Shown here: one piece after another, positions 1-64,000 of the stretch
Numbering within the stretch: the first letter of the stretch is position 1
Layout of the letters: every line of letters starts with the position of its first letter
Assembly (NCBI GenBank): GCA_001972305.1
Contig: BDDD01002953.1
Location: forward strand, 92,885 to 156,884
DNA: 64,000 nt
Direction of reading: 5' to 3'
Origin: Cephalotus follicularis
Taxonomy: Eukaryota > Streptophyta > Magnoliopsida > Oxalidales > Cephalotaceae
The notes under the pieces: generated by a model
What the model was told of the DNA's origin: nothing
What the model saw: only the letters and a program-made list of their open reading frames with translations
Databases searched by the model: none
Position numbers and translations under genes: made by a program

Positions 1-241
1 AATAGTGTCCCATGCAATTGGTGTCCTTTACGCCTTGGTGTCCTCGGGTGCATGGACACTGGTACGTCCTTGGCATGCATGGAGGAGAGGAGCTCAGCAC
101 ATTGCTAGCATGCTAGGATGTGTGCCTTGGAGCCCAAATGCGTGCCAGACGACGTCGTTCATGTTTGGGCACATAAGGAAATGGAGTACGGCGCGTAACG
201 TTATATGCTTAAAACCATCATCCTCGTTTCCACACTAGGAC

Positions 242-314
<73 letters not shown>

Positions 315-957
315 GCTCGCCTCAACATTCACTAGTCCCAGAGGATAAATTACATTCATTTTTATCATTGCATTTCCATTACATTCAGTCTATATTAACA
401 GTACTATAACATACTAATTAAAATTACTAGGCAGTGCTGGTAGGAGATCCTACCTTAAATTGGCGAGATTGCAGCGCTCCTCCTTGCTCGGCCCAACTCC
501 TCAATTGTTCCTTTGCCTTCACTGCTTCTTCTTTCATGGCTCCTCTAAGATTGAGAGTGGAATATATAAAGGCAAGAGGAGGGAGACAAGACTGACAAGT
601 CTTGTCTCTTTCCTCCAAAATCCACCAGGAAAACGTCCCCACACTCTCAATCCTTCTCTTTTATAGTCTCCAATAGAAAACTCTATAATCCACTACACAT
701 TTCTAGCCAAGCTTCACCATTGTGGGCTGCTGAGGACAGCCCAAAATCCCTTCCTTAATTCATTTCTAAATCGGGCCATGACATTTTTGAGCCCAACTTC
801 CATTTATTTTAATACCATACATTTCCATTCAAAGCCCAAAAGCCATTAATTAAATTTACAGTCCCAATAAATATACATTTTGGGCCCGAAATAATGTTCC
901 TTAAAATGCTGTACATTTATACTTACATTTTTATTTATACAAATTTTGGGTATTACA
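1..957 (-). repeat. 3' LTR of element A, truncated by the window start
   Basis: This matches 11829-12745 over its whole length and ends with TATTACA at 951-957, next to the polypurine tract. Only the minus-strand 5' portion (U3 side) of the LTR is present. Several substitutions separate it from the 5' LTR copy, so the insertion is not recent. Confidence 0.92.
243..314. repeat. Compound microsatellite (CT)n(TA)n(CA)n inside LTR A
   Basis: A run of CT repeats passes into TA repeats and then CA repeats. The matching place in the other LTR (about 12073-12101) holds only a TA run, so the tract has changed length and composition since insertion. Confidence 0.9.
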
Positions 958-975
958 ATCCTCCCCCCATTAAAA
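958..975 (-). other. Polypurine tract of element A
   Basis: Read on the minus strand the sequence is AATGGGGGGAGGAT directly before the LTR start TGTAATACCC. This is the normal place and composition of a plus-strand DNA primer in an LTR retrotransposon. Confidence 0.85.
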
Positions 976-2201
976 GAATCTCGTCGCGAGATTCCGGGGT
1001 CAAAACAGATGAGGATATGCTGCCTTCATATCATCTTCACGTTCCCATGTAGCTTCTTCAATTCCATGACATTGCCATAGTACCTTCACTAACGGACTAT
1101 TTTTACTCCTTAGCTGCTTAATTCTTCGGTCAAGGATGCAAATAGGAGTCTCAACATAGCTCATGTTCGATTCCAACTGTAAGATTTCCCAGTGAAGTAC
1201 ATGAGAAGAGTTGGGCTGGTATTTTCTTAACATTGAAACATGGAAGACATCATGTACGTTTGATAAAGCAGGAGGTAAGGCGAGTTGGTAGGCAGCTACG
1301 CCTACTCTCTCAAGGATCTCAAAGTGTCCAATAAAGCAAGGAGATAACTTCCCTTTCTTGCCGAACCTCATAATGCCTTTAAGTGGGGAAACTTTTAGAA
1401 AAACATGACCTCCCACTGCAAATTCCAGTTCTCTTCTGCGATGATCCGCATAACTTTGCTGTCTGCTTTGAGCCGTTAACAGTCTTTCCTTGATTACCTT
1501 AGCTTTTTCTATGGTTTCTTGCACTAACTCTGGTCCCAGAAGATTCGCTTCCCCTGCTTCGAACCAACAGATTGGGGTTCTACATTTTCGTCCGTAAAGA
1601 GATTCGAAAGGTGCCATTCCAATACTGGCATGGAAGCTGTTATTATATGAGAATTCCACTAACGACAGATGTACATCCCAACTGCCACCCCAATCCAAGA
1701 CGCATGATCTAAGCATGTCTTCCAAAGTTTGAATTGTCCGCTCAGACTGCCCATCAGTCTGAGGGTGAAAAGCAGTATTGAAGAAAAGTTGGGTACCAAG
1801 AGCTGCTTGTAGTTTCTTCCAGAATCGTGATGTAAAACCAGGGTCTCTGTCAGAAACCACACTGACTGGTACGCCATGGAGTTTTACAATCGTAGCAATA
1901 TACAAGGTTGCCAACCGGTCTACGGAATAATTGCTCTTGATCACTAAAAAGTGAGCAGATTTCGAAAAGCGATCAACGATCACCCATATAGCACACGGTT
2001 GGTTCTCGTTCTTGGTAAACCAGTCACAAAATCCATGGTGATGTATTCCCATTTCCATTGTGCCACAGGTAAAAACTGGAGTAAACCTGTCGGCCTTTGA
2101 TGTTCTACTTTAATTTGCTGACATGTTAGACAGGAAGCGACATACTCAGCAATCTCCTTTTTCATACCATTCCACCAATATTCAAGCTTCAGATCTCGAT
2201 A

Positions 2202-4994
2202 TGTAACACCCCCGGACGGCGGGAGTCGTCACATGTCATAATACAGATCCTAACATAACCTAGCATAACTTAACTGAACATAAGCATAACTTTATTAGCT
2301 AAAAACATGGCGGTCAAAACATAACATATTTTGTAAACTGATCAAAACTTAAAACTTATCATATTCGGAAAACTTAACATATTTCAAAAGTCAATTATTA
2401 GAAACGTAAACCATAAGTAACTTATTGTTCATGACCAACTCTAACAGAGAATATAATAGGATCACACTCCTAAGGATCCTTGACATAATGGTGGTCATCT
2501 CTCATTCCCTGTTGCTCCTGATAACTTGCCGTAAGGAAATAAAATGAGGCTGAGCAAACCTCAGTACGGATAAGGAATATAAAACAGTAACAATAATTTA
2601 AAATCAGTAAGATTTCAATAAAACTCGTAACATAAATCTTAAGCAGTAAATCATTTAAACGTTCATTTCATAAAACCCAATTTCATAACTTTCGAAACAT
2701 ACACGAAACATTTCAAAATCACAATTTCATAATTCATACTGAGCCACATAACATATCACATATAATAAACATAAATGGCAAGGGGGGCGCTAATTCCACA
2801 TGCCCATCAGAATTGAAGTGTACGACACTACACAAGTCAATTCTCATATCATATCACATCACACATTGCATATCTTATCACATATGCCATATACTAGAAT
2901 CGATTCATACGCCTCTATCATACATAGCGGATCCATAAATTCACCTTATGGGATTTATTCATAACATAGAGAGATGCCGTAGACTAATCACACCGCTACG
3001 GAAGTGTCATGTCCTCGTGTCAGGCCTACGACATGCCTATGGTACGCCCCATAGGTGGGTACAAATACTTAGTATTTTATCACTTCCAAAACACTGATTT
3101 ATCAAAATCAATTTAGAAACACATAAAATATGCTTTTTCAAAATATATTCAAAAATTCGTTATCAAACGATATCATTTACGTAACATACATTTCATAATC
3201 GGAGTATCAACTCATTTATTTCCCACCATAAAACGAGAGAATCATAACATATAACATATCGTATCATAACATAAGATTAAAGTCAAGAACATTAAATTCG
3301 TAAAATGTCAAAACCGACTTTATTTTCCAGGACATATCAAATTCATAAAGGTAACCGAGTTCATAAAACTGAAGGAACATATCATAAAAGTAAAACTGAT
3401 TTTCATTCGATAAAACCAGATGGCCAAAGAGCGATAGAAATCCGTACCTTATGCGTTCACAAAAGTACTTACGAAAAGATTGTTAATTCAAACTCCCATT
3501 TGAAGCACAACAATCTAAAAGACACAAAACCATTCATATAAGGGTCTGAGAATCATTAGAGACATAAAACAAATTCATTACAGTGTTTAGGACAGACCCA
3601 GATCGATTCAAAGAACAAACGGATCAAAACAAATGAAAGCAGGAATTTTCTGGGCAAAACAACCGACTGTCACAGAGCTCCAGCCGACTGTGGAAGCTTG
3701 GTAGTCGACTAATCATCATGGCCAGTCGACTACACAAACCAGACTGCAGGAAGTCAACTGTGACAGAGGTCCAGCCGACTGTGCATAGCAAGGCAGCTAA
3801 CTATTTCATAAGGCAGCTGATTACTCAACCCTCAACAGCCGACTGTCCATAAAAACAGCCGACTGTTCTGGACGACAGAACTTAAGAAACTTAGAAATTT
3901 CTATACAGAAACTGTCCAAACATGTATAACTCTATATCATAGAGATATGAACATATACATAAGACATTATATGGCATTTATACAGTAGGAAAATACAGAA
4001 TTGACATGATCCTATGACCAGTTGCTATATTCAAGGAAGAACAAAGTGACTTCTAAACACATGCATTCCTATTAGGTCAATTTTACTGTCAACAGCCACT
4101 ATCAGTTCCCTAGACCAGATTACAACCCCTTCCATGATGCTAAGAGGCTTGCTAACAAACTCAGGAACACAATGACAGAACATATAAATGCAAGAACAAA
4201 AACTAGCAGAACTTTAGCAGCCTATATGCAAGAATCAGATAACATACAACCCAAGATTAAATACCATGACATAAACACAAAGGAAACCAACCTGATGGAT
4301 ACCAAAACACAATCGCAGAGACACCAAAACAGAGGTATATAATGGCTGTACAAAAGGAACACAAGAGGGAGAAACATACGGATTCAAAAACTATCTTTGT
4401 TATGCATAACAAACAACACAATTCCTTAATCCGAAATAAGAATAACAAACCTGATATGACGATGAAGCAAATACATAGAAACCAAAACGAATTCCCAAAA
4501 TGCAAAATCGACAGTGGCTTTGCAGAGAGGAGAGAGATAACATATAACAATGGCAATGTCACTCTCAAAACAAAAATAAGAGACTAAATCAGTAGAGATA
4601 AGGAAACCAGAGGATTTTTAGGAGATAAGAATGGAAAATAAGATTGAAACCGTGTGAGATAAAAGAGGAAGAGAGAGTGTTACGGGAGAGGGAGAGAAAA
4701 GAGGGAGAGAAAAATAAAGAAATAAAGGAAATAGAATTTTAAAAGTAATAAAATAAGGATTTTGTTTTAATAAATAATTTAAGTTTTAAATAAAAGAATT
4801 ATAATAAACATAATCCATACATAAACATTCCCACATACTAACATAACCAAAAGTCCGGGCTGATATCAGTCAACCCAAAACACATAGTCCCAAAACACAG
4901 GGCAAACGAACTTTAAAACAAAACGATTTAAAAATCCCAAACACAAACAGATAAAAGTCCATAAAACACATATACGAACAAGCAGGGTATTACA
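2202..4994 (-). mobile_element. Solo LTR G (2793 bp) inserted in the integrase of element A
   Basis: It starts TGTAACACCC and ends GGGTATTACA and is flanked by the perfect 5-bp duplication CGATA (2197-2201 and 4995-4999). No coding region lies inside. Removing it and one duplication rejoins the integrase reading frame. It belongs to the same family as solo LTR H at 52155-54688: both begin TGTAACACCCCCG and share the stretch around CCTCAGTACGGATAAGGAA. The termini resemble those of LTR A, which suggests a Tekay-like parent read on the minus strand. Confidence 0.93.
3661..3868. repeat. Cluster of short GCCGACTGT / GTCGAC repeats in solo LTR G
   Basis: About eight degenerate units recur at 15-40 bp spacing. 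Examples are CAGCCGACTGT (five or so times), TAGTCGACTAATC and CAGTCGACTAC. The rest of the LTR is AT-rich and lacks these words. Similar clusters with the same core occur in solo LTRs F, H, I and J. Confidence 0.75.
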
Positions 4995-5244
4995 CGATAC
5001 ATCTTGGTACTCCCCGGATGCACCGAAAATCTGGAGCTGTGAGCTTGAGACAACAATTCATCTTTCAATTTCTTATCATCGGGAATACAAATTCTGTCTC
5101 TATATCTGATCAGTCCATCACTTTGCATTGAAAAGTCTAGCTTCAAGCCTCCTTGATCATTCATTGCAGCCTTAAGTAACAATCCATCTGCACCTTGTGC
5201 TTCTCGGATTCTTTCAAACAGCACTGGACGTACCTGTATGTGAG

Positions 5245-5728
5245 AGATCATTAAGCATGCTAACTGGCGAGTCAAAGTGTCTGCCACAACATTAGCTCTG
5301 CCTGGATGGTATTGAATTTCACAATTGTAGTCATTGAGCAATTCCATCCATTTTCTCTGTCTCATATTCAAGTCTTTCAGTGAAAACAGGTACTTCAGAC
5401 TTTTGTGATCAGTATACACCTCAAACTACGTTCAATATAGGTAGTGCCTCCATTTTCGCAGAGCAAAAACTATTGCTGTCAACTCCAGATCGTGAGTCTG
5501 ATAATTTTCTTCATGGGGCTTCAATTTCCTCGAGTCGTATGCGATCACCCTTCCATTTTGCATCAAGACACATCCCAAGCCACTGCTTGATGCATCACTG
5601 TATACCACAAAACCTTCATTGCCTTCTGGTAAAGCCAAGATTTGCGCAAAAGTCAAACGATGTTTGAGCTCCTGAAAGCTCTGTTCACATTGTTCATTCC
5701 ATTCAAAAGCTACATTCTTCTGCGTCAA
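5245..5728 (-). pseudogene. pol (RH): RNase H domain of element A pol
   Basis: The domain degrades the RNA of RNA-DNA hybrids during reverse transcription. The start motif [12 protein letters not shown] carries the first catalytic Asp, [16 protein letters not shown] the Glu region, and [12 protein letters not shown] the next Asp. [12 protein letters not shown] and [11 protein letters not shown] complete the usual gypsy pattern. Two stops lie between 5419 and 5432, between the YLY and FEVYTD segments, so the domain is broken. It follows RT and precedes integrase, the normal gypsy order. Confidence 0.9.
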
Positions 5729-6727
5729 TCAGGTCAGAGGAGTAGCTATACGTGAGAATCCTTCAACAAAACAACGGTAGTATCCTGCCAAGCCTAAGAA
5801 GCTTCGGACCTCCAACACATTCGTTGGTCGTTTCCAGCCTTTAACTGCTTCAATTTTTTAAGGATCCACCTTTAAACCGGCATTGGATATGATATGACCA
5901 AGAAAAGCTACCTCTGACAACCAGAATTCACATTTACTGAACTTGGCATATAACAGATGATCTCTGAGAGTTTGTAATGCCAAGTGCAGGTGTTCTCCAT
6001 ATTCCTCCATTGTTTTAGAGTACGCCAGGATATCATCAACGAAGACTACGATAAAGCGATCAAGATATGGACTGAACACTCGGTTCATCAAACTCATAAA
6101 TGTAGCAAGGGCATTAGTCACCCCAAACGGCATAACCACAAATTCATAGAGTCCATACCGTGATCTAAAAGTGGTCTTTGGGATATCTTCCTCTCTGACC
6201 TTGAGCTGATGATATCCAAATCTCAAATCCAGTTTAAAGAACACCGTCGATCCCTTGAGTTGATCAAACAACTCATCAATATGCGGTAGTGGATATTTGT
6301 TCTTGACAGTCACTTTATTTAGCTGACGATAATCAATGCACATCCTCAACGATCCATCTTTCTTTTTAACAAATAAGACCGGTGCTCCCTATGGAGATAC
6401 ACTCGGTCGGATGAAGCCTTTATCGAGTAACTCCTGCAACTGAGTCTTCAATTCTTTCAATTCAGGGGGAGCCATTCGATAAGGAGCTCTCGATATAGGT
6501 GCTATTCCGGGTAGTAGGTCTATAGTGAATTCCACGTCTCTGCCGGGAGGCAAGGACGTTAACTCCTCCGGAAACACATCCGGGTATTCGCACACTACCG
6601 GAACATCATTCAAATCAGGCACCCATCTGTTATTGTCTACAATATGTGCAAGATAAGCATCACAACCTTGATTCAAAAGTCGATCAGCCTGCATAGCAGA
6701 TATCATTTGAATTGGCTGACATTCCAA
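5729..6727 (-). pseudogene. pol (RT): Reverse transcriptase of element A, with protease-RT linker
   Basis: This part copies element RNA into DNA. The core at 5858-6349 is open and shows [20 protein letters not shown] (first catalytic Asp), [19 protein letters not shown] and the active-site box FVDD at 6032-6043. The thumb and connection region follows ([17 protein letters not shown]). Upstream, 6389-6727 holds the linker and the RT start (LLDKGFIRPSVSP). A stop where SPWGAP is normal separates the two ORFs, consistent with TGG to TAG. Further stops lie near 5866 and 5732. The family match is clear; the gene is dead. Confidence 0.92.
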
Positions 6728-6739
6728 GGTTACAGTAAA

Positions 6740-7072
6740 CTAAAAAGGAGACTGTTCTGGCACATTGAAGGTTACGACCTTCCGGTTACAATCCACGTAA
6801 GCATAGTGTGTTGCTAACCAATCCATTCCTAGCATTACGTCAATTTCTCCCATCGGTAACACTATCAGATATGCCAATAGAATATGTCCATCGATACCAA
6901 TAGCACAAGACTTACACACCCATTGGGAGGTAACAAACTCTCCTATTGGTGTACTAACTTCCACAACAAAAGGTAAAGGCTCCGGTTCTACATTCAATCA
7001 TTGTATGAAATGCAATACAATATAAGAGTGAGATGAACCGGAGTCTATGAGGGCCTATGCTTCACAATGAAA
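6740..7072 (-). pseudogene. pol (PR): Aspartic protease of element A
   Basis: The protease would cut the Gag-Pol polyprotein. The active-site motif ALIDSGSSHSY lies at about 7015-7055 (Asp-Ser-Gly codons at 7037-7045), and the second conserved block DVMLGMDWL lies further along. An in-frame TAG sits just before the active-site block and a TGA a few codons after it. The position between the nucleocapsid zinc finger and RT is the usual one. Confidence 0.87.
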
Positions 7073-8628
7073 TAAATAAACAGTACCTCCAATAACAGAG
7101 GCAAATCCTACTGCAGTTTGCTTGTCCAAAGAGTACACTCTACCTTGCACGGTAGGTGTTGATCCCATTGGTTGTTTCCCAAGGTCTCCTCGTCCTGAGC
7201 TGGTGCTAGAACGACCCTGTCTTTGCTGTCTAGTATTACGATTTGATCAGGAACCTCCCTGTAAAGAAGCCACACTCTGTCCTGACTGATTACCATAACC
7301 GTACCTTCCGTAAGGATATTCTGTAACCTTATGATCCGTAGCTTCGCATACCATACAATTTCTAGCCTTCCACCAACAATCATCAGAGGCATGGTTCGTA
7401 TGCTGACAATGTACACATGGTTCATAAGAGGCCTGACTGTTGGACTCGGCAAGTCTGGATTGACCTTTCTGTGGTGACAGTAAGCCTTGATCTCTTCGTC
7501 GAGAGCCACGACCTCTTCTTCTTTGTTGTCTCCCAGATTTGGAAGGACCCGCTGGACTGCCAGTACTGCGTGAGGATCCACTCTGACCAGGGCTACTACT
7601 GTACCTCGATTTCTGGGTTTTATTACTACCACTAGAACTTCTGCCAGATTGTTCACTTGGGGATACTGATCTTTTATCTCCTATCTGGATCCTTAGTATC
7701 TGTATCACATTGGTCACAGCTTCAATGTCTCTAGCTCTGTTAGACACCTCAAGAAGAGTTCTCAATCGAAGAGGTACCGGCTGCTGTCTGATCTCATGTT
7801 TGAGGCCAATAAGGAACTTCTTGGACTTTCTGGTTTTAGTGTCGACCATATGGGGAGCTACTCTTGACAATTCGACAAATTTGGCCTCATACTGGCCTAC
7901 TGTCATATCACCTTGAGTCAGGTTAAGAAACATGGCTTCTCTTTTGTCCACTTCTGCTTCGGTATAGTACTGTTCATTAAATTCCTCTTTGAATCTGTCC
8001 TACGATTTGACTATCCCCGATCGTTGCCATGAATCAGCAATCATTTTTCACCAATGGTCTGCTTCACCCTGTAGCATATATGTGGAGAAGAGTATTTTAT
8101 GGGAATAGAAACACTCCAATACTGTGAAGAACTTTTCAATATGCATTATCCATCTCTCAGTTGCAATAGCATCTGCATCTCCGGTGAACATTGGGGGATT
8201 CAATCTCAAGAACCTGGCTAAAGGATCTTCTAGGCGTGAAGGTTGATCGACTGATCTCCTTGCTATCATTGAACACCTAAGGGGTTGTGTAGTCGGTGGC
8301 GGCTTAGGTGCTTCAGCCGCTTGCCTACCAGGTCTGGCAGCTGAGGTCTGTTCCGATGTAGTCGCATGTCGCTGCATGATTTCGCTCATCTGGGCCATCA
8401 TCGCCCGCATTCTTCTCATAAGGTGTTTAGCATAAAAATGTGTTGTTTTTAATGAGTTATTTGTGATATTTTTATGCTTGGAATGGACTACTTTGGTTGT
8501 GTTATGTTGATTTTCAGATATAAGTGCTAAATGACCAAAGTGCAAGAATACTACCCAAAAGTGTGCAAATTGGAGCTTGAAAGTGTAAAGATTGAAGAAT
8601 TGACAAATTCGGCAGAAACATGGCACAA

Positions 8629-8935
8629 AGCGTCGACGCCTTTCATATGCATCGATGTCTTTTCTGGGTTTTCATCAAACACATCGACGTCTTTTGTTAG
8701 AAGTCGACGTCTTTTCTGGCAAATGCAACTTACTTTCAAGAGCTATGAGAAAGGGATCGACGCCTTTCAACATAGGGATCGACGTCTTTGAGCAAAATTG
8801 ACCTGTAACTTTTGGCGCAAAAGGGATCGACGTCTTTCATCTAAAGGGTCGACGTCTTTCAAGCGTATCTCAGCAAAACGCGACTTTTACAAAAAGACAT
8901 CGACGTTTTTGTGAAGAAGTCGACGTCTTCCTCTG
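8629..8935. repeat. Cluster of TCGACGTCTTT palindrome-like repeats in solo LTR F
   Basis: About ten degenerate copies of RTCGACGTCTTT or ATCGATGTCTTT are spaced roughly 15-60 bp apart. The core GTCGAC or ATCGAT is self-complementary and the flanks often extend the symmetry (AAAGAC...GTCTTT). Confidence 0.8.
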
Positions 8936-9001
8936 CAGCAGAAATAGAAAGTTAGATTTTTTGCCAGATTTTGTAACTAGGATTGCTTTATTTAAAAAGA
9001 A

Positions 9002-9743
9002 TGTTTTAAAATTTATAGCCGCAAGTGCACGGATCATGCAGTAACGGGTCGAACGCAGGAAAACGATAAACTAGTTGTAATCTATCCAACCTAGGCGAAG
9101 TATACCAAATTTGAAATAAACTATTAAAAACTAATGAATATAAGCTAAGAGAAAATATATAATTAAAAAGCGGTTTAGCGTATAGAAACTCACCGTAGAT
9201 TGTATTGAACAATTCCATTTAATTTAACGATCGTACCTTCATAAACAACGGCAGCTAGGTCGATACGGAGTGCGGCGGTGATGACAAGACGTATGAGTAG
9301 TCATGCTAGGTCTATACGAAGTGTGGATTTTAATCAGACAAGACGTATGAGTAGTCATGCTCAACGAACACACTTCGTATAGACCTAGCATGACTACTCA
9401 TACGTCTTGTCTGATTAAAATCCACACTTCGTATAGACCTAGCATGACTACTCATACGTCTTGTCATCATCGCCGCACTCCGTATCGACCTAGCTGCCGT
9501 TGTTTATGAAGGTATGGTCGTTCAATTAAATGGAATTGTTCAATACAATCTACGGTGAGTTTCTATACCCTAAACCGCTTTTTAATTATATCTTTTCTTA
9601 GTTTATATTCATTAGTTTTTAATAGTTTATCTCAAAATTGGTATACTTCGCCTAGGTTGGATAGATTACAACTAGTTTACGTTTCCCTACGTTCGACCCG
9701 TTACTGTATGATCCGTGCACTTGCGGCTATAAATTTTAAAACA
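9002..9743. repeat. 0.74-kb near-perfect palindrome (foldback) in solo LTR F
   Basis: The left arm begins TGTTTTAAAATTTATAGCC near 9002 and the right arm ends with its reverse complement near 9743. The arms are about 365 bp with few mismatches and meet around CAACGAACAC near 9365-9374. Each arm also contains a direct repeat of a segment with GACGTATGAGTAGTCATGCT. Confidence 0.9.
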
Positions 9744-10020
9744 TCATATTCTTTTTACAGTGAACATAAGGCCCCTAGATTCCCGTCTATCTGGGTCTGC
9801 AATTTCTGCCTCTTGGGCTACATGAGTTTCTTCTGTATCTCTGCTTGCTCGAGTACGTCTAGTTGATGGCTCGGTTGTTGCTCCTCATGCAGTTCTACTT
9901 CGACGACCGTCTATTTTCACTTCTGTATAACAACAAATGGTAAATATCCACTCATTTATCCGCATGCAATTAATTTTTATAAGCCAAGGACTCCTTAATG
10001 GCATACCAGACATAGGAGAA

Positions 10021-10037
10021 CCGCGGCTCTAATACCA
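10021..10037 (-). other. Primer binding site of element A (initiator Met tRNA type)
   Basis: On the minus strand TGGTATTAGAGCCGCGG lies four bases after the 5' LTR. This fits the 3' end complement of plant initiator tRNA-Met (TGGTATCAGAGC) with one change. Confidence 0.88.
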
Positions 10038-10676
10038 AGTCTGTAACGCCCCAAACCCCCAAGGTTTGACGCGCTACCAACAATATCATTCAATAAATTG
10101 CGTAAATTAAAAACATTTCATCAATATAATAATGCATGTGGAAATTCAATAAACAATAAACTTTATGGATAAAACCCAGTTCATACAACATTATTTAATA
10201 GGAAAGCTCTGCCACAAACCGACATATCATAGTATAGTCCAAACAGTAACACTCCTGGGTCGTCGAACTGCAACTGGAAGGAGGAGACTTACCCTTGTTC
10301 AGTCTTCTGCTTGCTGCAAAGCTCCACCTGTACCTAACCCATTACATTAGAATGCGATGGGTCAGCAACCACTAGTTGTGTAGGAACCCCTACCCATGCA
10401 TGAGTGGAATGCAATGCAGCAGATAAAAATATGTATGCAATGAGAGATGCAGTAAGAACAGTGCAATACATTCAGTACATTCATTCATTCCATAACAATC
10501 ATTTTGTAATTATTAGCAGTTAATAACAGTCCATAGCAGTTAATATAAATCCTTTCGCGGCATTCCCCACTTAAGGAGGAGCGATGACGCACTCCAGACG
10601 TGGAACGCAGAGAAGCCGGGAGGAATAAACATTACATCATTACATTATACCGTAACAGTAACAATATTAGTCAGTA

Positions 10677-10855
10677 TGGCTCATCTTAGTCGGTGATCAG
10701 TCGGCTCATCTCAATTGGTGATTCGACTAATCATCTCAGTCAGTGATCCATTAGGCTATCTCGGTGATCCACCAGGCTCATCTCAAAGATAGTCTTACCG
10801 GCTCATCTCGATCGGTGATCCCGTAGGCTCATCTCAGTTGGTGATCCGCTACAGT
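10677..10855. repeat. Degenerate tandem repeat in LTR A, about 25-35 bp units
   Basis: Six or so units of the type GGCTCATCTCRRTYGGTGATCC follow each other. The same block is present in solo LTR A2 at about 13540-13715. Confidence 0.8.
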
Positions 10856-12446
10856 ACATTACACTAACATTATTAGTACATTAATATTTCATTAACATTT
10901 TACCCTAAGGTCTACCTTCATCACCACATTAAACCATGTTTCTTGTCTAAGTCATAGTACACTTTATTAATATAATTCCTACTGTTATTTTTTTATTCAC
11001 TAGTCCATACTGTAATAGGCGTCGCCCATTTGCCAGGCCCAAGTTCGACACTCATACATTAATTAGGTGAGCCCAGGCGCTTAAGTGTGCAATATGGAGA
11101 GCCCAGGATATCATGACATCGCATGCTTGGGATCCAGGCTCATAAACCCCATTGTACATTTCAAATACATGGCTCGCCAAGCAGCCTGTTGGGATATAAG
11201 GCAGGGGATGATATACGCTAGAAACGCATGCTTTGTTCATGGCAGCCTGCTTAGGGCACATAGCAGTGAACGACGCATGCTCGGGAGGCATGGCCGGTTC
11301 ATGAGTGCAAGCATGGGGTGCAGGGCAGAGGACAGCTCTATGTAGACATGGTAACCCAGGCTCCTTGTTCTGACCGTACTCTGGTGTATTGCATAGGACA
11401 ACAATGGCGCTCTGCACCGGCGCATCCTCGGATGCATGTTAGAGGAGGACCTTGGCGTCTTGGATGCGCGGCGCTTAGCTCCTCGGCACATAGTGTGGTG
11501 TGTCCTCTGCATTTGTCCTTGGTAAAGGCAATGGTGCGTCCCCAGCGGTATGGCAGTGGACGGGACGCATGGCAGAGGACAATGTCGTCCTCCGCTCAGG
11601 GTGTCCTCGGCCATTTACAGTGATCATGATGCACGCAGGGGATGATAGCGTCCTCCGCTATTGCCTGCACGGGCAAGACAATGATGCATGGCGCATGCAG
11701 AGGACAATGGCGTCCTCTGCACTTGGTGTCCCTGGGCATTGCAGTGGTACAGAACACATGTGTCCTCCGTACTTGTCCCCGGGAGTTTAGCACTGATGCG
11801 TTTTGCAGTGAATAGAGCGCATGCAGAGGACAATAGTGTCCCCTGAAATTGGTGTCCTCTGCGCCTTGGTGTCCTCGGGCGCATGGACACTGGTGCGTCC
11901 TTGGCATGCATGGAGGAGAGGAGCTCAGCACATTGCTGGCACACTAGGATGCATGCCTTGGAGCCCAGATGCATGCCAGACGGTGCCGTTCATGCTCGGG
12001 CGCATAAGGAAATGGAGTACGGCGCGCAATGTTATATGCTTAAAACCATCATCCTCGTTTCCACACTAGGACAATATATATATATATATATATATATATA
12101 CGCTTGCCCCAACATTCACTAGTCCCATAGGATAAATTACATTCATTTTTATCATTGCATTTCCAATACATTCAGTCTATTTTAACAGTACTATAACATA
12201 CTAATTAAAATTAATAGGCAGTGCTGGTAGGAGATCCTACCTTAAATTGGCGAGATTGCAGCGCTCCTCCTTGCTAGGCACAACTCTTGAATTGTTCCTT
12301 TGCCTTCGCTGCTTCTTCTTTCATGGCTCCTCTAAGATTGAGAGTGGAATATATAAAGGCAAGAGGAGGGAGACAAGAATGACAAGTCTTTGTCTCTTTC
12401 CTCCAAAAGCCACCAAGAAAACATCCCCACACTCTCAATCCTTCTC

Positions 12447-12453
12447 TTTTATA
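12447..12453 (-). promoter_or_regulatory. Putative TATA box of the LTR A promoter
   Basis: TATAAAA on the minus strand, followed downstream by a purine-rich leader. The same box is kept at 659-665 in the 3' LTR, near 17507 in A2 and near 47577 in solo LTR E. Confidence 0.55.
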
Positions 12454-12745
12454 GTCTCCAGCAGAAAACTCTAGAATCCACTACACGTTTCTAGCCAAGC
12501 TTCACCATTGTGGGCTGCTAAGGATAGCCCAAAATCCCTACCTTAATTCATTTCTAAATTGAGCCATGACATTTTTAAGCCCAACTTCCATTTATTTTAA
12601 TACCATACATTTCCATTCAAGTCCCAAAAGCCATTAATTAAATTTTCAGTCCCAATAACAATACATTTTGGGTCTGAATTATTGTTCCTTAAAATACTGT
12701 ACATTTATACTTTCATTTTTATTTATACAAATTATGGGTATTACA

Positions 12746-12811
12746 TAATTTTAGGTAATGATTCTTAGGTATTACCGATCTAAGGAAACCTATGAACCCT
12801 TAAACGTAAGT
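12746..12811. other. 66-bp remnant between element A and solo LTR A2
   Basis: This is old target DNA that holds the left copy of the A2 target duplication (TAAGT, 12807-12811). It continues at 17832 once A2 is removed. No gene is seen. Confidence 0.7.
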
Positions 12812-14428
12812 TGTAACGCCCCTAAACCCTAAGGGTCAACCCACAAGGTTTGACGCGCTACTAAAAATATCATTCAAAAAATTACGTAAAATTAAAAATA
12901 TCTAATCAATATAATAATGCATGTGGAAATTCAATAAATATTAACCTTCGTGGATAAAACCCAGTTTATACAATACTATTTAAACGATAGCTCTGCCATA
13001 GACCGCCAGGTCATAATACAATCAAATCATAAAAACTCCTAGGTCGTCGAACTGCAACTGGAATGGGGAGACTTACTCCAGTTCAGTCTTCTGCTTGCTG
13101 TGAAGCTCCACCTGTACCTGACCCATTACATTACAATGCAATGGGTCAGTAACCACTGGTTGTGTAGGAACCCCTACCCATGCATATGTGGAGTACAATT
13201 CAGCATATATAATTATGTATTCTATGAGAGATACATTAAGAACAATACAGTCCATACAGTACATTTAGTATAACAGTACATTTCCTTAACAGTCATTCAT
13301 TTCATAATGGTCCATAACAATCATTATAATTTCTTCATCGGTAGTCCCTACTTAAGGAGGAGTGGTAACGCACTCTAGACGTTAGGGTAGAGGAGCCGGG
13401 AGTAGATAACATTATATTTCAGGCAGGCCAGTTCCTCGGGTTCCTCGGCTTTAGGAAGAGCAATATACGCGCTCTAGGCGTTACAGGCAGAGGAGAGGAA
13501 CATAAACATTCACTATGCAATAACAGTCATTCAGTTAGGGTGGCTCATCTCTGTCGGTGATCCATTGGCTCATCTCAGTCGGTGATCCATTGGGCAATCT
13601 CGGTGATCCACCTGGTTCAGCTCAATTTGGTGACCCATTAGGTCATCTCGGAAATAACTTTACTGGCTCATCTTGGTCGGTGATCCCCGTAGGGCTCATC
13701 TCGGTGGTGATCCAGTCCATTACATTACATTACGTTAACATTACACTAACATTAACAGTACATTAACACTTCACTGTAAGGTCTGCCTTTACCACATTAG
13801 ACTATGTTCATTTATCTAAGTTACAATACACTACATTATTATATTTTCGTACTGTTTACATTTCATTCATTTAGCACATTTAGAACACATGTTAAGGCAT
13901 ACACGACACATGCGCATGCAACATGTACAAGCTCGGGATACATGCCTGGCTTGGCGAGCTTAGACGCTAAGTTCACATTATGGAGAGCCCAACATTCATG
14001 ACGTCGCATGCTCGAGCACTAGGCTCAAATCGTCATTGCATATTCTATAGACATGGCTCACGGAGCAGCCTGCTTGGGATATATGGCAGAGGACGACACA
14101 TACTCAGGATGCATGTTCGGCTCATGGGCACATGCTCGGGACGCATGGTAGAGAAGAGCTTAATGCATGCATGGCGTCTATGGCGCTTTGCACTGGCGCA
14201 TCCTCAAACGCATGACAGAGGAGGACTCTGGCATTTTGGCACCTCATACGCATGGCACCTTGGGCATCTTGGATGCACGGGGCATGGAACCTCGGGCACA
14301 TGGCACTGGTGCATCCTTGGTGTGTGTCCTCGGCAATGGCACCTCGGCGTGCACATAAACACTGGTGCGTCCTCAGCAATGGTACCTCGGCACATGGCTC
14401 CCCGAACGCAATGAATGTGGACAGTGCT

Positions 14429-16830
14429 TGTAACGACTTGAATTCCCTTTTGCACTGTTCATGCATATATCGTACCGTATTGTACTATACTTAATTGTAT
14501 TGAACCGTATTGCACTGTATTGAAGTGAGGTATTCCCATACCTATTGGTTATTATATTGATTGTATGCATATACAGTCAGGATTTCGGGCTGAGTTTCGG
14601 AGAATTGGCCAGATCGACTATATAAGTCAATCCTTAACCCATTTTCTCACATTTCTCATTCCTTTCTCTCTCTCCTAGCCGGCAGCCTCCCTCTCCCTCT
14701 TGTAGCTCTGGATTTGCTACTCCAACAGCAGATGGGGATTGCAAGTCTTTTTCTTGCGAATTGAACAACATAGCAACTGATTCTTGGGTGATTTCAGCCG
14801 ACTATTTGATTGGTAGATCAACTGTTGAAGCTTCGTTTATAGGTAGGACTTCTCTACTTGAATTATCTATTGCTTAATTGACTGATTGATTGAATTGCAT
14901 GACTGATTGAATGATTGTATTGTATTGAATTGTGAAACTAGGGTTTTTATTGATTTCCTTGATTTAACTGATCTAAGAAGATTGAAACTGAAATTTGAAG
15001 GTCGTAACTAGTTTTGCTAACCTTAAATGACTAATTTTAACCCTTGGTTTTCAAAGAATGGGTTTTAAATGGATTTTGACTTGAGATTTACTGGTTTTCT
15101 GCAAAAAAAATTGACCCTGCCCAGCAAAGACATCAATCCCCAGCCCATGAACATCGATGTCTTTCTCTTTAGAATGCAGCATCTTTGATTCTGCAGCAAA
15201 AACATCGACGTCTTTGATAGACATCGACGTCTTTGCCTTGAAATTTCTTCTCTTCAGAGAAGACATTGATGCTGAACATCGATACGCATTCCCAAGCTAT
15301 TTTTATTGAATTACGTCGATGTCTTTGTCCAAGGACATCGACGTATTCGGCCAGAGTTTTATACAAATAGAGAAAGATATCGATGTCTTTCAAAGACGTC
15401 AATGTCCTTCCACCGTTTTAAATGAATACCCTGATACGCATCGATGTCTTTGGCCCAGGACATCGACGCCTATCAGGCTAAATGGAACTTTTAACTGTTT
15501 TAAAGCTAGTTTTCAACTCCTTTTCACATTGTCACTTGACCGGAGCCTCACTTGAGGTATTCAAGCGTTTGAAACACAGTTTTCTATAGTTTTCAAAGAT
15601 TGAATTGATAAATTGATAGGGTGAGCCATAGGCGACAATCCAGTGACTTTCACCAACCGGATAGATACTTCTTCTTATCTCGTTGATTCGATTGTCACCA
15701 TCTATTGGCTACTGACGGGTTGATTGATTGATTGATTGAGCCATAAGTGTTGTGAGTCTAAGTTCGGAACGTTGGACGCATATTCCCATTTCTCCATTAG
15801 ACATCACCACTTATTGGCATTGTACTGACAGATTGATTGATTGTATTGTATGGATCCTATAGAGCGACCTTATGACCCGTATCGGCATGTTAGGCTGTTG
15901 ACCTTGTCCACCTATTTCGCCGATCGTGTCATTTATTGTATTGTTCTGCTGACAAGCAGTACTATTATTGATTGACGATTGATGGTCCCGGAGGGCCGTA
16001 GCTCCTTAACGGTATAGTAGCTCCCTCGTGGTTGTAGCTCATCGATACTATATTGACCCAACCATAGGCTGGAAGACCTATGAGTCCCAAACTTGATCAG
16101 TTTGAGACAAATAGGTAGATATCCCACTCTTTTCAAAGGACTACCTTCCGTGGGATTGATCATTATTATTGAATGATATTGTACTGACCCGAGGTTGCAT
16201 GCTCTATAGGATATGTTTGATTGATTGGGTGTTTTATACACAACCACTGAGTGTCTGCTATTGATTGATTGTTATAGATCCTATTCATATGCTCTGTTAT
16301 GGGCCAGTGTCATATGGATAGTCAGATCGCCATTTGTATTCATGCATTTTCCATATCATGCATCGATATTGTACACCGCACATTGATATTGCATAGATTG
16401 TCATCGATATTGCACATTATACATACATACATGCTTTATGGGGTTTCTGCTTAGCCTTGTGGCTAATCCTATCCTTCGGGGTGGGGCTGTGTTGTAATTC
16501 TTATGTGCGACATAGGTAGGGTAGCAGGTAGCAGCGGACAGAAGGATTGAAGATTCGGTGTGACAGCATGACCGTTTGATGTGACTGAGCCTGGGTTATA
16601 AATGTACCGACGAGTATTGTATTGAAATGAAATGATTGGCATAGTATTGTAACAGAATAGTACGGTATGGTATCGCATGGATGGAATTTTGTATTGTATC
16701 TTCCGCACAATGACATGTTTTATAAAGTTTTTAGTTTTCCACATTTTTATATTACTAATCCTGACCATTGCATTGTATATTGGATTGAGAGTAATTCCAC
16801 GTGTCCATCCTCCGAGTGCGGGGTGTTACA
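14429..16830 (+). mobile_element. Solo LTR I (2402 bp), nested in solo LTR A2
   Basis: TGTAACGACTTG...GGGGTGTTACA flanked by the perfect duplication GTGCT (14424-14428, 16831-16835). It is the same family as solo LTR J at 20108-22498, which lies in opposite orientation. A leader-like region near 14640-14720 is rich in CTCTC. No coding sequence is seen. Confidence 0.93.
15121..15480. repeat. Cluster of ATCGATGTCTTT / GTCGAC-type palindromic words in solo LTR I
   Basis: At least ten units such as ACATCGACGTCTTTG, ATATCGATGTCTTTC and AAAGACGTCAATGTCC. Several neighbouring pairs form AAAGAC...GTCTTT symmetry. The mirrored block in solo LTR J is at about 21486-21815. Confidence 0.8.
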
Positions 16831-17826
16831 GTGCTCGGCACCATTACAGTGGAAGCTCGTCGCCATTGCATGCTCGGGATGCATGCAGTGGGGAGCTCGG
16901 GTGTGCATGCCATTGGAGAACCATGCACATCACCTCGGACGCATCGGCACCTTGGAGGCATGCCAGTGAAGAGCTCGGCACCTTGTCATGCTAGGACGCA
17001 TGACAATGGGGAGCTCGGTCATTCAATCGTGGCATGCTAATGGGTGCGTCATTCAGGTCGCATACCAGGCGTGCTCGGGCGCATGAAGACCCGCTTCAAA
17101 ACAAGATTGGATCAAGCATTTATTACCTTCATTTTACAATGTGTATGCGTATATACATATACATTCCAATACTCCTCATTCCAAGGAACCAAGATACACA
17201 CTCTAACCTTGCATTTCTAAGGCATTCATTCTATACTAACACCAGCATAACATATTAATCAAAATTACTAGGGAGTGCTGGTAGGAGATCCTACCTTAAG
17301 TCCTTTGGAATTTAATTTGCCTCCTTTTGGCTCGGCTAGTCACGCACCCTTCACTCCTTCTATGCCTTCACTGCTTCTTCTTTCATGGCTCCTCTAAAAT
17401 TGAGAGTGGGAGATTTAAAGACAAGAGGAGGGAGAAAAGAATGACATATCTTTGTCTCCTTCCCCAAATAAAACCACCAGAAATCGTCCCCACACTCTCT
17501 TCTCTTCTTTTTATAGACAATAAAGAATTCTCTAGACTTTTCTTCACACTTCCCTACCACTCCCTCACAATTTCGGGCTTGGGGTATTGAAGTGGTCGGC
17601 CCAGCTTCCATTTTATTGCAATTGACCCAATAACAATAACCATTTCAAGCCCAATAAAATGCCATCTTACTCCAATACCGTAAAATTCCACTCAAGGTCC
17701 AAAAGTCATTTCTTTATTAATTCAATTCCAGCCCAATAACAATACATTTTGAGCCCAATGACCGTTCCATAAAATACTGCACATTTATACATATATTTTT
17801 ATTTACAAAAAATTATGGGTATTACA

Positions 17827-18671
17827 TAAGTTGCGTGCATGATGGTTATCCACTGATGATTTTTAGGTAATTGATTTTTTTATAACATAATGTTTGACTT
17901 CTTTGACACCGTTTACAATTGTTTTACCACTGATGATTTAAAGGCTCTTTTGAAAATGATCTTAACAGTCTTGTCGTATATCTACTTTAAACTTGTTTTA
18001 CAATTGTCTTGAGCATTCCATCGCACATCGATGATGACTCAATCTTTCACTAACACTGTTTTACTCGAGCACATTATGTGTGACTCATTTTGTATGACTA
18101 CTGAAGGACTTTCATCCTATTTGAGTACGCTACGGCTCTTGCTTGCTTTGATTGAGATTTTGTAGGTTTTATTGTACTGTCAGGTATACTTGATTGTGAC
18201 CTTGCATTTAGTAGACAGACATGATGGTTCGTGACTACTATACTGAGCTTCAGTACTTTTGGAGTTGTACAGATGACCGTATACCGTACTGCTATAGATT
18301 AGATCATGACGCGGACAGTACGTGTGATGTTAATTCTTTGACTAGGCATGATGTGGACACTGCATGTGGCTAGTCAGTCTGCCTTTATGATATGGACATT
18401 ACATGTAAGGCAGATTATTGGAACATGTAAGGAAGATTATTGGATCATGATGTAGAAACTGCATATGACTCTAACCACTACAACCTAGTTCATTCCTGTG
18501 GACACCACAGATGACTAGACTTCTAACCATGACGTGGACACCATATGTGAGTTAGTATCAACAAAATTAACCGAGAAAATTAATCGAGAAAATAGAACTG
18601 ATTGATTTATCGATTGTTTGAACCTTTAGAGCGACCTTAGTGACTTCTAGTCATGTATGTAAGCATTGAAC
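17827..18671. other. Non-coding interval with a degenerate GATGTGGACACTGCATGTG repeat
   Basis: No credible ORF is present. The left end is the right duplication of A2. Between about 18300 and 18550 five degenerate copies of CATGATGTGGACACTGCATGTG-like sequence recur. It looks like old repeat-derived DNA that predates the nested insertions. Confidence 0.6.
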
Positions 18672-19514
18672 TGTGGCACCCCACTCAAGAGTGGGCAAGA
18701 GAAGAGGGCTATCTGTGAAATGGAGCCACACACAGGAGAAAATGGCTATCCATGAGATAGAGCCGCCCTTGTTAGAGGAATGAACCTAATCTACTTAAAG
18801 GGGGGAGAAAGTGATTGGTCTATATAAGAAATGATCTAAAACCTAATCACATCAGGTGCCATTTGGTAATTTGGCTGAGGAGTTAGTAGAAAATCCGAGT
18901 TTAAGCGCGCTACGCTCAAGGTAAAAGCAGGATGAGTGACCTCTTGGAAATTCTAACAAATCCATCAAACAAAATCGTGAATCTCACATGGAAATGCAGA
19001 TGTATGGACATTGTATGTTCTGCGTAGGGCAAAGCAGACAATTTCTAATGTGGTCTAGGATTTGGTTGTTACAATTGGTATTAAAGCTGGACCCCCTCCA
19101 GTAAGTGTGGTTCGGGGATGAACCAAGCATAAGCTAGTGGGCCTGTGACACCCCACTCAATAGTGGGTAAGAGAAAAAGGCTATCTATGAAAAGGATTCG
19201 CCAATAGGAAGAAAGGACTATCTGCAAGATGGAGCCGCCCTTATGATAGAAATGAACCATAGACTCGACTATATAAAAAATGATCTAGAACCTAATCATA
19301 TGAGGCGTGTTTTGGTAGATTGGTTGAGGAGTTAGTAAAAACTTCGACGTTAAATGTGTTACGCTCAGGGCAAAACCAAGATGGGTGACATCTTGGGAAG
19401 TCTTACCAATCCATCAATTAAGACAAAACCGTGAGTCTCGGATGTAAGGCGCCGTATGTTCTGCGTAGGGCCAAGGGAAAAATTCTCATGTGGTCTAGGA
19501 CTAGTTTGTTACAA
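18672..19514 (+). mobile_element. TRIM-like pair of about 0.4-kb LTRs with a 70-bp interior (duplicated locus, copy 1)
   Basis: The first repeat runs 18672-19073 (TGTGGCACCCC...GTTACA) and the second 19144-19514 (TGTGACACCCC...GTTACA). The 70 bp between begins ATTGGTATTAAAGC, a Met-tRNA-type primer site at 19076-19087. Both repeats share CCCACTCAAKAGTGGG and a GTGGTCTAGGA end. The size and content fit a terminal-repeat retrotransposon in miniature. I do not find a target duplication, so it may instead be a fragment of a larger element. Confidence 0.65.
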
Positions 19515-20107
19515 ACTCTGTTCAAATGTTCCCCCTGATTAGATAGTTATCACCCTAAATGAATTTTACTAACTGGATAATTCTAGTATTCTTAGTTGTG
19601 TATTCCTTGGGTTGATCAAGGGCAGCTAAGAGACTTAGCTGCATATTCTTGGGCTGATTCATGACAACTAAGTCATATCTAACTACGAACTAGTTGAGCT
19701 GATTAAGGACAGTTAGATCACCATATAGTTCGTGTTATTCATGGACTGATCCTTGGACGATTAGATCATCTAACCTACCTTTTTTAAAGGACTCATTCTA
19801 TGGGTTTAGATACACCGTATTGATATCAATACTGAAGGTCATTGAGCTTTATAGGTTAATTGAGTGTCTTTGTACACTTGTACTGGATTTACTGATAGAT
19901 GATTGGATATGATTGTATTGCTTAGGTCTTATCGCATATGCACCTACTATGAGACGATTGTCATATGGATGTTGACCACATTGGCATTCATGCACAAACC
20001 ATGCCACATATACCTGTTATGTACTATACAAATCACCGCATATAGGGTTTTCCCACTAACCTCACTTATGGGTTGTGAGTCAAACAGATAGTAGATTTAT
20101 CAGAGAT
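19515..20107. other. Non-coding repeat-derived DNA, homologous to 49810-50465
   Basis: No gene is seen. The sequence follows the second TRIM-like LTR and matches 49810 onward in order. It has loosely repeated GTTGATCAAGGACAGTTAGATCA-like units. It ends in CAGAGAT, the target of solo LTR J. Confidence 0.75.
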
Positions 20108-22498
20108 TGCAACACCCCACGCCCACAAGGCAGACACATGGCATTACTCTCAATCAAATATACAATACAGTGGTTGGGAGTAGCAATATAAAATGCGGAA
20201 AAACTTAAAACTTTGCAATACATATCATTGTGCGGAAGATACAATACAATAAACCATCCATACAGTACAAATCCTTCATAATACCAATCTTTTACAATAC
20301 AATACATTTCAATCCTTTCACTGCAATATCTCACAACCAGCTCTGCGATACCCAAGCAGTCGTGCGATCAAATCGAGTCTTCAATCCTTCTGTTTGCTGC
20401 TACCTGCTGCCCTACCTATGCCGCACACAAAATGTACAACACAGCCCCACCCCAAAGGATGGGGTTAGCCACACTGGCTAAGCAGAAACCTCATGCAGCA
20501 TGTATGCATGTACAATGTGCAATGCATGTACAATGTGCAATATCGGAGATAATCTATGCAATATCAATGTGCGGTGTACAATATCAATGCATGACATGGC
20601 AAATGCATATGTACAGTTGGCGATCAGACTATCCGTATGACACTGGCCCATAACAGAGCATATGGATAGGATCTATAACAATCAATCAATGGCAGACACT
20701 CAGTGGTGGTGCATCAAACACCCAATCAATTAATCATATCCTATAGAGCATGTGACCTCGGGTCAGTACAATGTCAATCAATAGTAATGATCAATCCCAC
20801 GGAAGGTAGTCCTTCGAAAAAGGTGGGAGATCTATCTACTGTTCTCAGACTGATCAGGTCTGAAACTCGTAGATCTTCCAGCCGATGGCTGGGTCAATAC
20901 AATATCGATGAGCTACAACCGAGGGAGCTACTATACCATCAGGGAGCTACGACCCTCAAGGGAGCATCAATCGTCAATCAATACAATACTGTGCGTCAGC
21001 AGGTCAATACAATACAATAAATGAAACGATCGACAGAATAGGTGGGCAGAGTTAACGACCTAACATGCCGACACGAATCATAAGGTCGCTCTATAGGATC
21101 CATACAATACAATCAATATGTCAGTACAATGCCAATAAGTGGTGATGTCTAATGGAGAAATGGGAATGAGCAACGTTCTGAACTTAGACTCACAACACTT
21201 ATGGCTTAATCAATCAATCAATCAACCAATCAGTCAGTAGCCAATAGACAGTGGCAATCGAATCAACGAGATAGAAAGGAATGTCTATTTGGTTTATGAA
21301 AGTGATTGGATCACCGCCTATGGCTCACTCCATCACTCTATCAATTTATCAATTCAATCTTCGAAAACTGTAGAAAACTGTGTTTCAAATGCTTGAATAC
21401 CTCAAGTGAGGCTCCGGTCAAGCGGCAATGTGAAAAGGAGTTGAAAACTAGCTTTAAAACTATTAAAAGTTCCATTCAGCCCGAAAGGCGTCGATGTCCT
21501 CAGCCAAAGACATCGATGCGTATCAGGGCATTCCTTTAAAACGGTAGAAGGACATCGACGTCTTTGAAAGACATCGATGTCTTTCTCTATTTGTATAAAG
21601 ATATGGCCAAAGGAAGTCGATATCTTTCAACAAAGACGTCGACGTGATTCAATAAAAGTAACCTGGGAATGCGCATCGATGTTCGGCATCGATGTCTTTC
21701 CTGGGGAGGAGACATCTCAAGGCAAAGACGTCGATGTCTTTGCTGCGGAATCAAGGATACAACATTCTAAAGCGAAAGACATCGACGTCCATGGGCTGGG
21801 GTCGATGTCTTTGCTGGGTAGGGTCGGTTTTTGGGCAGAAAAAGTGGCCAATCTCAAGTCAAAATCCAATTTAAAGCCATTCTTTGAAAACTAAGGGTTA
21901 AAATCAATAATTTAAGGTTAGTAAAACTTGTTACAACCTTCAAAATTTAGTTCCAATCCTCCTAGATCAGTTAGATCAAGGAAATCAATAAAAACCCTAG
22001 TTTTTCAATTCAATGCAATACAATCACTCAATTCAATCAATTATGCAATTAAGCAATAGGCAATCAAGTAGGGAAGTCCTACCTTTAATGATGCTTCAAA
22101 AGTTGAGCTAACGTTTGGTCGATCGGCTGAAATCACCCAAGAATCAGCTACTTTCTTGTTCAATCGGCACCCACAACTTGCAAGTGCTATCCTTGTTGAT
22201 GGAGATGCAAATCCAGCTGCTTGGGAGATGGAAGGAGGCTGTCAACAAGAGAGAGAGAGAGAGAGAGAGAGGGAGGGAGGGAGAAGAATGAAAGAATGAG
22301 AGAATGGGAGTGAGAAATTGACTTATATAGTCAATTCGACCAACTCTCCGAAACTCAGCCCAAAATCCCGACTATACATGCATATAATCAATACAATAAC
22401 AACAGGTATAGGAATACCTCAATTCAATACAATTCGATACGGTCCAATACGGTACAATGTATGCATGAACAGTAAAAAAGGGAATTCGGGTCGTCACA
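20108..22498 (-). mobile_element. Solo LTR J (2391 bp), inverted relative to solo LTR I
   Basis: TGCAACACCCC...CGTCACA, flanked by GAGAT on the left and GTGAT on the right, a 5-bp duplication with one change. The uninterrupted paralogue at 50471-50485 reads CAGAGATAGACAGTAG, which is the empty site. The first base pair after TG and the last before CA have mutated relative to solo LTR I. A GA-rich microsatellite lies at about 22250-22285. Confidence 0.92.
21486..21815. repeat. Cluster of GTCGAC / ATCGAT palindromic words in solo LTR J
   Basis: About a dozen units such as AAAGACATCGATG, GACATCGACGTCTTTG and AAAGACGTCGACGTG. One stretch, GACATCGACGTCTTTGAAAG, followed by ACATCGATGTCTTT, is nearly self-complementary. 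Confidence 0.8.
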
Positions 22499-23485
22499 GT
22501 GATAGACAGTAGTATATAGGACAGAGATACGAGATGGTTTGGATCTTCTTGAAGTGTGGTATTTACAATTTGTAATCATAATAAGTAACAAACAATATTA
22601 TATTGACAATTATTATATTTAGTAATAGAATTAGTATTGTTTTGTGTATGACATATATGAATTGACAATTGTTAATGTGTTAAGATTATTGAATGGATTT
22701 GATTACAGTATTTCCGCATAATGTTACAAAGTTTTAAATTCTAGGTAAATTTGGATAAATGTATGATAATCTTAAGGACTGACTGCGCAATAAGCCGCGT
22801 CTCGGGGAGACTTGAGATTTAGAGTGTTACATTAACTATACTAATTGTATAAAAATAATGAATAGAAGAAACAACAAATGATTGAAAGGAACGTACATGT
22901 GTTCCATATTTTGATATACATGTCATTTTTCAACATATATGTATTAAAACATGATTAAATACTTAATTAAGTAATACTCATTGTATTTTTAAAACTTAAA
23001 ACATATGAAATCAAATTAGTAGATATTAGGGAAATTGTATTAACAAATTACAAATATTAAGAGCCATGCACATAATATATATTAAGAGCCCTGCACATGA
23101 TATATGTCATATCTTCAAATATTGAAATGTGAGCGTGTCAAAAACAAAAAGAAATTATTAAACTTATGTTTATATGTTTGATGTATATTATATTTGTATT
23201 CTATAACATATTTATATGTGTGTGTTGCACACAGAGCTTTTTAGAGTTATATTGATTACAAAATCGTTTAAATTATATATTTTGTAATCTATATGTCATT
23301 CTTACTAACGTGAGATTTTTTAATGTAAAATAATATTTTAATTATGGATATTTATAATAATTAGTATAAAGCCATGGAATGATTAATAATTAAAATAAAT
23401 TCATGAAATTAGTATTAATTGAATGACTCTTATATTCTTTGCTTTATGGAGTATAATTATTGTTATGTCGTCTATGTTTCGAAGT
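22499..23485. other. AT-rich non-coding flank of the duplicated locus, copy 1
   Basis: No gene is seen. 22499-22711 matches 50480-50695, and 22712-23110 matches 63494-63870, including TTTCCGCATAATGTTA and GAATAGAAGAAACAA. The two homologous pieces are adjacent here but separated by element C in the other copy. The last five bases (GAAGT) are the left target duplication of element B. Confidence 0.8.
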
Positions 23486-24345
23486 TGATATGGGGAAAAA
23501 TTAGTTTATACCAAGAACGACATGTGTCCTCCATTGACACAGCTAAGTGTCCAGGGGCTTTAAAGTCTACATGGAAATTGGTCAGAGGAAGCTTATCAAG
23601 CCTTCGCAGGAGGAGTGGATGAGGGCATCCTCCTCGGAATCAAGTCCGAGGAACCCCTACTTAGTGACGTTGAAGGATCCATCCTGCTCGGCACAAGTGC
23701 CGAGGACCTCCTTTCCAACGTCAATACATAGGACTTATCCAAGGTCCTCCTCCTCAACAGCACTGTAGAAGATCCCTTCCTCAGCAGCTTGGCAGATGAC
23801 TTAATGCTTCAGGCATCAGCCCTTAAAGGAGTTTTTAAAGTGAGTAAATAACAAGAGAACCTATCTCTCCTTGTCCTCGACAGGACAATGCCATAAAATC
23901 AGCCTACATTCCCGGGATTTACCTCCTCCAATATGGAAGATAAGATATAATACACTACTTGCAAGGAAAGTAGCGACAAATCAGGTGGAGATAAGGGAAA
24001 TCCCGATATCCTCGGCATTTTCTTAGGGGACAGCTATCACCTCCGCATTTCACACTCAGACAGTTACACTCCTACACTATAAATACTAGTTCAACAGTCA
24101 GAACAAAGGTTAGCCATTTTTACTCTCAAAGAACCTAGTTTTCTCTGTGCAAAGGCCTAACTTGAGCGTCGGAGTGTCCCCGGGAGAACAACCTCCTGGA
24201 CCTTCAACGTGGTTGCTCTCTAGTGCAGGGAAAACACTCACAGCCTTCTTCTACCTTCATCTCGGAGCATTGACATAGCGTTTCCCTAAACAAATCAAGC
24301 CCTTACACGTGGGGTACTATTGAGGGAAGGATTTCTGTATCAACA
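23486..24345 (+). repeat. 5' LTR of element B (860 bp)
   Basis: TGATATGGGG...GTATCAACA. It holds a TATA box (TATAAATA, 24078-24085), a mutated G-box (ACATGTGTCC near 23520) and short palindromes such as CTCGGCACAAGTGCCGAG at 23687-23704. It differs from the 3' LTR by several substitutions and by lacking one extra repeat unit. Confidence 0.95.
24078..24085 (+). promoter_or_regulatory. TATA box of element B LTR
   Basis: TATAAATA, with the same box in the 3' LTR at 34660-34667 and, on the other strand, in both LTRs of element B2 (35835-35842 and 41378-41385). Conservation across two related families supports a real promoter. Confidence 0.7.
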
Positions 24346-24364
24346 GTTGGCACCATCTGTGGGA
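24346..24364 (+). other. Primer binding site of element B
   Basis: TTGGCACCATCTGTGGGAA directly follows the LTR, the usual position. The TGGCACC start is tRNA-like, but I cannot assign the tRNA with certainty. It differs from the Met type used by elements A, C and D. Confidence 0.75.
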
Positions 24365-24390
24365 ATCGCAGCAAAAAGCTATCAACAGCC

Positions 24391-26160
24391 ATGGCTCCGA
24401 GAAAGAACAACAACCTGTTGGGAGCCTCAAGCAGCCAATAATAGGAGGTCCCTCCTCCTCTCCCGGAAGCTGTCCAGGTGGTGGCCCAAAAACAAGCCCC
24501 TATCACTGAGGAGCGGCTCAATCGGCTCATTCAGGGGGTGGAGCGTCTCACAGATCTGTTGACGACCAACCTCGCCAACCAGTCCTAGGCCCGACATGTC
24601 CAGGAAAATAGCAGAGGACAAAGCGGCCTAGTTAGGCCAGCGGTGGAGTTGAGGCGCCCCCGAGGTGCCAGGTGAAACCCGCCGAGGGGAGACGAACTTC
24701 TCCTAAGGCAGTCAGGGGATAATATTCCCCTGGGGAGGACACCTGAGATCAATGCGTCTCAGAGGGCAGAGTCCTCAACTGCCCAGGATCAGCCCAACGA
24801 TCCCAGAAGAGCGCGCCATGAACACCATGCCATGGATATGGATCCTCGGGAGGAGGCCAGAGGAGAAGATGAGGCGCAAGTGCTCTCCAATGCACCGCGC
24901 AGAGCTGGTACGGCGCGAGGAAGCAGGGTCGACCCCCCAGCCACAGTGGCTGGAGGGTCATGTGTCTCTAGCAAGGCTAGGAACATAGAGGATGTGGAGC
25001 AAGCAATGAACAGAAAGCTTGCTGAGCTAGAAAGAAAGTTCCGAGGAGCAGATTAGAGGAGGGGACATCTGTCTGAGGTGCACAACATCAGCGCCCACCC
25101 CTTCACATCCGAGATCATGGCAGAGGGTGTTCCTAGCGGGTTTCGTTTCCCAAGCCTAGAAAAATATGCGGGTCCACGGATCCCATCGAACATGTGTGCT
25201 CTTACATTCAAGCCATGTGGATGTACCGAGCCTCGGACGCTACACTTTGTCGAGGATTCCCAGCAACACTGACTGGAGCTGCACAGTCGTGGTATTTCAC
25301 CTTGGCAAAGGATTCGGTGGAGAACTTTGATCAGTTTACGGAACTGTTCGTAACGAAGTTCCTCAACAGCACCACGCAGAGGAGGAACTCCACTCACCTG
25401 ATCAACGTGGTGCAGGGCAAAGATGAGTCGCTAAGAGATTACCTCACCAGATTCAACAGGGAGTCTCTCATAGTGAAAGATCTGGAGCCATCCTTTGCAC
25501 TGGCAGCTTTGAATAGCGGACTGAGGAGCAACTCATCCTTCACCTTCTCTCTTTTGAAAAAATCGGCCAAGGACATGGCAGACCTGCTGAGGAGAGTAGA
25601 GAGATATGTCAATGCTGAGGAAGAGATGGCAGCCAGGAAACAAAAGACACCATGGTCAGGCCATCAGGAGGAGAAAGGGGAGCATTCACGAAATGCTCCC
25701 GAGAGGAAAGAGAAGAGGAAGGAGAGGTCAGACTTGTCCAAGGAAGACCTTAGACATAAACTCTCCAGACGAGAAAGCTCATCCAGGGGAGGGGCACCGA
25801 TCCCTTCCTACAACCACTTTGCCCCCCTCATCGACACTCGCACCAGAATACTTGCTGTGGAGCAAGACAAGGTCCCATCCAGTGGCCCGAGAAGATGAGG
25901 TCCCCGGCAGATAAGAGGGACACAGAAAAATACTGCCGGTACCACCGTGACCACGGCCACGATACCGAGGAGTGTAGGCAGTTGAAAAATCAGATTGAGG
26001 ACCTGATTCGGAAGGGGCACCTGCGCAAGTATGTAGACAGAAATGCTCCCCAGGCAAGAAGGGATCAAAGGAGAGAAGAGGCCCCTCAGCAACAAGAGGA
26101 GCAGCAGCAGCAAGAACCAAGAGGTATCATCCACACCATCTCTGGGGGGGTCGCATCTGG
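24391..26160 (+). pseudogene. gag: gag of element B (Tat type)
   Basis: Gag would build the particle. The first ATG after the primer site is at 24391. The frame starts MAPRKNNN and has stops from 24442 on; it continues at 24832-25056 and shifts near 25175 into the capsid-like core (GAAQSWYFTLAKDSVENFDQ, NSTHLINVVQGKDESLRDYL). Another shift near 25895 leads to the Tat-typical Cys/His region KYCRYHRDHGHDTEECRQLK and a Gln-rich tail. The Tat assignment fits the pol downstream. Confidence 0.88.
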
Positions 26161-26820
26161 TGGCGACCACAAATATTCAATAAAAGCCTATGGGAGGCAG
26201 TCCCTTGCTGTGCAACAAGTCCATCACAGCAAAAGGCTGAGGACTGGTGGAGATGTGGAAGTTATATCCTTCTCAGAGGTGAACTACGAGGGAGTACGTC
26301 TCCCTCACGATGATCCGGTGGTGGTAATTCTTCAGGTGGAGCTTTTCACCATGAAGAGTATCCTTATAGACAGCGGCAACTCGGCCGATATCCTGTACAA
26401 ACATGCGTTTAATTAGCTGAGGATACCGGCAGACCAGCTCAAGCCAGTAAAGACCCCACTGGTTGGCTTCGCAGGTGAGATGGTCCATCCTCTGGGATCC
26501 ATTGACTTGTCCGTGGTTGCAGGGATAACCCCACGCCAAACCCAGGTAGAGATGACATTCCTAGTGGTTGATACACCAAGCCCATATAATGCAATAATTG
26601 GGCGACCAGGTCTAAACTTAATGGAGGCCATAGTGTCCACGAGACGCTTGTTGATGAAGTTCCCCACAAGGTTTGGCGTGGGGGAGGTTAGAGGAGATCA
26701 AAAGGTAGCAAGGCAGTGCTACAAAACTGCCATCATGGACAAGGGGAAGGACAAGGTGCTTCCGATAGCAAATGTGGAGCTCAGAGGAGACATGGAATCT
26801 GAGCGTCCATAGCCTGTTGA
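26161..26820 (+). pseudogene. pol (PR): Aspartic protease of element B
   Basis: The active site is ILIDSGNSADILY, Asp-Ser-Gly beginning at 26367. The later conserved block PYNAIIGRPGLN sits near 26590. One stop splits the domain right after the active site (AFN then LRIP), consistent with CAG to TAG, and another occurs at about 26811. The reading frame is otherwise the same from 25895 to about 27160. Confidence 0.88.
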
Positions 26821-27830
26821 GAACGTGGTCCAAGTGCCCTTGGAAGAGGGCAACACTGAAAAAGTTTTCCAAGTTGGCTCACAGCTTGGAGATGTGGAGA
26901 AGGGGGAATTAATAACATTCCTCCGAAATAACAAAGACGTGTTTGCCTGGTCGGCAGAGGAGGTCCCTGGGATCAGCACAAATGTCATGGTTCACAAACT
27001 AAGTGTGGACCCAATGAGGCCTCCGACCAGAGAAAAGAAGAGAAACTTTGCTCCAGAGAGGCAGCAGGCAATAGCAGAAGTGGTGAGCAAGCTGTTGCAG
27101 GCAGGGTTCATAAGGGAAGTGCATTACTCAGACTGGCTGGCGAACCCAGTACTAATAAAAAAAAGTGAATGGCAAGTGGAGGATGTGCATCGACTTCACA
27201 GACCTCAACAAAGCCTGCCCAAAGGTTCACTTCCCTCTCCCAAAGATAGGCCAGTTGGTGGATGCGACCTCGGGTTACAGAATGTTAAGCTTCTTGGACG
27301 CCTACTCGGGATACAATCAAATTCCCATGTACGGGCCTGACGAGAACAAAACAGCTTTCATCACGGACCAAGGAATGTATTGCTACAAGGTTATGCCCTT
27401 CGGCCTAAAGAATACAGGGGCCACCTACCAACGTTTGGTGAACAAAATCTTTGAGCCTCAGATTAGGAAAAATATGGAGGTCTACATCGACGACATGCTC
27501 GTCAAGACCCCAGCCAGGAGCCCCCACATAAAAGACTTGGAGGAAACATTTGAGGTGCTGAGGAGATACAACATGAAACTCAATCCATCCAAGTGCACAT
27601 TCAGGGTCACCTCTGGCAAGTTCCTCGGATTCATGGTCTCCAGCAGAGGAATAGAGGCCAACCCAGAGAAGATCTCAACAATTTAGAGCATGAGGCCTCC
27701 TCAATCCATCAGGGACGTGCAAAGGTTGAATGGGAAGATTGCAGTCCTGAGCAGGTTTGTGTCAAAGTCAGCAGAGAAGTGCCTTCCTTTCTTCAAAATA
27801 CTCAGAGATCCCAAGAGATTTTCTTGGTCA
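26821..27830 (+). pseudogene. pol (RT): Reverse transcriptase of element B
   Basis: The domain begins with GFIREVHYSDWLANPVLIKK in one frame, then shifts near 27160 in an A run. The core follows: CIDFTDLNKACPK (Tat-typical), SFLDAYSGYNQI (first Asp), MPFGLKNTGATYQRLVNKIF, and the catalytic YIDD at 27483-27494. All three catalytic Asp are kept. A stop at 27684-27686 falls where Tat elements usually have Trp, consistent with TGG to TAG. Confidence 0.92.
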
Positions 27831-28310
27831 GACGAGTGCCAAGCAGCCTTCGACAAGTTGAAGGAATACTTGGCTTCCCCTCCACTGATCTCAAAACCTA
27901 AGGATGGGGAAGATTTGTATTTGTACCTTGCAGCCACCTCGGGCGCAGTGAGTGTGGTTCTATTCAGAGAAGAGGAAAAAGTTCAAAAGTCGGTGTACTA
28001 TGTGAGCAAGGCTTTGAATGATGCTGAAGGAAGGTACCCAGAGGTAGAGAAGTTTGCATATGCTTTGATCATCTAGGACAGAAAACTGAGGCCATATTTC
28101 CAAGCCCATACAATCAAGGTTCTGACTGACAAACCGCTTAAACAAGTTCTTGCAAAGCCTGACACCTTGGACAGGTTGATCAAGTGGTCAGTCGAGCTAG
28201 GCGAGTATGATGTGAAGTTCGAAGCCAAACCAGCAATCAAATCACAGGTCCTAGCCGACTTTGTTGGAGATAATACACCTACGGAGTGTATGGAGGAGGA
28301 TCCCTCCGAG
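27831..28310 (+). pseudogene. pol (RH): Ancestral gypsy RNase H of element B, catalytically degenerate
   Basis: The region keeps the gypsy RNase H outline: LYLYLAATSGAVSVVLF, VYYVSKAL, EGRYPEVEKFAYAL and KVLTDKPLKQVL. In place of the first catalytic Asp there is LAAT, so one catalytic residue is missing, which is known for Tat elements whose second RNase H may have taken over. A stop follows ALII at 28074. Confidence 0.85.
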
Positions 28311-28760
28311 AGCGAGATGGGAATTTGGAAGTTATCTGTGGATGGCTCATCTTGGATCACTGGCAGCGGAGCAGGACTGGTATTGATGAGTCCAGACTGT
28401 TGGACGTTAGAGTATGCTCTAAGGTTCAAATTTAAAGCTACAAACAACGAAGCTGAGTGGGAAGCGCTGATAGCTGGGCTGACGATCGCAAAGCACTTGG
28501 AGGTGCAAAAGATAGAGGCCTCCAGTGATTCTCAGCTAGTGGTTGGTCTAGCAAATGGAGAGTATCAAGCCCGAGAAGACCCAATGGCAAAATACTTATC
28601 CCATTTTCAGAGTATGAAGTCAGCTTTCAAGTTCCTAAGAATTTTGAAAGTACCCAGAGCAGAGAACACCCGAGCAGACCAGTTATCAAAACTAGCAATG
28701 GCAGAGAAGCTAGAGAAAAATCAAACTGTGCTAGTAGACTACCTGGACAAGCCCACCATC
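28311..28760 (+). pseudogene. pol (aRNH): Second, archaeal-type RNase H (aRNH) of element B
   Basis: This extra RNase H lies between the gypsy RNase H and integrase, the diagnostic Tat arrangement. The four acidic residues of the fold are present: WKLSVDGSS, TNNEAEWEALIAG, IEASSDSQLVVG and ENTRADQLSKLA. The stretch is open throughout (part of 28167-28895), so this domain looks the best preserved in the element. It is still part of a broken polyprotein. Confidence 0.9.
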
Positions 28761-30039
28761 TCTGAAGTGGATGTGATGGACATTGACATACCGCAAGAGC
28801 CAAACTGGATGACTCCTTTCATAAATTGGCTGGGGAATGGAATTTTATCCGAGGACCCCGTGGAGGCGAGGAAGCTGATCTGCAGAGAAAACTGATTCCA
28901 ACTCCGAGACGGGATCCTCTACAAAAGATCTTTCCCTTTTCCTTGGCTAAGATGTATGACCCCCTTAGAGGCCGATTATGCTCTGAGGGAGGTCCACGAA
29001 GGAATTTGTGGCAACCACACTGGGGCATAACATTATCTCATAAGCTATTGAGGCAAGGATACTACTGGCCGACTATGCATCAAGATGCTATAGACTTGGT
29101 GAGAAAGTGTGACAAGTGTCAGAAGAACGCAAACATAAGCAGGACACCTTCACAACCTCTGACGTCTACCACGGTCCCATGTCCCTTTGCACAGTTGGGA
29201 ATGGACTTCGTCGGACCACTACCTATGGCGACAGGCAAGAGGAAGTTTTTCATTGTAGCAGTGGACTACTTCACTAAGTGGGTGGAAGCAGAACCTCTAG
29301 CCACTATTACCAAGAAGAACACAGAGAGCTTCGTATGGAAGTCAATCATCTGTAGATTTGGAGTCCCGAGGACAATTATCACAGACAATGGTAAACAGTT
29401 TGATTGCCAAGCCTTTCATGGCTTTTGCAAAGAGTAGAGGATAGAGCATAGGCTGCCTCAGTAGCCTACCCCCAAAGTAATGGTCAAGCCGAGGTGATCA
29501 ACATAGAAATCATCTCGGGCTTGAAGAAGCGCCTAGAAGACAGCAAAGGAAGATAGACGGAGGAGCTACCAAGCGTGCTATGGGCATACAGAACAACTCC
29601 TCGGACCAGAACCGGTGAGTCCCCATACAGTCTATGTTTCAGAGCAGAGGCTATGATACGAGTGGAGATTGGTGTAGTGTCACCAAGGGTTGTACATTTC
29701 ACTGAAGACAACAATGAAGAAGGTCTCAAATACATCCTTGACTTAGTGGAAGAACTCAGAGATAAGGCCGCTATCAGAGTTGCAGCCTACCAGCAAAGGG
29801 TGGGTCGCTATTATAACAAAAGAGTAAGGCCCAAACTACTAAGGCAAGGAGTTCTAGTCCTACGCAACTCCGCCGTTGCAGACCCCACTGGCACCAGAGG
29901 AAAACTAGCCCCTGCCTGGGAAGGGCCATACAAAATCAAGAGGGTCCTCTGCCCAGGAACATTCAAACTTGAAACTTTGGGGGGTAGGGAGATTGCCAGA
30001 GCTTGGAATGCCGAGCATTTGAGGAAGTACTATCAATGA
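28761..30039 (+). pseudogene. pol (IN): Integrase of element B
   Basis: The zinc finger is EVHEGICGNH then LRQGYYWPTMHQD and CDKCQKN; a frameshift near 29010 separates its His and Cys halves. In the core the first Asp is in GMDFVGPLP (29204-29206), the second in ITDNGKQFD (29384-29386) and the Glu in NGQAEVIN (29491-29493), so the triad is kept, but stops and a shift lie between 29437 and 29470. The C-terminal part (LWAYRTTPRTRTGESPYSL, WEGPYKIKRVL, LRKYYQ) is intact from 29575 to the stop at 30037-30039. No chromodomain is seen. Confidence 0.9.
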
Positions 30040-30919
30040 ATGTAAGTTGTACAAATTCAGATATCAATGAAAAAGAATTTTTCAAAACATGTGTTCGATA
30101 TCATAGTTTGGATCTTGCAAGGGACTGGAGGTCCAATGTTCATGTCCTCAAACCTCTGAACAGCCACCGACCAACTCCCTCAATCTTTACTTCAAGCATG
30201 TCTGGTCACGCTCCCAAGGGAGCATTCAAAGTACAGCATGACACAAGTCCAATGCTTTCTAAGTTGTCTTACAAAGACTAGCCCCCAAGAAAAAACAAAC
30301 ACAAGCCGAGGTCTCGAACAGACTGAGGTAACGAACGTCCGAGAAAACACTCAAGGACAAACATACTAAACACTCCTTCCAAGGAGCGCCCGAAAGACTC
30401 CTTCCGAGGAGTACCAAAAGACTTCCAAGGAAGCACTAAGACTCCCCAGGGATAAATCACTGGTCGGCAACACCATGGGTACTTGACCAGCCAGACCTAA
30501 AATCGTGACTTGAAAGGCGAATCCATGGGAACTCGAAACGATCATGCTCGTCGGACTAAGCACTTTAATACAAGTGTCCCTATGTGAACTGCAAGCTCAG
30601 CCGACCTGTCCTAAAACCTAATGGGTCAGACGATACTCTGCTCGGCAAACCCATAGGAACTTGCCCGAGCAGATTAAGGACTTAGTCTACGAATGCAACA
30701 TAATTCATAAAGACTGAGTTACAATTACTTAAGCACTTTTGAAATAAAGTGTCCTATGAGGACTATTAAGCTTAAGTGTTTACTTCTTCGAGAAGTCAGT
30801 AACTTGGGCAAAGTTATAATTCCTAAGGGAATGGTCAACACATACGTATATGCAGAGCTCGAGTACACAATGAAAAAAAATAATCGAAGGCAAAATCAAA
30901 GAATGCAAAAAGGTCTTTC
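30040..30919. other. Non-coding region after pol in element B
   Basis: No gene is seen. It contains short inverted repeats around ACTCCTTCCRAGGAGYRCC near 30370-30440. It corresponds to 39700-40608 of element B2. The minus-strand gene that follows ends just beyond it. Confidence 0.7.
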
Positions 30920-30925
30920 TTTATT
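30920..30925 (-). terminator. Poly(A) signal of the antisense gene in element B
   Basis: AATAAA on the minus strand about 80 bp after the stop codon at 31005-31007. The B2 copy has AATAAA at 39694-39699, about 60 bp after its stop. Confidence 0.6.
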
Positions 30926-31004
30926 TATAGATTGAAAAGATTACAAGTTCACTAAAAAGTAAACTGTTATAAGGCAAAAAGGAAAAAAAGCTAGTCTACA
31001 AAGA

Positions 31005-33423
31005 CTAAGCAGTGGGAGGAGCATAAGGAGAAGGTTCATCCTCTGGAGGTAGAGGAACAAAGGGTCCAGTCGGAGGAGGTTTGGGAGTGACCAGATCCGA
31101 AGAGAGAGCCAATGAAGCCGAGGCCAATGTAGGATCGACAGAGGAAACATCTGACCCATCTCCTCCTCCGTCGTTTCCTTGGCCGACAACAGCTTTAGAA
31201 GCAGGTTGGACTTCCCATTCCTCTTCCACAGCCCTTTGGCCAGCTCTTTCTTCCAAGGCTTCTTCAGCCTTCACCTCCTCGGCTTCATAACCATCGGGAT
31301 AGTAGTCGAAGGCTTTGGGATCCGAGCAGTAGGCAACCTCACCCAATGGAACCTCGGGATGGAGAGCTGTAACCCAGTTCCGACATGTGTAGAACCCCCG
31401 ACGGTAGTACTCGACGGACTCCTTGAAGACCTCGTCAGTAAAGGCTTTTGAAGCTTTGTAATCCTCCATGGAGGCCTCCATCAAGCTCTGGAATTCACCC
31501 GAGGACTTGAACTCAGTCAGGGCATCCTCCACTGCCTTGGTCTGCTGCTCCTCCTGTTTCTTGACAGAGTCTTCATGCTTCCTTTGCAGTGCCCGATACT
31601 GGTCGCCGATCTTGGAGAGGTCCTTTATCATTTGGTCCCTCTCCATGACAGCTTTGTTCCTCTCCTCCACAGCTGACTCTTAGGCCTTGAGGACTTCTTC
31701 CAGCCAGCCCTTCGCCAATCGCGAGGTCTCCATCTCCACCATCAGTTCCTCCCTTGCTTTGTCATACCTCTCCAAGATGATTGAGAAATTTTCGACCAAG
31801 AGGTGATGATCATTCAAAGTCTGCAAGAAAGACATAGAAATGAGAAGAATGAAAGCATATAAGAAGAGGAAGGTAAAGTAAACAAGAAGAGGATCCTTCT
31901 TACCGTGAAATGGCTCTGCAGAGAATTATGGATCAAGTCCTTGTTGGTCCAGTCCTTCCCCTCCTTCAGCTCGTTAGGGAAGAGGCACAGGGAGTTGAGA
32001 GCGAATGGGACCCCGGGGTTCTCCAAGCTGGTGGACCCATTCCCAACCCCCTCCAACTCTTCGATCATTTTCTCCACGTCCCGAGGAGGAGGCAAAATGA
32101 TGGGGTTGTTAGAGGTCCTGCGAGAGCTAACTCGACCTCGACCTCGGACACGTGTTTCCCTTTTTTGCTTTGGGGCTGTGGAGGAGTGCCAGAGGACGCC
32201 CCCCAGCAGGATGCTTGGTTCCCTTCTCCTTGGTTACCATAGCAGCCTTTTTCATCTGCTTGGCCCCCTCGGCGGCGGCCTTCGCCCTCTGCTTGGCCCC
32301 CTCTGTAGCATCATTTTCTTTTTGCTTGGCCGCCTCCGCGGCAACCATCTGCTTGTTTGCTTCAGTAGATGAAGGTTTGGTGATCCTGGTAGCATTGAAG
32401 AGAGCATCGAATCCTCGCCGAGAAGCCATTGCTACACAAAAAAGAGGTAAACAGGTCAGGAACACGGCAACAAATAGTAAGAAAGCAGAGGAAATACGAA
32501 GACAAGAACTGGAGGAGATGAAAGCTTTATACAGTTTTTCCCCAACTCTTGGGGCATGGACTTGTCTGGGGATCCCCCACCCCCTGAGGTGTCCTCGACA
32601 TCTGCCGAGTATGATCCTCGGAAGGGAACTACACTCAGCCCAACTCAGAGCAGACGATCCTCAAGCACTGTGGAGTTCACCTCCTCGGGCTCCAAGCGCG
32701 AGAGTTTGCCGAGGTCCATGTTCTCTGCTGTTGTCAGAGGGGATCTCCTATTAAGGGGTGGAGTTTCCATGGAGTCACACCAGACAGGGGGGGTGAACCC
32801 CTCAAATTTTTTTATGAGGAAGTATCTTCTCCTCCAATTTTTGATAGATTTGGTGGGGTTCAAAAGAAGTTTCTTTACGCCAGGGCGGGACTTGAAGAAA
32901 TACCCACGCTTCCCTGGCGAGGACGAGATGACATGGAACTCTTTAAATAGTCCAACTATCGCAACCACCTCAGATTCTAGACACCTAACTAGGAAGCCTA
33001 TGATAAAGCTCCAAGACTGAGGTTGGAGAAGAGAAGGGTGGAGATGAAATGTCTCCAAGACCGAGAGGGCGAAAGAGGGCACCGGGATCCTTAAGCCGTG
33101 GGAGAGCGCGCCCTCAAAGACAGCGAAGAGGCCCTCCTTACTTTCAATAACCAGCCGAGGATCCGAGGGGAGACTAAATCTCAACCCAGCGGGGATATTA
33201 TACTTACGAGAAAGTTCTAGCACCTCATCGCGAGAAAGAGTGCTAACACCAAAGTAATCCGGGGCTAGGGTGTCAGCCTCGGTAATGGGAGCAGTAGGGT
33301 CACCAACCGCAGCCCCAGGCTGCCTTCAGAGGAAAGGGGACTTTGGACGGTGGGAACCACCATGGCTAGGGGTTCGCCTTCTAGGGGAGGAGAAGGCCTA
33401 GCAGTTTGTTTAGTTCTAGCCAT
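31005..33423 (-). pseudogene. Spliced antisense gene of element B (Transposase_28-like 'gypsy-type transposon' protein), lightly decayed
   Basis: This gene lies opposite to pol between IN and the 3' LTR. Exons inferred by comparison with B2: 33423-32533, 32431-31904 and 31820-31005, with introns 32532-32432 (GTATAA...TGTGTAG) and 31903-31821 (GTAAGA...TTGCAG). The start ATG is at 33421-33423 and the protein begins MARTKQTARP. Exon 1 has a globular part (RIPVPSFALSVLETFHLHPS, LLQPQSWSFIIGFLVRCLES) resembling the plant Transposase_28 family; exon 2 is Ala/Lys-rich; exon 3 has a coiled-coil-like acidic region and YYRRGFYTCRNWV. Frameshifts near 33320 and 32110 and stops near 32645 and 31680 break it. 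Antisense ORFs at this place are known in Tat elements; their function is unknown. Confidence 0.82.
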
Positions 33424-33499
33424 CTATGTCAGACGAAAAAAGAAGAAGCTAGAGAAATCCTAGATTGAACTTAGAACAACAAGAAGACTGGCAACTTAC
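33424..33499 (-). other. Putative 5'UTR intron of the antisense gene (element B)
   Basis: The donor TTTG|GTAAGTT is identical in context to B2 (37088-37098). A pyrimidine-rich stretch leads to CATAG immediately before the start ATG. Confidence 0.6.
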
Positions 33500-33630
33500 C
33501 AAAGATCTTGATGAAAAAATGGTAGGAAGATGAAGGTTTGAGGGCACTGTAAATTTCAATATCACACAGCAGCAAGACGAAGGAAAGAGTTTGAAGGAGT
33601 AAAAGGTTTGCTTTGTGAAGTAGATATCAT

Positions 33631-33637
33631 TTTTATA
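33631..33637 (-). promoter_or_regulatory. TATA box of the antisense gene (element B)
   Basis: TATAAAA on the minus strand about 210 bp upstream of the ATG, preceded by GGATCCGAG. B2 has the same GGATCCGAG followed by TATAAAAG at the same distance. Confidence 0.65.
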
Positions 33638-34027
33638 GGCTTGTAACTCGGATCCTGGCCCTCCACATCACACAGATCCAATGGCTGAGGAATGAACCGT
33701 CAAATCAGATGCGGGAGAGGAAGAGACAGAAGTGGGAAACGCTCTGTTTATGCCACGTGTAAGTCGTGTTCAATACGCAACTTAAATGCAAATAATTTGG
33801 GCTCGCGACACGAGGCCCGTTAGCTGAGAAAGATCTAAACGAAAGACAAGCTTCAATCCTCTGCTAGGGCGAGCTCAATGTTGTGTTAGAGAATCACTAA
33901 AAGCTACACCATCAAACCTCAGCTCCTTTGCACGTGGAAAAGCTAATGTAAAGCTCTGCAGAGGAGTCCAGCCTGAGCCACGGCTCCCAGCTCTGTTCCT
34001 CCTCCTCTAACCACGGTCAGAGAAGAA

Positions 34028-34043
34028 GGACCAGGGGGGCATA
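34028..34043 (+). other. Polypurine tract of element B
   Basis: GGACCAGGGGGGCATA immediately precedes the 3' LTR. The same 16 bases occur on the minus strand before the B2 3' LTR at 36531-36546. Confidence 0.9.
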
Positions 34044-34927
34044 TGATATGGGGAAAAATTAGTTTATACCAAGAACGACACGTGTCCTCCGCAGACACAG
34101 CCAAGTGTCCAAGGGCTTTAAAGTATACATGGAAATTGGTCAGAGGAAGCTTATCAAGCCTTCGCAGGAGGAGCGGATGAGGGAATCCTCCTCGGAATCA
34201 AGTCCGAGGAACTCCTACTTAGTGACGTTGAAGGATCCACCCTCCTCGGCATAAGTGCCGAGAACATCCTTGGCACAAGTGCCGAGGACCTCCTTTCCAA
34301 CGTTAGTACATAGGACTTATCCAAGGTCCTCCTCCTCAACAGCACTGTAGAAGATCCCTTCCTCAGCAGCTTGGCAGATGACTTAATGCTTCAGGCATCA
34401 GCCCTTAAAGGAGTTTTTAAAGTGAGTAAATAACAAGAGAATCTATCTCTCCTTGTCCTCAGCAGGACAAGGCCATAAAATAAGCCTACATTCTAGGTAT
34501 TTACCTCCTCCAATATGGAAGATAAGATATAATACACTACTTGCAAGGAAAGTAGAGACAAATCAGGTGGAGATAAGGGAAATCCTGATATCCTCGGCAT
34601 TTCCTTAGGGGACAGCTATCACCTTCGCATTTCACGCTCAGACAGTTACACTCCTACACTATAAATACTAGTTCAACAGTCAGAACAAAGGTCAACCATT
34701 TTTACTCTCAAAGAACCTAGTTTTCTCTGTGCAAAGGCCTTACTTGAGCGTCGGAGTGTCCCCGCGAGAACAACCTCCTGGACCTTCAACGTGTTTGCTC
34801 TTATGTGCAGGGAAAACACTCACAACCTTCTTCTACCTTCATCTCGGAGCATTGACATAGCGTTTCCCTAAACAAATCAATCCCTTACAAGTGGAGTACT
34901 GTTGAGGGAAGGATTTCTGTATCAACA
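34044..34927 (+). repeat. 3' LTR of element B (884 bp)
   Basis: TGATATGGGG...GTATCAACA. It carries the intact G-box core ACACGTGTCC at about 34078-34087, a TATA box at 34660-34667, and a local duplication of the GGCAYAAGTGCCGAG palindrome near 34247-34288 that the 5' LTR lacks. Confidence 0.95.
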
Positions 34928-34932
34928 GAAGT

Positions 34933-35583
34933 TAATCTATTTGAACTATGTAATATTTCAATTGTATTAAATGTTTGATATTTGTTAAGGTAAAATATAA
35001 GATCTATTTATGGAGTCACAAATGAGGTGATAAAATCTCATTTGTAACTTTTTTAAAACATTACTTGACTTTTTTAAAATATCAGTGATGATTATTTTAA
35101 AATCACAAATGAGATTTTATCACATCATTTGTGACTCAATCTGTTCACACAAAAGAGTTGTTTACATTCATTAATCTCTTATTTTATTTCATCTTTTTCT
35201 TTTGAGTAATGCTATTAATCATAAAAAATGTAACATCACAAGCAAATTGTCAAAATATCTTTTTTTAAACATCATTAATAATGTTTTGATTTTAATGAAA
35301 CAATCTGTAATCATATTTAGACAACTAAATTATGATTAATAAAATTATTTTTTCTATTTTCATTTGTGAAATAATTTCTATTTTCTGCAATTAGTGTGTG
35401 TTGCCTATAAAACCTATACAATTAATTTTTGGTCGTTCAACACATGAACTACTTTATGGTCGAAAGATCTTCACAGTTGAATATTCAACTTATGGGATAA
35501 ACAATTTGTTTATGCTAAAAGGTGTATCCATTATAAATGTTTCTGGGCAAATCTTTTGTAAATCTTTTGTTATTGATATATAT
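34933..35583. other. AT-rich interval between elements B and B2
   Basis: Old target DNA with one small foldback (35013-35137) and one short ORF at 35398-35589. The last five bases (TATAT) are the left target duplication of B2. Confidence 0.7.
35013..35137. mobile_element. Small foldback, MITE-like (125 bp)
   Basis: The left arm, from GAGTCACAAATGAGGTGATA, and the right arm, ending CATCATTTGTGACTC, are inverted copies of about 37 bp with a few mismatches, around an AT-rich centre. No clear target duplication is visible, so the family is unassigned. Confidence 0.6.
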
Positions 35584-35589
35584 TGTTGA
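35398..35589 (+). other. Short orphan ORF (63 codons), unrecognised
   Basis: The frame opens at a non-ATG start and its last codons run into the B2 LTR. The composition is AT-rich and I recognise no family. It may be chance or a gene fragment cut by B2. Confidence that it is a gene is low. Confidence 0.15.
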
Positions 35590-36530
35590 TACAGAAATCC
35601 TTCTCTCAACAGTATCCTACGTGGAGGACTTTTATTTGTTAAGAGAGACGCTAGCCAAGGATGCCTGGAGGAAGATTTCGATCTCTGATCCCTGCACAAG
35701 GTAACAAAATGGTGGATAGCCCAGGAGGTTGTTCTCCCGGGGACACTCCGACGCTCAAGTTAGACAAAGTGCAGAGGATATAAGGTTCTTTGCAATGTAA
35801 AAATGGCTGACCTTTGTTCAGTCTGTTGAACTTGTATTTATAGTGTTGTCTTGTAACGGTTTGAGCGTGAAAATAGGAGGTTATAGCTGTCCCCTAGGGA
35901 AATGCCGAGGATCCCGGCCATTCCCCTTGATCTCCGCCAAAAATGTCGTTGTTTCCTTTGTTAGTAGTTTGGTATATCACAACTTCTTTATTTAGATAAG
36001 GACGAATCCCAAAAAATCAGGTTGAGATAACTCCCTTATCCTGTTGGCAAAGTGATACTCGTATGTCGTTGGACTGTTGAGGACATGAATTACTACACTA
36101 CTTCCGAGGTCATGGGCCTTCTGGTGCTTCCTCAGTGGTGTACATTTAGGACGCCAGGTCCTCTATCATTCATCCGAGGACGTGGCCTTTTTGGATAGAG
36201 CCGGCGAGAAATCCTCAGTTTCTGTGTAGTGGAGGGAATGTCTTCTGTCCCATGTCTGATAGATACTGTGGGCAGAGGAAGTCCTCGGCCCTGACATTCC
36301 GGATGAGGTCTTCTGACCTGAAGTCCGAGGAGGGTCCTCGGCCTTGATGTCTCAGTATGTGCTCTTCAAAAAATAGTGGTCCTCGGCTCTGGGTCCGAGG
36401 AGGATGTCCTCTACCATGTATGTGTTCCTCGGCATGGCCTTTTGACAAGCTTCTAATCCCCCCTGGACAACTGGCCACGTCTGCGGTGGACACATGTCCC
36501 TCTTAATATAAACATATTTGTCCTCCATCA
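35584..36530 (-). repeat. 3' LTR of element B2 (947 bp)
   Basis: Plus-strand TGTTGATACAG...CCTCCATCA. On the minus strand it starts TGATGGAGG and ends CTGTATCAACA like LTR B. It has a minus-strand TATAAATA at 35835-35842. The G-box is mutated (GACACATGTCC near 36489). Confidence 0.93.
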
Positions 36531-36546
36531 TATGCCCCCCTGGTCC
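36531..36546 (-). other. Polypurine tract of element B2
   Basis: On the minus strand GGACCAGGGGGGCATA abuts the 3' LTR and is identical to that of element B. Confidence 0.9.
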
Positions 36547-36958
36547 TTGTTCTCTGACCTTGGTCAGAGGAGGAGGATCAGAGTTGAGAGCCTTGGCTCG
36601 GGCAAGACTCCTCTGCAGTACTTCCCACTAGCTTTTCTTTGTACAAATGGACCGAGGCTGAGAGTGTTGCCTTTGTCGTTCCTCTGATACAAAACCTAGT
36701 CTGCCTGAACCGAGGACTAAAGGCTTGCCCTTTGATCTGTCACTAATTTTATTGACAGGCCTCGAGTTGAGAACCGTTATGATTATCATTTAACTTGCGT
36801 ACTGAATACGCTTCACACGTGGCACGCTCAGAATGTCTCCCGCCTCTGCCTTTTCGTTTCCCGCGCCTGTCTCCTCATTTCCCGCGCCTGATTTGACGGT
36901 CCGTTTCCCAGTCGTTGGATCTGTGCGAGGTGGAGGGCTAGGATCCGAGATGGGGGTC

Positions 36959-36966
36959 TATAAAAG
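36959..36966 (+). promoter_or_regulatory. TATA box of the antisense gene (element B2)
   Basis: TATAAAAG about 218 bp before the ATG at 37177, preceded by GGATCCGAG as in element B. A 5'UTR intron donor TTTG|GTAAGTT follows at 37088-37098, with a likely acceptor TTCTTTAG ending at 37149. Confidence 0.65.
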
Positions 36967-37176
36967 CTTTTGTTCTTCTCACAGCAAAACTTTCGTCTCT
37001 TGAACCTTCAGAACTTACATTGTTGTTGAGAGCTTGCCCAATCCACAGTGCCTTCAGAACCCTATTCCATCCCTTCGAATCAAAGTCTTTGGTAAGTTTC
37101 TGTCATCTCTTTGCTTTTCCAGATCGCTGTAAGATTTTTTTTTCTTTAGCAATTTTTTGTTCTTCATTTCTTACTC

Positions 37177-39632
37177 ATGGCTAGTCAAGAACAATCTAGT
37201 GGGTCTTCTTCTACTTCTCCCCTGTCTGTCGAGCCTTTGGCCATGGTGGTTCCAACCGCTGAAAGGCCACTTGGTGTTGAAGGTACTCTGGGGGCTGCGG
37301 TGGGTGACCCTGATGCACCCATTGCAGAGGCCAATCCTCTTCCAGATGATTGTGTCTTCGGTGTAAGCGCCCTCAGCCAAGCTAAGGTGAAAAATCTCTC
37401 TGCAAAGTACAACTTCACTCGTGGGTTGACCTACTGTTTTCCTAAGGATCCTCGGATAGTTACCATGAGCCGAGAAGGTCTCTTTGTGATCTTCGAAGGG
37501 GAACTTTCCCATGGTCTGAGGGTCCCAGTTCCTTCCTTTGCCATATCTGTCTTAGTCAACTTTAGTCTTCATCCCTCACTTCTTCAACCTCAGTCTTGGA
37601 GCTTCATAATAGGCTTCCTCGTCAAATGTATAGAGTCCGAGGTGGATGCGACTGTGAACCTGTTTAAGGAGTTTCACGTCCTCTCGGCCACCCCTAAAAC
37701 GATCGGGTATTTTTTTCAAGTCCCGTTATGGGGTGAAAAAGCTTCTCCTCAACCCTACCAAATCCATAAAACACTGGAGGAAGAAGTACTTCTTAATAAA
37801 GGACTTTGAAGGATTTACTCCCTCTCCCTGGTGCAACTCCCTGGACACAAAATCTTTGAACAAGAGGTCTCGCCTGACCTCAGCTGAGAAGATCGGCCTT
37901 AATAAACTCTTGGCCCTTGAGCCAGAGGATGTGAACTCCACCGCTAGCGAGGATCGTTTGATCCAAGCCGGACTGAGTGTAGTCCTCGGACCAAGATCTC
38001 CCTCGGACGGATCCGAGGAGGACGTCTCAGAGGGAGAGGGAGAACAAGATAGTCCTCAGCCCCCAATGTTGGAGCAAATTTGTATAAAGCCTTTGCCTCC
38101 TCCGTTTCTTCTGTTTGTGCTATTTTCGTTGATTTTTTTGCATTTTTGGATCTCTGTTTTTAACTCTCTTGTCTTTTTTCATCTATGGCTCCTCGTCGCG
38201 ACTTTTCTACTATCATGAAGGCCACCGACTAGAGGAAGGCCCCTGCAACTGGTGGGCCGAAGCCTAAGGGGAAAACCTCTGTGGCCGAGGGGTCAAGGCC
38301 GTAGGTCAAAACTCCTCCACCTGCTAGGGTGCCTGTTGCTGCTGCCGAGAAGAGGAAGGAAGCAAGCAAAAGGGCTGCAGATAGCACCTCCATTGCTGAG
38401 CACGCTCCTCTGATGAAAAAGAGCAGGAAAGGGAAGGCTGTCGACGAGACCAAGAAGGTGCAGGAGGTCGAGGACGTCGCTGCCCTCGGAGCAAGCTCCC
38501 AGGACCCAATCATCATTCCTCCAACTCGGGAGGTAGACGAGCTGCTTAATGAGTTTGAGGACATGGACTGCCACAAACTTAACCTGAACAGTCCTGGGGT
38601 CCCCCAAGCAGTTAGTCGGCTGGTCTTCTTCCCCATGGAGATGGAGGCAAGGGAGAAATGGTCCAACGAGGAGTTGGTGACCCATTGTATGAGGAGCAAC
38701 TTGAGGGTAAATGATCTCTTCCTTAGTTGCCTTGATTTTACTTGTGTTTTGGTTCTTCATAATTACTAACATTTGTACTCCTCTGACAGGCTCTGAACAA
38801 CACTCAACTGCTTGTGGACAACTTCTCTACAGTAGTAGCCAGGGAAAGAGAGCTGAGGACGAGCATGGCCTCGATGGAGGAAACTGCCCACTCGGCTCAG
38901 GCTCAAATGAACGAGGTTCTCAAGGTTCAGGAGTCCTTGGTCGAGGAGAAGAAGCAAGCGGTTGAGGACTTGGAGGAGGAGAGGGCCGAGAGGAAGGGGC
39001 TGGAGGCCAAGCTGAACCAAGCCGAGAAGAAAATCGATGATCTGGTAGCCAGGCTTGAGCGGCAGCAGAGGAAAGAGAAGGAGCAGCTGAGGAGGGAAAA
39101 AAACTAGGCAGTTGCAGACTTCAAGAACTTGGAGGAGTTCAAGGAGTTGATAAGGTACTCCGTGGAGGAATTCAAGAGCTCAGACGAGTTCGAAGAAGCA
39201 GTGTTCCAGGAAGAGACCGAGTACTTACGTCGGGGCTTCTATGCATGCAGGAATTGGGTCTCTTCTCTGCAGCCCGAGTTCTCGCTGGATGAAGTGGTGT
39301 ATGGTCCCTCTGCCAATGCATTTGACTTCTACCCAGAGGGAATTGATGCAGTGGAGGAGAAACTTCGACAGACGTTGGAGGAAGGAGTCTCATCAGCCAT
39401 GGTGGATGATCTGCCAACTCCAACTTCACCTGACTTGGTTATTCTTGCTGCGGATCCTGCTACCTCCTCGGACCATGCATCAGAACCCTCAGCTCTTCCT
39501 TCCTCTTCGGCTCCAGAAGACCCCTTTGCTGGCTTTGGAGATCCTCCTCTGCCTTCTGTTGAGGCCTTCTTAACTCCTCCACCCCAGTACGAAGACCCTC
39601 TGGCAGAGCAAGAAGATCCTCCTCAACCTTAG
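37177..39632 (+). pseudogene. Spliced antisense gene of element B2 (Transposase_28-like), lightly decayed
   Basis: It is transcribed opposite to the element. ATG at 37177-37179; the protein starts MASQEQSSG. Exon 1 (to about 38081) has the globular region ENPLPDD-like acidic lead, RVPVPSFAISVLVNFSLHPS and QPQSWSFIIGFLVKC, matching the element B copy. Intron 1 has donor GTATAAAG at 38082; exon 2 begins near MAPRRDFST (38185) and ends at 38706; intron 2 is 38707-38789 (GTAAAT...TGACAG), 83 bp and phase 0 as in B. Exon 3 (38790-39632) is a Lys/Glu-rich coiled coil followed by YLRRGFYACRNWV and a Ser/Pro-rich tail. One extra T near 37711-37717 shifts the frame, and TAG stops lie near 38230, 38302 and 39104. 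Function unknown. Confidence 0.82.
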
Positions 39633-39693
39633 CTTTTTTGTTTTGCTTTGTAATAGTTTTTAGTCTCTTTTCTTGTAATCTCTTCTAAACATC

Positions 39694-39699
39694 AATAAA
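39694..39699 (+). terminator. Poly(A) signal of the antisense gene in element B2
   Basis: AATAAA about 60 bp after the TAG stop at 39630-39632, in a T-rich 3' region. Confidence 0.65.
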
Positions 39700-40608
39700 G
39701 GAATTTCTTTTTTCATTCTCTGGTATTGCCATTAAATTTTTCTTCTATGTGTTATGATTGATCTCTACATACTTGTACTTATTAATAATTCCCTTAGGAA
39801 TTTTGTCTTCATGGTGACCTCTGACTTCTCACACAAGTGGGCACTTGACTCCAAAAAAGCTTAAGCAACTTATCAGAAATATAAATAAAAAGGCTTTGCC
39901 TTCTCAGACTTTATCTTCAATTGGTTCCTTGTATGTTTGAGCTTTGATTGTATATATGTGCTGATAATTCCTTAGGACTTTTAACTTAGCCCAAATCACT
40001 AACTCTCCGTGGACGAGGTCACTAACTCTCCTATGGGTTTGCCGAGGAGAGTATCGTCTGACCTAAGAGGATTTAGGACAGGTCGGCTGAGCTTTCAGTC
40101 CACTTGGAGACACTTGTATTAAAGTGCTCAGTCCGACGAGCTTGATCGTTGCGAGTTCCCATGGATTCGCCTTTCAAGTCACGATTTTAGGACTGGTTGG
40201 ACAAGGTCCTATGTTGTTGTCGGCCAGAATTTGCTCCCTTAGGAGTCTTAGTGCTTCCTTGGAAGTCTTTAGGCGTGCTCATCGGAAGGAGTCTTTGGTA
40301 TGTGCGTCCTTGGATGCTCTTGAATGCCTGTTTCACTGCTCTGTCTGAGACCTCGGCTTGTGTTGGTTTTCCTTTTGAGAATTAGTCTCCGTAAGGCTTA
40401 GGAAGCTTTAGATCCCTAAGTTCCCCCTTGGGGGCGTGGTCTGAGATGCTTAGCTTAAGACTGAGGGAGCTGATCGGTGGCTGTTCAGAGGTTTGAGGAC
40501 ATGAACATTGGACCTCTGGTCCCTTGCAAACTTGGAACTATAATGTTGAACACAAATCGTTGAACGAATCTTGAAAAAAATTCAAACCTCATTGAAAATA
40601 TCTTACAA
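39700..40608. other. Non-coding region of element B2
   Basis: It corresponds to 30040-30919 of element B in reverse. No gene is seen. It has the same GGAAGTC / GGAAGGAGTC short inverted repeats. Confidence 0.65.
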
Positions 40609-41160
40609 TTATTGATAATACTTCCTCAGACGCTCGGTATTCCAAGCGCTGGCAATCTCCCTACCCCCCAAAGTTTCAAGTTTGAATGTTCCTGGGCGGA
40701 GGACCCTTTTGATTTTATATGGTCCTTCCCAGGCAGGAGCTAGTTTTCCTCTAGTACCAGTAGGGTCTGCAATGGCTGAGTTGCGTAGGACTAGATCTCC
40801 TTGCCTTAGTGGTCTTGGGCTTACTCTTTTGTTGTAGTAACGGCTTATCCTCTGCTGATAGGCTGCAACTCTGATTGCAGCCTTGTCTCTGAGTTCTTCC
40901 ACTAGGTCGAGGAGGCACCTCAGCCCTTCCTCGTTGTTGTCCTCAGTAAAGTGCACAACTCTTGGTGATTGTATTCCAACCTCCACTGATATCATAGCCT
41001 CCGCTCCGAAACATAAACTGTATGGGGATTCTCCTGTTGTAGTCCGAGAAGTAGTTCTATATGCCCATAATACACTTGGTAACTCCTCGGTCCACCTTCC
41101 CTTGCTGTCTTCTAAGCGCTTTTTCAAGCCCGAGCTGATTTCTCTGTTGATCACCTCGGC
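40609..41160 (-). pseudogene. pol (IN): C-terminal part of B2 integrase, 5' truncated
   Basis: 181 codons are open, starting MINREISSGLKKRLED and ending LRKYYQ, with WAYRTTSRTTTGESPYSL and WEGPYKIKRVLRPG. This is the tail after the catalytic Glu. It aligns with 29500-30039 of element B but lacks the stop that B has before EELPS. Upstream it runs straight into the truncated LTR at 41160, so the core and zinc finger are missing. Confidence 0.9.
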
Positions 41161-42074
41161 TACGTGGAGGACTTTAATTTGTTAAGAGAAATGCTAGCCA
41201 AGGATGCCTGGAGGAAGATTTCGATCTCTGATCCCTGCACAAGGTAACAAAATGGTGGATAGCCCAGGAGGTTGTTCTCCCGGGGACACTCCGACGCTCA
41301 AGTTAGACAAAGTGCAGAGGATATAAGGTTCTTTGCAATGTAAAAATGGCTGACCTTTGTTCAGTCTGTTGAACTTGTATTTATAGTGTTGTCTTGTAAC
41401 GGTTTGAGTGTGAAAATAGGAGGTTACAGCTGTCCCCTAGGGAAATGCCGAGGATCCCGGCCATTCCCCTTGATCTCCGCCAAAAATATCGTTGTTTCCT
41501 TTGTTAGTAGTTTGGTATATCACTACTTCTTTATTTAGATAAGGACGAATCCCAGAAAATCAGGTTGAGATAACTCCCTTATCCTATTGGCAAAGTGATA
41601 CTCCTCTGTCGCTGGACTGTTGAGGACATGAATTACTACACTACTTCCGAGGTCATGGGCCTTCTGGTGCTTCCTCAGTGGTGTACATTTAGGACGTCAG
41701 GTCCTCTATCATTCATCCGAGGACGTGGCCTTTTTGGATAGAGCCAGGGAGAAAATCCTCAGTTTCTGTGTAGTGGAGGGAATGTCTTCTGTCCCATGTC
41801 TGATAGATACTGTAGGCAGAGGAAGTCATCGGCCCCGACATTCCGGATGAGGTCTTCTGACCCGAAGTCCGAGGAGGGTCCTCGGCCTTGATGTCTCAGT
41901 ATGTGCTCTTCAAAAAATAGTGGTCCTCGGCTTTGGGTCTGAGGAGGATGTCGTCTACCATGTATGTGTTCCTCGGCACAGCCTTTTGACAAGCTTCTAA
42001 TCCCCCCTGGACAACTGGCCACGTCTGCGGTGGACACGTGTCCCTCTTAATATAAACATATTTTTCCTCCATCA
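41161..42074 (-). repeat. 5' LTR of element B2, lacking its last 30 or so bases
   Basis: It begins CTACGTGGAGGAC, matching 35614 onward in the other LTR. The 3' LTR shows the missing terminal TGTTGATACAGAAATCC. The outer end is CCTCCATCA next to TATAT. It has an intact G-box GACACGTGTCC at 42033-42043 and a minus-strand TATAAATA at 41378-41385. Confidence 0.93.
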
Positions 42075-42079
42075 TATAT

Positions 42080-42684
42080 GATAATCAGTTTGTGTAATTT
42101 TATTTTTTTTTCTTTTTGCTTCGGTTTAAACTTTAAATTACCAGTTTAATAGCCGATGTTTTAGTCGCTCCATTATTCGTTATTAGTCACTCCATTATTC
42201 GGCGGTGGCCACGTCTGCTTTTTCAGTACTTTTTTAATATATTGGAATTTTTCATGGCAATTGTATTGATTACATATGATTAATCTCTGTTTTTTTGTAC
42301 ATATAATATAATATTAATTAATTTAATCTCTTAAGACAAATATTAATTATGATTGTATATGTTTAAATTAATTATTTTCATTTATACAATGACAATGGTG
42401 ATAACATATAATATTCAACTACAATAAATATATGAAAAATATCAAATACGAATAATTGAAGGAATATGTATGTGTTCCACATTTTTGATATACTTGTTTA
42501 CATTTTTTTTTTTAAATTTTTTTTGCTCATTTAAATTTTTTTTTTATTTATTTGTTGCTCAAATCACTTTTATATAAACTCTAATGTCATGTATGATACT
42601 ATAAATGTATTAAAATTATTAAATTTTTGGGGATGAGATTCAAACTTGATTGTTGGTGAATCATTAGGCAGAAGCAGGTGGGTC
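42080..42684. other. AT-rich non-coding interval before the second copy of the duplicated locus
   Basis: No gene is seen. It has T-rich runs near 42500-42555. The stretch at 42455-42500 (GTATGTGTTCCACATTTTTG) resembles 22890-22925. Confidence 0.6.
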
Positions 42685-42881
42685 TGTGACACCTCACTCA
42701 AAGTGGGCAAGAGGAGAGGGCTATCTGTGATATGGAGCCACACACAAGAGGAAAAGGCTATCCACGAGATAGAATCTCCCTTGAGACAGAAGATTACGCT
42801 ATATAAGAAATGATCTAAAACCGAATCACATGAGGTACCTTTTGGATTGGCTGAGGAGTTAGTAGAAACTCCGATGTTAAG

Positions 42882-44032
42882 TGTGACATCCGTGTCCAAG
42901 TACGGTCGGCGTCTATGAGCCTACAGGGTTTTTGTCTGTCTGTCTGTTAGTCTGTTTTTATGACTTTCTGTTCTGATGCTTTGACACGATGGTGTCATTG
43001 CCACTATTTCTGATGGACGTTCGGCCCGTCGAGGCCCAGACATCAACCTTACCTAGTAGACCCATGGCATCTTTATATATTTACTTTGTTTAAAACTCTG
43101 TTAATTATTATATATATCTGAAAATCTGAGGATTTAAATATGTTTGAAAGAAATGATCTGGTTTTCTGCTGATTTATGGAAATATCTGTTTTACACATGA
43201 GTTTTGAATTTATATTCTGTTTTAGTTGTTTTAATCTATTTTATAAATCAGATTCTAGATTTGATTCTGTTTTTGAACTTCTGTTTAAGTTTGTTTTATA
43301 CTTTTGCTGTAACATTTCTGTAAAAGTATATTTTACTGCGAGCAAAACTCTGCTGAATCTTTTGTTCCATCTCACTAGTCATGTGGACTAACCCCTCACA
43401 TATTTTCTGTTTTTAGTTCTGACATGTTAGTCTGCTGCGCTTTGTCAGCTGGAGTCTGTATGTCTGTTGAGGTGAGACCACAAGGACATGCCTACTAGAG
43501 TCAACACATGCATATCATCATTATATCAGTATTTAAATTTATGCATTACTTATGTTTTTATATAGCTGTTTTGGTTTTGTTTAAAAGGGCTGAGCTCTAT
43601 TCAGGTTTTAAGTTTTGTTAATATGGTTGAGGCAGAGCCCAACCAATTACTTGTTTTCTATTTTTAAATTGTGATCTGCTGAGTGCTGAGCCCATTTTAT
43701 AAATTGTTTCCTCCTTCGGGAGTGTAGTCTGTTGAGGGCTGAGACCATTTTATAAACTGTTTCCTCATTCGAGAGTGTGATTTTTATAAACTGTGTTTTT
43801 CATTTACATGGGGCATAGTCCGATAAATGAATATTACATGCCCGATTTTGTAAAATTTTCAGAGTTAGAATTATTTTCAAGTTTTCAAGAAACTTTATGT
43901 TTTTCTTTATGTTTTGAAGAATTCTCTGTTTAAAAATGTATTTCTGAAACTCTATGAGGTGAGTCTCTTATGGGAGGCTTGGCCTCGTAGCGGGCGCGAC
44001 GGATTCCAGCCGGGCTGGGTCCGGGCGTGTCA
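42882..44032 (+). repeat. 5' LTR of element D
   Basis: It runs TGTGACATCCG...GCGTGTCA. It includes two to three tandem units of about 67 bp near 43670-43800 (TGAGCCCATTTTATAA, CCTTCGGGAGTGT), also present at 48655-48785 in the other LTR. Confidence 0.92.
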
Positions 44033-44035
44033 GTT

Positions 44036-44047
44036 TGGTATTAGAGC
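44036..44047 (+). other. Primer binding site of element D (Met tRNA type)
   Basis: TGGTATTAGAGC lies three bases after the 5' LTR. Confidence 0.85.
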
Positions 44048-45610
44048 TTTTGGTTTTCAGATTCTCTAGACTCATCTGCATGTCATGCATTCTGGTAGGC
44101 ATTCGGTTCTGAGTTCTGGTATAAATGTGGATAGCATGCCTTGTGGTCGAAAAATCATCTTGTGATTGAGTTTGAGTTTGGGCTCAACCCAAATGTTTTG
44201 AGGTCTGAGATTTCTGTTCTGGATTTCTCTGTCGCAATAGAGTTGTTGCTAGGGTGCCACACCCTTATTCCCCCTGTTCTGATATGGTATGTCTGAAATA
44301 TTTGATAATGATCTGAAGTTCTGATTCTGTTGCTGAAGTTGTTGGTTGGTTATATCTGAGGTTATAAAGATATAACTTTTTAATTCTGAAATTTTAAGGT
44401 TCGAGTTTTAGTAGGTTTATCTGTTTTGTGAAATCTTGATTAAGTTTCTGATGAGGTTCCGATTGGTGTCTGAATTTTTGTCTGATGGAGTTCCCTGTTA
44501 AGGGGGATATGTTTGGGAGTCAATAGATTCTGATGAATGTGATGCTCTGTTGGGTAGTAAATGTCGAGTAATTGATGTGATTGATCCATCCCTCTGGAAA
44601 GTTTAATGATTGTGTATCTTTTGTAAGCTATAGTACGAGGAGATATAATGTGGAGTTCGTTGATAAACGTCTCTTGAGATAATAAGTATGATTAGTTGAA
44701 TAAGGTTGAATTGACGTTCTGGATTCAATATTCTACTCGATGTTCATGACTAGGGTATGAAATGAGTAAGTGTAGATAAGTGAATGCAGAGAGAATCTGT
44801 ATTGTGGCCTTGAGGTCTATAAGATTGCTTTATTTGCAGACTCTTCTGACTTGTTTTGAATGAAGTTAATGGTTGCTTATATGATCTGATTAGACTTGGG
44901 TTGCATTTTGATGACTTTAGTTTTAACCTCTACAAGTTATATGGGAGACTTGATGATAGGAAATGAGGATCTGTAAAGTGGTAATATGTTAGTAAGGTTC
45001 TCGATATGCTTATGTGATATCGATGATTGCAATATGAGTTTTGCTAATTTGATGACTATTAAAGATCCTTAATATCTGTTTAAAGTTCTGGTATGACTGA
45101 ATTTTTTTATGTTAAATTGAAGTTCCTAGATGATGGAAATGCTACGCGTTCTAGTGATATGTTATGAATAATGACATGATTCTCTTGATGAGAGCAAGTT
45201 GTTATAAGTTTTCTGCAGTCTCTGCATGGTTATGAATTTGGTAATGTCGAGGATTGTAGTGTAAGTTTTGATCAAATGTCTGTTAAGAATCTGTATTCAT
45301 GACTTGAAGTCTTGATACAATCTGGTTAGAGAATGAATTTGGGGTTTCTGCTTGATACAATCTTGTGAGTCAAGATACCTTGTGAATCATGTTTGGAGAA
45401 AAACTTTTCAAGTTCTGGTGTCAAAAATCTGAAAATGATATGTGAATGGTTCTGATGCGAATAAAAGTGATTGTCGAAAGTCTTGGGTGATCTGATTTCT
45501 GTATTGTTGGAAAGTGGTAATGAGTATCTTATGAGGCAAGTGCTCAGATCTTTCCGACCTTTGGAGTGCTAGGAATTTCGGGGACGAAATTCTGTTAAGG
45601 GGGATATGTT
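44048..45610 (+). other. Non-coding interior of element D with polypurine tract
   Basis: No ORF with retrotransposon motifs is seen in any frame. The sequence is TG-rich with many short stops. The polypurine tract AAGGGGGA is at 45598-45605, directly before the 3' LTR. Confidence 0.85.
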
Positions 45611-45632
45611 TGTGACATCCATGTCCTAGAAC

Positions 45633-47884
45633 TGTCACACCCCGAACCGTGGGTTGGGCCCCACGACTCGACACGTGGCATTCCCTGTACTTCCTTAATT
45701 TATTTCCATTATGTAAATACCAGTCAAAATAAAACTTTTAATATAAAACCATCATAAAACCAGTTATCCAATGTGCGGATATATATACCCAGATCCAAAA
45801 CAGTACATATAAAATACACTGCCACAGCCCGGCAGGATATAAAAATCCAATACATAAGTGTCCTCTACAATTCTATCCACTGGAGCGCATTGCCGAGGAG
45901 GAGGAACTTACATTTCTCTTTGTCCTTGCTGTTGTCGAGGTGCTCCATTGAATTCAGGACCTGTACCTAAACCTGACCCATTTAGAGAATGGGTCAGCAA
46001 CCCTGGGGGTTGTGTAGGTAACCACATGTACGGCACATACCAGAGGAACAAACAATACAAGCAGAGGAAGAATTCATAACATAAGCATAGACCTTAACAT
46101 AAAACATAAGCCATTCTTTTGTCCTCGGACTACTCTACTCAATCCAAACCATATTAATTACATACAAACATTACTCAGAGGAGTCAAGTCCGGCATCCTA
46201 AGGTCTGGTCATCTACATGGTTCACCTTCAGGCTCACCTGCCAGCGGAATTCACTCTTGGGATCCCTAGCTGAGCGGAATTCACCCTTTGATCACCTGCC
46301 CACGGAAGTCTCCCTTAAGATTACCTGCTAACGGCGGAATTCACCCTTAGGTTCACCATTAAGCGGGTTCACCCGAGGATCACCTGCCCAACGGTAATCA
46401 CCCATTAGGTTCACCTGCTCGGCGGAATTCTCCCCTTAGTGGGCTCACCAGCTCAGGACAGTCTCTATATGGATTCACTTTTTAAGTTCACCTATCATAG
46501 GATGTCACTTATTCATCATATATTCTTTGGTAGAGGAGGAACTCTGCTCAGCAATGCACTGACCCTTCATTAGCTCGGCATCCTTAGCGCTGTGCATTGA
46601 TCCCCATACTTGTTCTTGGTCTGCTCTAATTCAATCTTTTAGGCAGAGGAGGAACTCTGCTCTGCTCGGACTCCTGGTCCGGCTTGGCGCTCCTCAGATG
46701 CCTTACCTTACTCTTCCTCCTTTCCGGTACTTGGGGAAATGATCCTTACCAAGTATTAATCACCTCTGGCCTTTATGACTGAGGAGGTCCTCGGGCTCAT
46801 GCTTTGGGATCCTCAAACACATGGCAGAGGAAAGCCATGTTTGGGATCCTCGGACGCATGGCAGAGGAAAGCCATGTTTGGGGAGTCCTCCGCGCCTGGG
46901 GAGTACCGGCTCCTCGGAATATGCTCCTTGGGCAATATGGTCAACCCTGGACGTACTAGCATTTGTAGGACACTTAGTCCTCCTCAGTCATATTTGTTCC
47001 CCGGGCATTACGCTCCTCAGGCAATATGCTCCTCGGGCATTATGCTTCTCAGGCATTATGCTCTTTGGGCATTTACTTCATCCCTAAGTGCTTTCCAAGC
47101 ACTGAGGCATCCCACATAATGGTTCCAAGGTAAAAGGACAGGATCCTAATCTATCAAACATAAACATTCACAAAATAACAACAACAACACATACATTCAA
47201 ACAATCAACCACAACATCATCACACACAAACACACATGTTGGTAGGCGCTCGGACAATAAGACACCTACCTGGAAAACAGTTGGAAACGGAGATTGTCTT
47301 CTTCCTTCTTAGATTCTGGACTCCCTTCTAGCCGAGGATTGCTACACGCTTAAGCTTTCCTTATTCCTTCACTCTTGTACAATTCTCTTGCTTCCAGGAG
47401 ATGGGCGTATATATATATACAGGGGCAGGAATTTTCCAGAGGAAGGCCCCAGCTTGTCTTCTTCTTCCATTTCCGCCAGCATCTGGCCCCATCTCCCACT
47501 TCTCACACCTTTCTCTCGATTTCTCTAGACTCAAATGTATGAAAAATGGAAACAGTGTGTCCCTTGGCATTTTCCTCCTTTTATAGTCACAAGTGGAAGA
47601 ATCCAGAACTTCCTACACAATTCTAACGAATACAGGCCTTGTTTAGCGCCTGGGCCGACCTCCTCCCTTGGGCCTTCACTTCATTACATTTTTAAGCCCA
47701 AACACCTTATATCATGTTAACTTCGGCCTAAAAGGGAATAAAACAATTCTTAAGCCCAATGTCATAAGTTATATCCCATTAAGGCACAAATAAATACATC
47801 ATAAAATTCAGACCCAGCCCAAAAAGGAAGGAAAATAATTACAAAGCCCAATCATAATATTTGATAATATTTAGGGCTCTTACA
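45633..47884 (-). mobile_element. Solo LTR E (2252 bp) nested in the 3' LTR of element D
   Basis: TGTCACACCCCG...GGGCTCTTACA, flanked by AGAAC (45628-45632) and AGTAC (47885-47889), a 5-bp duplication with one change; the intact LTR at 42882 has AGTAC there. It has degenerate GTTCACC / GCGGAATTCACC units at about 46200-46500 and TCCTCGG-rich sequence near 46780-47050. A minus-strand TATA (near 47577) suggests minus orientation. No coding sequence is seen. Confidence 0.9.
46200..46500. repeat. Degenerate 25-35 bp tandem units in solo LTR E
   Basis: Repeated GCGGAATTCACCCTTAGGTT and GATCACCTGCCCACGG-like units follow one another. The layout recalls the block in LTR A although the sequence differs. 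Confidence 0.7.
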
Positions 47885-49809
47885 AGTACGGTCAGTGTCT
47901 GTCAGCCTACGGGGTTTCTGTCTGTCTGTCTGTTAGTATGTTTTTATGACTTTCTATTCTGATGCTTTGACACGACGGTGTCATTGCCACTATTTCTGCT
48001 GAACGTTCGACCCGACGGGGCCCAGACGTCAACCTTACCTAGTAGACCCATGGCATCTTTATATATTTACTCTGTTTAAAACTCTGTTAATTATTATATA
48101 TATCTAAAAATCTGAGGATTTAAATCTGTTTGAAAGAAATGATCTAGTTTTCTGCTGATTTCTGAAAATATCATTTTTGTAAATGGGTTTTGAATTTATA
48201 TTCTGTTTTAGTTGTTTTAATCTATTTTATAAATAAAATTCTAGATTTGATTCTGTTTCTGAACTTCTATTTAAGTTTGTTTTATACTTTTGTTGTAACA
48301 TTTCTGTAAAAGTATATTTTACGGCGAGCAAAACTCTGCTGAGTCTTTTGTTCCATCTCACTAGTCCTGTGGACTAACCCCTCCTATGTTTTCTATTTTT
48401 AGTTCTGATAGGTTAGTCTGCTGCGCTTTGTCAGTTGGAGTCTGTCTGTCGGCTGAGGTGAGACCACAAGGGCATGCCTACCAGAGTCAACACATGCATA
48501 TCATCATTACATCAGTATTTAAATTTCTACATTACTTATGTTTTTATATAACTATTTTGGTTTTGTTTAAAATGACTGAGCTCTATTCAAGTTTTAAGTT
48601 TTGTTAATATGGTTGAGGCAGAGCCCAACCCATTACTTGTTTTCTGTTTTTAAATTGTGATCTGCTGAGGGTTGAGCCCATTTTATAAACTGTTTCCTCC
48701 TTCGGGAGTGTGGTCTGCTGAGTGCTGAGCCCATTTTATAAACTGTTTCTTCCTTCGGGAGTGTGATTTTTATAAACTGTGTTTTTCATTTACAGGGGGC
48801 ATAATCCGATAAACGAATACTACATGCCCGATTTTTGTAAAATTTTAAGAGTTAGAATTATTTTCAAGTTTTTCAAGAAACTTTCTGTTTTTCTTTATGT
48901 TTTGAAGAATTCTCTGTTTAAAAATGTATTTCTGAAACTCTGTTCTGCTGAACTTACGAGGTGAGTTTTTTATGGGCGGCTTGGCCTTATAGCGGGTGCG
49001 ACGGATTCCAGCCAGGCTGGGTCCGGGCGTGTCATTAAGCGTGCTACGCTCAGGGAAAAACCATGATAGGTGACCTCCTGAGAAGTCTTACCAATCCATC
49101 AAACAAAACTGTGTGTCTCACGTGAAAACGCAGATGTATGAGCGTTGTATGTTCTATATGGGACAAAACGGATAATTTTTCCTGTGGTCTAGGATTGGGT
49201 TGTTATAATTGATATTAGAGTAGGACCCTCTACAGTAGGTGTGGTTTGGGGATGAACAAGACAGAAGCTGGTGGCCTGTGACACCCCACTCAAGAGTGGG
49301 AAATAGGTGAGAGCTATATGTGAAATGGATCCGCCCACAAGAGGAAAACTCTAGTAGGTGTGGTTCGAGGATGAACTAGGCAAAAGCTGGTGGGCCTGTG
49401 ACATCCCACTCAAGAGTGGGCAAGATGAGAGGGCTATATGTTAGATGGATCCGTCCACATGAGGAAAGGGTTCTCTACGACATGGAATTGTCCTTGTTAT
49501 AGGAATGAATCAGATCCACTGAAAGGGGGAAGGGGGGAGAAAATTACTGGGCTACATAAGAAATGATTTAGAACCTAATCGCATGATGCGCCTTTTGGTG
49601 GATTGGCTCAGAAGTTAGTGGAAACTCTAAGGTTAACTCTAATATTAAGCGTGCTACGCTCAAGGAAAAACCAAGATGGGTGACGTCCTGGAAGTCTTAT
49701 CAATCCATCAATTAGGACAAAACCATGAGTCTCAGATCTATGGGGGTTGTATGTTCTGTGTAGGGCAAAGCGGATAATTTTTCATGTGGTCTATGATTGC
49801 TTTGTTACA

Positions 49810-50701
49810 AACTTTGTTCATCTGTTCCCTCTGATTAGATAGTTAACTTTTACTAACTGGATAATTCTAGTATTCTTAGCTGCGTATTCCTTGGGTTGAT
49901 CAAGGACTATCAGCCTAAATGACTTTTACTAACTATATAATTCCAGTATTCTTAGTTGTGTATCCCTTAGGTTGATCAAGGACAATTAGGAGACTTAGCT
50001 GCATATTCTTGGGCTGATCCAAGATAGCTAAGTAAGATCTAACTGTGAATGCTTTGAGTTGATCAAGGACAGTTAGATCACCATCTCGTCTGTGTTATTC
50101 ATGGGCTGATCCATGGACGGTTAGATAATCTAACCTACCTTTTTTGAAGCATTCCTTTTGTGGGTTTAGATACACTGTATATCGATATTGAAGGTTATTA
50201 AGCTCTATAGGTTAATTGAGTGTCTTTGTACACTTGTACTAGATTTTCTGATATATGATTGGATATGATTGTATTGCCTAGGTCTTATCGCCTATGCACC
50301 CTCTATGAGATGATTGTCATATGGATATTGACCACATTGGCATTCATGCATAAACCATGCCACACATATACCCGCTATATAATATACACATCACTGCATA
50401 TTGGATTTTCCTACCAGCCACATTGACTGACCCATTTATGGGTTGTGAGTCAAACATATAGTAGATTTGTCAGAGATAGACAGTAGTATATGGGACAGAG
50501 ATATGAGAAGATCTAGATCTTCTTGAAGACAGATAATGTGGTATTTACAGTTTGTAATTGTAATAAGTAATAAATAGTACTATATTGATAATTATTATGT
50601 TCAGTAACATAATTAATATTGTTCCAGGAGTATGACGGATATGAATTGACAGATGTTAATCTGTTATGATTCTTGAATGGATTTGATTGCAACACTTTCG
50701 C
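49810..50701. other. Non-coding repeat-derived DNA of the duplicated locus, copy 2
   Basis: No gene is seen. It matches 19515-20107 plus 22499-22715. An extra tandem duplication of about 80 bp (TTTTACTAACTGGATAATTC / TTTTACTAACTATATAATTC) lies at about 49848-49985. The last five bases TTCGC are the left target duplication of element C. Confidence 0.8.
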
Positions 50702-52154
50702 TCTAACGACCCAGGTCCAATTTGGGTATTGGATTTCGTATGTTTCGGGCCTTAGAGTTTTTCTTTTCGATAAGAAGAGTTTGGGCCTTGGCCTGGTTTG
50801 GGCTTAAAGTGGTTTGGATGTTGGTTTTGCTGATGCTCTTGCGTTTTGGCGCGTTGGTGTTGCTGTGTGCACGTGGGTGTTGCAGGTTGCGTAAGGAATG
50901 CAGTGTCCTGACTTGTCAAGCCCCCAACCCCCACGTCGAAGGTAGTTGAGCAGGCAAGGAGTTGTTGTAGTAATTGTTGTTGCCATAAGTGAGTAGTTGA
51001 GAGAAGTGTAAGTTCTCTGTGCTTTCCTTCTTCCTTCTGAAGTTTTCCTCTTGCGAATATGAGTTTTACTTGGAGAACGAAATCCTCGCCTTCGTGGAGG
51101 TGAGCTCTTCCTTTCTTCGTCTTTTTACCTTTGTTTGTTTTTCAATGTGCATGCCAACCTCCCATTTACTGTGAAGGCAGAGATGGTAAGGGTGATCGTG
51201 GTGCTCCACGGTGGAATGTTGAGTGTAGTGGGTGGTCGGGGTGACTATCCGAGGAGGTGACAATGCATTGGAGGTTACATGCATATTTTCCCTCTGTTTT
51301 TGCTGTAGACTGTGCTAAGTCTGTGTTATTTGTTCTTGTTGTTGAGGAACCGAACGTTGATCCTGAGCTATAGGAAGAGTAGCAGTGGAGAGTGGATAAG
51401 TGATGAGTGGAACATTCCTTTCCTTATTCTTGAAACAGTTGAGAGTCTTAAGATTAATGTGTGTTATCAGGTTTTATGTTATTCCTTCCATGGTGTCTTT
51501 GTTCTGGGAGTCGTTTCTTCCTTGTTTTGACATATTCTTTTTAGTTGATATTGATTTCTGAGCTAGTGAGATTGAGGTTCTGGGTGATATTTCCCCTTGT
51601 TTATCCTATTTATATATGTCATAACTTTTCCTTGATACCATGTGTGGTTGAGTATGGATACTGGATACTGTGGACCGTGGTGATCGATGCTATGTTTCTA
51701 TGGGATTCTCGGCGAGAGATGGTCTGTGCGGTGATTCGCTGACCTTCCAGTTGATGTTCTCATACACGATTGTCGACGAGGGTGGTGCCTTGCGGTGATT
51801 CGGTGGCCCCTCAATTGATGTTCGTGATATGCTTGCCTCCCAGGGGCTGGGTTTGACACTGATCAGTTGGCACCTCTGGTGGAAGGCCAAGACTTGTGGT
51901 TCTCTGTATCGATACATGACAGGTGGTGCACTCCCTGCAAGCCTATGATCTTCTTTTCCAGTCAGGGACTATTGAGATCTGCTATCGTGAAACTCGACGC
52001 CAGCAGATGTATGGATTTTGGCCAAGGTGAAAGGCCAAGGTAGGTTTTGGTACTGTGATAGGTACCAGTAGTCCTCTGATTAATTGATCCCTGGAGTTTT
52101 TGATCCTCTGATTGGGTCCTCGGGAAATTGGGTTTGAACACCTTGCTTTACTTC

Positions 52155-54688
52155 TGTAACACCCCCGATGGTGGGAGCCCTTACAGGTCATAATACAAAA
52201 CTAAACATAACAGAATATCTAAGCATGAAGTTTACACAAAACGGATGTGGTGGTCTGAAAACATAACTTATAACAAAACCGATGTTCAACAAAGTCTGGA
52301 AACGTTAACCATTCATAACCAAAAGAAACAAAAATCCGATATCCAAATACTGTTTAAGAAGAAACTAGTCTGACATTGTCTCAAAATATGATCAATACTA
52401 CTGAAAACACAATGGACTAACTCCTAGATGATCCTCTGACAAGTGGGTAACCCTCAACACACGTTTCCCCCATCCTTCTGAAAACCTACCGCATAGAAAA
52501 AAAAACGTGGCTGAGCATACCTCAGTACGGATAAGGAAGTAGAACAGTAAACGGTAAACAAAATATCTTGAACATTAAATTTCAGCAAAGTAACATAGTA
52601 AATATCCTTTAAAATGTAAAGCAGAATATTTAAAAACGAGCAGTTATAAAATCATCATAACTTTACGAAAAACATATTATCATAATTCAAAACTTTATCT
52701 GATTTCATAATTCCATAACAGAGAATTCAGACATACATACATATATAGGTGCAAGGGGTTTGCGAGGCCCACATGCTTTGAAGGAAAAGTCGTGTACGGC
52801 ACTACACAAACAATCCCAATACTGAATACTGAATTCTGACAATAACTAGAGTATACTCATACGCCTCAAAAGGATCCATATCCTACGCTCAGGATACATA
52901 TTTAAAAGAGACGCTGTAGACCGATCACACCGCCACGATAAGTGTCATGTCCTTCGTGCCAATGAACATGTCTATGATACCTCATAGGTAGGGTTTTTCT
53001 CTGTATGTTATTATGTTAAAGCATTGTTTATTCGAAAACAACTTAAAACACACTTATATACACAGTCTCCAAACATATCTGAAATTATTTAAACAGAATC
53101 ATGAACATACTTTCATATCTGAATTCATAATCTGATTCATATCTGAAGTTTAACATACTTCCTAAAGTGGAAGCCATGCCCAAAATAAATAACACATTTT
53201 TTATAGCGGAAAACATGAATATCAAAATCAATGTCCGATGTAACAATATTAAAATCCATTTCAATTAGATTATTATCAAAACGAGAATATCCGTATCAAA
53301 ATTTCATTATGAATTTTATTAGGAGCAAAATCATAACAGCATAAATCCGATTTACTTTAACAATCAATAGGAGTATTTCAAAGAACGATGTATCCGTACC
53401 TTAGCTGGTCGAAAAATCTAAACAAACACGAATACCAAACAAAAGCACCCTAGGAGTGTCCTAATCTCCACCATGGATGATATCAAGACCTAAACATATA
53501 AGCTCAAACATCACATAACATAAAAAGAAGCAATCATCAAAACTGCCAGAGAAAGCGTCGACAGTTTATTCTTAGGCCTCGACGGTTTCATTGCATAAAA
53601 GGACAAAGCGATGAGCAAAGCGTCGACTAAACACAGCATAAAACAGTACAAAACGGCGACACTCAAAATAAAAGCGTCGACGGTTTGCGTCGAACAAAGA
53701 ATACCAGTTGCAGAAAATAGTTTCAAATCCATGGCCAAATCTGATTTTTCTTAAACACAAAGCATAAATACCAACATGCAGGTTCTTAAGACGTTATTTA
53801 TAAGTTCAAAATGCTATATATACATATGATTACATAAAAAGTGCAAAACACATTTTGAAATAAAACTTTATGGTATAATAACAGTTTCCCAAAATCATGA
53901 ATTACAATCTAATTTTTCTATTCATTATTCATAAAATTGTGATATGCAGATGATTTATAACATGATTTTTCTGTTTCAATATGAGTATAACGAAATATGC
54001 AAAAAAATTTCATATATGAACAAATTAAGAACAGCAGAAAACTAGTTTCAACAGCCCTCTAAAATCATGCTCGAAATTAAACTCTAGCCGGTTTTAATAC
54101 AAATAAAAGGGTGATATTGAAACTATGTAGTACAAACTACAACTTTCGTTTAGAAATTACCTTCGAAAGACGTCAAAAGCGATGCAGAAAAATGTGATCA
54201 AGTTGCTGTGTTGGTTTGTAAGAAATGCAGGAATGGTTTGAGTTCTTAAAACAATTGGTCTGTTAAGTGCAAAAATCCGTGTGTTTAAATGAGAAAATTG
54301 GTGTTTTAAGACATTACCAAACAAACCAAAACGCGTCTGATACATAAGGAAATCGGATAGCCAGAAGAAGGAAAGAATCTTTCTTTCCAAAAACACTATC
54401 ACCGTCCAAAACAAATTAGGAAGATGACTAAAGCGTCGCCGGTTTCTCAAAAAGCGTCGATGGTTAAACACTTAAATACAAAACACGTCGATGTCACATG
54501 TTTAGGCGTCCACGTATCTTACAGCACCCAAAGCGTCGGCGGTTCTAATAAGAGCGTCGGCGCTTTGTGCCCAGAAAAAAACATAAAAGAAAGTAAAATT
54601 CAAAGAGTTCACACACCATAGCATATAACAAGAGGTAAAAACCCAACATAAAACGATAAACATGTAAACATAGAAACGGGATATTACA
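52155..54688 (-). mobile_element. Solo LTR H (2534 bp) in the 5' LTR of element C
   Basis: TGTAACACCCCCG...GGATATTACA with the perfect duplication ACTTC (52150-52154, 54689-54693). The other LTR of element C (62304-62320) has the uninterrupted TTTACTTCTATCTC. It is the same family as solo LTR G at 2202-4994. Confidence 0.95.
53551..54565. repeat. Scattered GCGTCGACGGTTT-type words in solo LTR H
   Basis: Two groups, at 53551-53690 and 54430-54565, contain about nine copies of AAAGCGTCGACGGTTT-like sequence, some as GTCGGCG or GTCGATG. Confidence 0.75.
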
Positions 54689-55901
54689 ACTTCTATCTCT
54701 CATACTAGTGCTTCATAGCATTGTTGGTATATTTATCTTTTGCTTGCTTTGTATACTCCATGTTGTGTTTTGACCCTTGTTGAGTATCCTCGGATGGTGA
54801 GCCGAGGACCATTGTTTGGCCAGTTGGGCATAACCTTTGCTCAGCGTCCAGTGTCGTTGGACGTTAAGGAATGCTTTCTCTCCCCTTTCACTAGTCTTCG
54901 GACTAGTCCCCTCCCAGGTTATTATTTTGCAGCTGAGGAAGGAGGTGAAGTCTTCCCCACGTCGGACCACGTTAAGGACTTGTTGCGAGGTAGACCGAGG
55001 AGTTAGCTCTTCCCCTGGCCTTCTTGGCTAGTTCCCCTCATGCATTTGGGACATACTTTTGGGTTATGTTTTTGGGTTGTAACCTTTGTAAAACAATCTT
55101 GTGTATGAACCTTTGGAGAATTTTGGTGTATAAGGTTTATCTTTTATGATATGGCGATGTGTTTATCTTTACCCTGTTGATGCTTGTTCTTTTAGGTTGT
55201 TTAGACCAATTTTACTAAGCTCCAGAGGTGAGATATGGATGAATGTTGTGTTTGGAGGTAGTGGTTGGGCTCTGTTGACCTTAGATTTGACCTAGGTGCA
55301 TGGAAGGTTTCCTCAGCTGGAAGCCAGAACATCACGGTCGTTGCCGAGCATGACCCTGATCCTAGGAAATAGAAGTCAGACCACTAGGTTAATTAGTCAT
55401 CCTCGGACGTGAGGTATGCCTAGAACCTTGGTGTGAGTCCTCAGACTTGGGGAGTTCTCGGACTTGGTGTGTTTTCAGGTAGTTTGGAGTCCTCGGGTTC
55501 CTTGGGCATCCGCGGATGTCTAGTTCGTGTTGAGGCCCAAGTGCTTGGGAGTTTGTTGTCGAGGTGAAGAGTTGTAGTGTTTGGCTCCTCGGGCTTTTGG
55601 TAGACCTTGGTGTTTGGGTGAACATGTACGAGGCGCATGTGAGGTTCCTCGGACGTAAGTGAAACGGTGAGTTTTGGTTCCCCGGTAGTTTTCTTTGAGT
55701 CCTCAGCCCTTTCTTTGGACACTGCGTTGTATCGCATAGTCCTCTGCCCGGCGTTCTGGTCGGGCTTTAATGCTTTACATTCCTGGAGCCTTTTGCTCGG
55801 CACTTTTGCTGGATGGTTTTGGTTTGTAGGGTTGTTGGCAGGTCTGCCATCCTCGACAGAGCTCGTGTCCTCCAGTGTTTTGGGAACGAGTCCTGTTAGC
55901 T

Positions 55902-55914
55902 TGGTATCAGAGAG
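55902..55914 (+). other. Primer binding site of element C (Met tRNA type)
   Basis: TGGTATCAGAGAG directly follows the LTR and matches the usual TGGTATCAGAGC except for the last base or two. Confidence 0.88.
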
Positions 55915-56085
55915 ACCGGTTTGGTGTTGTGTAAGCAGTGGGATGAAGCCCAGGCTTAGATGATGGTCTTGTTTTTCACGAGAATCCTAGGAATAGTGTT
56001 TCCTTGGTTTTCCTTGTGTTGTGCATTGCATGCATCTCATGTAGAATCTTTTGTTTAAGTAATCCCTTAACGTTACATGTGAAGG

Positions 56086-57205
56086 ATGACGGAACCCCAT
56101 GGTCAACCCAGTGGACGTGGTCGGGGAAGAGGTACGGTGGCCTCTCCACCACGCATGGATCTTGAAGTTCATGCAGAGCCAGGAGTGGAATGACAGGAAG
56201 CTCAGCTGACGGTGGCAGCTGATGCTCCGACAGCGCAGTCTGCTGCGTATGTTCCTCCTCCAGCTGGTGTGGATATTCAGACGGACATGATGCAGACGTT
56301 CTTGACAATGGCCCAAGCTTTGCGTGTTGCTAGGCCTCAGGCCTTACCGGTTGAACGTATGCAATGCTTAGGAGCTACAACCTTTGAAGGAACAACCGAC
56401 CTGGCAGATGCAGAGGCATCGTCGAGCCGAGTGGAAGAGATCTTTGAGTAGATCAGAGTCGTGGACAATTCACTCGTCCGACTTGCTTCTTTCTTGTTGC
56501 AGAGGAAAACTCGTCATTGGTGGGATGCTCTCAAGGCAAGACATGCCTACGTAGCAGTGATCTCTTGGGATATCTTTCTACGGGAGTTCCGACAGTATTT
56601 CTATCCTCCGACGTATGTTCAGGAGAAGATGAGGGAGTTCCTCCATCTACGTCAAGGCAACTTGTCTGTGGCGGAGTATGAGTGCCGTTTCATGGAGTTA
56701 TCTCATTTTGCTCCCGCACTTGTTGTAAACCAGGAAGAAAGGTGTCAAAAGTTTATGGAAGGTTTGAGACCCGAGTTGAGGCATGCATCTGCTCTCATCA
56801 TGTGGACAGTTTTTTCTGACTTGGTGGTGGCCGCCAAGCGTGTTGAACAGAGTCTTGCGGACTTGAGGGCTAGGTAAGACCGAGGACATTAGTGTGTTGC
56901 TTCTCAAGCCGAGCAAGGTGAGAGTCCTCCTAGGAGTCAAGGGCGGCGGAGGAACAGATCCTCTGGGAAGTCTGGTAATCGAGGATATCGTTCGAAGACC
57001 AGGACGGATGGTGACGGAGTGTCTTCCCCGCAGCCTACGTTCTCTCCAGCAGCCAGTGGTGCGCAGCAGAGCACAGTAGCTTCTTCGCAGCCATCGAGAT
57101 GTCAATAGTGTGGACAGTCTCACTTTGGGAATTGCAAGTCTGATTCCCGAGTATGCTTTTTGTGTGTCAACCTGGACATTTTGTGAGAAATTTTCCCCAA
57201 GCTTA
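56086..57205 (+). pseudogene. gag: gag of element C
   Basis: The ATG at 56086 opens an MTEPHGQPSGRGRGRG start in the same frame as the later parts. Stops fall at about 56190, 56449, 56875 and 57107. The capsid core includes FLLQRKTRHWWDAL, EKMREFLHLRQGNLSVAEYE and RCQKFMEGLRPELR. The nucleocapsid has a CX2CX3HX3C knuckle (57096-57131) with one of its spacer codons turned to TAG; a second knuckle follows at about 57149 but is broken by a 1-base loss near 57161 that shifts the frame into protease. Confidence 0.88.
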
Positions 57206-57900
57206 GCAGTTGTCAGGAGCGCCTGGACTAGTTGCTCCTGCTAGGCAACCGGCAGACAGAGGATCGAGACAACCAGGACAGCAGTTGACAGGGCTGAGTA
57301 CAGGATCAATAGCTTCACAAGCAGGTACCTACAGAGCTGGTAGCAGTAAGCTGATGGGTAGACTTGTCGCAACCGCAAGAGTTTATGCTATGAACAGGGA
57401 TGATGCCTTTGCAGCTCTAGACGTGGCTATAGGTATGGTTGTTATCCTTGGCAGAGATGCCATAGTTCTTTTTGATACCGGAGCCGCTTTGTCTTTTGTT
57501 TCTCATGCATTTTGCATTCATACGGATAAGGAGTTGAGTCCTCTGGAAGAGGAGATAGTGGTTTCAGTTCCAACGGGACAGACCTATCGGGTAGGTCGGG
57601 TGCGTAAGGCCTGCGATTTTGGTAGGTGAGCAAAGCTTCCCAGCAGACCTTATTCCTTTCCCCATCAAAGATTTTGATTCCATCCTGGGTATGGATTGGC
57701 TTACATCTCACAAGGAACTGGTGGATTATTCTTGGACAGTAGTTTCTTTCCAGATGTCCAAGGGATTTGTTATGGAGTTGGCATATGAACAACGCTCGTT
57801 GCCGAGCAAGATGATCTCGGCCATGGGTGCAAGGAAGATCTTGCACAAAGGTGGACAAGGGTTCTTGGCTCACGTGGTAGACACGAGGGTGTCTGAGCAA
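57206..57900 (+). pseudogene. pol (PR): Aspartic protease of element C
   Basis: The active site is VLFDTGAALSFVSHAF with Asp at 57474-57476. The later block [18 protein letters not shown] follows at about 57672. A frameshift near 57605-57625 lies between them. The protein segment before the active site (NRDDAFAALDVAIGM) corresponds to the usual gag-PR linker. Confidence 0.88.
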
Positions 57901-58860
57901 GAGGTGGAAAGTATTCCAGTGGTCCACTACTTATTGGACGTTTTGTCAGAAGAGTTACCGGGGTTTCCGCCTGTCAGAGCAACTGATTTTGTTATTGATT
58001 TGGTTCCTGGTGCTTCGCCAGTGTCCTTTGCTCCGTATCCGATGGCACCCATGGAGCTCAAGCAGTTGAAGGTAAAGTTAGAGGAATTGTTAGAGAAAGG
58101 GTTCGTCAAACCTAGTAGTTCTCCTTGGGGTGCTCCAGTGTTGTTTGTGAAGAAGAAAGACGGTGCGTTACGGATGTGCATCGACTGCAGGTATCTCAAC
58201 AAGGTCAGGGTGAGAAACAAGTATCCGTTGCTTGGATTGATGACTTGTTTGACCAGTTGAAAGACGCAAGTGTGTTTTCAAAGATTGATCTTCGCTTGGG
58301 TTATCACCAGCTAAGGATAAGGGAACAGGATATTCCCAAGACGGCCTTTAGATCCCGTTATGGTCACTTTGAGTTTTCAGTGATGCCGTTTGGTCTGACC
58401 AATGCACCAACAGCTTTCATGGAGCTAATGAATCGAGTGTTCTAGCCTTATCTGGACACCTTTGTGGTGGTGTTCATTGATGATGTTATGGTGTATTCTG
58501 GGGACATGACCGAGCATGGCGAACACTTGAGGATGGTGCTGTAGACGTTGAGAGACCATGGGCTGTATGCTAAGCTCAGTAAGTGTGAGTTCTGGTTGGA
58601 CAAGGTAGTCTTTTTGGGCCATGTAATCTCGGGCCAGGGAATAGAGGTTGACCTGAGGAAGGTTGAATCAGTTGTAGCCTTGGAAAGACCGAGGAACGTG
58701 TCCGAGGTCCAGAGTTTTCTTGGTTTGGCCGGTTACTATAGCAGGTTCATCGAAGGGTTTTCCTCAATAGTCGCTCCTCTGTCAAATTTGACAAAGAAGA
58801 CAGTGAAGTTCGTTTGGTCGGATGTTTGTGAGAAGAGTTTCCTGGAGTTGAAGCAGAGGT
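57901..58860 (+). pseudogene. pol (RT): Reverse transcriptase of element C
   Basis: It begins [20 protein letters not shown] and [19 protein letters not shown], then a frameshift near 58230. The core continues with [13 protein letters not shown] (first Asp), [20 protein letters not shown] and the active-site FIDD at 58473-58484. Stops lie after MNRVF (58444, consistent with CAG to TAG) and at 58543. The thumb and connection region [20 protein letters not shown] is intact. All catalytic Asp are present. Confidence 0.92.
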
Positions 58861-59260
58861 TGACGTCGGCACCAGTGCTAGTTCTTCCCTCCCCAGGAGT
58901 TGGTTTTGTGGTTTTCAGTGACGCTTCCAAGTAGGGGCCAGGTTGCGTGTTGATGCAAGAAGGCAAGGTGATAGCTTATGCTTCTCGGCAGTTGAAGGCC
59001 CCCGAGCATAACTATCGTACTCATGATCTATATTTGGCAGTTGTGGTCTTTACGTTGAAGATTTTGTGCCACTACTTGTATGGAGAGGTCTGTTAGATCT
59101 TCACTGACCACCAGAGTTTGAAGTATATGTTTTCCCAGCAACATCTTAACATGAGGCAGAGAAGATGGATTGAGCTGATCAAGGACTACGATTGCACCAT
59201 TGAGTATCAGCCAGGCAAGGCTAATGTGGTAGCCGATGCGTTGAGTAGGAAGTCTTCTCT
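58861..59260 (+). pseudogene. pol (RH): RNase H of element C
   Basis: The motifs are FVVFSDASK (first Asp), [25 protein letters not shown] and [27 protein letters not shown] and [16 protein letters not shown] end the domain. Stops at about 58932 and 59094 break it; the second falls just before IFTDH. The frame is the same as for RT and IN. Confidence 0.9.
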
Positions 59261-60851
59261 TCCCCTGGCGCATGTTCAAATGATCTACTTGTCGTTGTTG
59301 GAACAATTTAGATCTTTGGGTGTGGAGTTGTCTGCCGAGGACAATGGTACAGTGGTAGCTTCTCTTCGGGTGAGGTCAGTTTTGGTGGACCAAATCCGTG
59401 AGGCTCAGGAGAAGGATTGAAGATTGGTTAAGCTCTTGAAGCAAGTCCGAGAAGGAGCTCGGAATGAATTTCACATCCGAGAGGATGGTGCTCTAATGTT
59501 TGGTCCGAGGATATGTGAGCCACATGTCGTAGAGCTTAAGAAGGATATTTTGGATGGAGCGCATTGTTCTGCTTGGTCAATACATCCTGGAAGTACCAAG
59601 ATGTATCGTGACCTTAAGCTTCTCTATTGGTGGCATGGAATGAAGAGGGAGATTGCCAGGTTCGTGGCAAGATGCCTAACTTGCCAGCAAGTGAAAACGG
59701 AGAGGCAGAAACCATCAGGTCTTCTTCAGTCTCTTTCTATCCCAGAGTGAAAGTGGGATCATATATCTATGGACTTTGTTCCAAGTTTTCCTCTAACACG
59801 GAGAAAGCACGATACCATATGGCTTATAGTGGATCGACTGACCAAGTCGGCTCACTTTTTTCCAGTGCGGATGGTGTATGGTCTAGAATGGTTGGCTTCG
59901 TTGTACGTGGACGAGATCGTCAGGTTGCATGGAGTCCACAGCAGTATTGTTTTGGACAGGGATCCGAGGTTCACTTCAAGGTTTTGGCAGAGCTTGCCAG
60001 CAGTGCTGGGTACAGAGTTGCGACTCAGTACAACGTATCATCCTCAAACTGATAGACAGTCCAAGCGGACGATCTAGATCCTTGATGATATGTTAAGAAC
60101 TTGTGTGATGGTTTTCAAGGAAAGTTGGGATTCTTGGCTGACCTTGATCGAATTCGCTTACAACAATAGCTACCAGACCAGTCTTGGTATGGCACCTTAT
60201 GAGGCTTTGTATGGCAGTCGTTGTAGGACTCTGTTGTGTTGGAACAAGGTCGGGGATCAGAAGTTGCTAGGTCCTGAGATGGTACAAGACATGGCAGAGA
60301 AGGTAAAGCTTATCTGAGAACGTTTACAAGCAGCATAGAGCAGGCAAAAGAGCTATGCCGACCAGTGCCGTAAGGCTTTGGAGTTCTCTATTGGTGATAT
60401 GGATTTCCTCCGTGTATTTCCATACACTGGAGTGGTTCATTTTGGTAAGCGTGGTAAGCTTATACCGAGGTATATATGTCCTTTTGAGGTTTTGAAGAGG
60501 ATTGGACCAGTGGCTTATCGTATGGCGTTACCTCCTGAGATGGCTCACGTCCATAATGTTTTCCATGTTTCTATGTTGAGGAAGTATGTGGCAGACCCCT
60601 CTCATGTGTTGGAATCTTTGATGGAGTTTCCCAAGGAAGAGATGCCGACCTTAGCATATGAGGAGATCCCAGTGAAAGTTTTGGATCGTCGGGAGCAAGT
60701 CTTGAGGAGTAAGACTATCCCCTTGGTGAAGGTCCTTTGGAGGAACCAAGTAGCAGAGGAAGCTACCTGGTAGCGAGAGGAGGAGATGAGGAGTCGTTAT
60801 CGTGACCTCTTTGGTATGCCAGCAGGCAATTCCGAGGACGAAATTTCCTAA
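59261..60851 (+). pseudogene. pol (IN): Integrase of element C with chromodomain-like tail, catalytic Glu mutated
   Basis: The HHCC finger is [17 protein letters not shown] ... CLTCQQVK. In the core, MDFVPSFP and LDRDPRFTS carry the two Asp, but the catalytic Glu of the canonical GQSERT motif is Lys here (RQSKRTI, codon 60063-60065). Stops lie at 59418, 59748, 60075, 60315 and 60771. The C-terminal tail has HVSMLRKYV, PVKVLDRREQVLRSK, LVKVLWRN and EEATW, a chromodomain-like segment typical of Tekay. The ORF ends with TAA at 60849-60851. Confidence 0.92.
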
Positions 60852-60862
60852 GGTGGGGTGGA
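60851..60862 (+). other. Polypurine tract of element C
   Basis: AGGTGGGGTGGA directly precedes the 3' LTR start TGTAACCTCC. It contains two T residues, so it is somewhat imperfect. Confidence 0.75.
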
Positions 60863-63495
60863 TGTAACCTCCCAGGTCCAATTTGGGTATTGGACTTTGT
60901 ATGTTTTGGGCCTTAGAATTTTTCTTTTGGATAAGAAGAGTTTGGGCCTTGTCTTGGTTTGGGCATAAAGTGGTTTGGATGTTGGTTTTGCTGATGCTCT
61001 TGCGTTTTGGCGCGCTGGTGTTGCTGTGTGCACGTGGGTGTGGCAGGCTGTGTAAGGAATACAGTGTCCTGCCTTGTCAAGCCCCCAACCCCACATCGAA
61101 GGCAGTTGAGCAAGTAAGGAGTTGTTGTAGTAGTTGTTGGTGCCAGAAGTGAGTAGTTGAGAGAAGTGTAAGTTCTCTGTGCTTTCCTTCGTCCTTATGA
61201 AGTTTTCCTTTTACGAAAATGTGATTTGCCTAGAGAACGAGATCCTCGCGTCATAGAGGTGAGCTCTTCCTTTCTTCGTCTTCTTTCCTCTGTTTGTTTG
61301 GAAATGTGCGTGTCAACCTCCCGTTTACGATGAAGGCAGATGGTGAGGGTGATCGTGGTGCTCCATGGTGGAATGTTGAGCGTTGTGGATGGTCGGGGTG
61401 ACTATCCGAGGAGGTTACCATGCATTGGAGGTTACATGTATGTTTTCCCTCTGTTTTTGTTGCGGACTGTGGTAAGTTTGTGTTATTTGTTCTTGTAGCT
61501 GAGGAATCGAACGTTGAACCTGAGCTATAGGAAGAGGTGCGGTGGAGAGCGGATAAGTGGTGAGTGAGACATTTCTTTCCTTATTCTTGAAATAGTTGAG
61601 AGTCTTAAGCTTAATTTGTGCTCTCAGGTTTTATGTTATTCCTTCCATGGTGTCTTTGTTCTGGGAGTCGTTTCTTCCTTGTTTTGACATATTCTTTTCA
61701 GTTGATATTGATTTCTGAGCTGGTGAGCTTGAGGTTCTTGTTGATATTTCCCCTTGTGTATCCTGTTTATATATGTAATAACTTTTCCTTGATACCATGT
61801 GTTGTTGAGTATGGATACTGGATACTAGGGACTGTGGTGACCGATGGTATGTTTCTACGGGATTCCCGGCGAGAGATGGTCTATGAGGTGATTCGCTGAC
61901 CTTCCAATCGAAGGTCTTATACACGATTGTCGACGAGGGTGGTGCGTTGCGGTGATTCGCTGGCCCCTCAGTTGATGTTCGTGATATGCTTGCCTCTGAG
62001 GGGCTGGGTTCGACACTGATCAGTCGGCACCTCTGGTGGAAGGCCAAGACTTATGGCTCTCTGTATCGATACATGGCAGGTGGTGCACTCCCTGCAAGCC
62101 TATGATCTTCTTCTCCAATCAAGGACTGTTGAGATTTGCTGCCGTGAAACTCGGCGCCAGCAGATGTATGGATTTTGGCCGAGGTGAAAGTTCGATTTGG
62201 GTTTTGGTAATGTGAAAGGTACCAGTAGTCCTCTGATCAATTGATCCCTAGAGTTTTTGATCCTTTGATTGGGTCCTCGGGAAATTGGGTTTGAACACCT
62301 TGCTTTACTTCTATCTCTCATACTAGTGTTTCATAGCATTGTTGATATATTTATCTTTTGCTAGCTTTGTATACTCCAAGTTGTCTTTCGATCCTTGTTG
62401 AGTATCCTCAGATGGTGAGCCGAGGACCGCTGTTTGGCTAGTTAGGCATAACCTTTTGCTCAGCGTCCAGTGTCGTTGGACGTTAAGGAATGCTATCTCT
62501 CCCCTCTCACTAGTCTTTGGACTAATCCCCTCCCAGGTTGTTTTTTTGCAGCTGAGGAAGCAGGTGAAGTCTTCCCCACGTCGGACCACGTTAAGGAGAC
62601 CGAGGAGTTAGCTCTTCCCCTGGCCTTCTCGGCTAGTCCCCTTCATGCATTTGGGACATACTTTTGGGTTATGTTTTTGGGTTGTAACCTTTGTAAAACA
62701 ATCTTGTGTATGAACCTTTGGAGAATTTTGGTGTATAAGGTTTATCTTTTATGATATGGCGATGTGTTTATCTTTACCTTGTTGATTCTTGTTGTTTTAG
62801 GTTGTTTAGACCATTTTTACCGAGCTCTAGAGGTGAGATGTGGATGAATGTTGTGTTTGGAGGTAGTGGTTATGCTCTGTTGGCCTTAGATTTGACCTAG
62901 GTGCATGGCAGGTTTCCTCGGCTGGAAGCCAGGCCATCACGGTCGTTGCCGAGCTTGACCCTGGTCCTAGGAAATAGAAGTTAGACCATTAGGTTAGTTG
63001 GCAGTCCTCGAACATGAGGTATGCCTGAAACCTTGGTGTGAGTCCTCGGACTTGGTGTGTCCTCAGGTACTTTAGAGTCCTCGGGCATTTCGGGTTCCTT
63101 GGGCATCCGCGGACGTCTAGTTCGTGTTGAGGCCCAAGTGCTTGGAAGTTTGTTACCGAGGTGAAGAGTTGTAGCGTTTGGCTCCTCGGGCTTTTTGTAG
63201 ACCTTGGTGTTTGGCTGAACACGTGCGAGGCGCATGCGAGGTTCCTCGGACTTAAGTGAAACGGTGAATTTTGGTTCCCTGGTAGTTTTCTTTGAGTCCT
63301 CAGCCCTTTCTTTGGACACTGGGTTGTATCGCATAGTCCTCTGCCCTTGTGTTCTGGTCGGGCTTTAGTATTTTAGAAGCTTGGAGCCGTTTGCTCGAAA
63401 CTTTTGTTGGACGGTTTTGGTTTGTAGGGCTGTTGGCAAGTGTGCCATCCCCGACAGAGCTCGTGTCCCCCGGTGTTTTTGGAACGGGTCCTGTT
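60863..63495 (+). repeat. 3' LTR of element C (2633 bp)
   Basis: TGTAACCTCCCAGG...GGGTCCTGTT. The terminal CA is not visible; the right end probably lost a few bases. It aligns with both parts of the 5' LTR and shows the empty site of solo LTR H. The second half is rich in TCCTCGG / CCGAGG. Confidence 0.9.
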
Positions 63496-63879
63496 TCCGC
63501 ATAATGTTATAAAGTTTTAAATTCTAAGTAAATTTAGATAAGTTTATGTTAGTCTAAAGGACCGACTTTATAGAATAAAATGGAATGTAACAACCCACAT
63601 CTCGAAGAGACTTGGGCTTCAGAGTCTTACATTAACTATACTGATTGTATGAAAATAATGAATAGAAGAAACAAGGTATGATTGAAAGGAACGAACATAT
63701 GTCCCATATTTTGATATAGTTGTAATTTTTTAATATATATGTATTAAAAGTTGATTAAATACTTAATTAAGTAATATTCATCGATAATAAAAAGAAATCA
63801 AATTAATTGATATTAGGGAAATTGTATTAACAAATATTAACAGCCATGCACATGATATATGTCATTTCTTGAAAGATTG
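63496..63879. other. AT-rich non-coding flank of the duplicated locus, copy 2
   Basis: No gene is seen. It matches 22716-23130 of copy 1 in order, e.g. GAATAGAAGAAACAA and CAGCCATGCACATGATATA. Confidence 0.8.
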
Positions 63880-64000
63880 TGATGTGGGAAAAAATCAAGT
63901 TAAACTGATGCGACACGTGTCCTTATGCAAACACGGACAAGTGTTCAAGTGACAAGAATTGGTGAGTTAAATGCAGAGGAAGCCTGTTGACCTGTAAAAC
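63880..64000 (+). repeat. Start of an LTR related to element B, cut by the window end
   Basis: TGATGTGGGAAAAAATCAAG followed by GACACGTGTCC (63912-63922) and CAAGTGTTCAAG resembles LTR B (TGATATGGGGAAAAATTAG, GACACGTGTCC, CAAGTGTCCAAG) at clear divergence. The start point agrees with the break of homology to copy 1 of the duplicated locus. Confidence 0.75.

Follow-up and report, generated by a model that had tools for sequence, protein, structure and literature searches.

Two LTR retrotransposons in a 64,000-nucleotide stretch of the Cephalotus follicularis genome (contig BDDD01002953.1, hereafter the window) contain the same unit on the strand opposite to their genomic RNA. Comparison of family copies strongly supports the conclusion that this antisense unit is a real protein-coding gene with three coding exons, maintained by purifying selection during the active period of the elements. 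The predicted protein of element B starts MARTKQTAR, and its residues 2-9, ARTKQTAR, match residues 1-8 of histone H3 exactly, a feature that the earlier note did not mention. We give even chances to the reading that the accessory protein encoded by this antisense TRP28 gene of a Tat/Retand-type family mimics the H3 tail.

Element B is assigned to the Tat/Retand type on its gag, RVT_3 and integrase domains, which lie in gypsy order between LTRs of 93% identity. Pfam matches were found in three of the six B ORFs tested (gag; RVT_3; rve + H2C2), and no RT domain was found among these six ORFs, which are broken. An RVT_3 RNase H immediately ahead of the integrase corresponds to the additional RNase H that Tat elements carry. 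The LTRs of element B2 are 97% identical and enclose a remnant matching the end of the B pol region (B 29487-30220 against B2 41161-40425, 83% match) together with the antisense gene. The earlier note placed this gene between integrase and LTR in both elements; the description fits B, while B2 has only the pol-end remnant on that side. The TRP28 domain PF04195 was detected in the antisense gene of B (E 6.4e-8) and of B2 (E 1.6e-8), as well as in 4/4 tested representatives of three groups bearing the H3-like start. By position and domain, the B gene classifies as a Retand-type antisense TRP28 accessory gene. Both window copies of the gene are broken (Table 1).

Table 1. Elements B and B2 and predicted parts of their antisense genes, in window positions.
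Feature	Position	Strand	Remarks
Element B, Tat/Retand-type Ty3/gypsy LTR retrotransposon	23486..34928	+	LTRs ~23486-24346, ~34044-34928
B gag PF03732	25137-25895		Pfam match
B RVT_3 RNase H	28077-28892		Pfam match
B integrase rve + H2C2	28787-29434		Pfam match
B promoter motifs GGATCCGAG (33655) and TATAAA (33637)	33632..33655	-	direct reading
B 5'UTR intron	33424..33499	-	GT at 33499, AG end 33424; acceptor abuts ATG
B exon 1, MARTKQTAR start then TRP28 domain	32533..33423	-	stop near 32647; frame difference (891 columns, 892 in other copies)
B codons 2-9, ARTKQTAR, as at start of mature histone H3	33397..33420	-	
B coding intron 1, GTATAAAG...GTGTAG	32432..32532	-	phase 1
B exon 2	31904..32431	-	frame difference (528 columns, 530 in other copies)
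B coding intron 2	31821..31903	-	83 bp in window copy, phase 0, GT..AG
B exon 3	31005..31820	-	stop near 31682
AATAAA beyond B gene	30920..30925	-	
Element B2	35617..42077	-	LTRs ~35617-36533, ~41160-42077
B2 promoter motifs GGATCCGAG (36941) and TATAAA (36959), and 5'UTR intron	36941..37149	+	GT 37092, AG 37148-37149
B2 exon 1, MASQEQSSG start (without H3 motif), TRP28 domain	37177..38081	+	frameshift near 37710
B2 counterpart of coding intron 1	38082..38184	+	donor GTATAAAG present, usable AG acceptor absent
B2 exon 2	38185..38706	+	stops 38230, 38302
B2 coding intron 2	38707..38789	+	83 bp, GT..AG
B2 exon 3	38790..39632	+	stop 39105
B2 AATAAA	39694		

The case for a coding gene rests on 40 B-family copies sampled from the host genome. 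The dN/dS test that had been proposed gave a pooled value below 1 in the spliced frame (0.337), against 0.898 and 1.163 in the two shifted frames; exon 2 and exon 3 taken separately gave 0.287 and 0.393. Exon 1 variants seen in single copies are spread evenly over the three codon positions (142/136/143), whereas variants shared between copies concentrate at the third (43/30/90), and in exons 2 and 3 the third-position skew is likewise present in shared variants and absent from singletons. Together, a dN/dS near 0.34 against about 1 in the shifted frames and the skew of the shared variants indicate a real gene. The exon columns sum to whole codons (892 + 530 = 474 codons), so that the frame is preserved across intron 1, in phase 1. 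The other proposed test, exon against intron divergence, was ambiguous as raw nucleotide identity (exon 1 0.898, intron 1 0.895, exon 2 0.875, intron 2 0.866, exon 3 0.850, 5'UTR intron 0.814); we rejected it as uninformative since these values do not separate exons from introns, which the codon-level tests do. Shared indels number 2 in 2246 exon columns, 4 in the 83 columns of intron 2, 4 in the 79 columns of the 5'UTR intron and 0 in the 101 columns of intron 1.

These codon-level results also bear on the proposal that the unit matters only as antisense RNA, regulating the element through dsRNA or siRNA, with an incidental ORF. Antisense transcripts have been proposed as regulators of such elements (PMC7264820, in the part of that review drawn on here), and a TATA box and intron signals exist. 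Nevertheless, purifying selection at the codon level in all three exons and a frame kept over two introns lead us to reject the RNA-only reading, which we regard as very improbable. The unit may still act as both RNA and protein.

The signals expected of a separately transcribed and spliced gene are kept to different degrees. As reported earlier, GGATCCGAG and a TATA box precede the gene in both elements, with TATAAA 214 bases (B, ATG at 33423) and 218 bases (B2, ATG at 37177) ahead of the start, and the 5'UTR donor TTTG|GTAAGTT is found in both. In the aligned stretch, TATAAA occurs in 30/40 B copies. It also lies 205-246 bases upstream in 23/25 further B-group copies chosen by pattern, and at that distance in none of the G2 and G3 copies checked. 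The 5'UTR intron has GT in 37 of the 39 copies with letters there and AG in 37/40; the corresponding counts among the 40 B copies are GT 36 and AG 40 for coding intron 1, and GT 38 and AG 39 for coding intron 2. The TATA box and GT..AG introns are thus maintained across the B family, and splicing of the antisense gene is inferred. Other parts of the earlier description were narrower than the family. Coding intron 2 is exactly 83 bp in both window copies, but ranges from 64 to 87 bp among the 40 B copies (83 bp in 21). AATAAA follows the stop in both window copies (30925 and 39694), yet occurs in only 12 of the 39 B copies with sequence at that place. The first coding intron has its donor in both (32532; 38082) and lacks a usable acceptor in B2, where the only AGs between the donor and 38230 (38088, 38219) do not, by our reading, restore the frame. 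Codon tests, splice dinucleotides and TATAAA strongly support the claim of a real gene with its own 5' structure. No spliced retrocopies were found in the host genome with a 31-base exon2|exon3 junction allowing up to 3 mismatches (0 matches, against 196 for the unspliced boundary).

Intron 1 could be read otherwise, as not, or not only, an intron: its conserved GTATAAAG start would function as a TATA box inside the gene or be retained as a coding tail, so that a short TRP28 protein and, downstream, a second protein beginning MASRRGFDALF would be made. Consistent with this, intron 1 is conserved like exon 1 and free of shared indels, three copies with donor AT instead of GT retain TATAAAG, the downstream exon has an ATG 2 bases past the acceptor, and the acceptor is missing from B2. 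We nonetheless consider it unlikely, given the invariant acceptor and nearly invariant donor among the B copies and the single phase 1 frame that splicing would yield.

The H3-like start is widespread in the host genome. The degenerate pattern MARTKQTA[RS] gave 548 matches and the control 0, while an H3 search of the genome (E up to 0.001) gave nine H3 places that include residue 1; none of 40 fetched pattern matches was an H3 gene. Four groups (B, B2, G2a and G3) were sampled without regard to the N-terminus, and three have an H3-like start, exact in B and G3 and with V at position 3 in G2a. Site by site, the majority residues spell ARTKQTAR both in the B family (39 of 40 copies usable) and in G3 (18 of 20). 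The G2a sample (19 of 20) reads mostly ARVKQT[AT]R, with no exact ARTKQTAR, and a second G2 clade (40 places) starts MARTKQTARQ, as seen in pattern-chosen copies only. Copies set aside before these counts had a gap or unrelated start (one in B) or no recognisable start (one in G2a, two in G3); the start was placed at the best MARTKQTAR match near the expected site, with at least 4/9 required, which leans slightly towards the motif. In the B2 family, the window copy and 20/20 sampled copies begin MASQEQSSG or a close variant, so the motif is dispensable for some families. Identity beyond chance and protein-level conservation are thus found, and presence in all families is not.

Between B and G3, codons 2-9 differ little at the protein level although silent sites are saturated (pN 0.084, pS 0.873), whereas codons 10-17 are unalignable (pN 0.639, pS 0.645). 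Within the B family, codons 1-10 (pN 0.100, ratio 0.238) are no more strongly conserved than the whole of exon 1 (0.067, 0.303), and the case for special constraint therefore rests on the between-group comparison. Position 7 is Ala in 29/39 B copies. Nearly all copies seen have another residue in place of K9, and a reader requiring K9, such as SHH1 at its K9me site, would therefore not be served. A sequence search of the PDB with the N-terminal 37 residues (E up to 10) returned nothing, which, given the short query, is no evidence against the H3 identity. No relatives were found in viral_contigs, and an AlphaFold2 prediction for the B TRP28 piece with two B2 pieces gave no reliable structure (mean pLDDT 34, pTM 0.22).

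Two other explanations of the start have to be weighed against mimicry. The conserved nonapeptide may serve another purpose, as a basic nuclear-targeting or nucleic-acid-binding end or an N-terminal processing signal, the H3 identity being convergence with no binding of H3 readers. This explanation, which we rate as a credible but distinctly weaker contender, agrees with the related clade ARVKQT[AT]RQ, which keeps the basic R/K/Q positions and not the exact H3 string, with the B2 family managing without the motif and with the ordinary conservation of the B start relative to exon 1. It does not readily account for eight consecutive identical residues at the free N-terminus, as in H3, for which a rough residue-frequency estimate of chance is ~1e-9 to 1e-10 per protein, nor for the best-kept positions including A1, R2, K4, Q5 and R8, which in H3 are commonly contacted by tail readers. 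Alternatively, the start could be a relic and not a selected mimic, recombination or transduction having brought it in from an H3 (or CENH3) gene of the host. The exact identity to H3 agrees with this, and transduction of host fragments is known for plant LTR elements (PMC7264820, same part). The identity ends after residue 8, however (leaving aside a Ser that group G1 has at position 10), and groups with unalignable codons 10-17 retain the peptide of codons 2-9. That retention despite saturated silent sites disfavours a passive relic, and we consider the relic explanation improbable; capture with later selection may still have occurred.

Under the mimic reading, the antisense gene would be transcribed from its own promoter, opposite to the genomic RNA, and then spliced. 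Cleavage of the initiator Met before Ala would free the ARTKQTAR end, and the accessory protein would act in the nucleus, where this end could serve as a decoy or tether, recognised by host proteins that read the unmodified H3 tail. Plausible targets would be SHH1 or ZMP, described as H3K4me0 readers acting with Pol IV, in RNA-directed DNA methylation, or other PHD-finger proteins. The remainder of the protein may stay with element DNA, RNA or the integration complex, such that silencing would be weakened or integration steered. With K9 replaced, the mimic could be bound by readers but not marked at K9. This specific version, a nuclear Retand-type protein with a free H3 1-8 N-terminus binding H3K4me0 readers as an RdDM decoy or integration tether, we hold at slightly below even chances.

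Antisense accessory genes in Tat elements, which the earlier note rightly called known, and an own promoter for such a gene, in maize Grande, are already published and not new here. In the portion of the Retand survey available to us (PMC11963269), antisense TRP28 (PF04195) ORFs lie between pol and the 3' LTR in all clusters but two, and TRP28 genes, their function called unknown there, occur in nearly all recently active clusters; the B gene has the same domain, orientation and place. Unlike the spliced model proposed here, that survey predicts plain ORFs ('intron' has 0 occurrences in its text), and the portion available has no mention of an N-terminal H3 motif. Plain-ORF surveys would fragment a gene spliced in this way or miss parts of it. 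Similarly, gene23 of maize Grande (Gomez-Orte et al. 2013, via PMC7264820) is an accessory gene that lies antisense within the 3' internal region, has its own promoter upstream and encodes a nuclear protein; the review has 0 occurrences of 'intron', and its part covering gene23 leaves an H3-like start unmentioned. Ogre elements, also of the Tat clade, splice out an intron that separates gag-prot from RT according to the excerpt used (PMC6317226), but that intron is in the sense genomic RNA, whereas those of B and B2 would be on the opposite strand. Influenza A NS1, as excerpted from PMC12937675, resembles the H3 N-terminal tail and engages host chromatin factors; its mimic is C-terminal, in contrast to the eight-residue, N-terminal putative mimic of a plant retrotransposon described here.

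The conserved H3-tail start offers a concrete and cheaply testable hypothesis, namely that TRP28 proteins bind those H3-tail readers by which transposons are silenced. If the mimic does bind, a large class of plant retrotransposons would join viruses as users of histone mimicry.

Elements B and B2, two Tat/Retand-type Ty3/gypsy retrotransposons, each carry a TRP28 gene in antisense orientation, with Transposase_28/TRP28 (PF04195) matching at E 6.4e-8 in the B gene and 1.6e-8 in the B2 gene. Gypsy-type LTR elements bearing a Retand-type gene suggest a flowering-plant host. Element B encodes gag, RVT_3 RNase H and integrase domains (Pfam), and in the internal region of B2 all that remains beside the antisense gene is a segment resembling the end of the pol region of B. 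Neither gene is intact: each has frame differences and stops. Two further repeats of the window are listed with them.

Features of the window, in window positions
Feature	Position	Strand	Remark
Element B	23486-34928	+	LTRs 93% identical
B gene, 5'UTR intron	33424-33499	-	
B gene, exon 1	32533-33423	-	
B gene, intron 1	32432-32532	-	
B gene, exon 2	31904-32431	-	
B gene, intron 2	31821-31903	-	
B gene, exon 3	31005-31820	-	
Element B2	35617-42077	-	LTRs 97% identical
Palindrome	9001-9744		near-perfect, 744 bp, 94% self-complementary; perhaps a foldback element
Inverted repeat	14497-16805 and 20133-22450		2.3 kb, 82% identity; probably two oppositely oriented copies of one element

The B gene was aligned with 39 other copies from the 1.58-Gb assembly of this one genome, the 40 being those scored among 4598 first-look candidates. 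The alignment has 892, 530 and 824 columns for exons 1, 2 and 3, and the coding introns keep a single frame because 892 + 530 columns make 474 whole codons; exons 1, 2 and 3 are open in 8, 15 and 5 of the 40 copies, respectively. The earlier note had proposed dN/dS below 1 over the exons as a check, and the pooled ratio in the spliced frame was 0.337, compared with 0.898 and 1.163 in the shifted frames; pairs were pooled and non-independent, so the ratios are descriptive and the frame contrast serves as the control. By exon the ratios were 0.303, 0.287 and 0.393, and introns translated as codons gave 0.57 to 1.38. Singleton variants fall evenly over the three codon positions (142/136/143, 83/78/90 and 196/178/175 in exons 1, 2 and 3), as expected after insertion, while variants present in at least four copies are skewed to third positions (43/30/90, 35/27/71 and 64/55/109). 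The 2246 exon columns hold 2 indels shared by at least three copies; there are 4 in the 83 columns of intron 2, 4 in the 79 of the 5'UTR intron and 0 in the 101 of intron 1. This codon-level evidence leads to the conclusion that the antisense gene is protein-coding and made a protein that selection kept.

Splice dinucleotides are likewise retained among the B copies, with GT in 36/40 and AG in 40/40 for intron 1, and 38/40 and 39/40 for intron 2; the 5'UTR intron has GT in 37 of the 39 copies with letters there and AG in 37/40. Because both the frame and the splice sites are conserved, we infer that the gene is spliced. A genome search for spliced retrocopies gave 0 junction matches, versus 196 matches of the unspliced boundary. 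Intron 1 is conserved like exon 1, without shared indels in the 40 copies, and has TATAAAG within its start, also found in B2 and in other members of G1, the B-like group of related genes. This unusually well-kept intron may have a second role, perhaps providing a TATA box inside the gene or, when retained, a coding tail.

The earlier note had described a complete, separately promoted and spliced antisense unit in both elements. Direct reading confirmed the positions it gave for the promoter motif, TATA box, 5'UTR donor, intron 1 donor, intron 2 and AATAAA. Its first coding intron fails in B2, which lacks a usable acceptor, the only AGs (38088 and 38219) both being out of frame by reading. Intron 2 measures 83 bp in both window copies, but across the B copies it ranges from 64 to 87 bp and is 83 in 21/40; similarly, AATAAA, present in both elements, occurs in only 12/39 copies of the B family. 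TATAAA, also present in both, is found in 30/40 B copies within the aligned stretch. Among pattern-chosen copies it lies 205 to 246 bases upstream of the ATG in 23/25 of G1 and in none of G2 (13) or G3 (2), the other two groups.

A feature overlooked in the earlier note is the start of the B protein, MARTKQTARPSPPLE, whose residues 2-9, ARTKQTAR, equal the N-terminal octapeptide of mature histone H3. This start prevails among the B-family copies, which were picked by sequence downstream of it: the motif is exact in 20 of 39 usable copies (of 40), and site by site the majority counts are A34 R36 T39 K38 Q37 T38 A29 R36. Searching the genome with a degenerate DNA pattern encoding MARTKQTA[RS] gave 548 exact matches (285 + 263), against 0 for the reversed-pattern control. 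A genome search with an H3 query, whose hits included five full-length genes at 97-99%, gave 23 places within an E cutoff of 0.001, of which 9 cover residue 1, so histone H3 genes can account for at most a few of the 548. No H3 gene was present among 40 matches inspected out of 100 listed, the 40 being chosen non-randomly for spelling diversity. By eye, as automated labels misplace some copies, these fall into G1 (25, continuing ...SPPLEVEPLAMVVPT), G2 (13, e.g. ...QVxDPNxVxRLAGE or QISTPEEV) and G3 (2, ...PAGSQPISS or similar); PF04195 was found in all four representatives run against Pfam (one G1, two G2, one G3). One pattern-chosen copy, L075, reads MARTKQTARKISTP, extending the H3 match through K9, and L124, chosen regardless of its start, reads MARVKQTARKITTP.

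Unselected samples were drawn with query DNA starting 130 bases after the ATG, taking 20 of 38 new places for G3 and 20 of 39 for G2a, a clade of G2. Five of 18 usable G3 copies match exactly, and the commonest residue at each site spells ARTKQTAR; in 6, TGA or CAA stands in place of the Arg codon CGA. The 19 usable G2a copies mostly read ARVKQT[AT]R, and 0 are exact. K9 is missing from the H3-like end in nearly all copies examined, and motif positions 3 and 7 differ from family to family or inside a family. For B versus G3, codons 2-9 give pN 0.084 and pS 0.873, compared with 0.639 and 0.645 in the unalignable codons 10-17; B versus G2a gives 0.190 and 0.754 for codons 2-9. These values indicate that the start is far better preserved between groups than the sequence after it, and that this conservation acts on the protein, not the DNA. 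Within the B family the start is unremarkable (pN 0.100 over codons 1-10 and 0.067 over exon 1 as a whole, with respective ratios of 0.238 and 0.303).

B2 contrasts with the B family twice. The 5'UTR acceptor, directly at the ATG in the B family, is set back about 27 bases upstream in the B2 window copy (37092-37177, plus strand), and the H3-like start is missing: among 20 copies sampled from 40 other places of the B2 family the start is MASQEQSSG in 17, with one or two residues different in 3.

Published work already describes antisense TRP28 genes for Retand elements. The accessible text of one survey reports them in 57 of 104 antisense ORFs and in all but two clusters, short ORFs counted (PMC11963269); an earlier survey is cited for 23% of Retand elements, and the publications, as far as their accessible text goes, term the function unknown. 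The word 'intron' has 0 occurrences in the accessible text of that survey and of a review (PMC7264820), which describes Grande gene23, a gene of the same kind with a nuclear protein and its own promoter. Influenza NS1, reported as an H3 mimic (PMC12937675), is a precedent. Among the matches listed that link histone mimicry to retrotransposons or other transposable elements (titles and abstract openings, with few subscription papers covered) this mimic was not reported, and the sole match for MARTKQTAR with 'transpos' was a xylem histone-mark study without this mimic.

We propose that the antisense gene would be transcribed against the element and spliced, that Met would be removed before Ala to leave a free ARTKQTAR end, and that the protein would act in the nucleus. 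In plants, SHH1 is described as reading unmethylated H3K4 together with methylated H3K9 and ZMP as reading unmethylated H3K4, both reported to act together with Pol IV during RNA-directed DNA methylation. A free H3-like end without K9 could engage readers needing A1, R2 and K4, but not those needing K9. Two roles would fit, and we do not choose between them: the protein could serve as a decoy against silencing or as a tether for integration.
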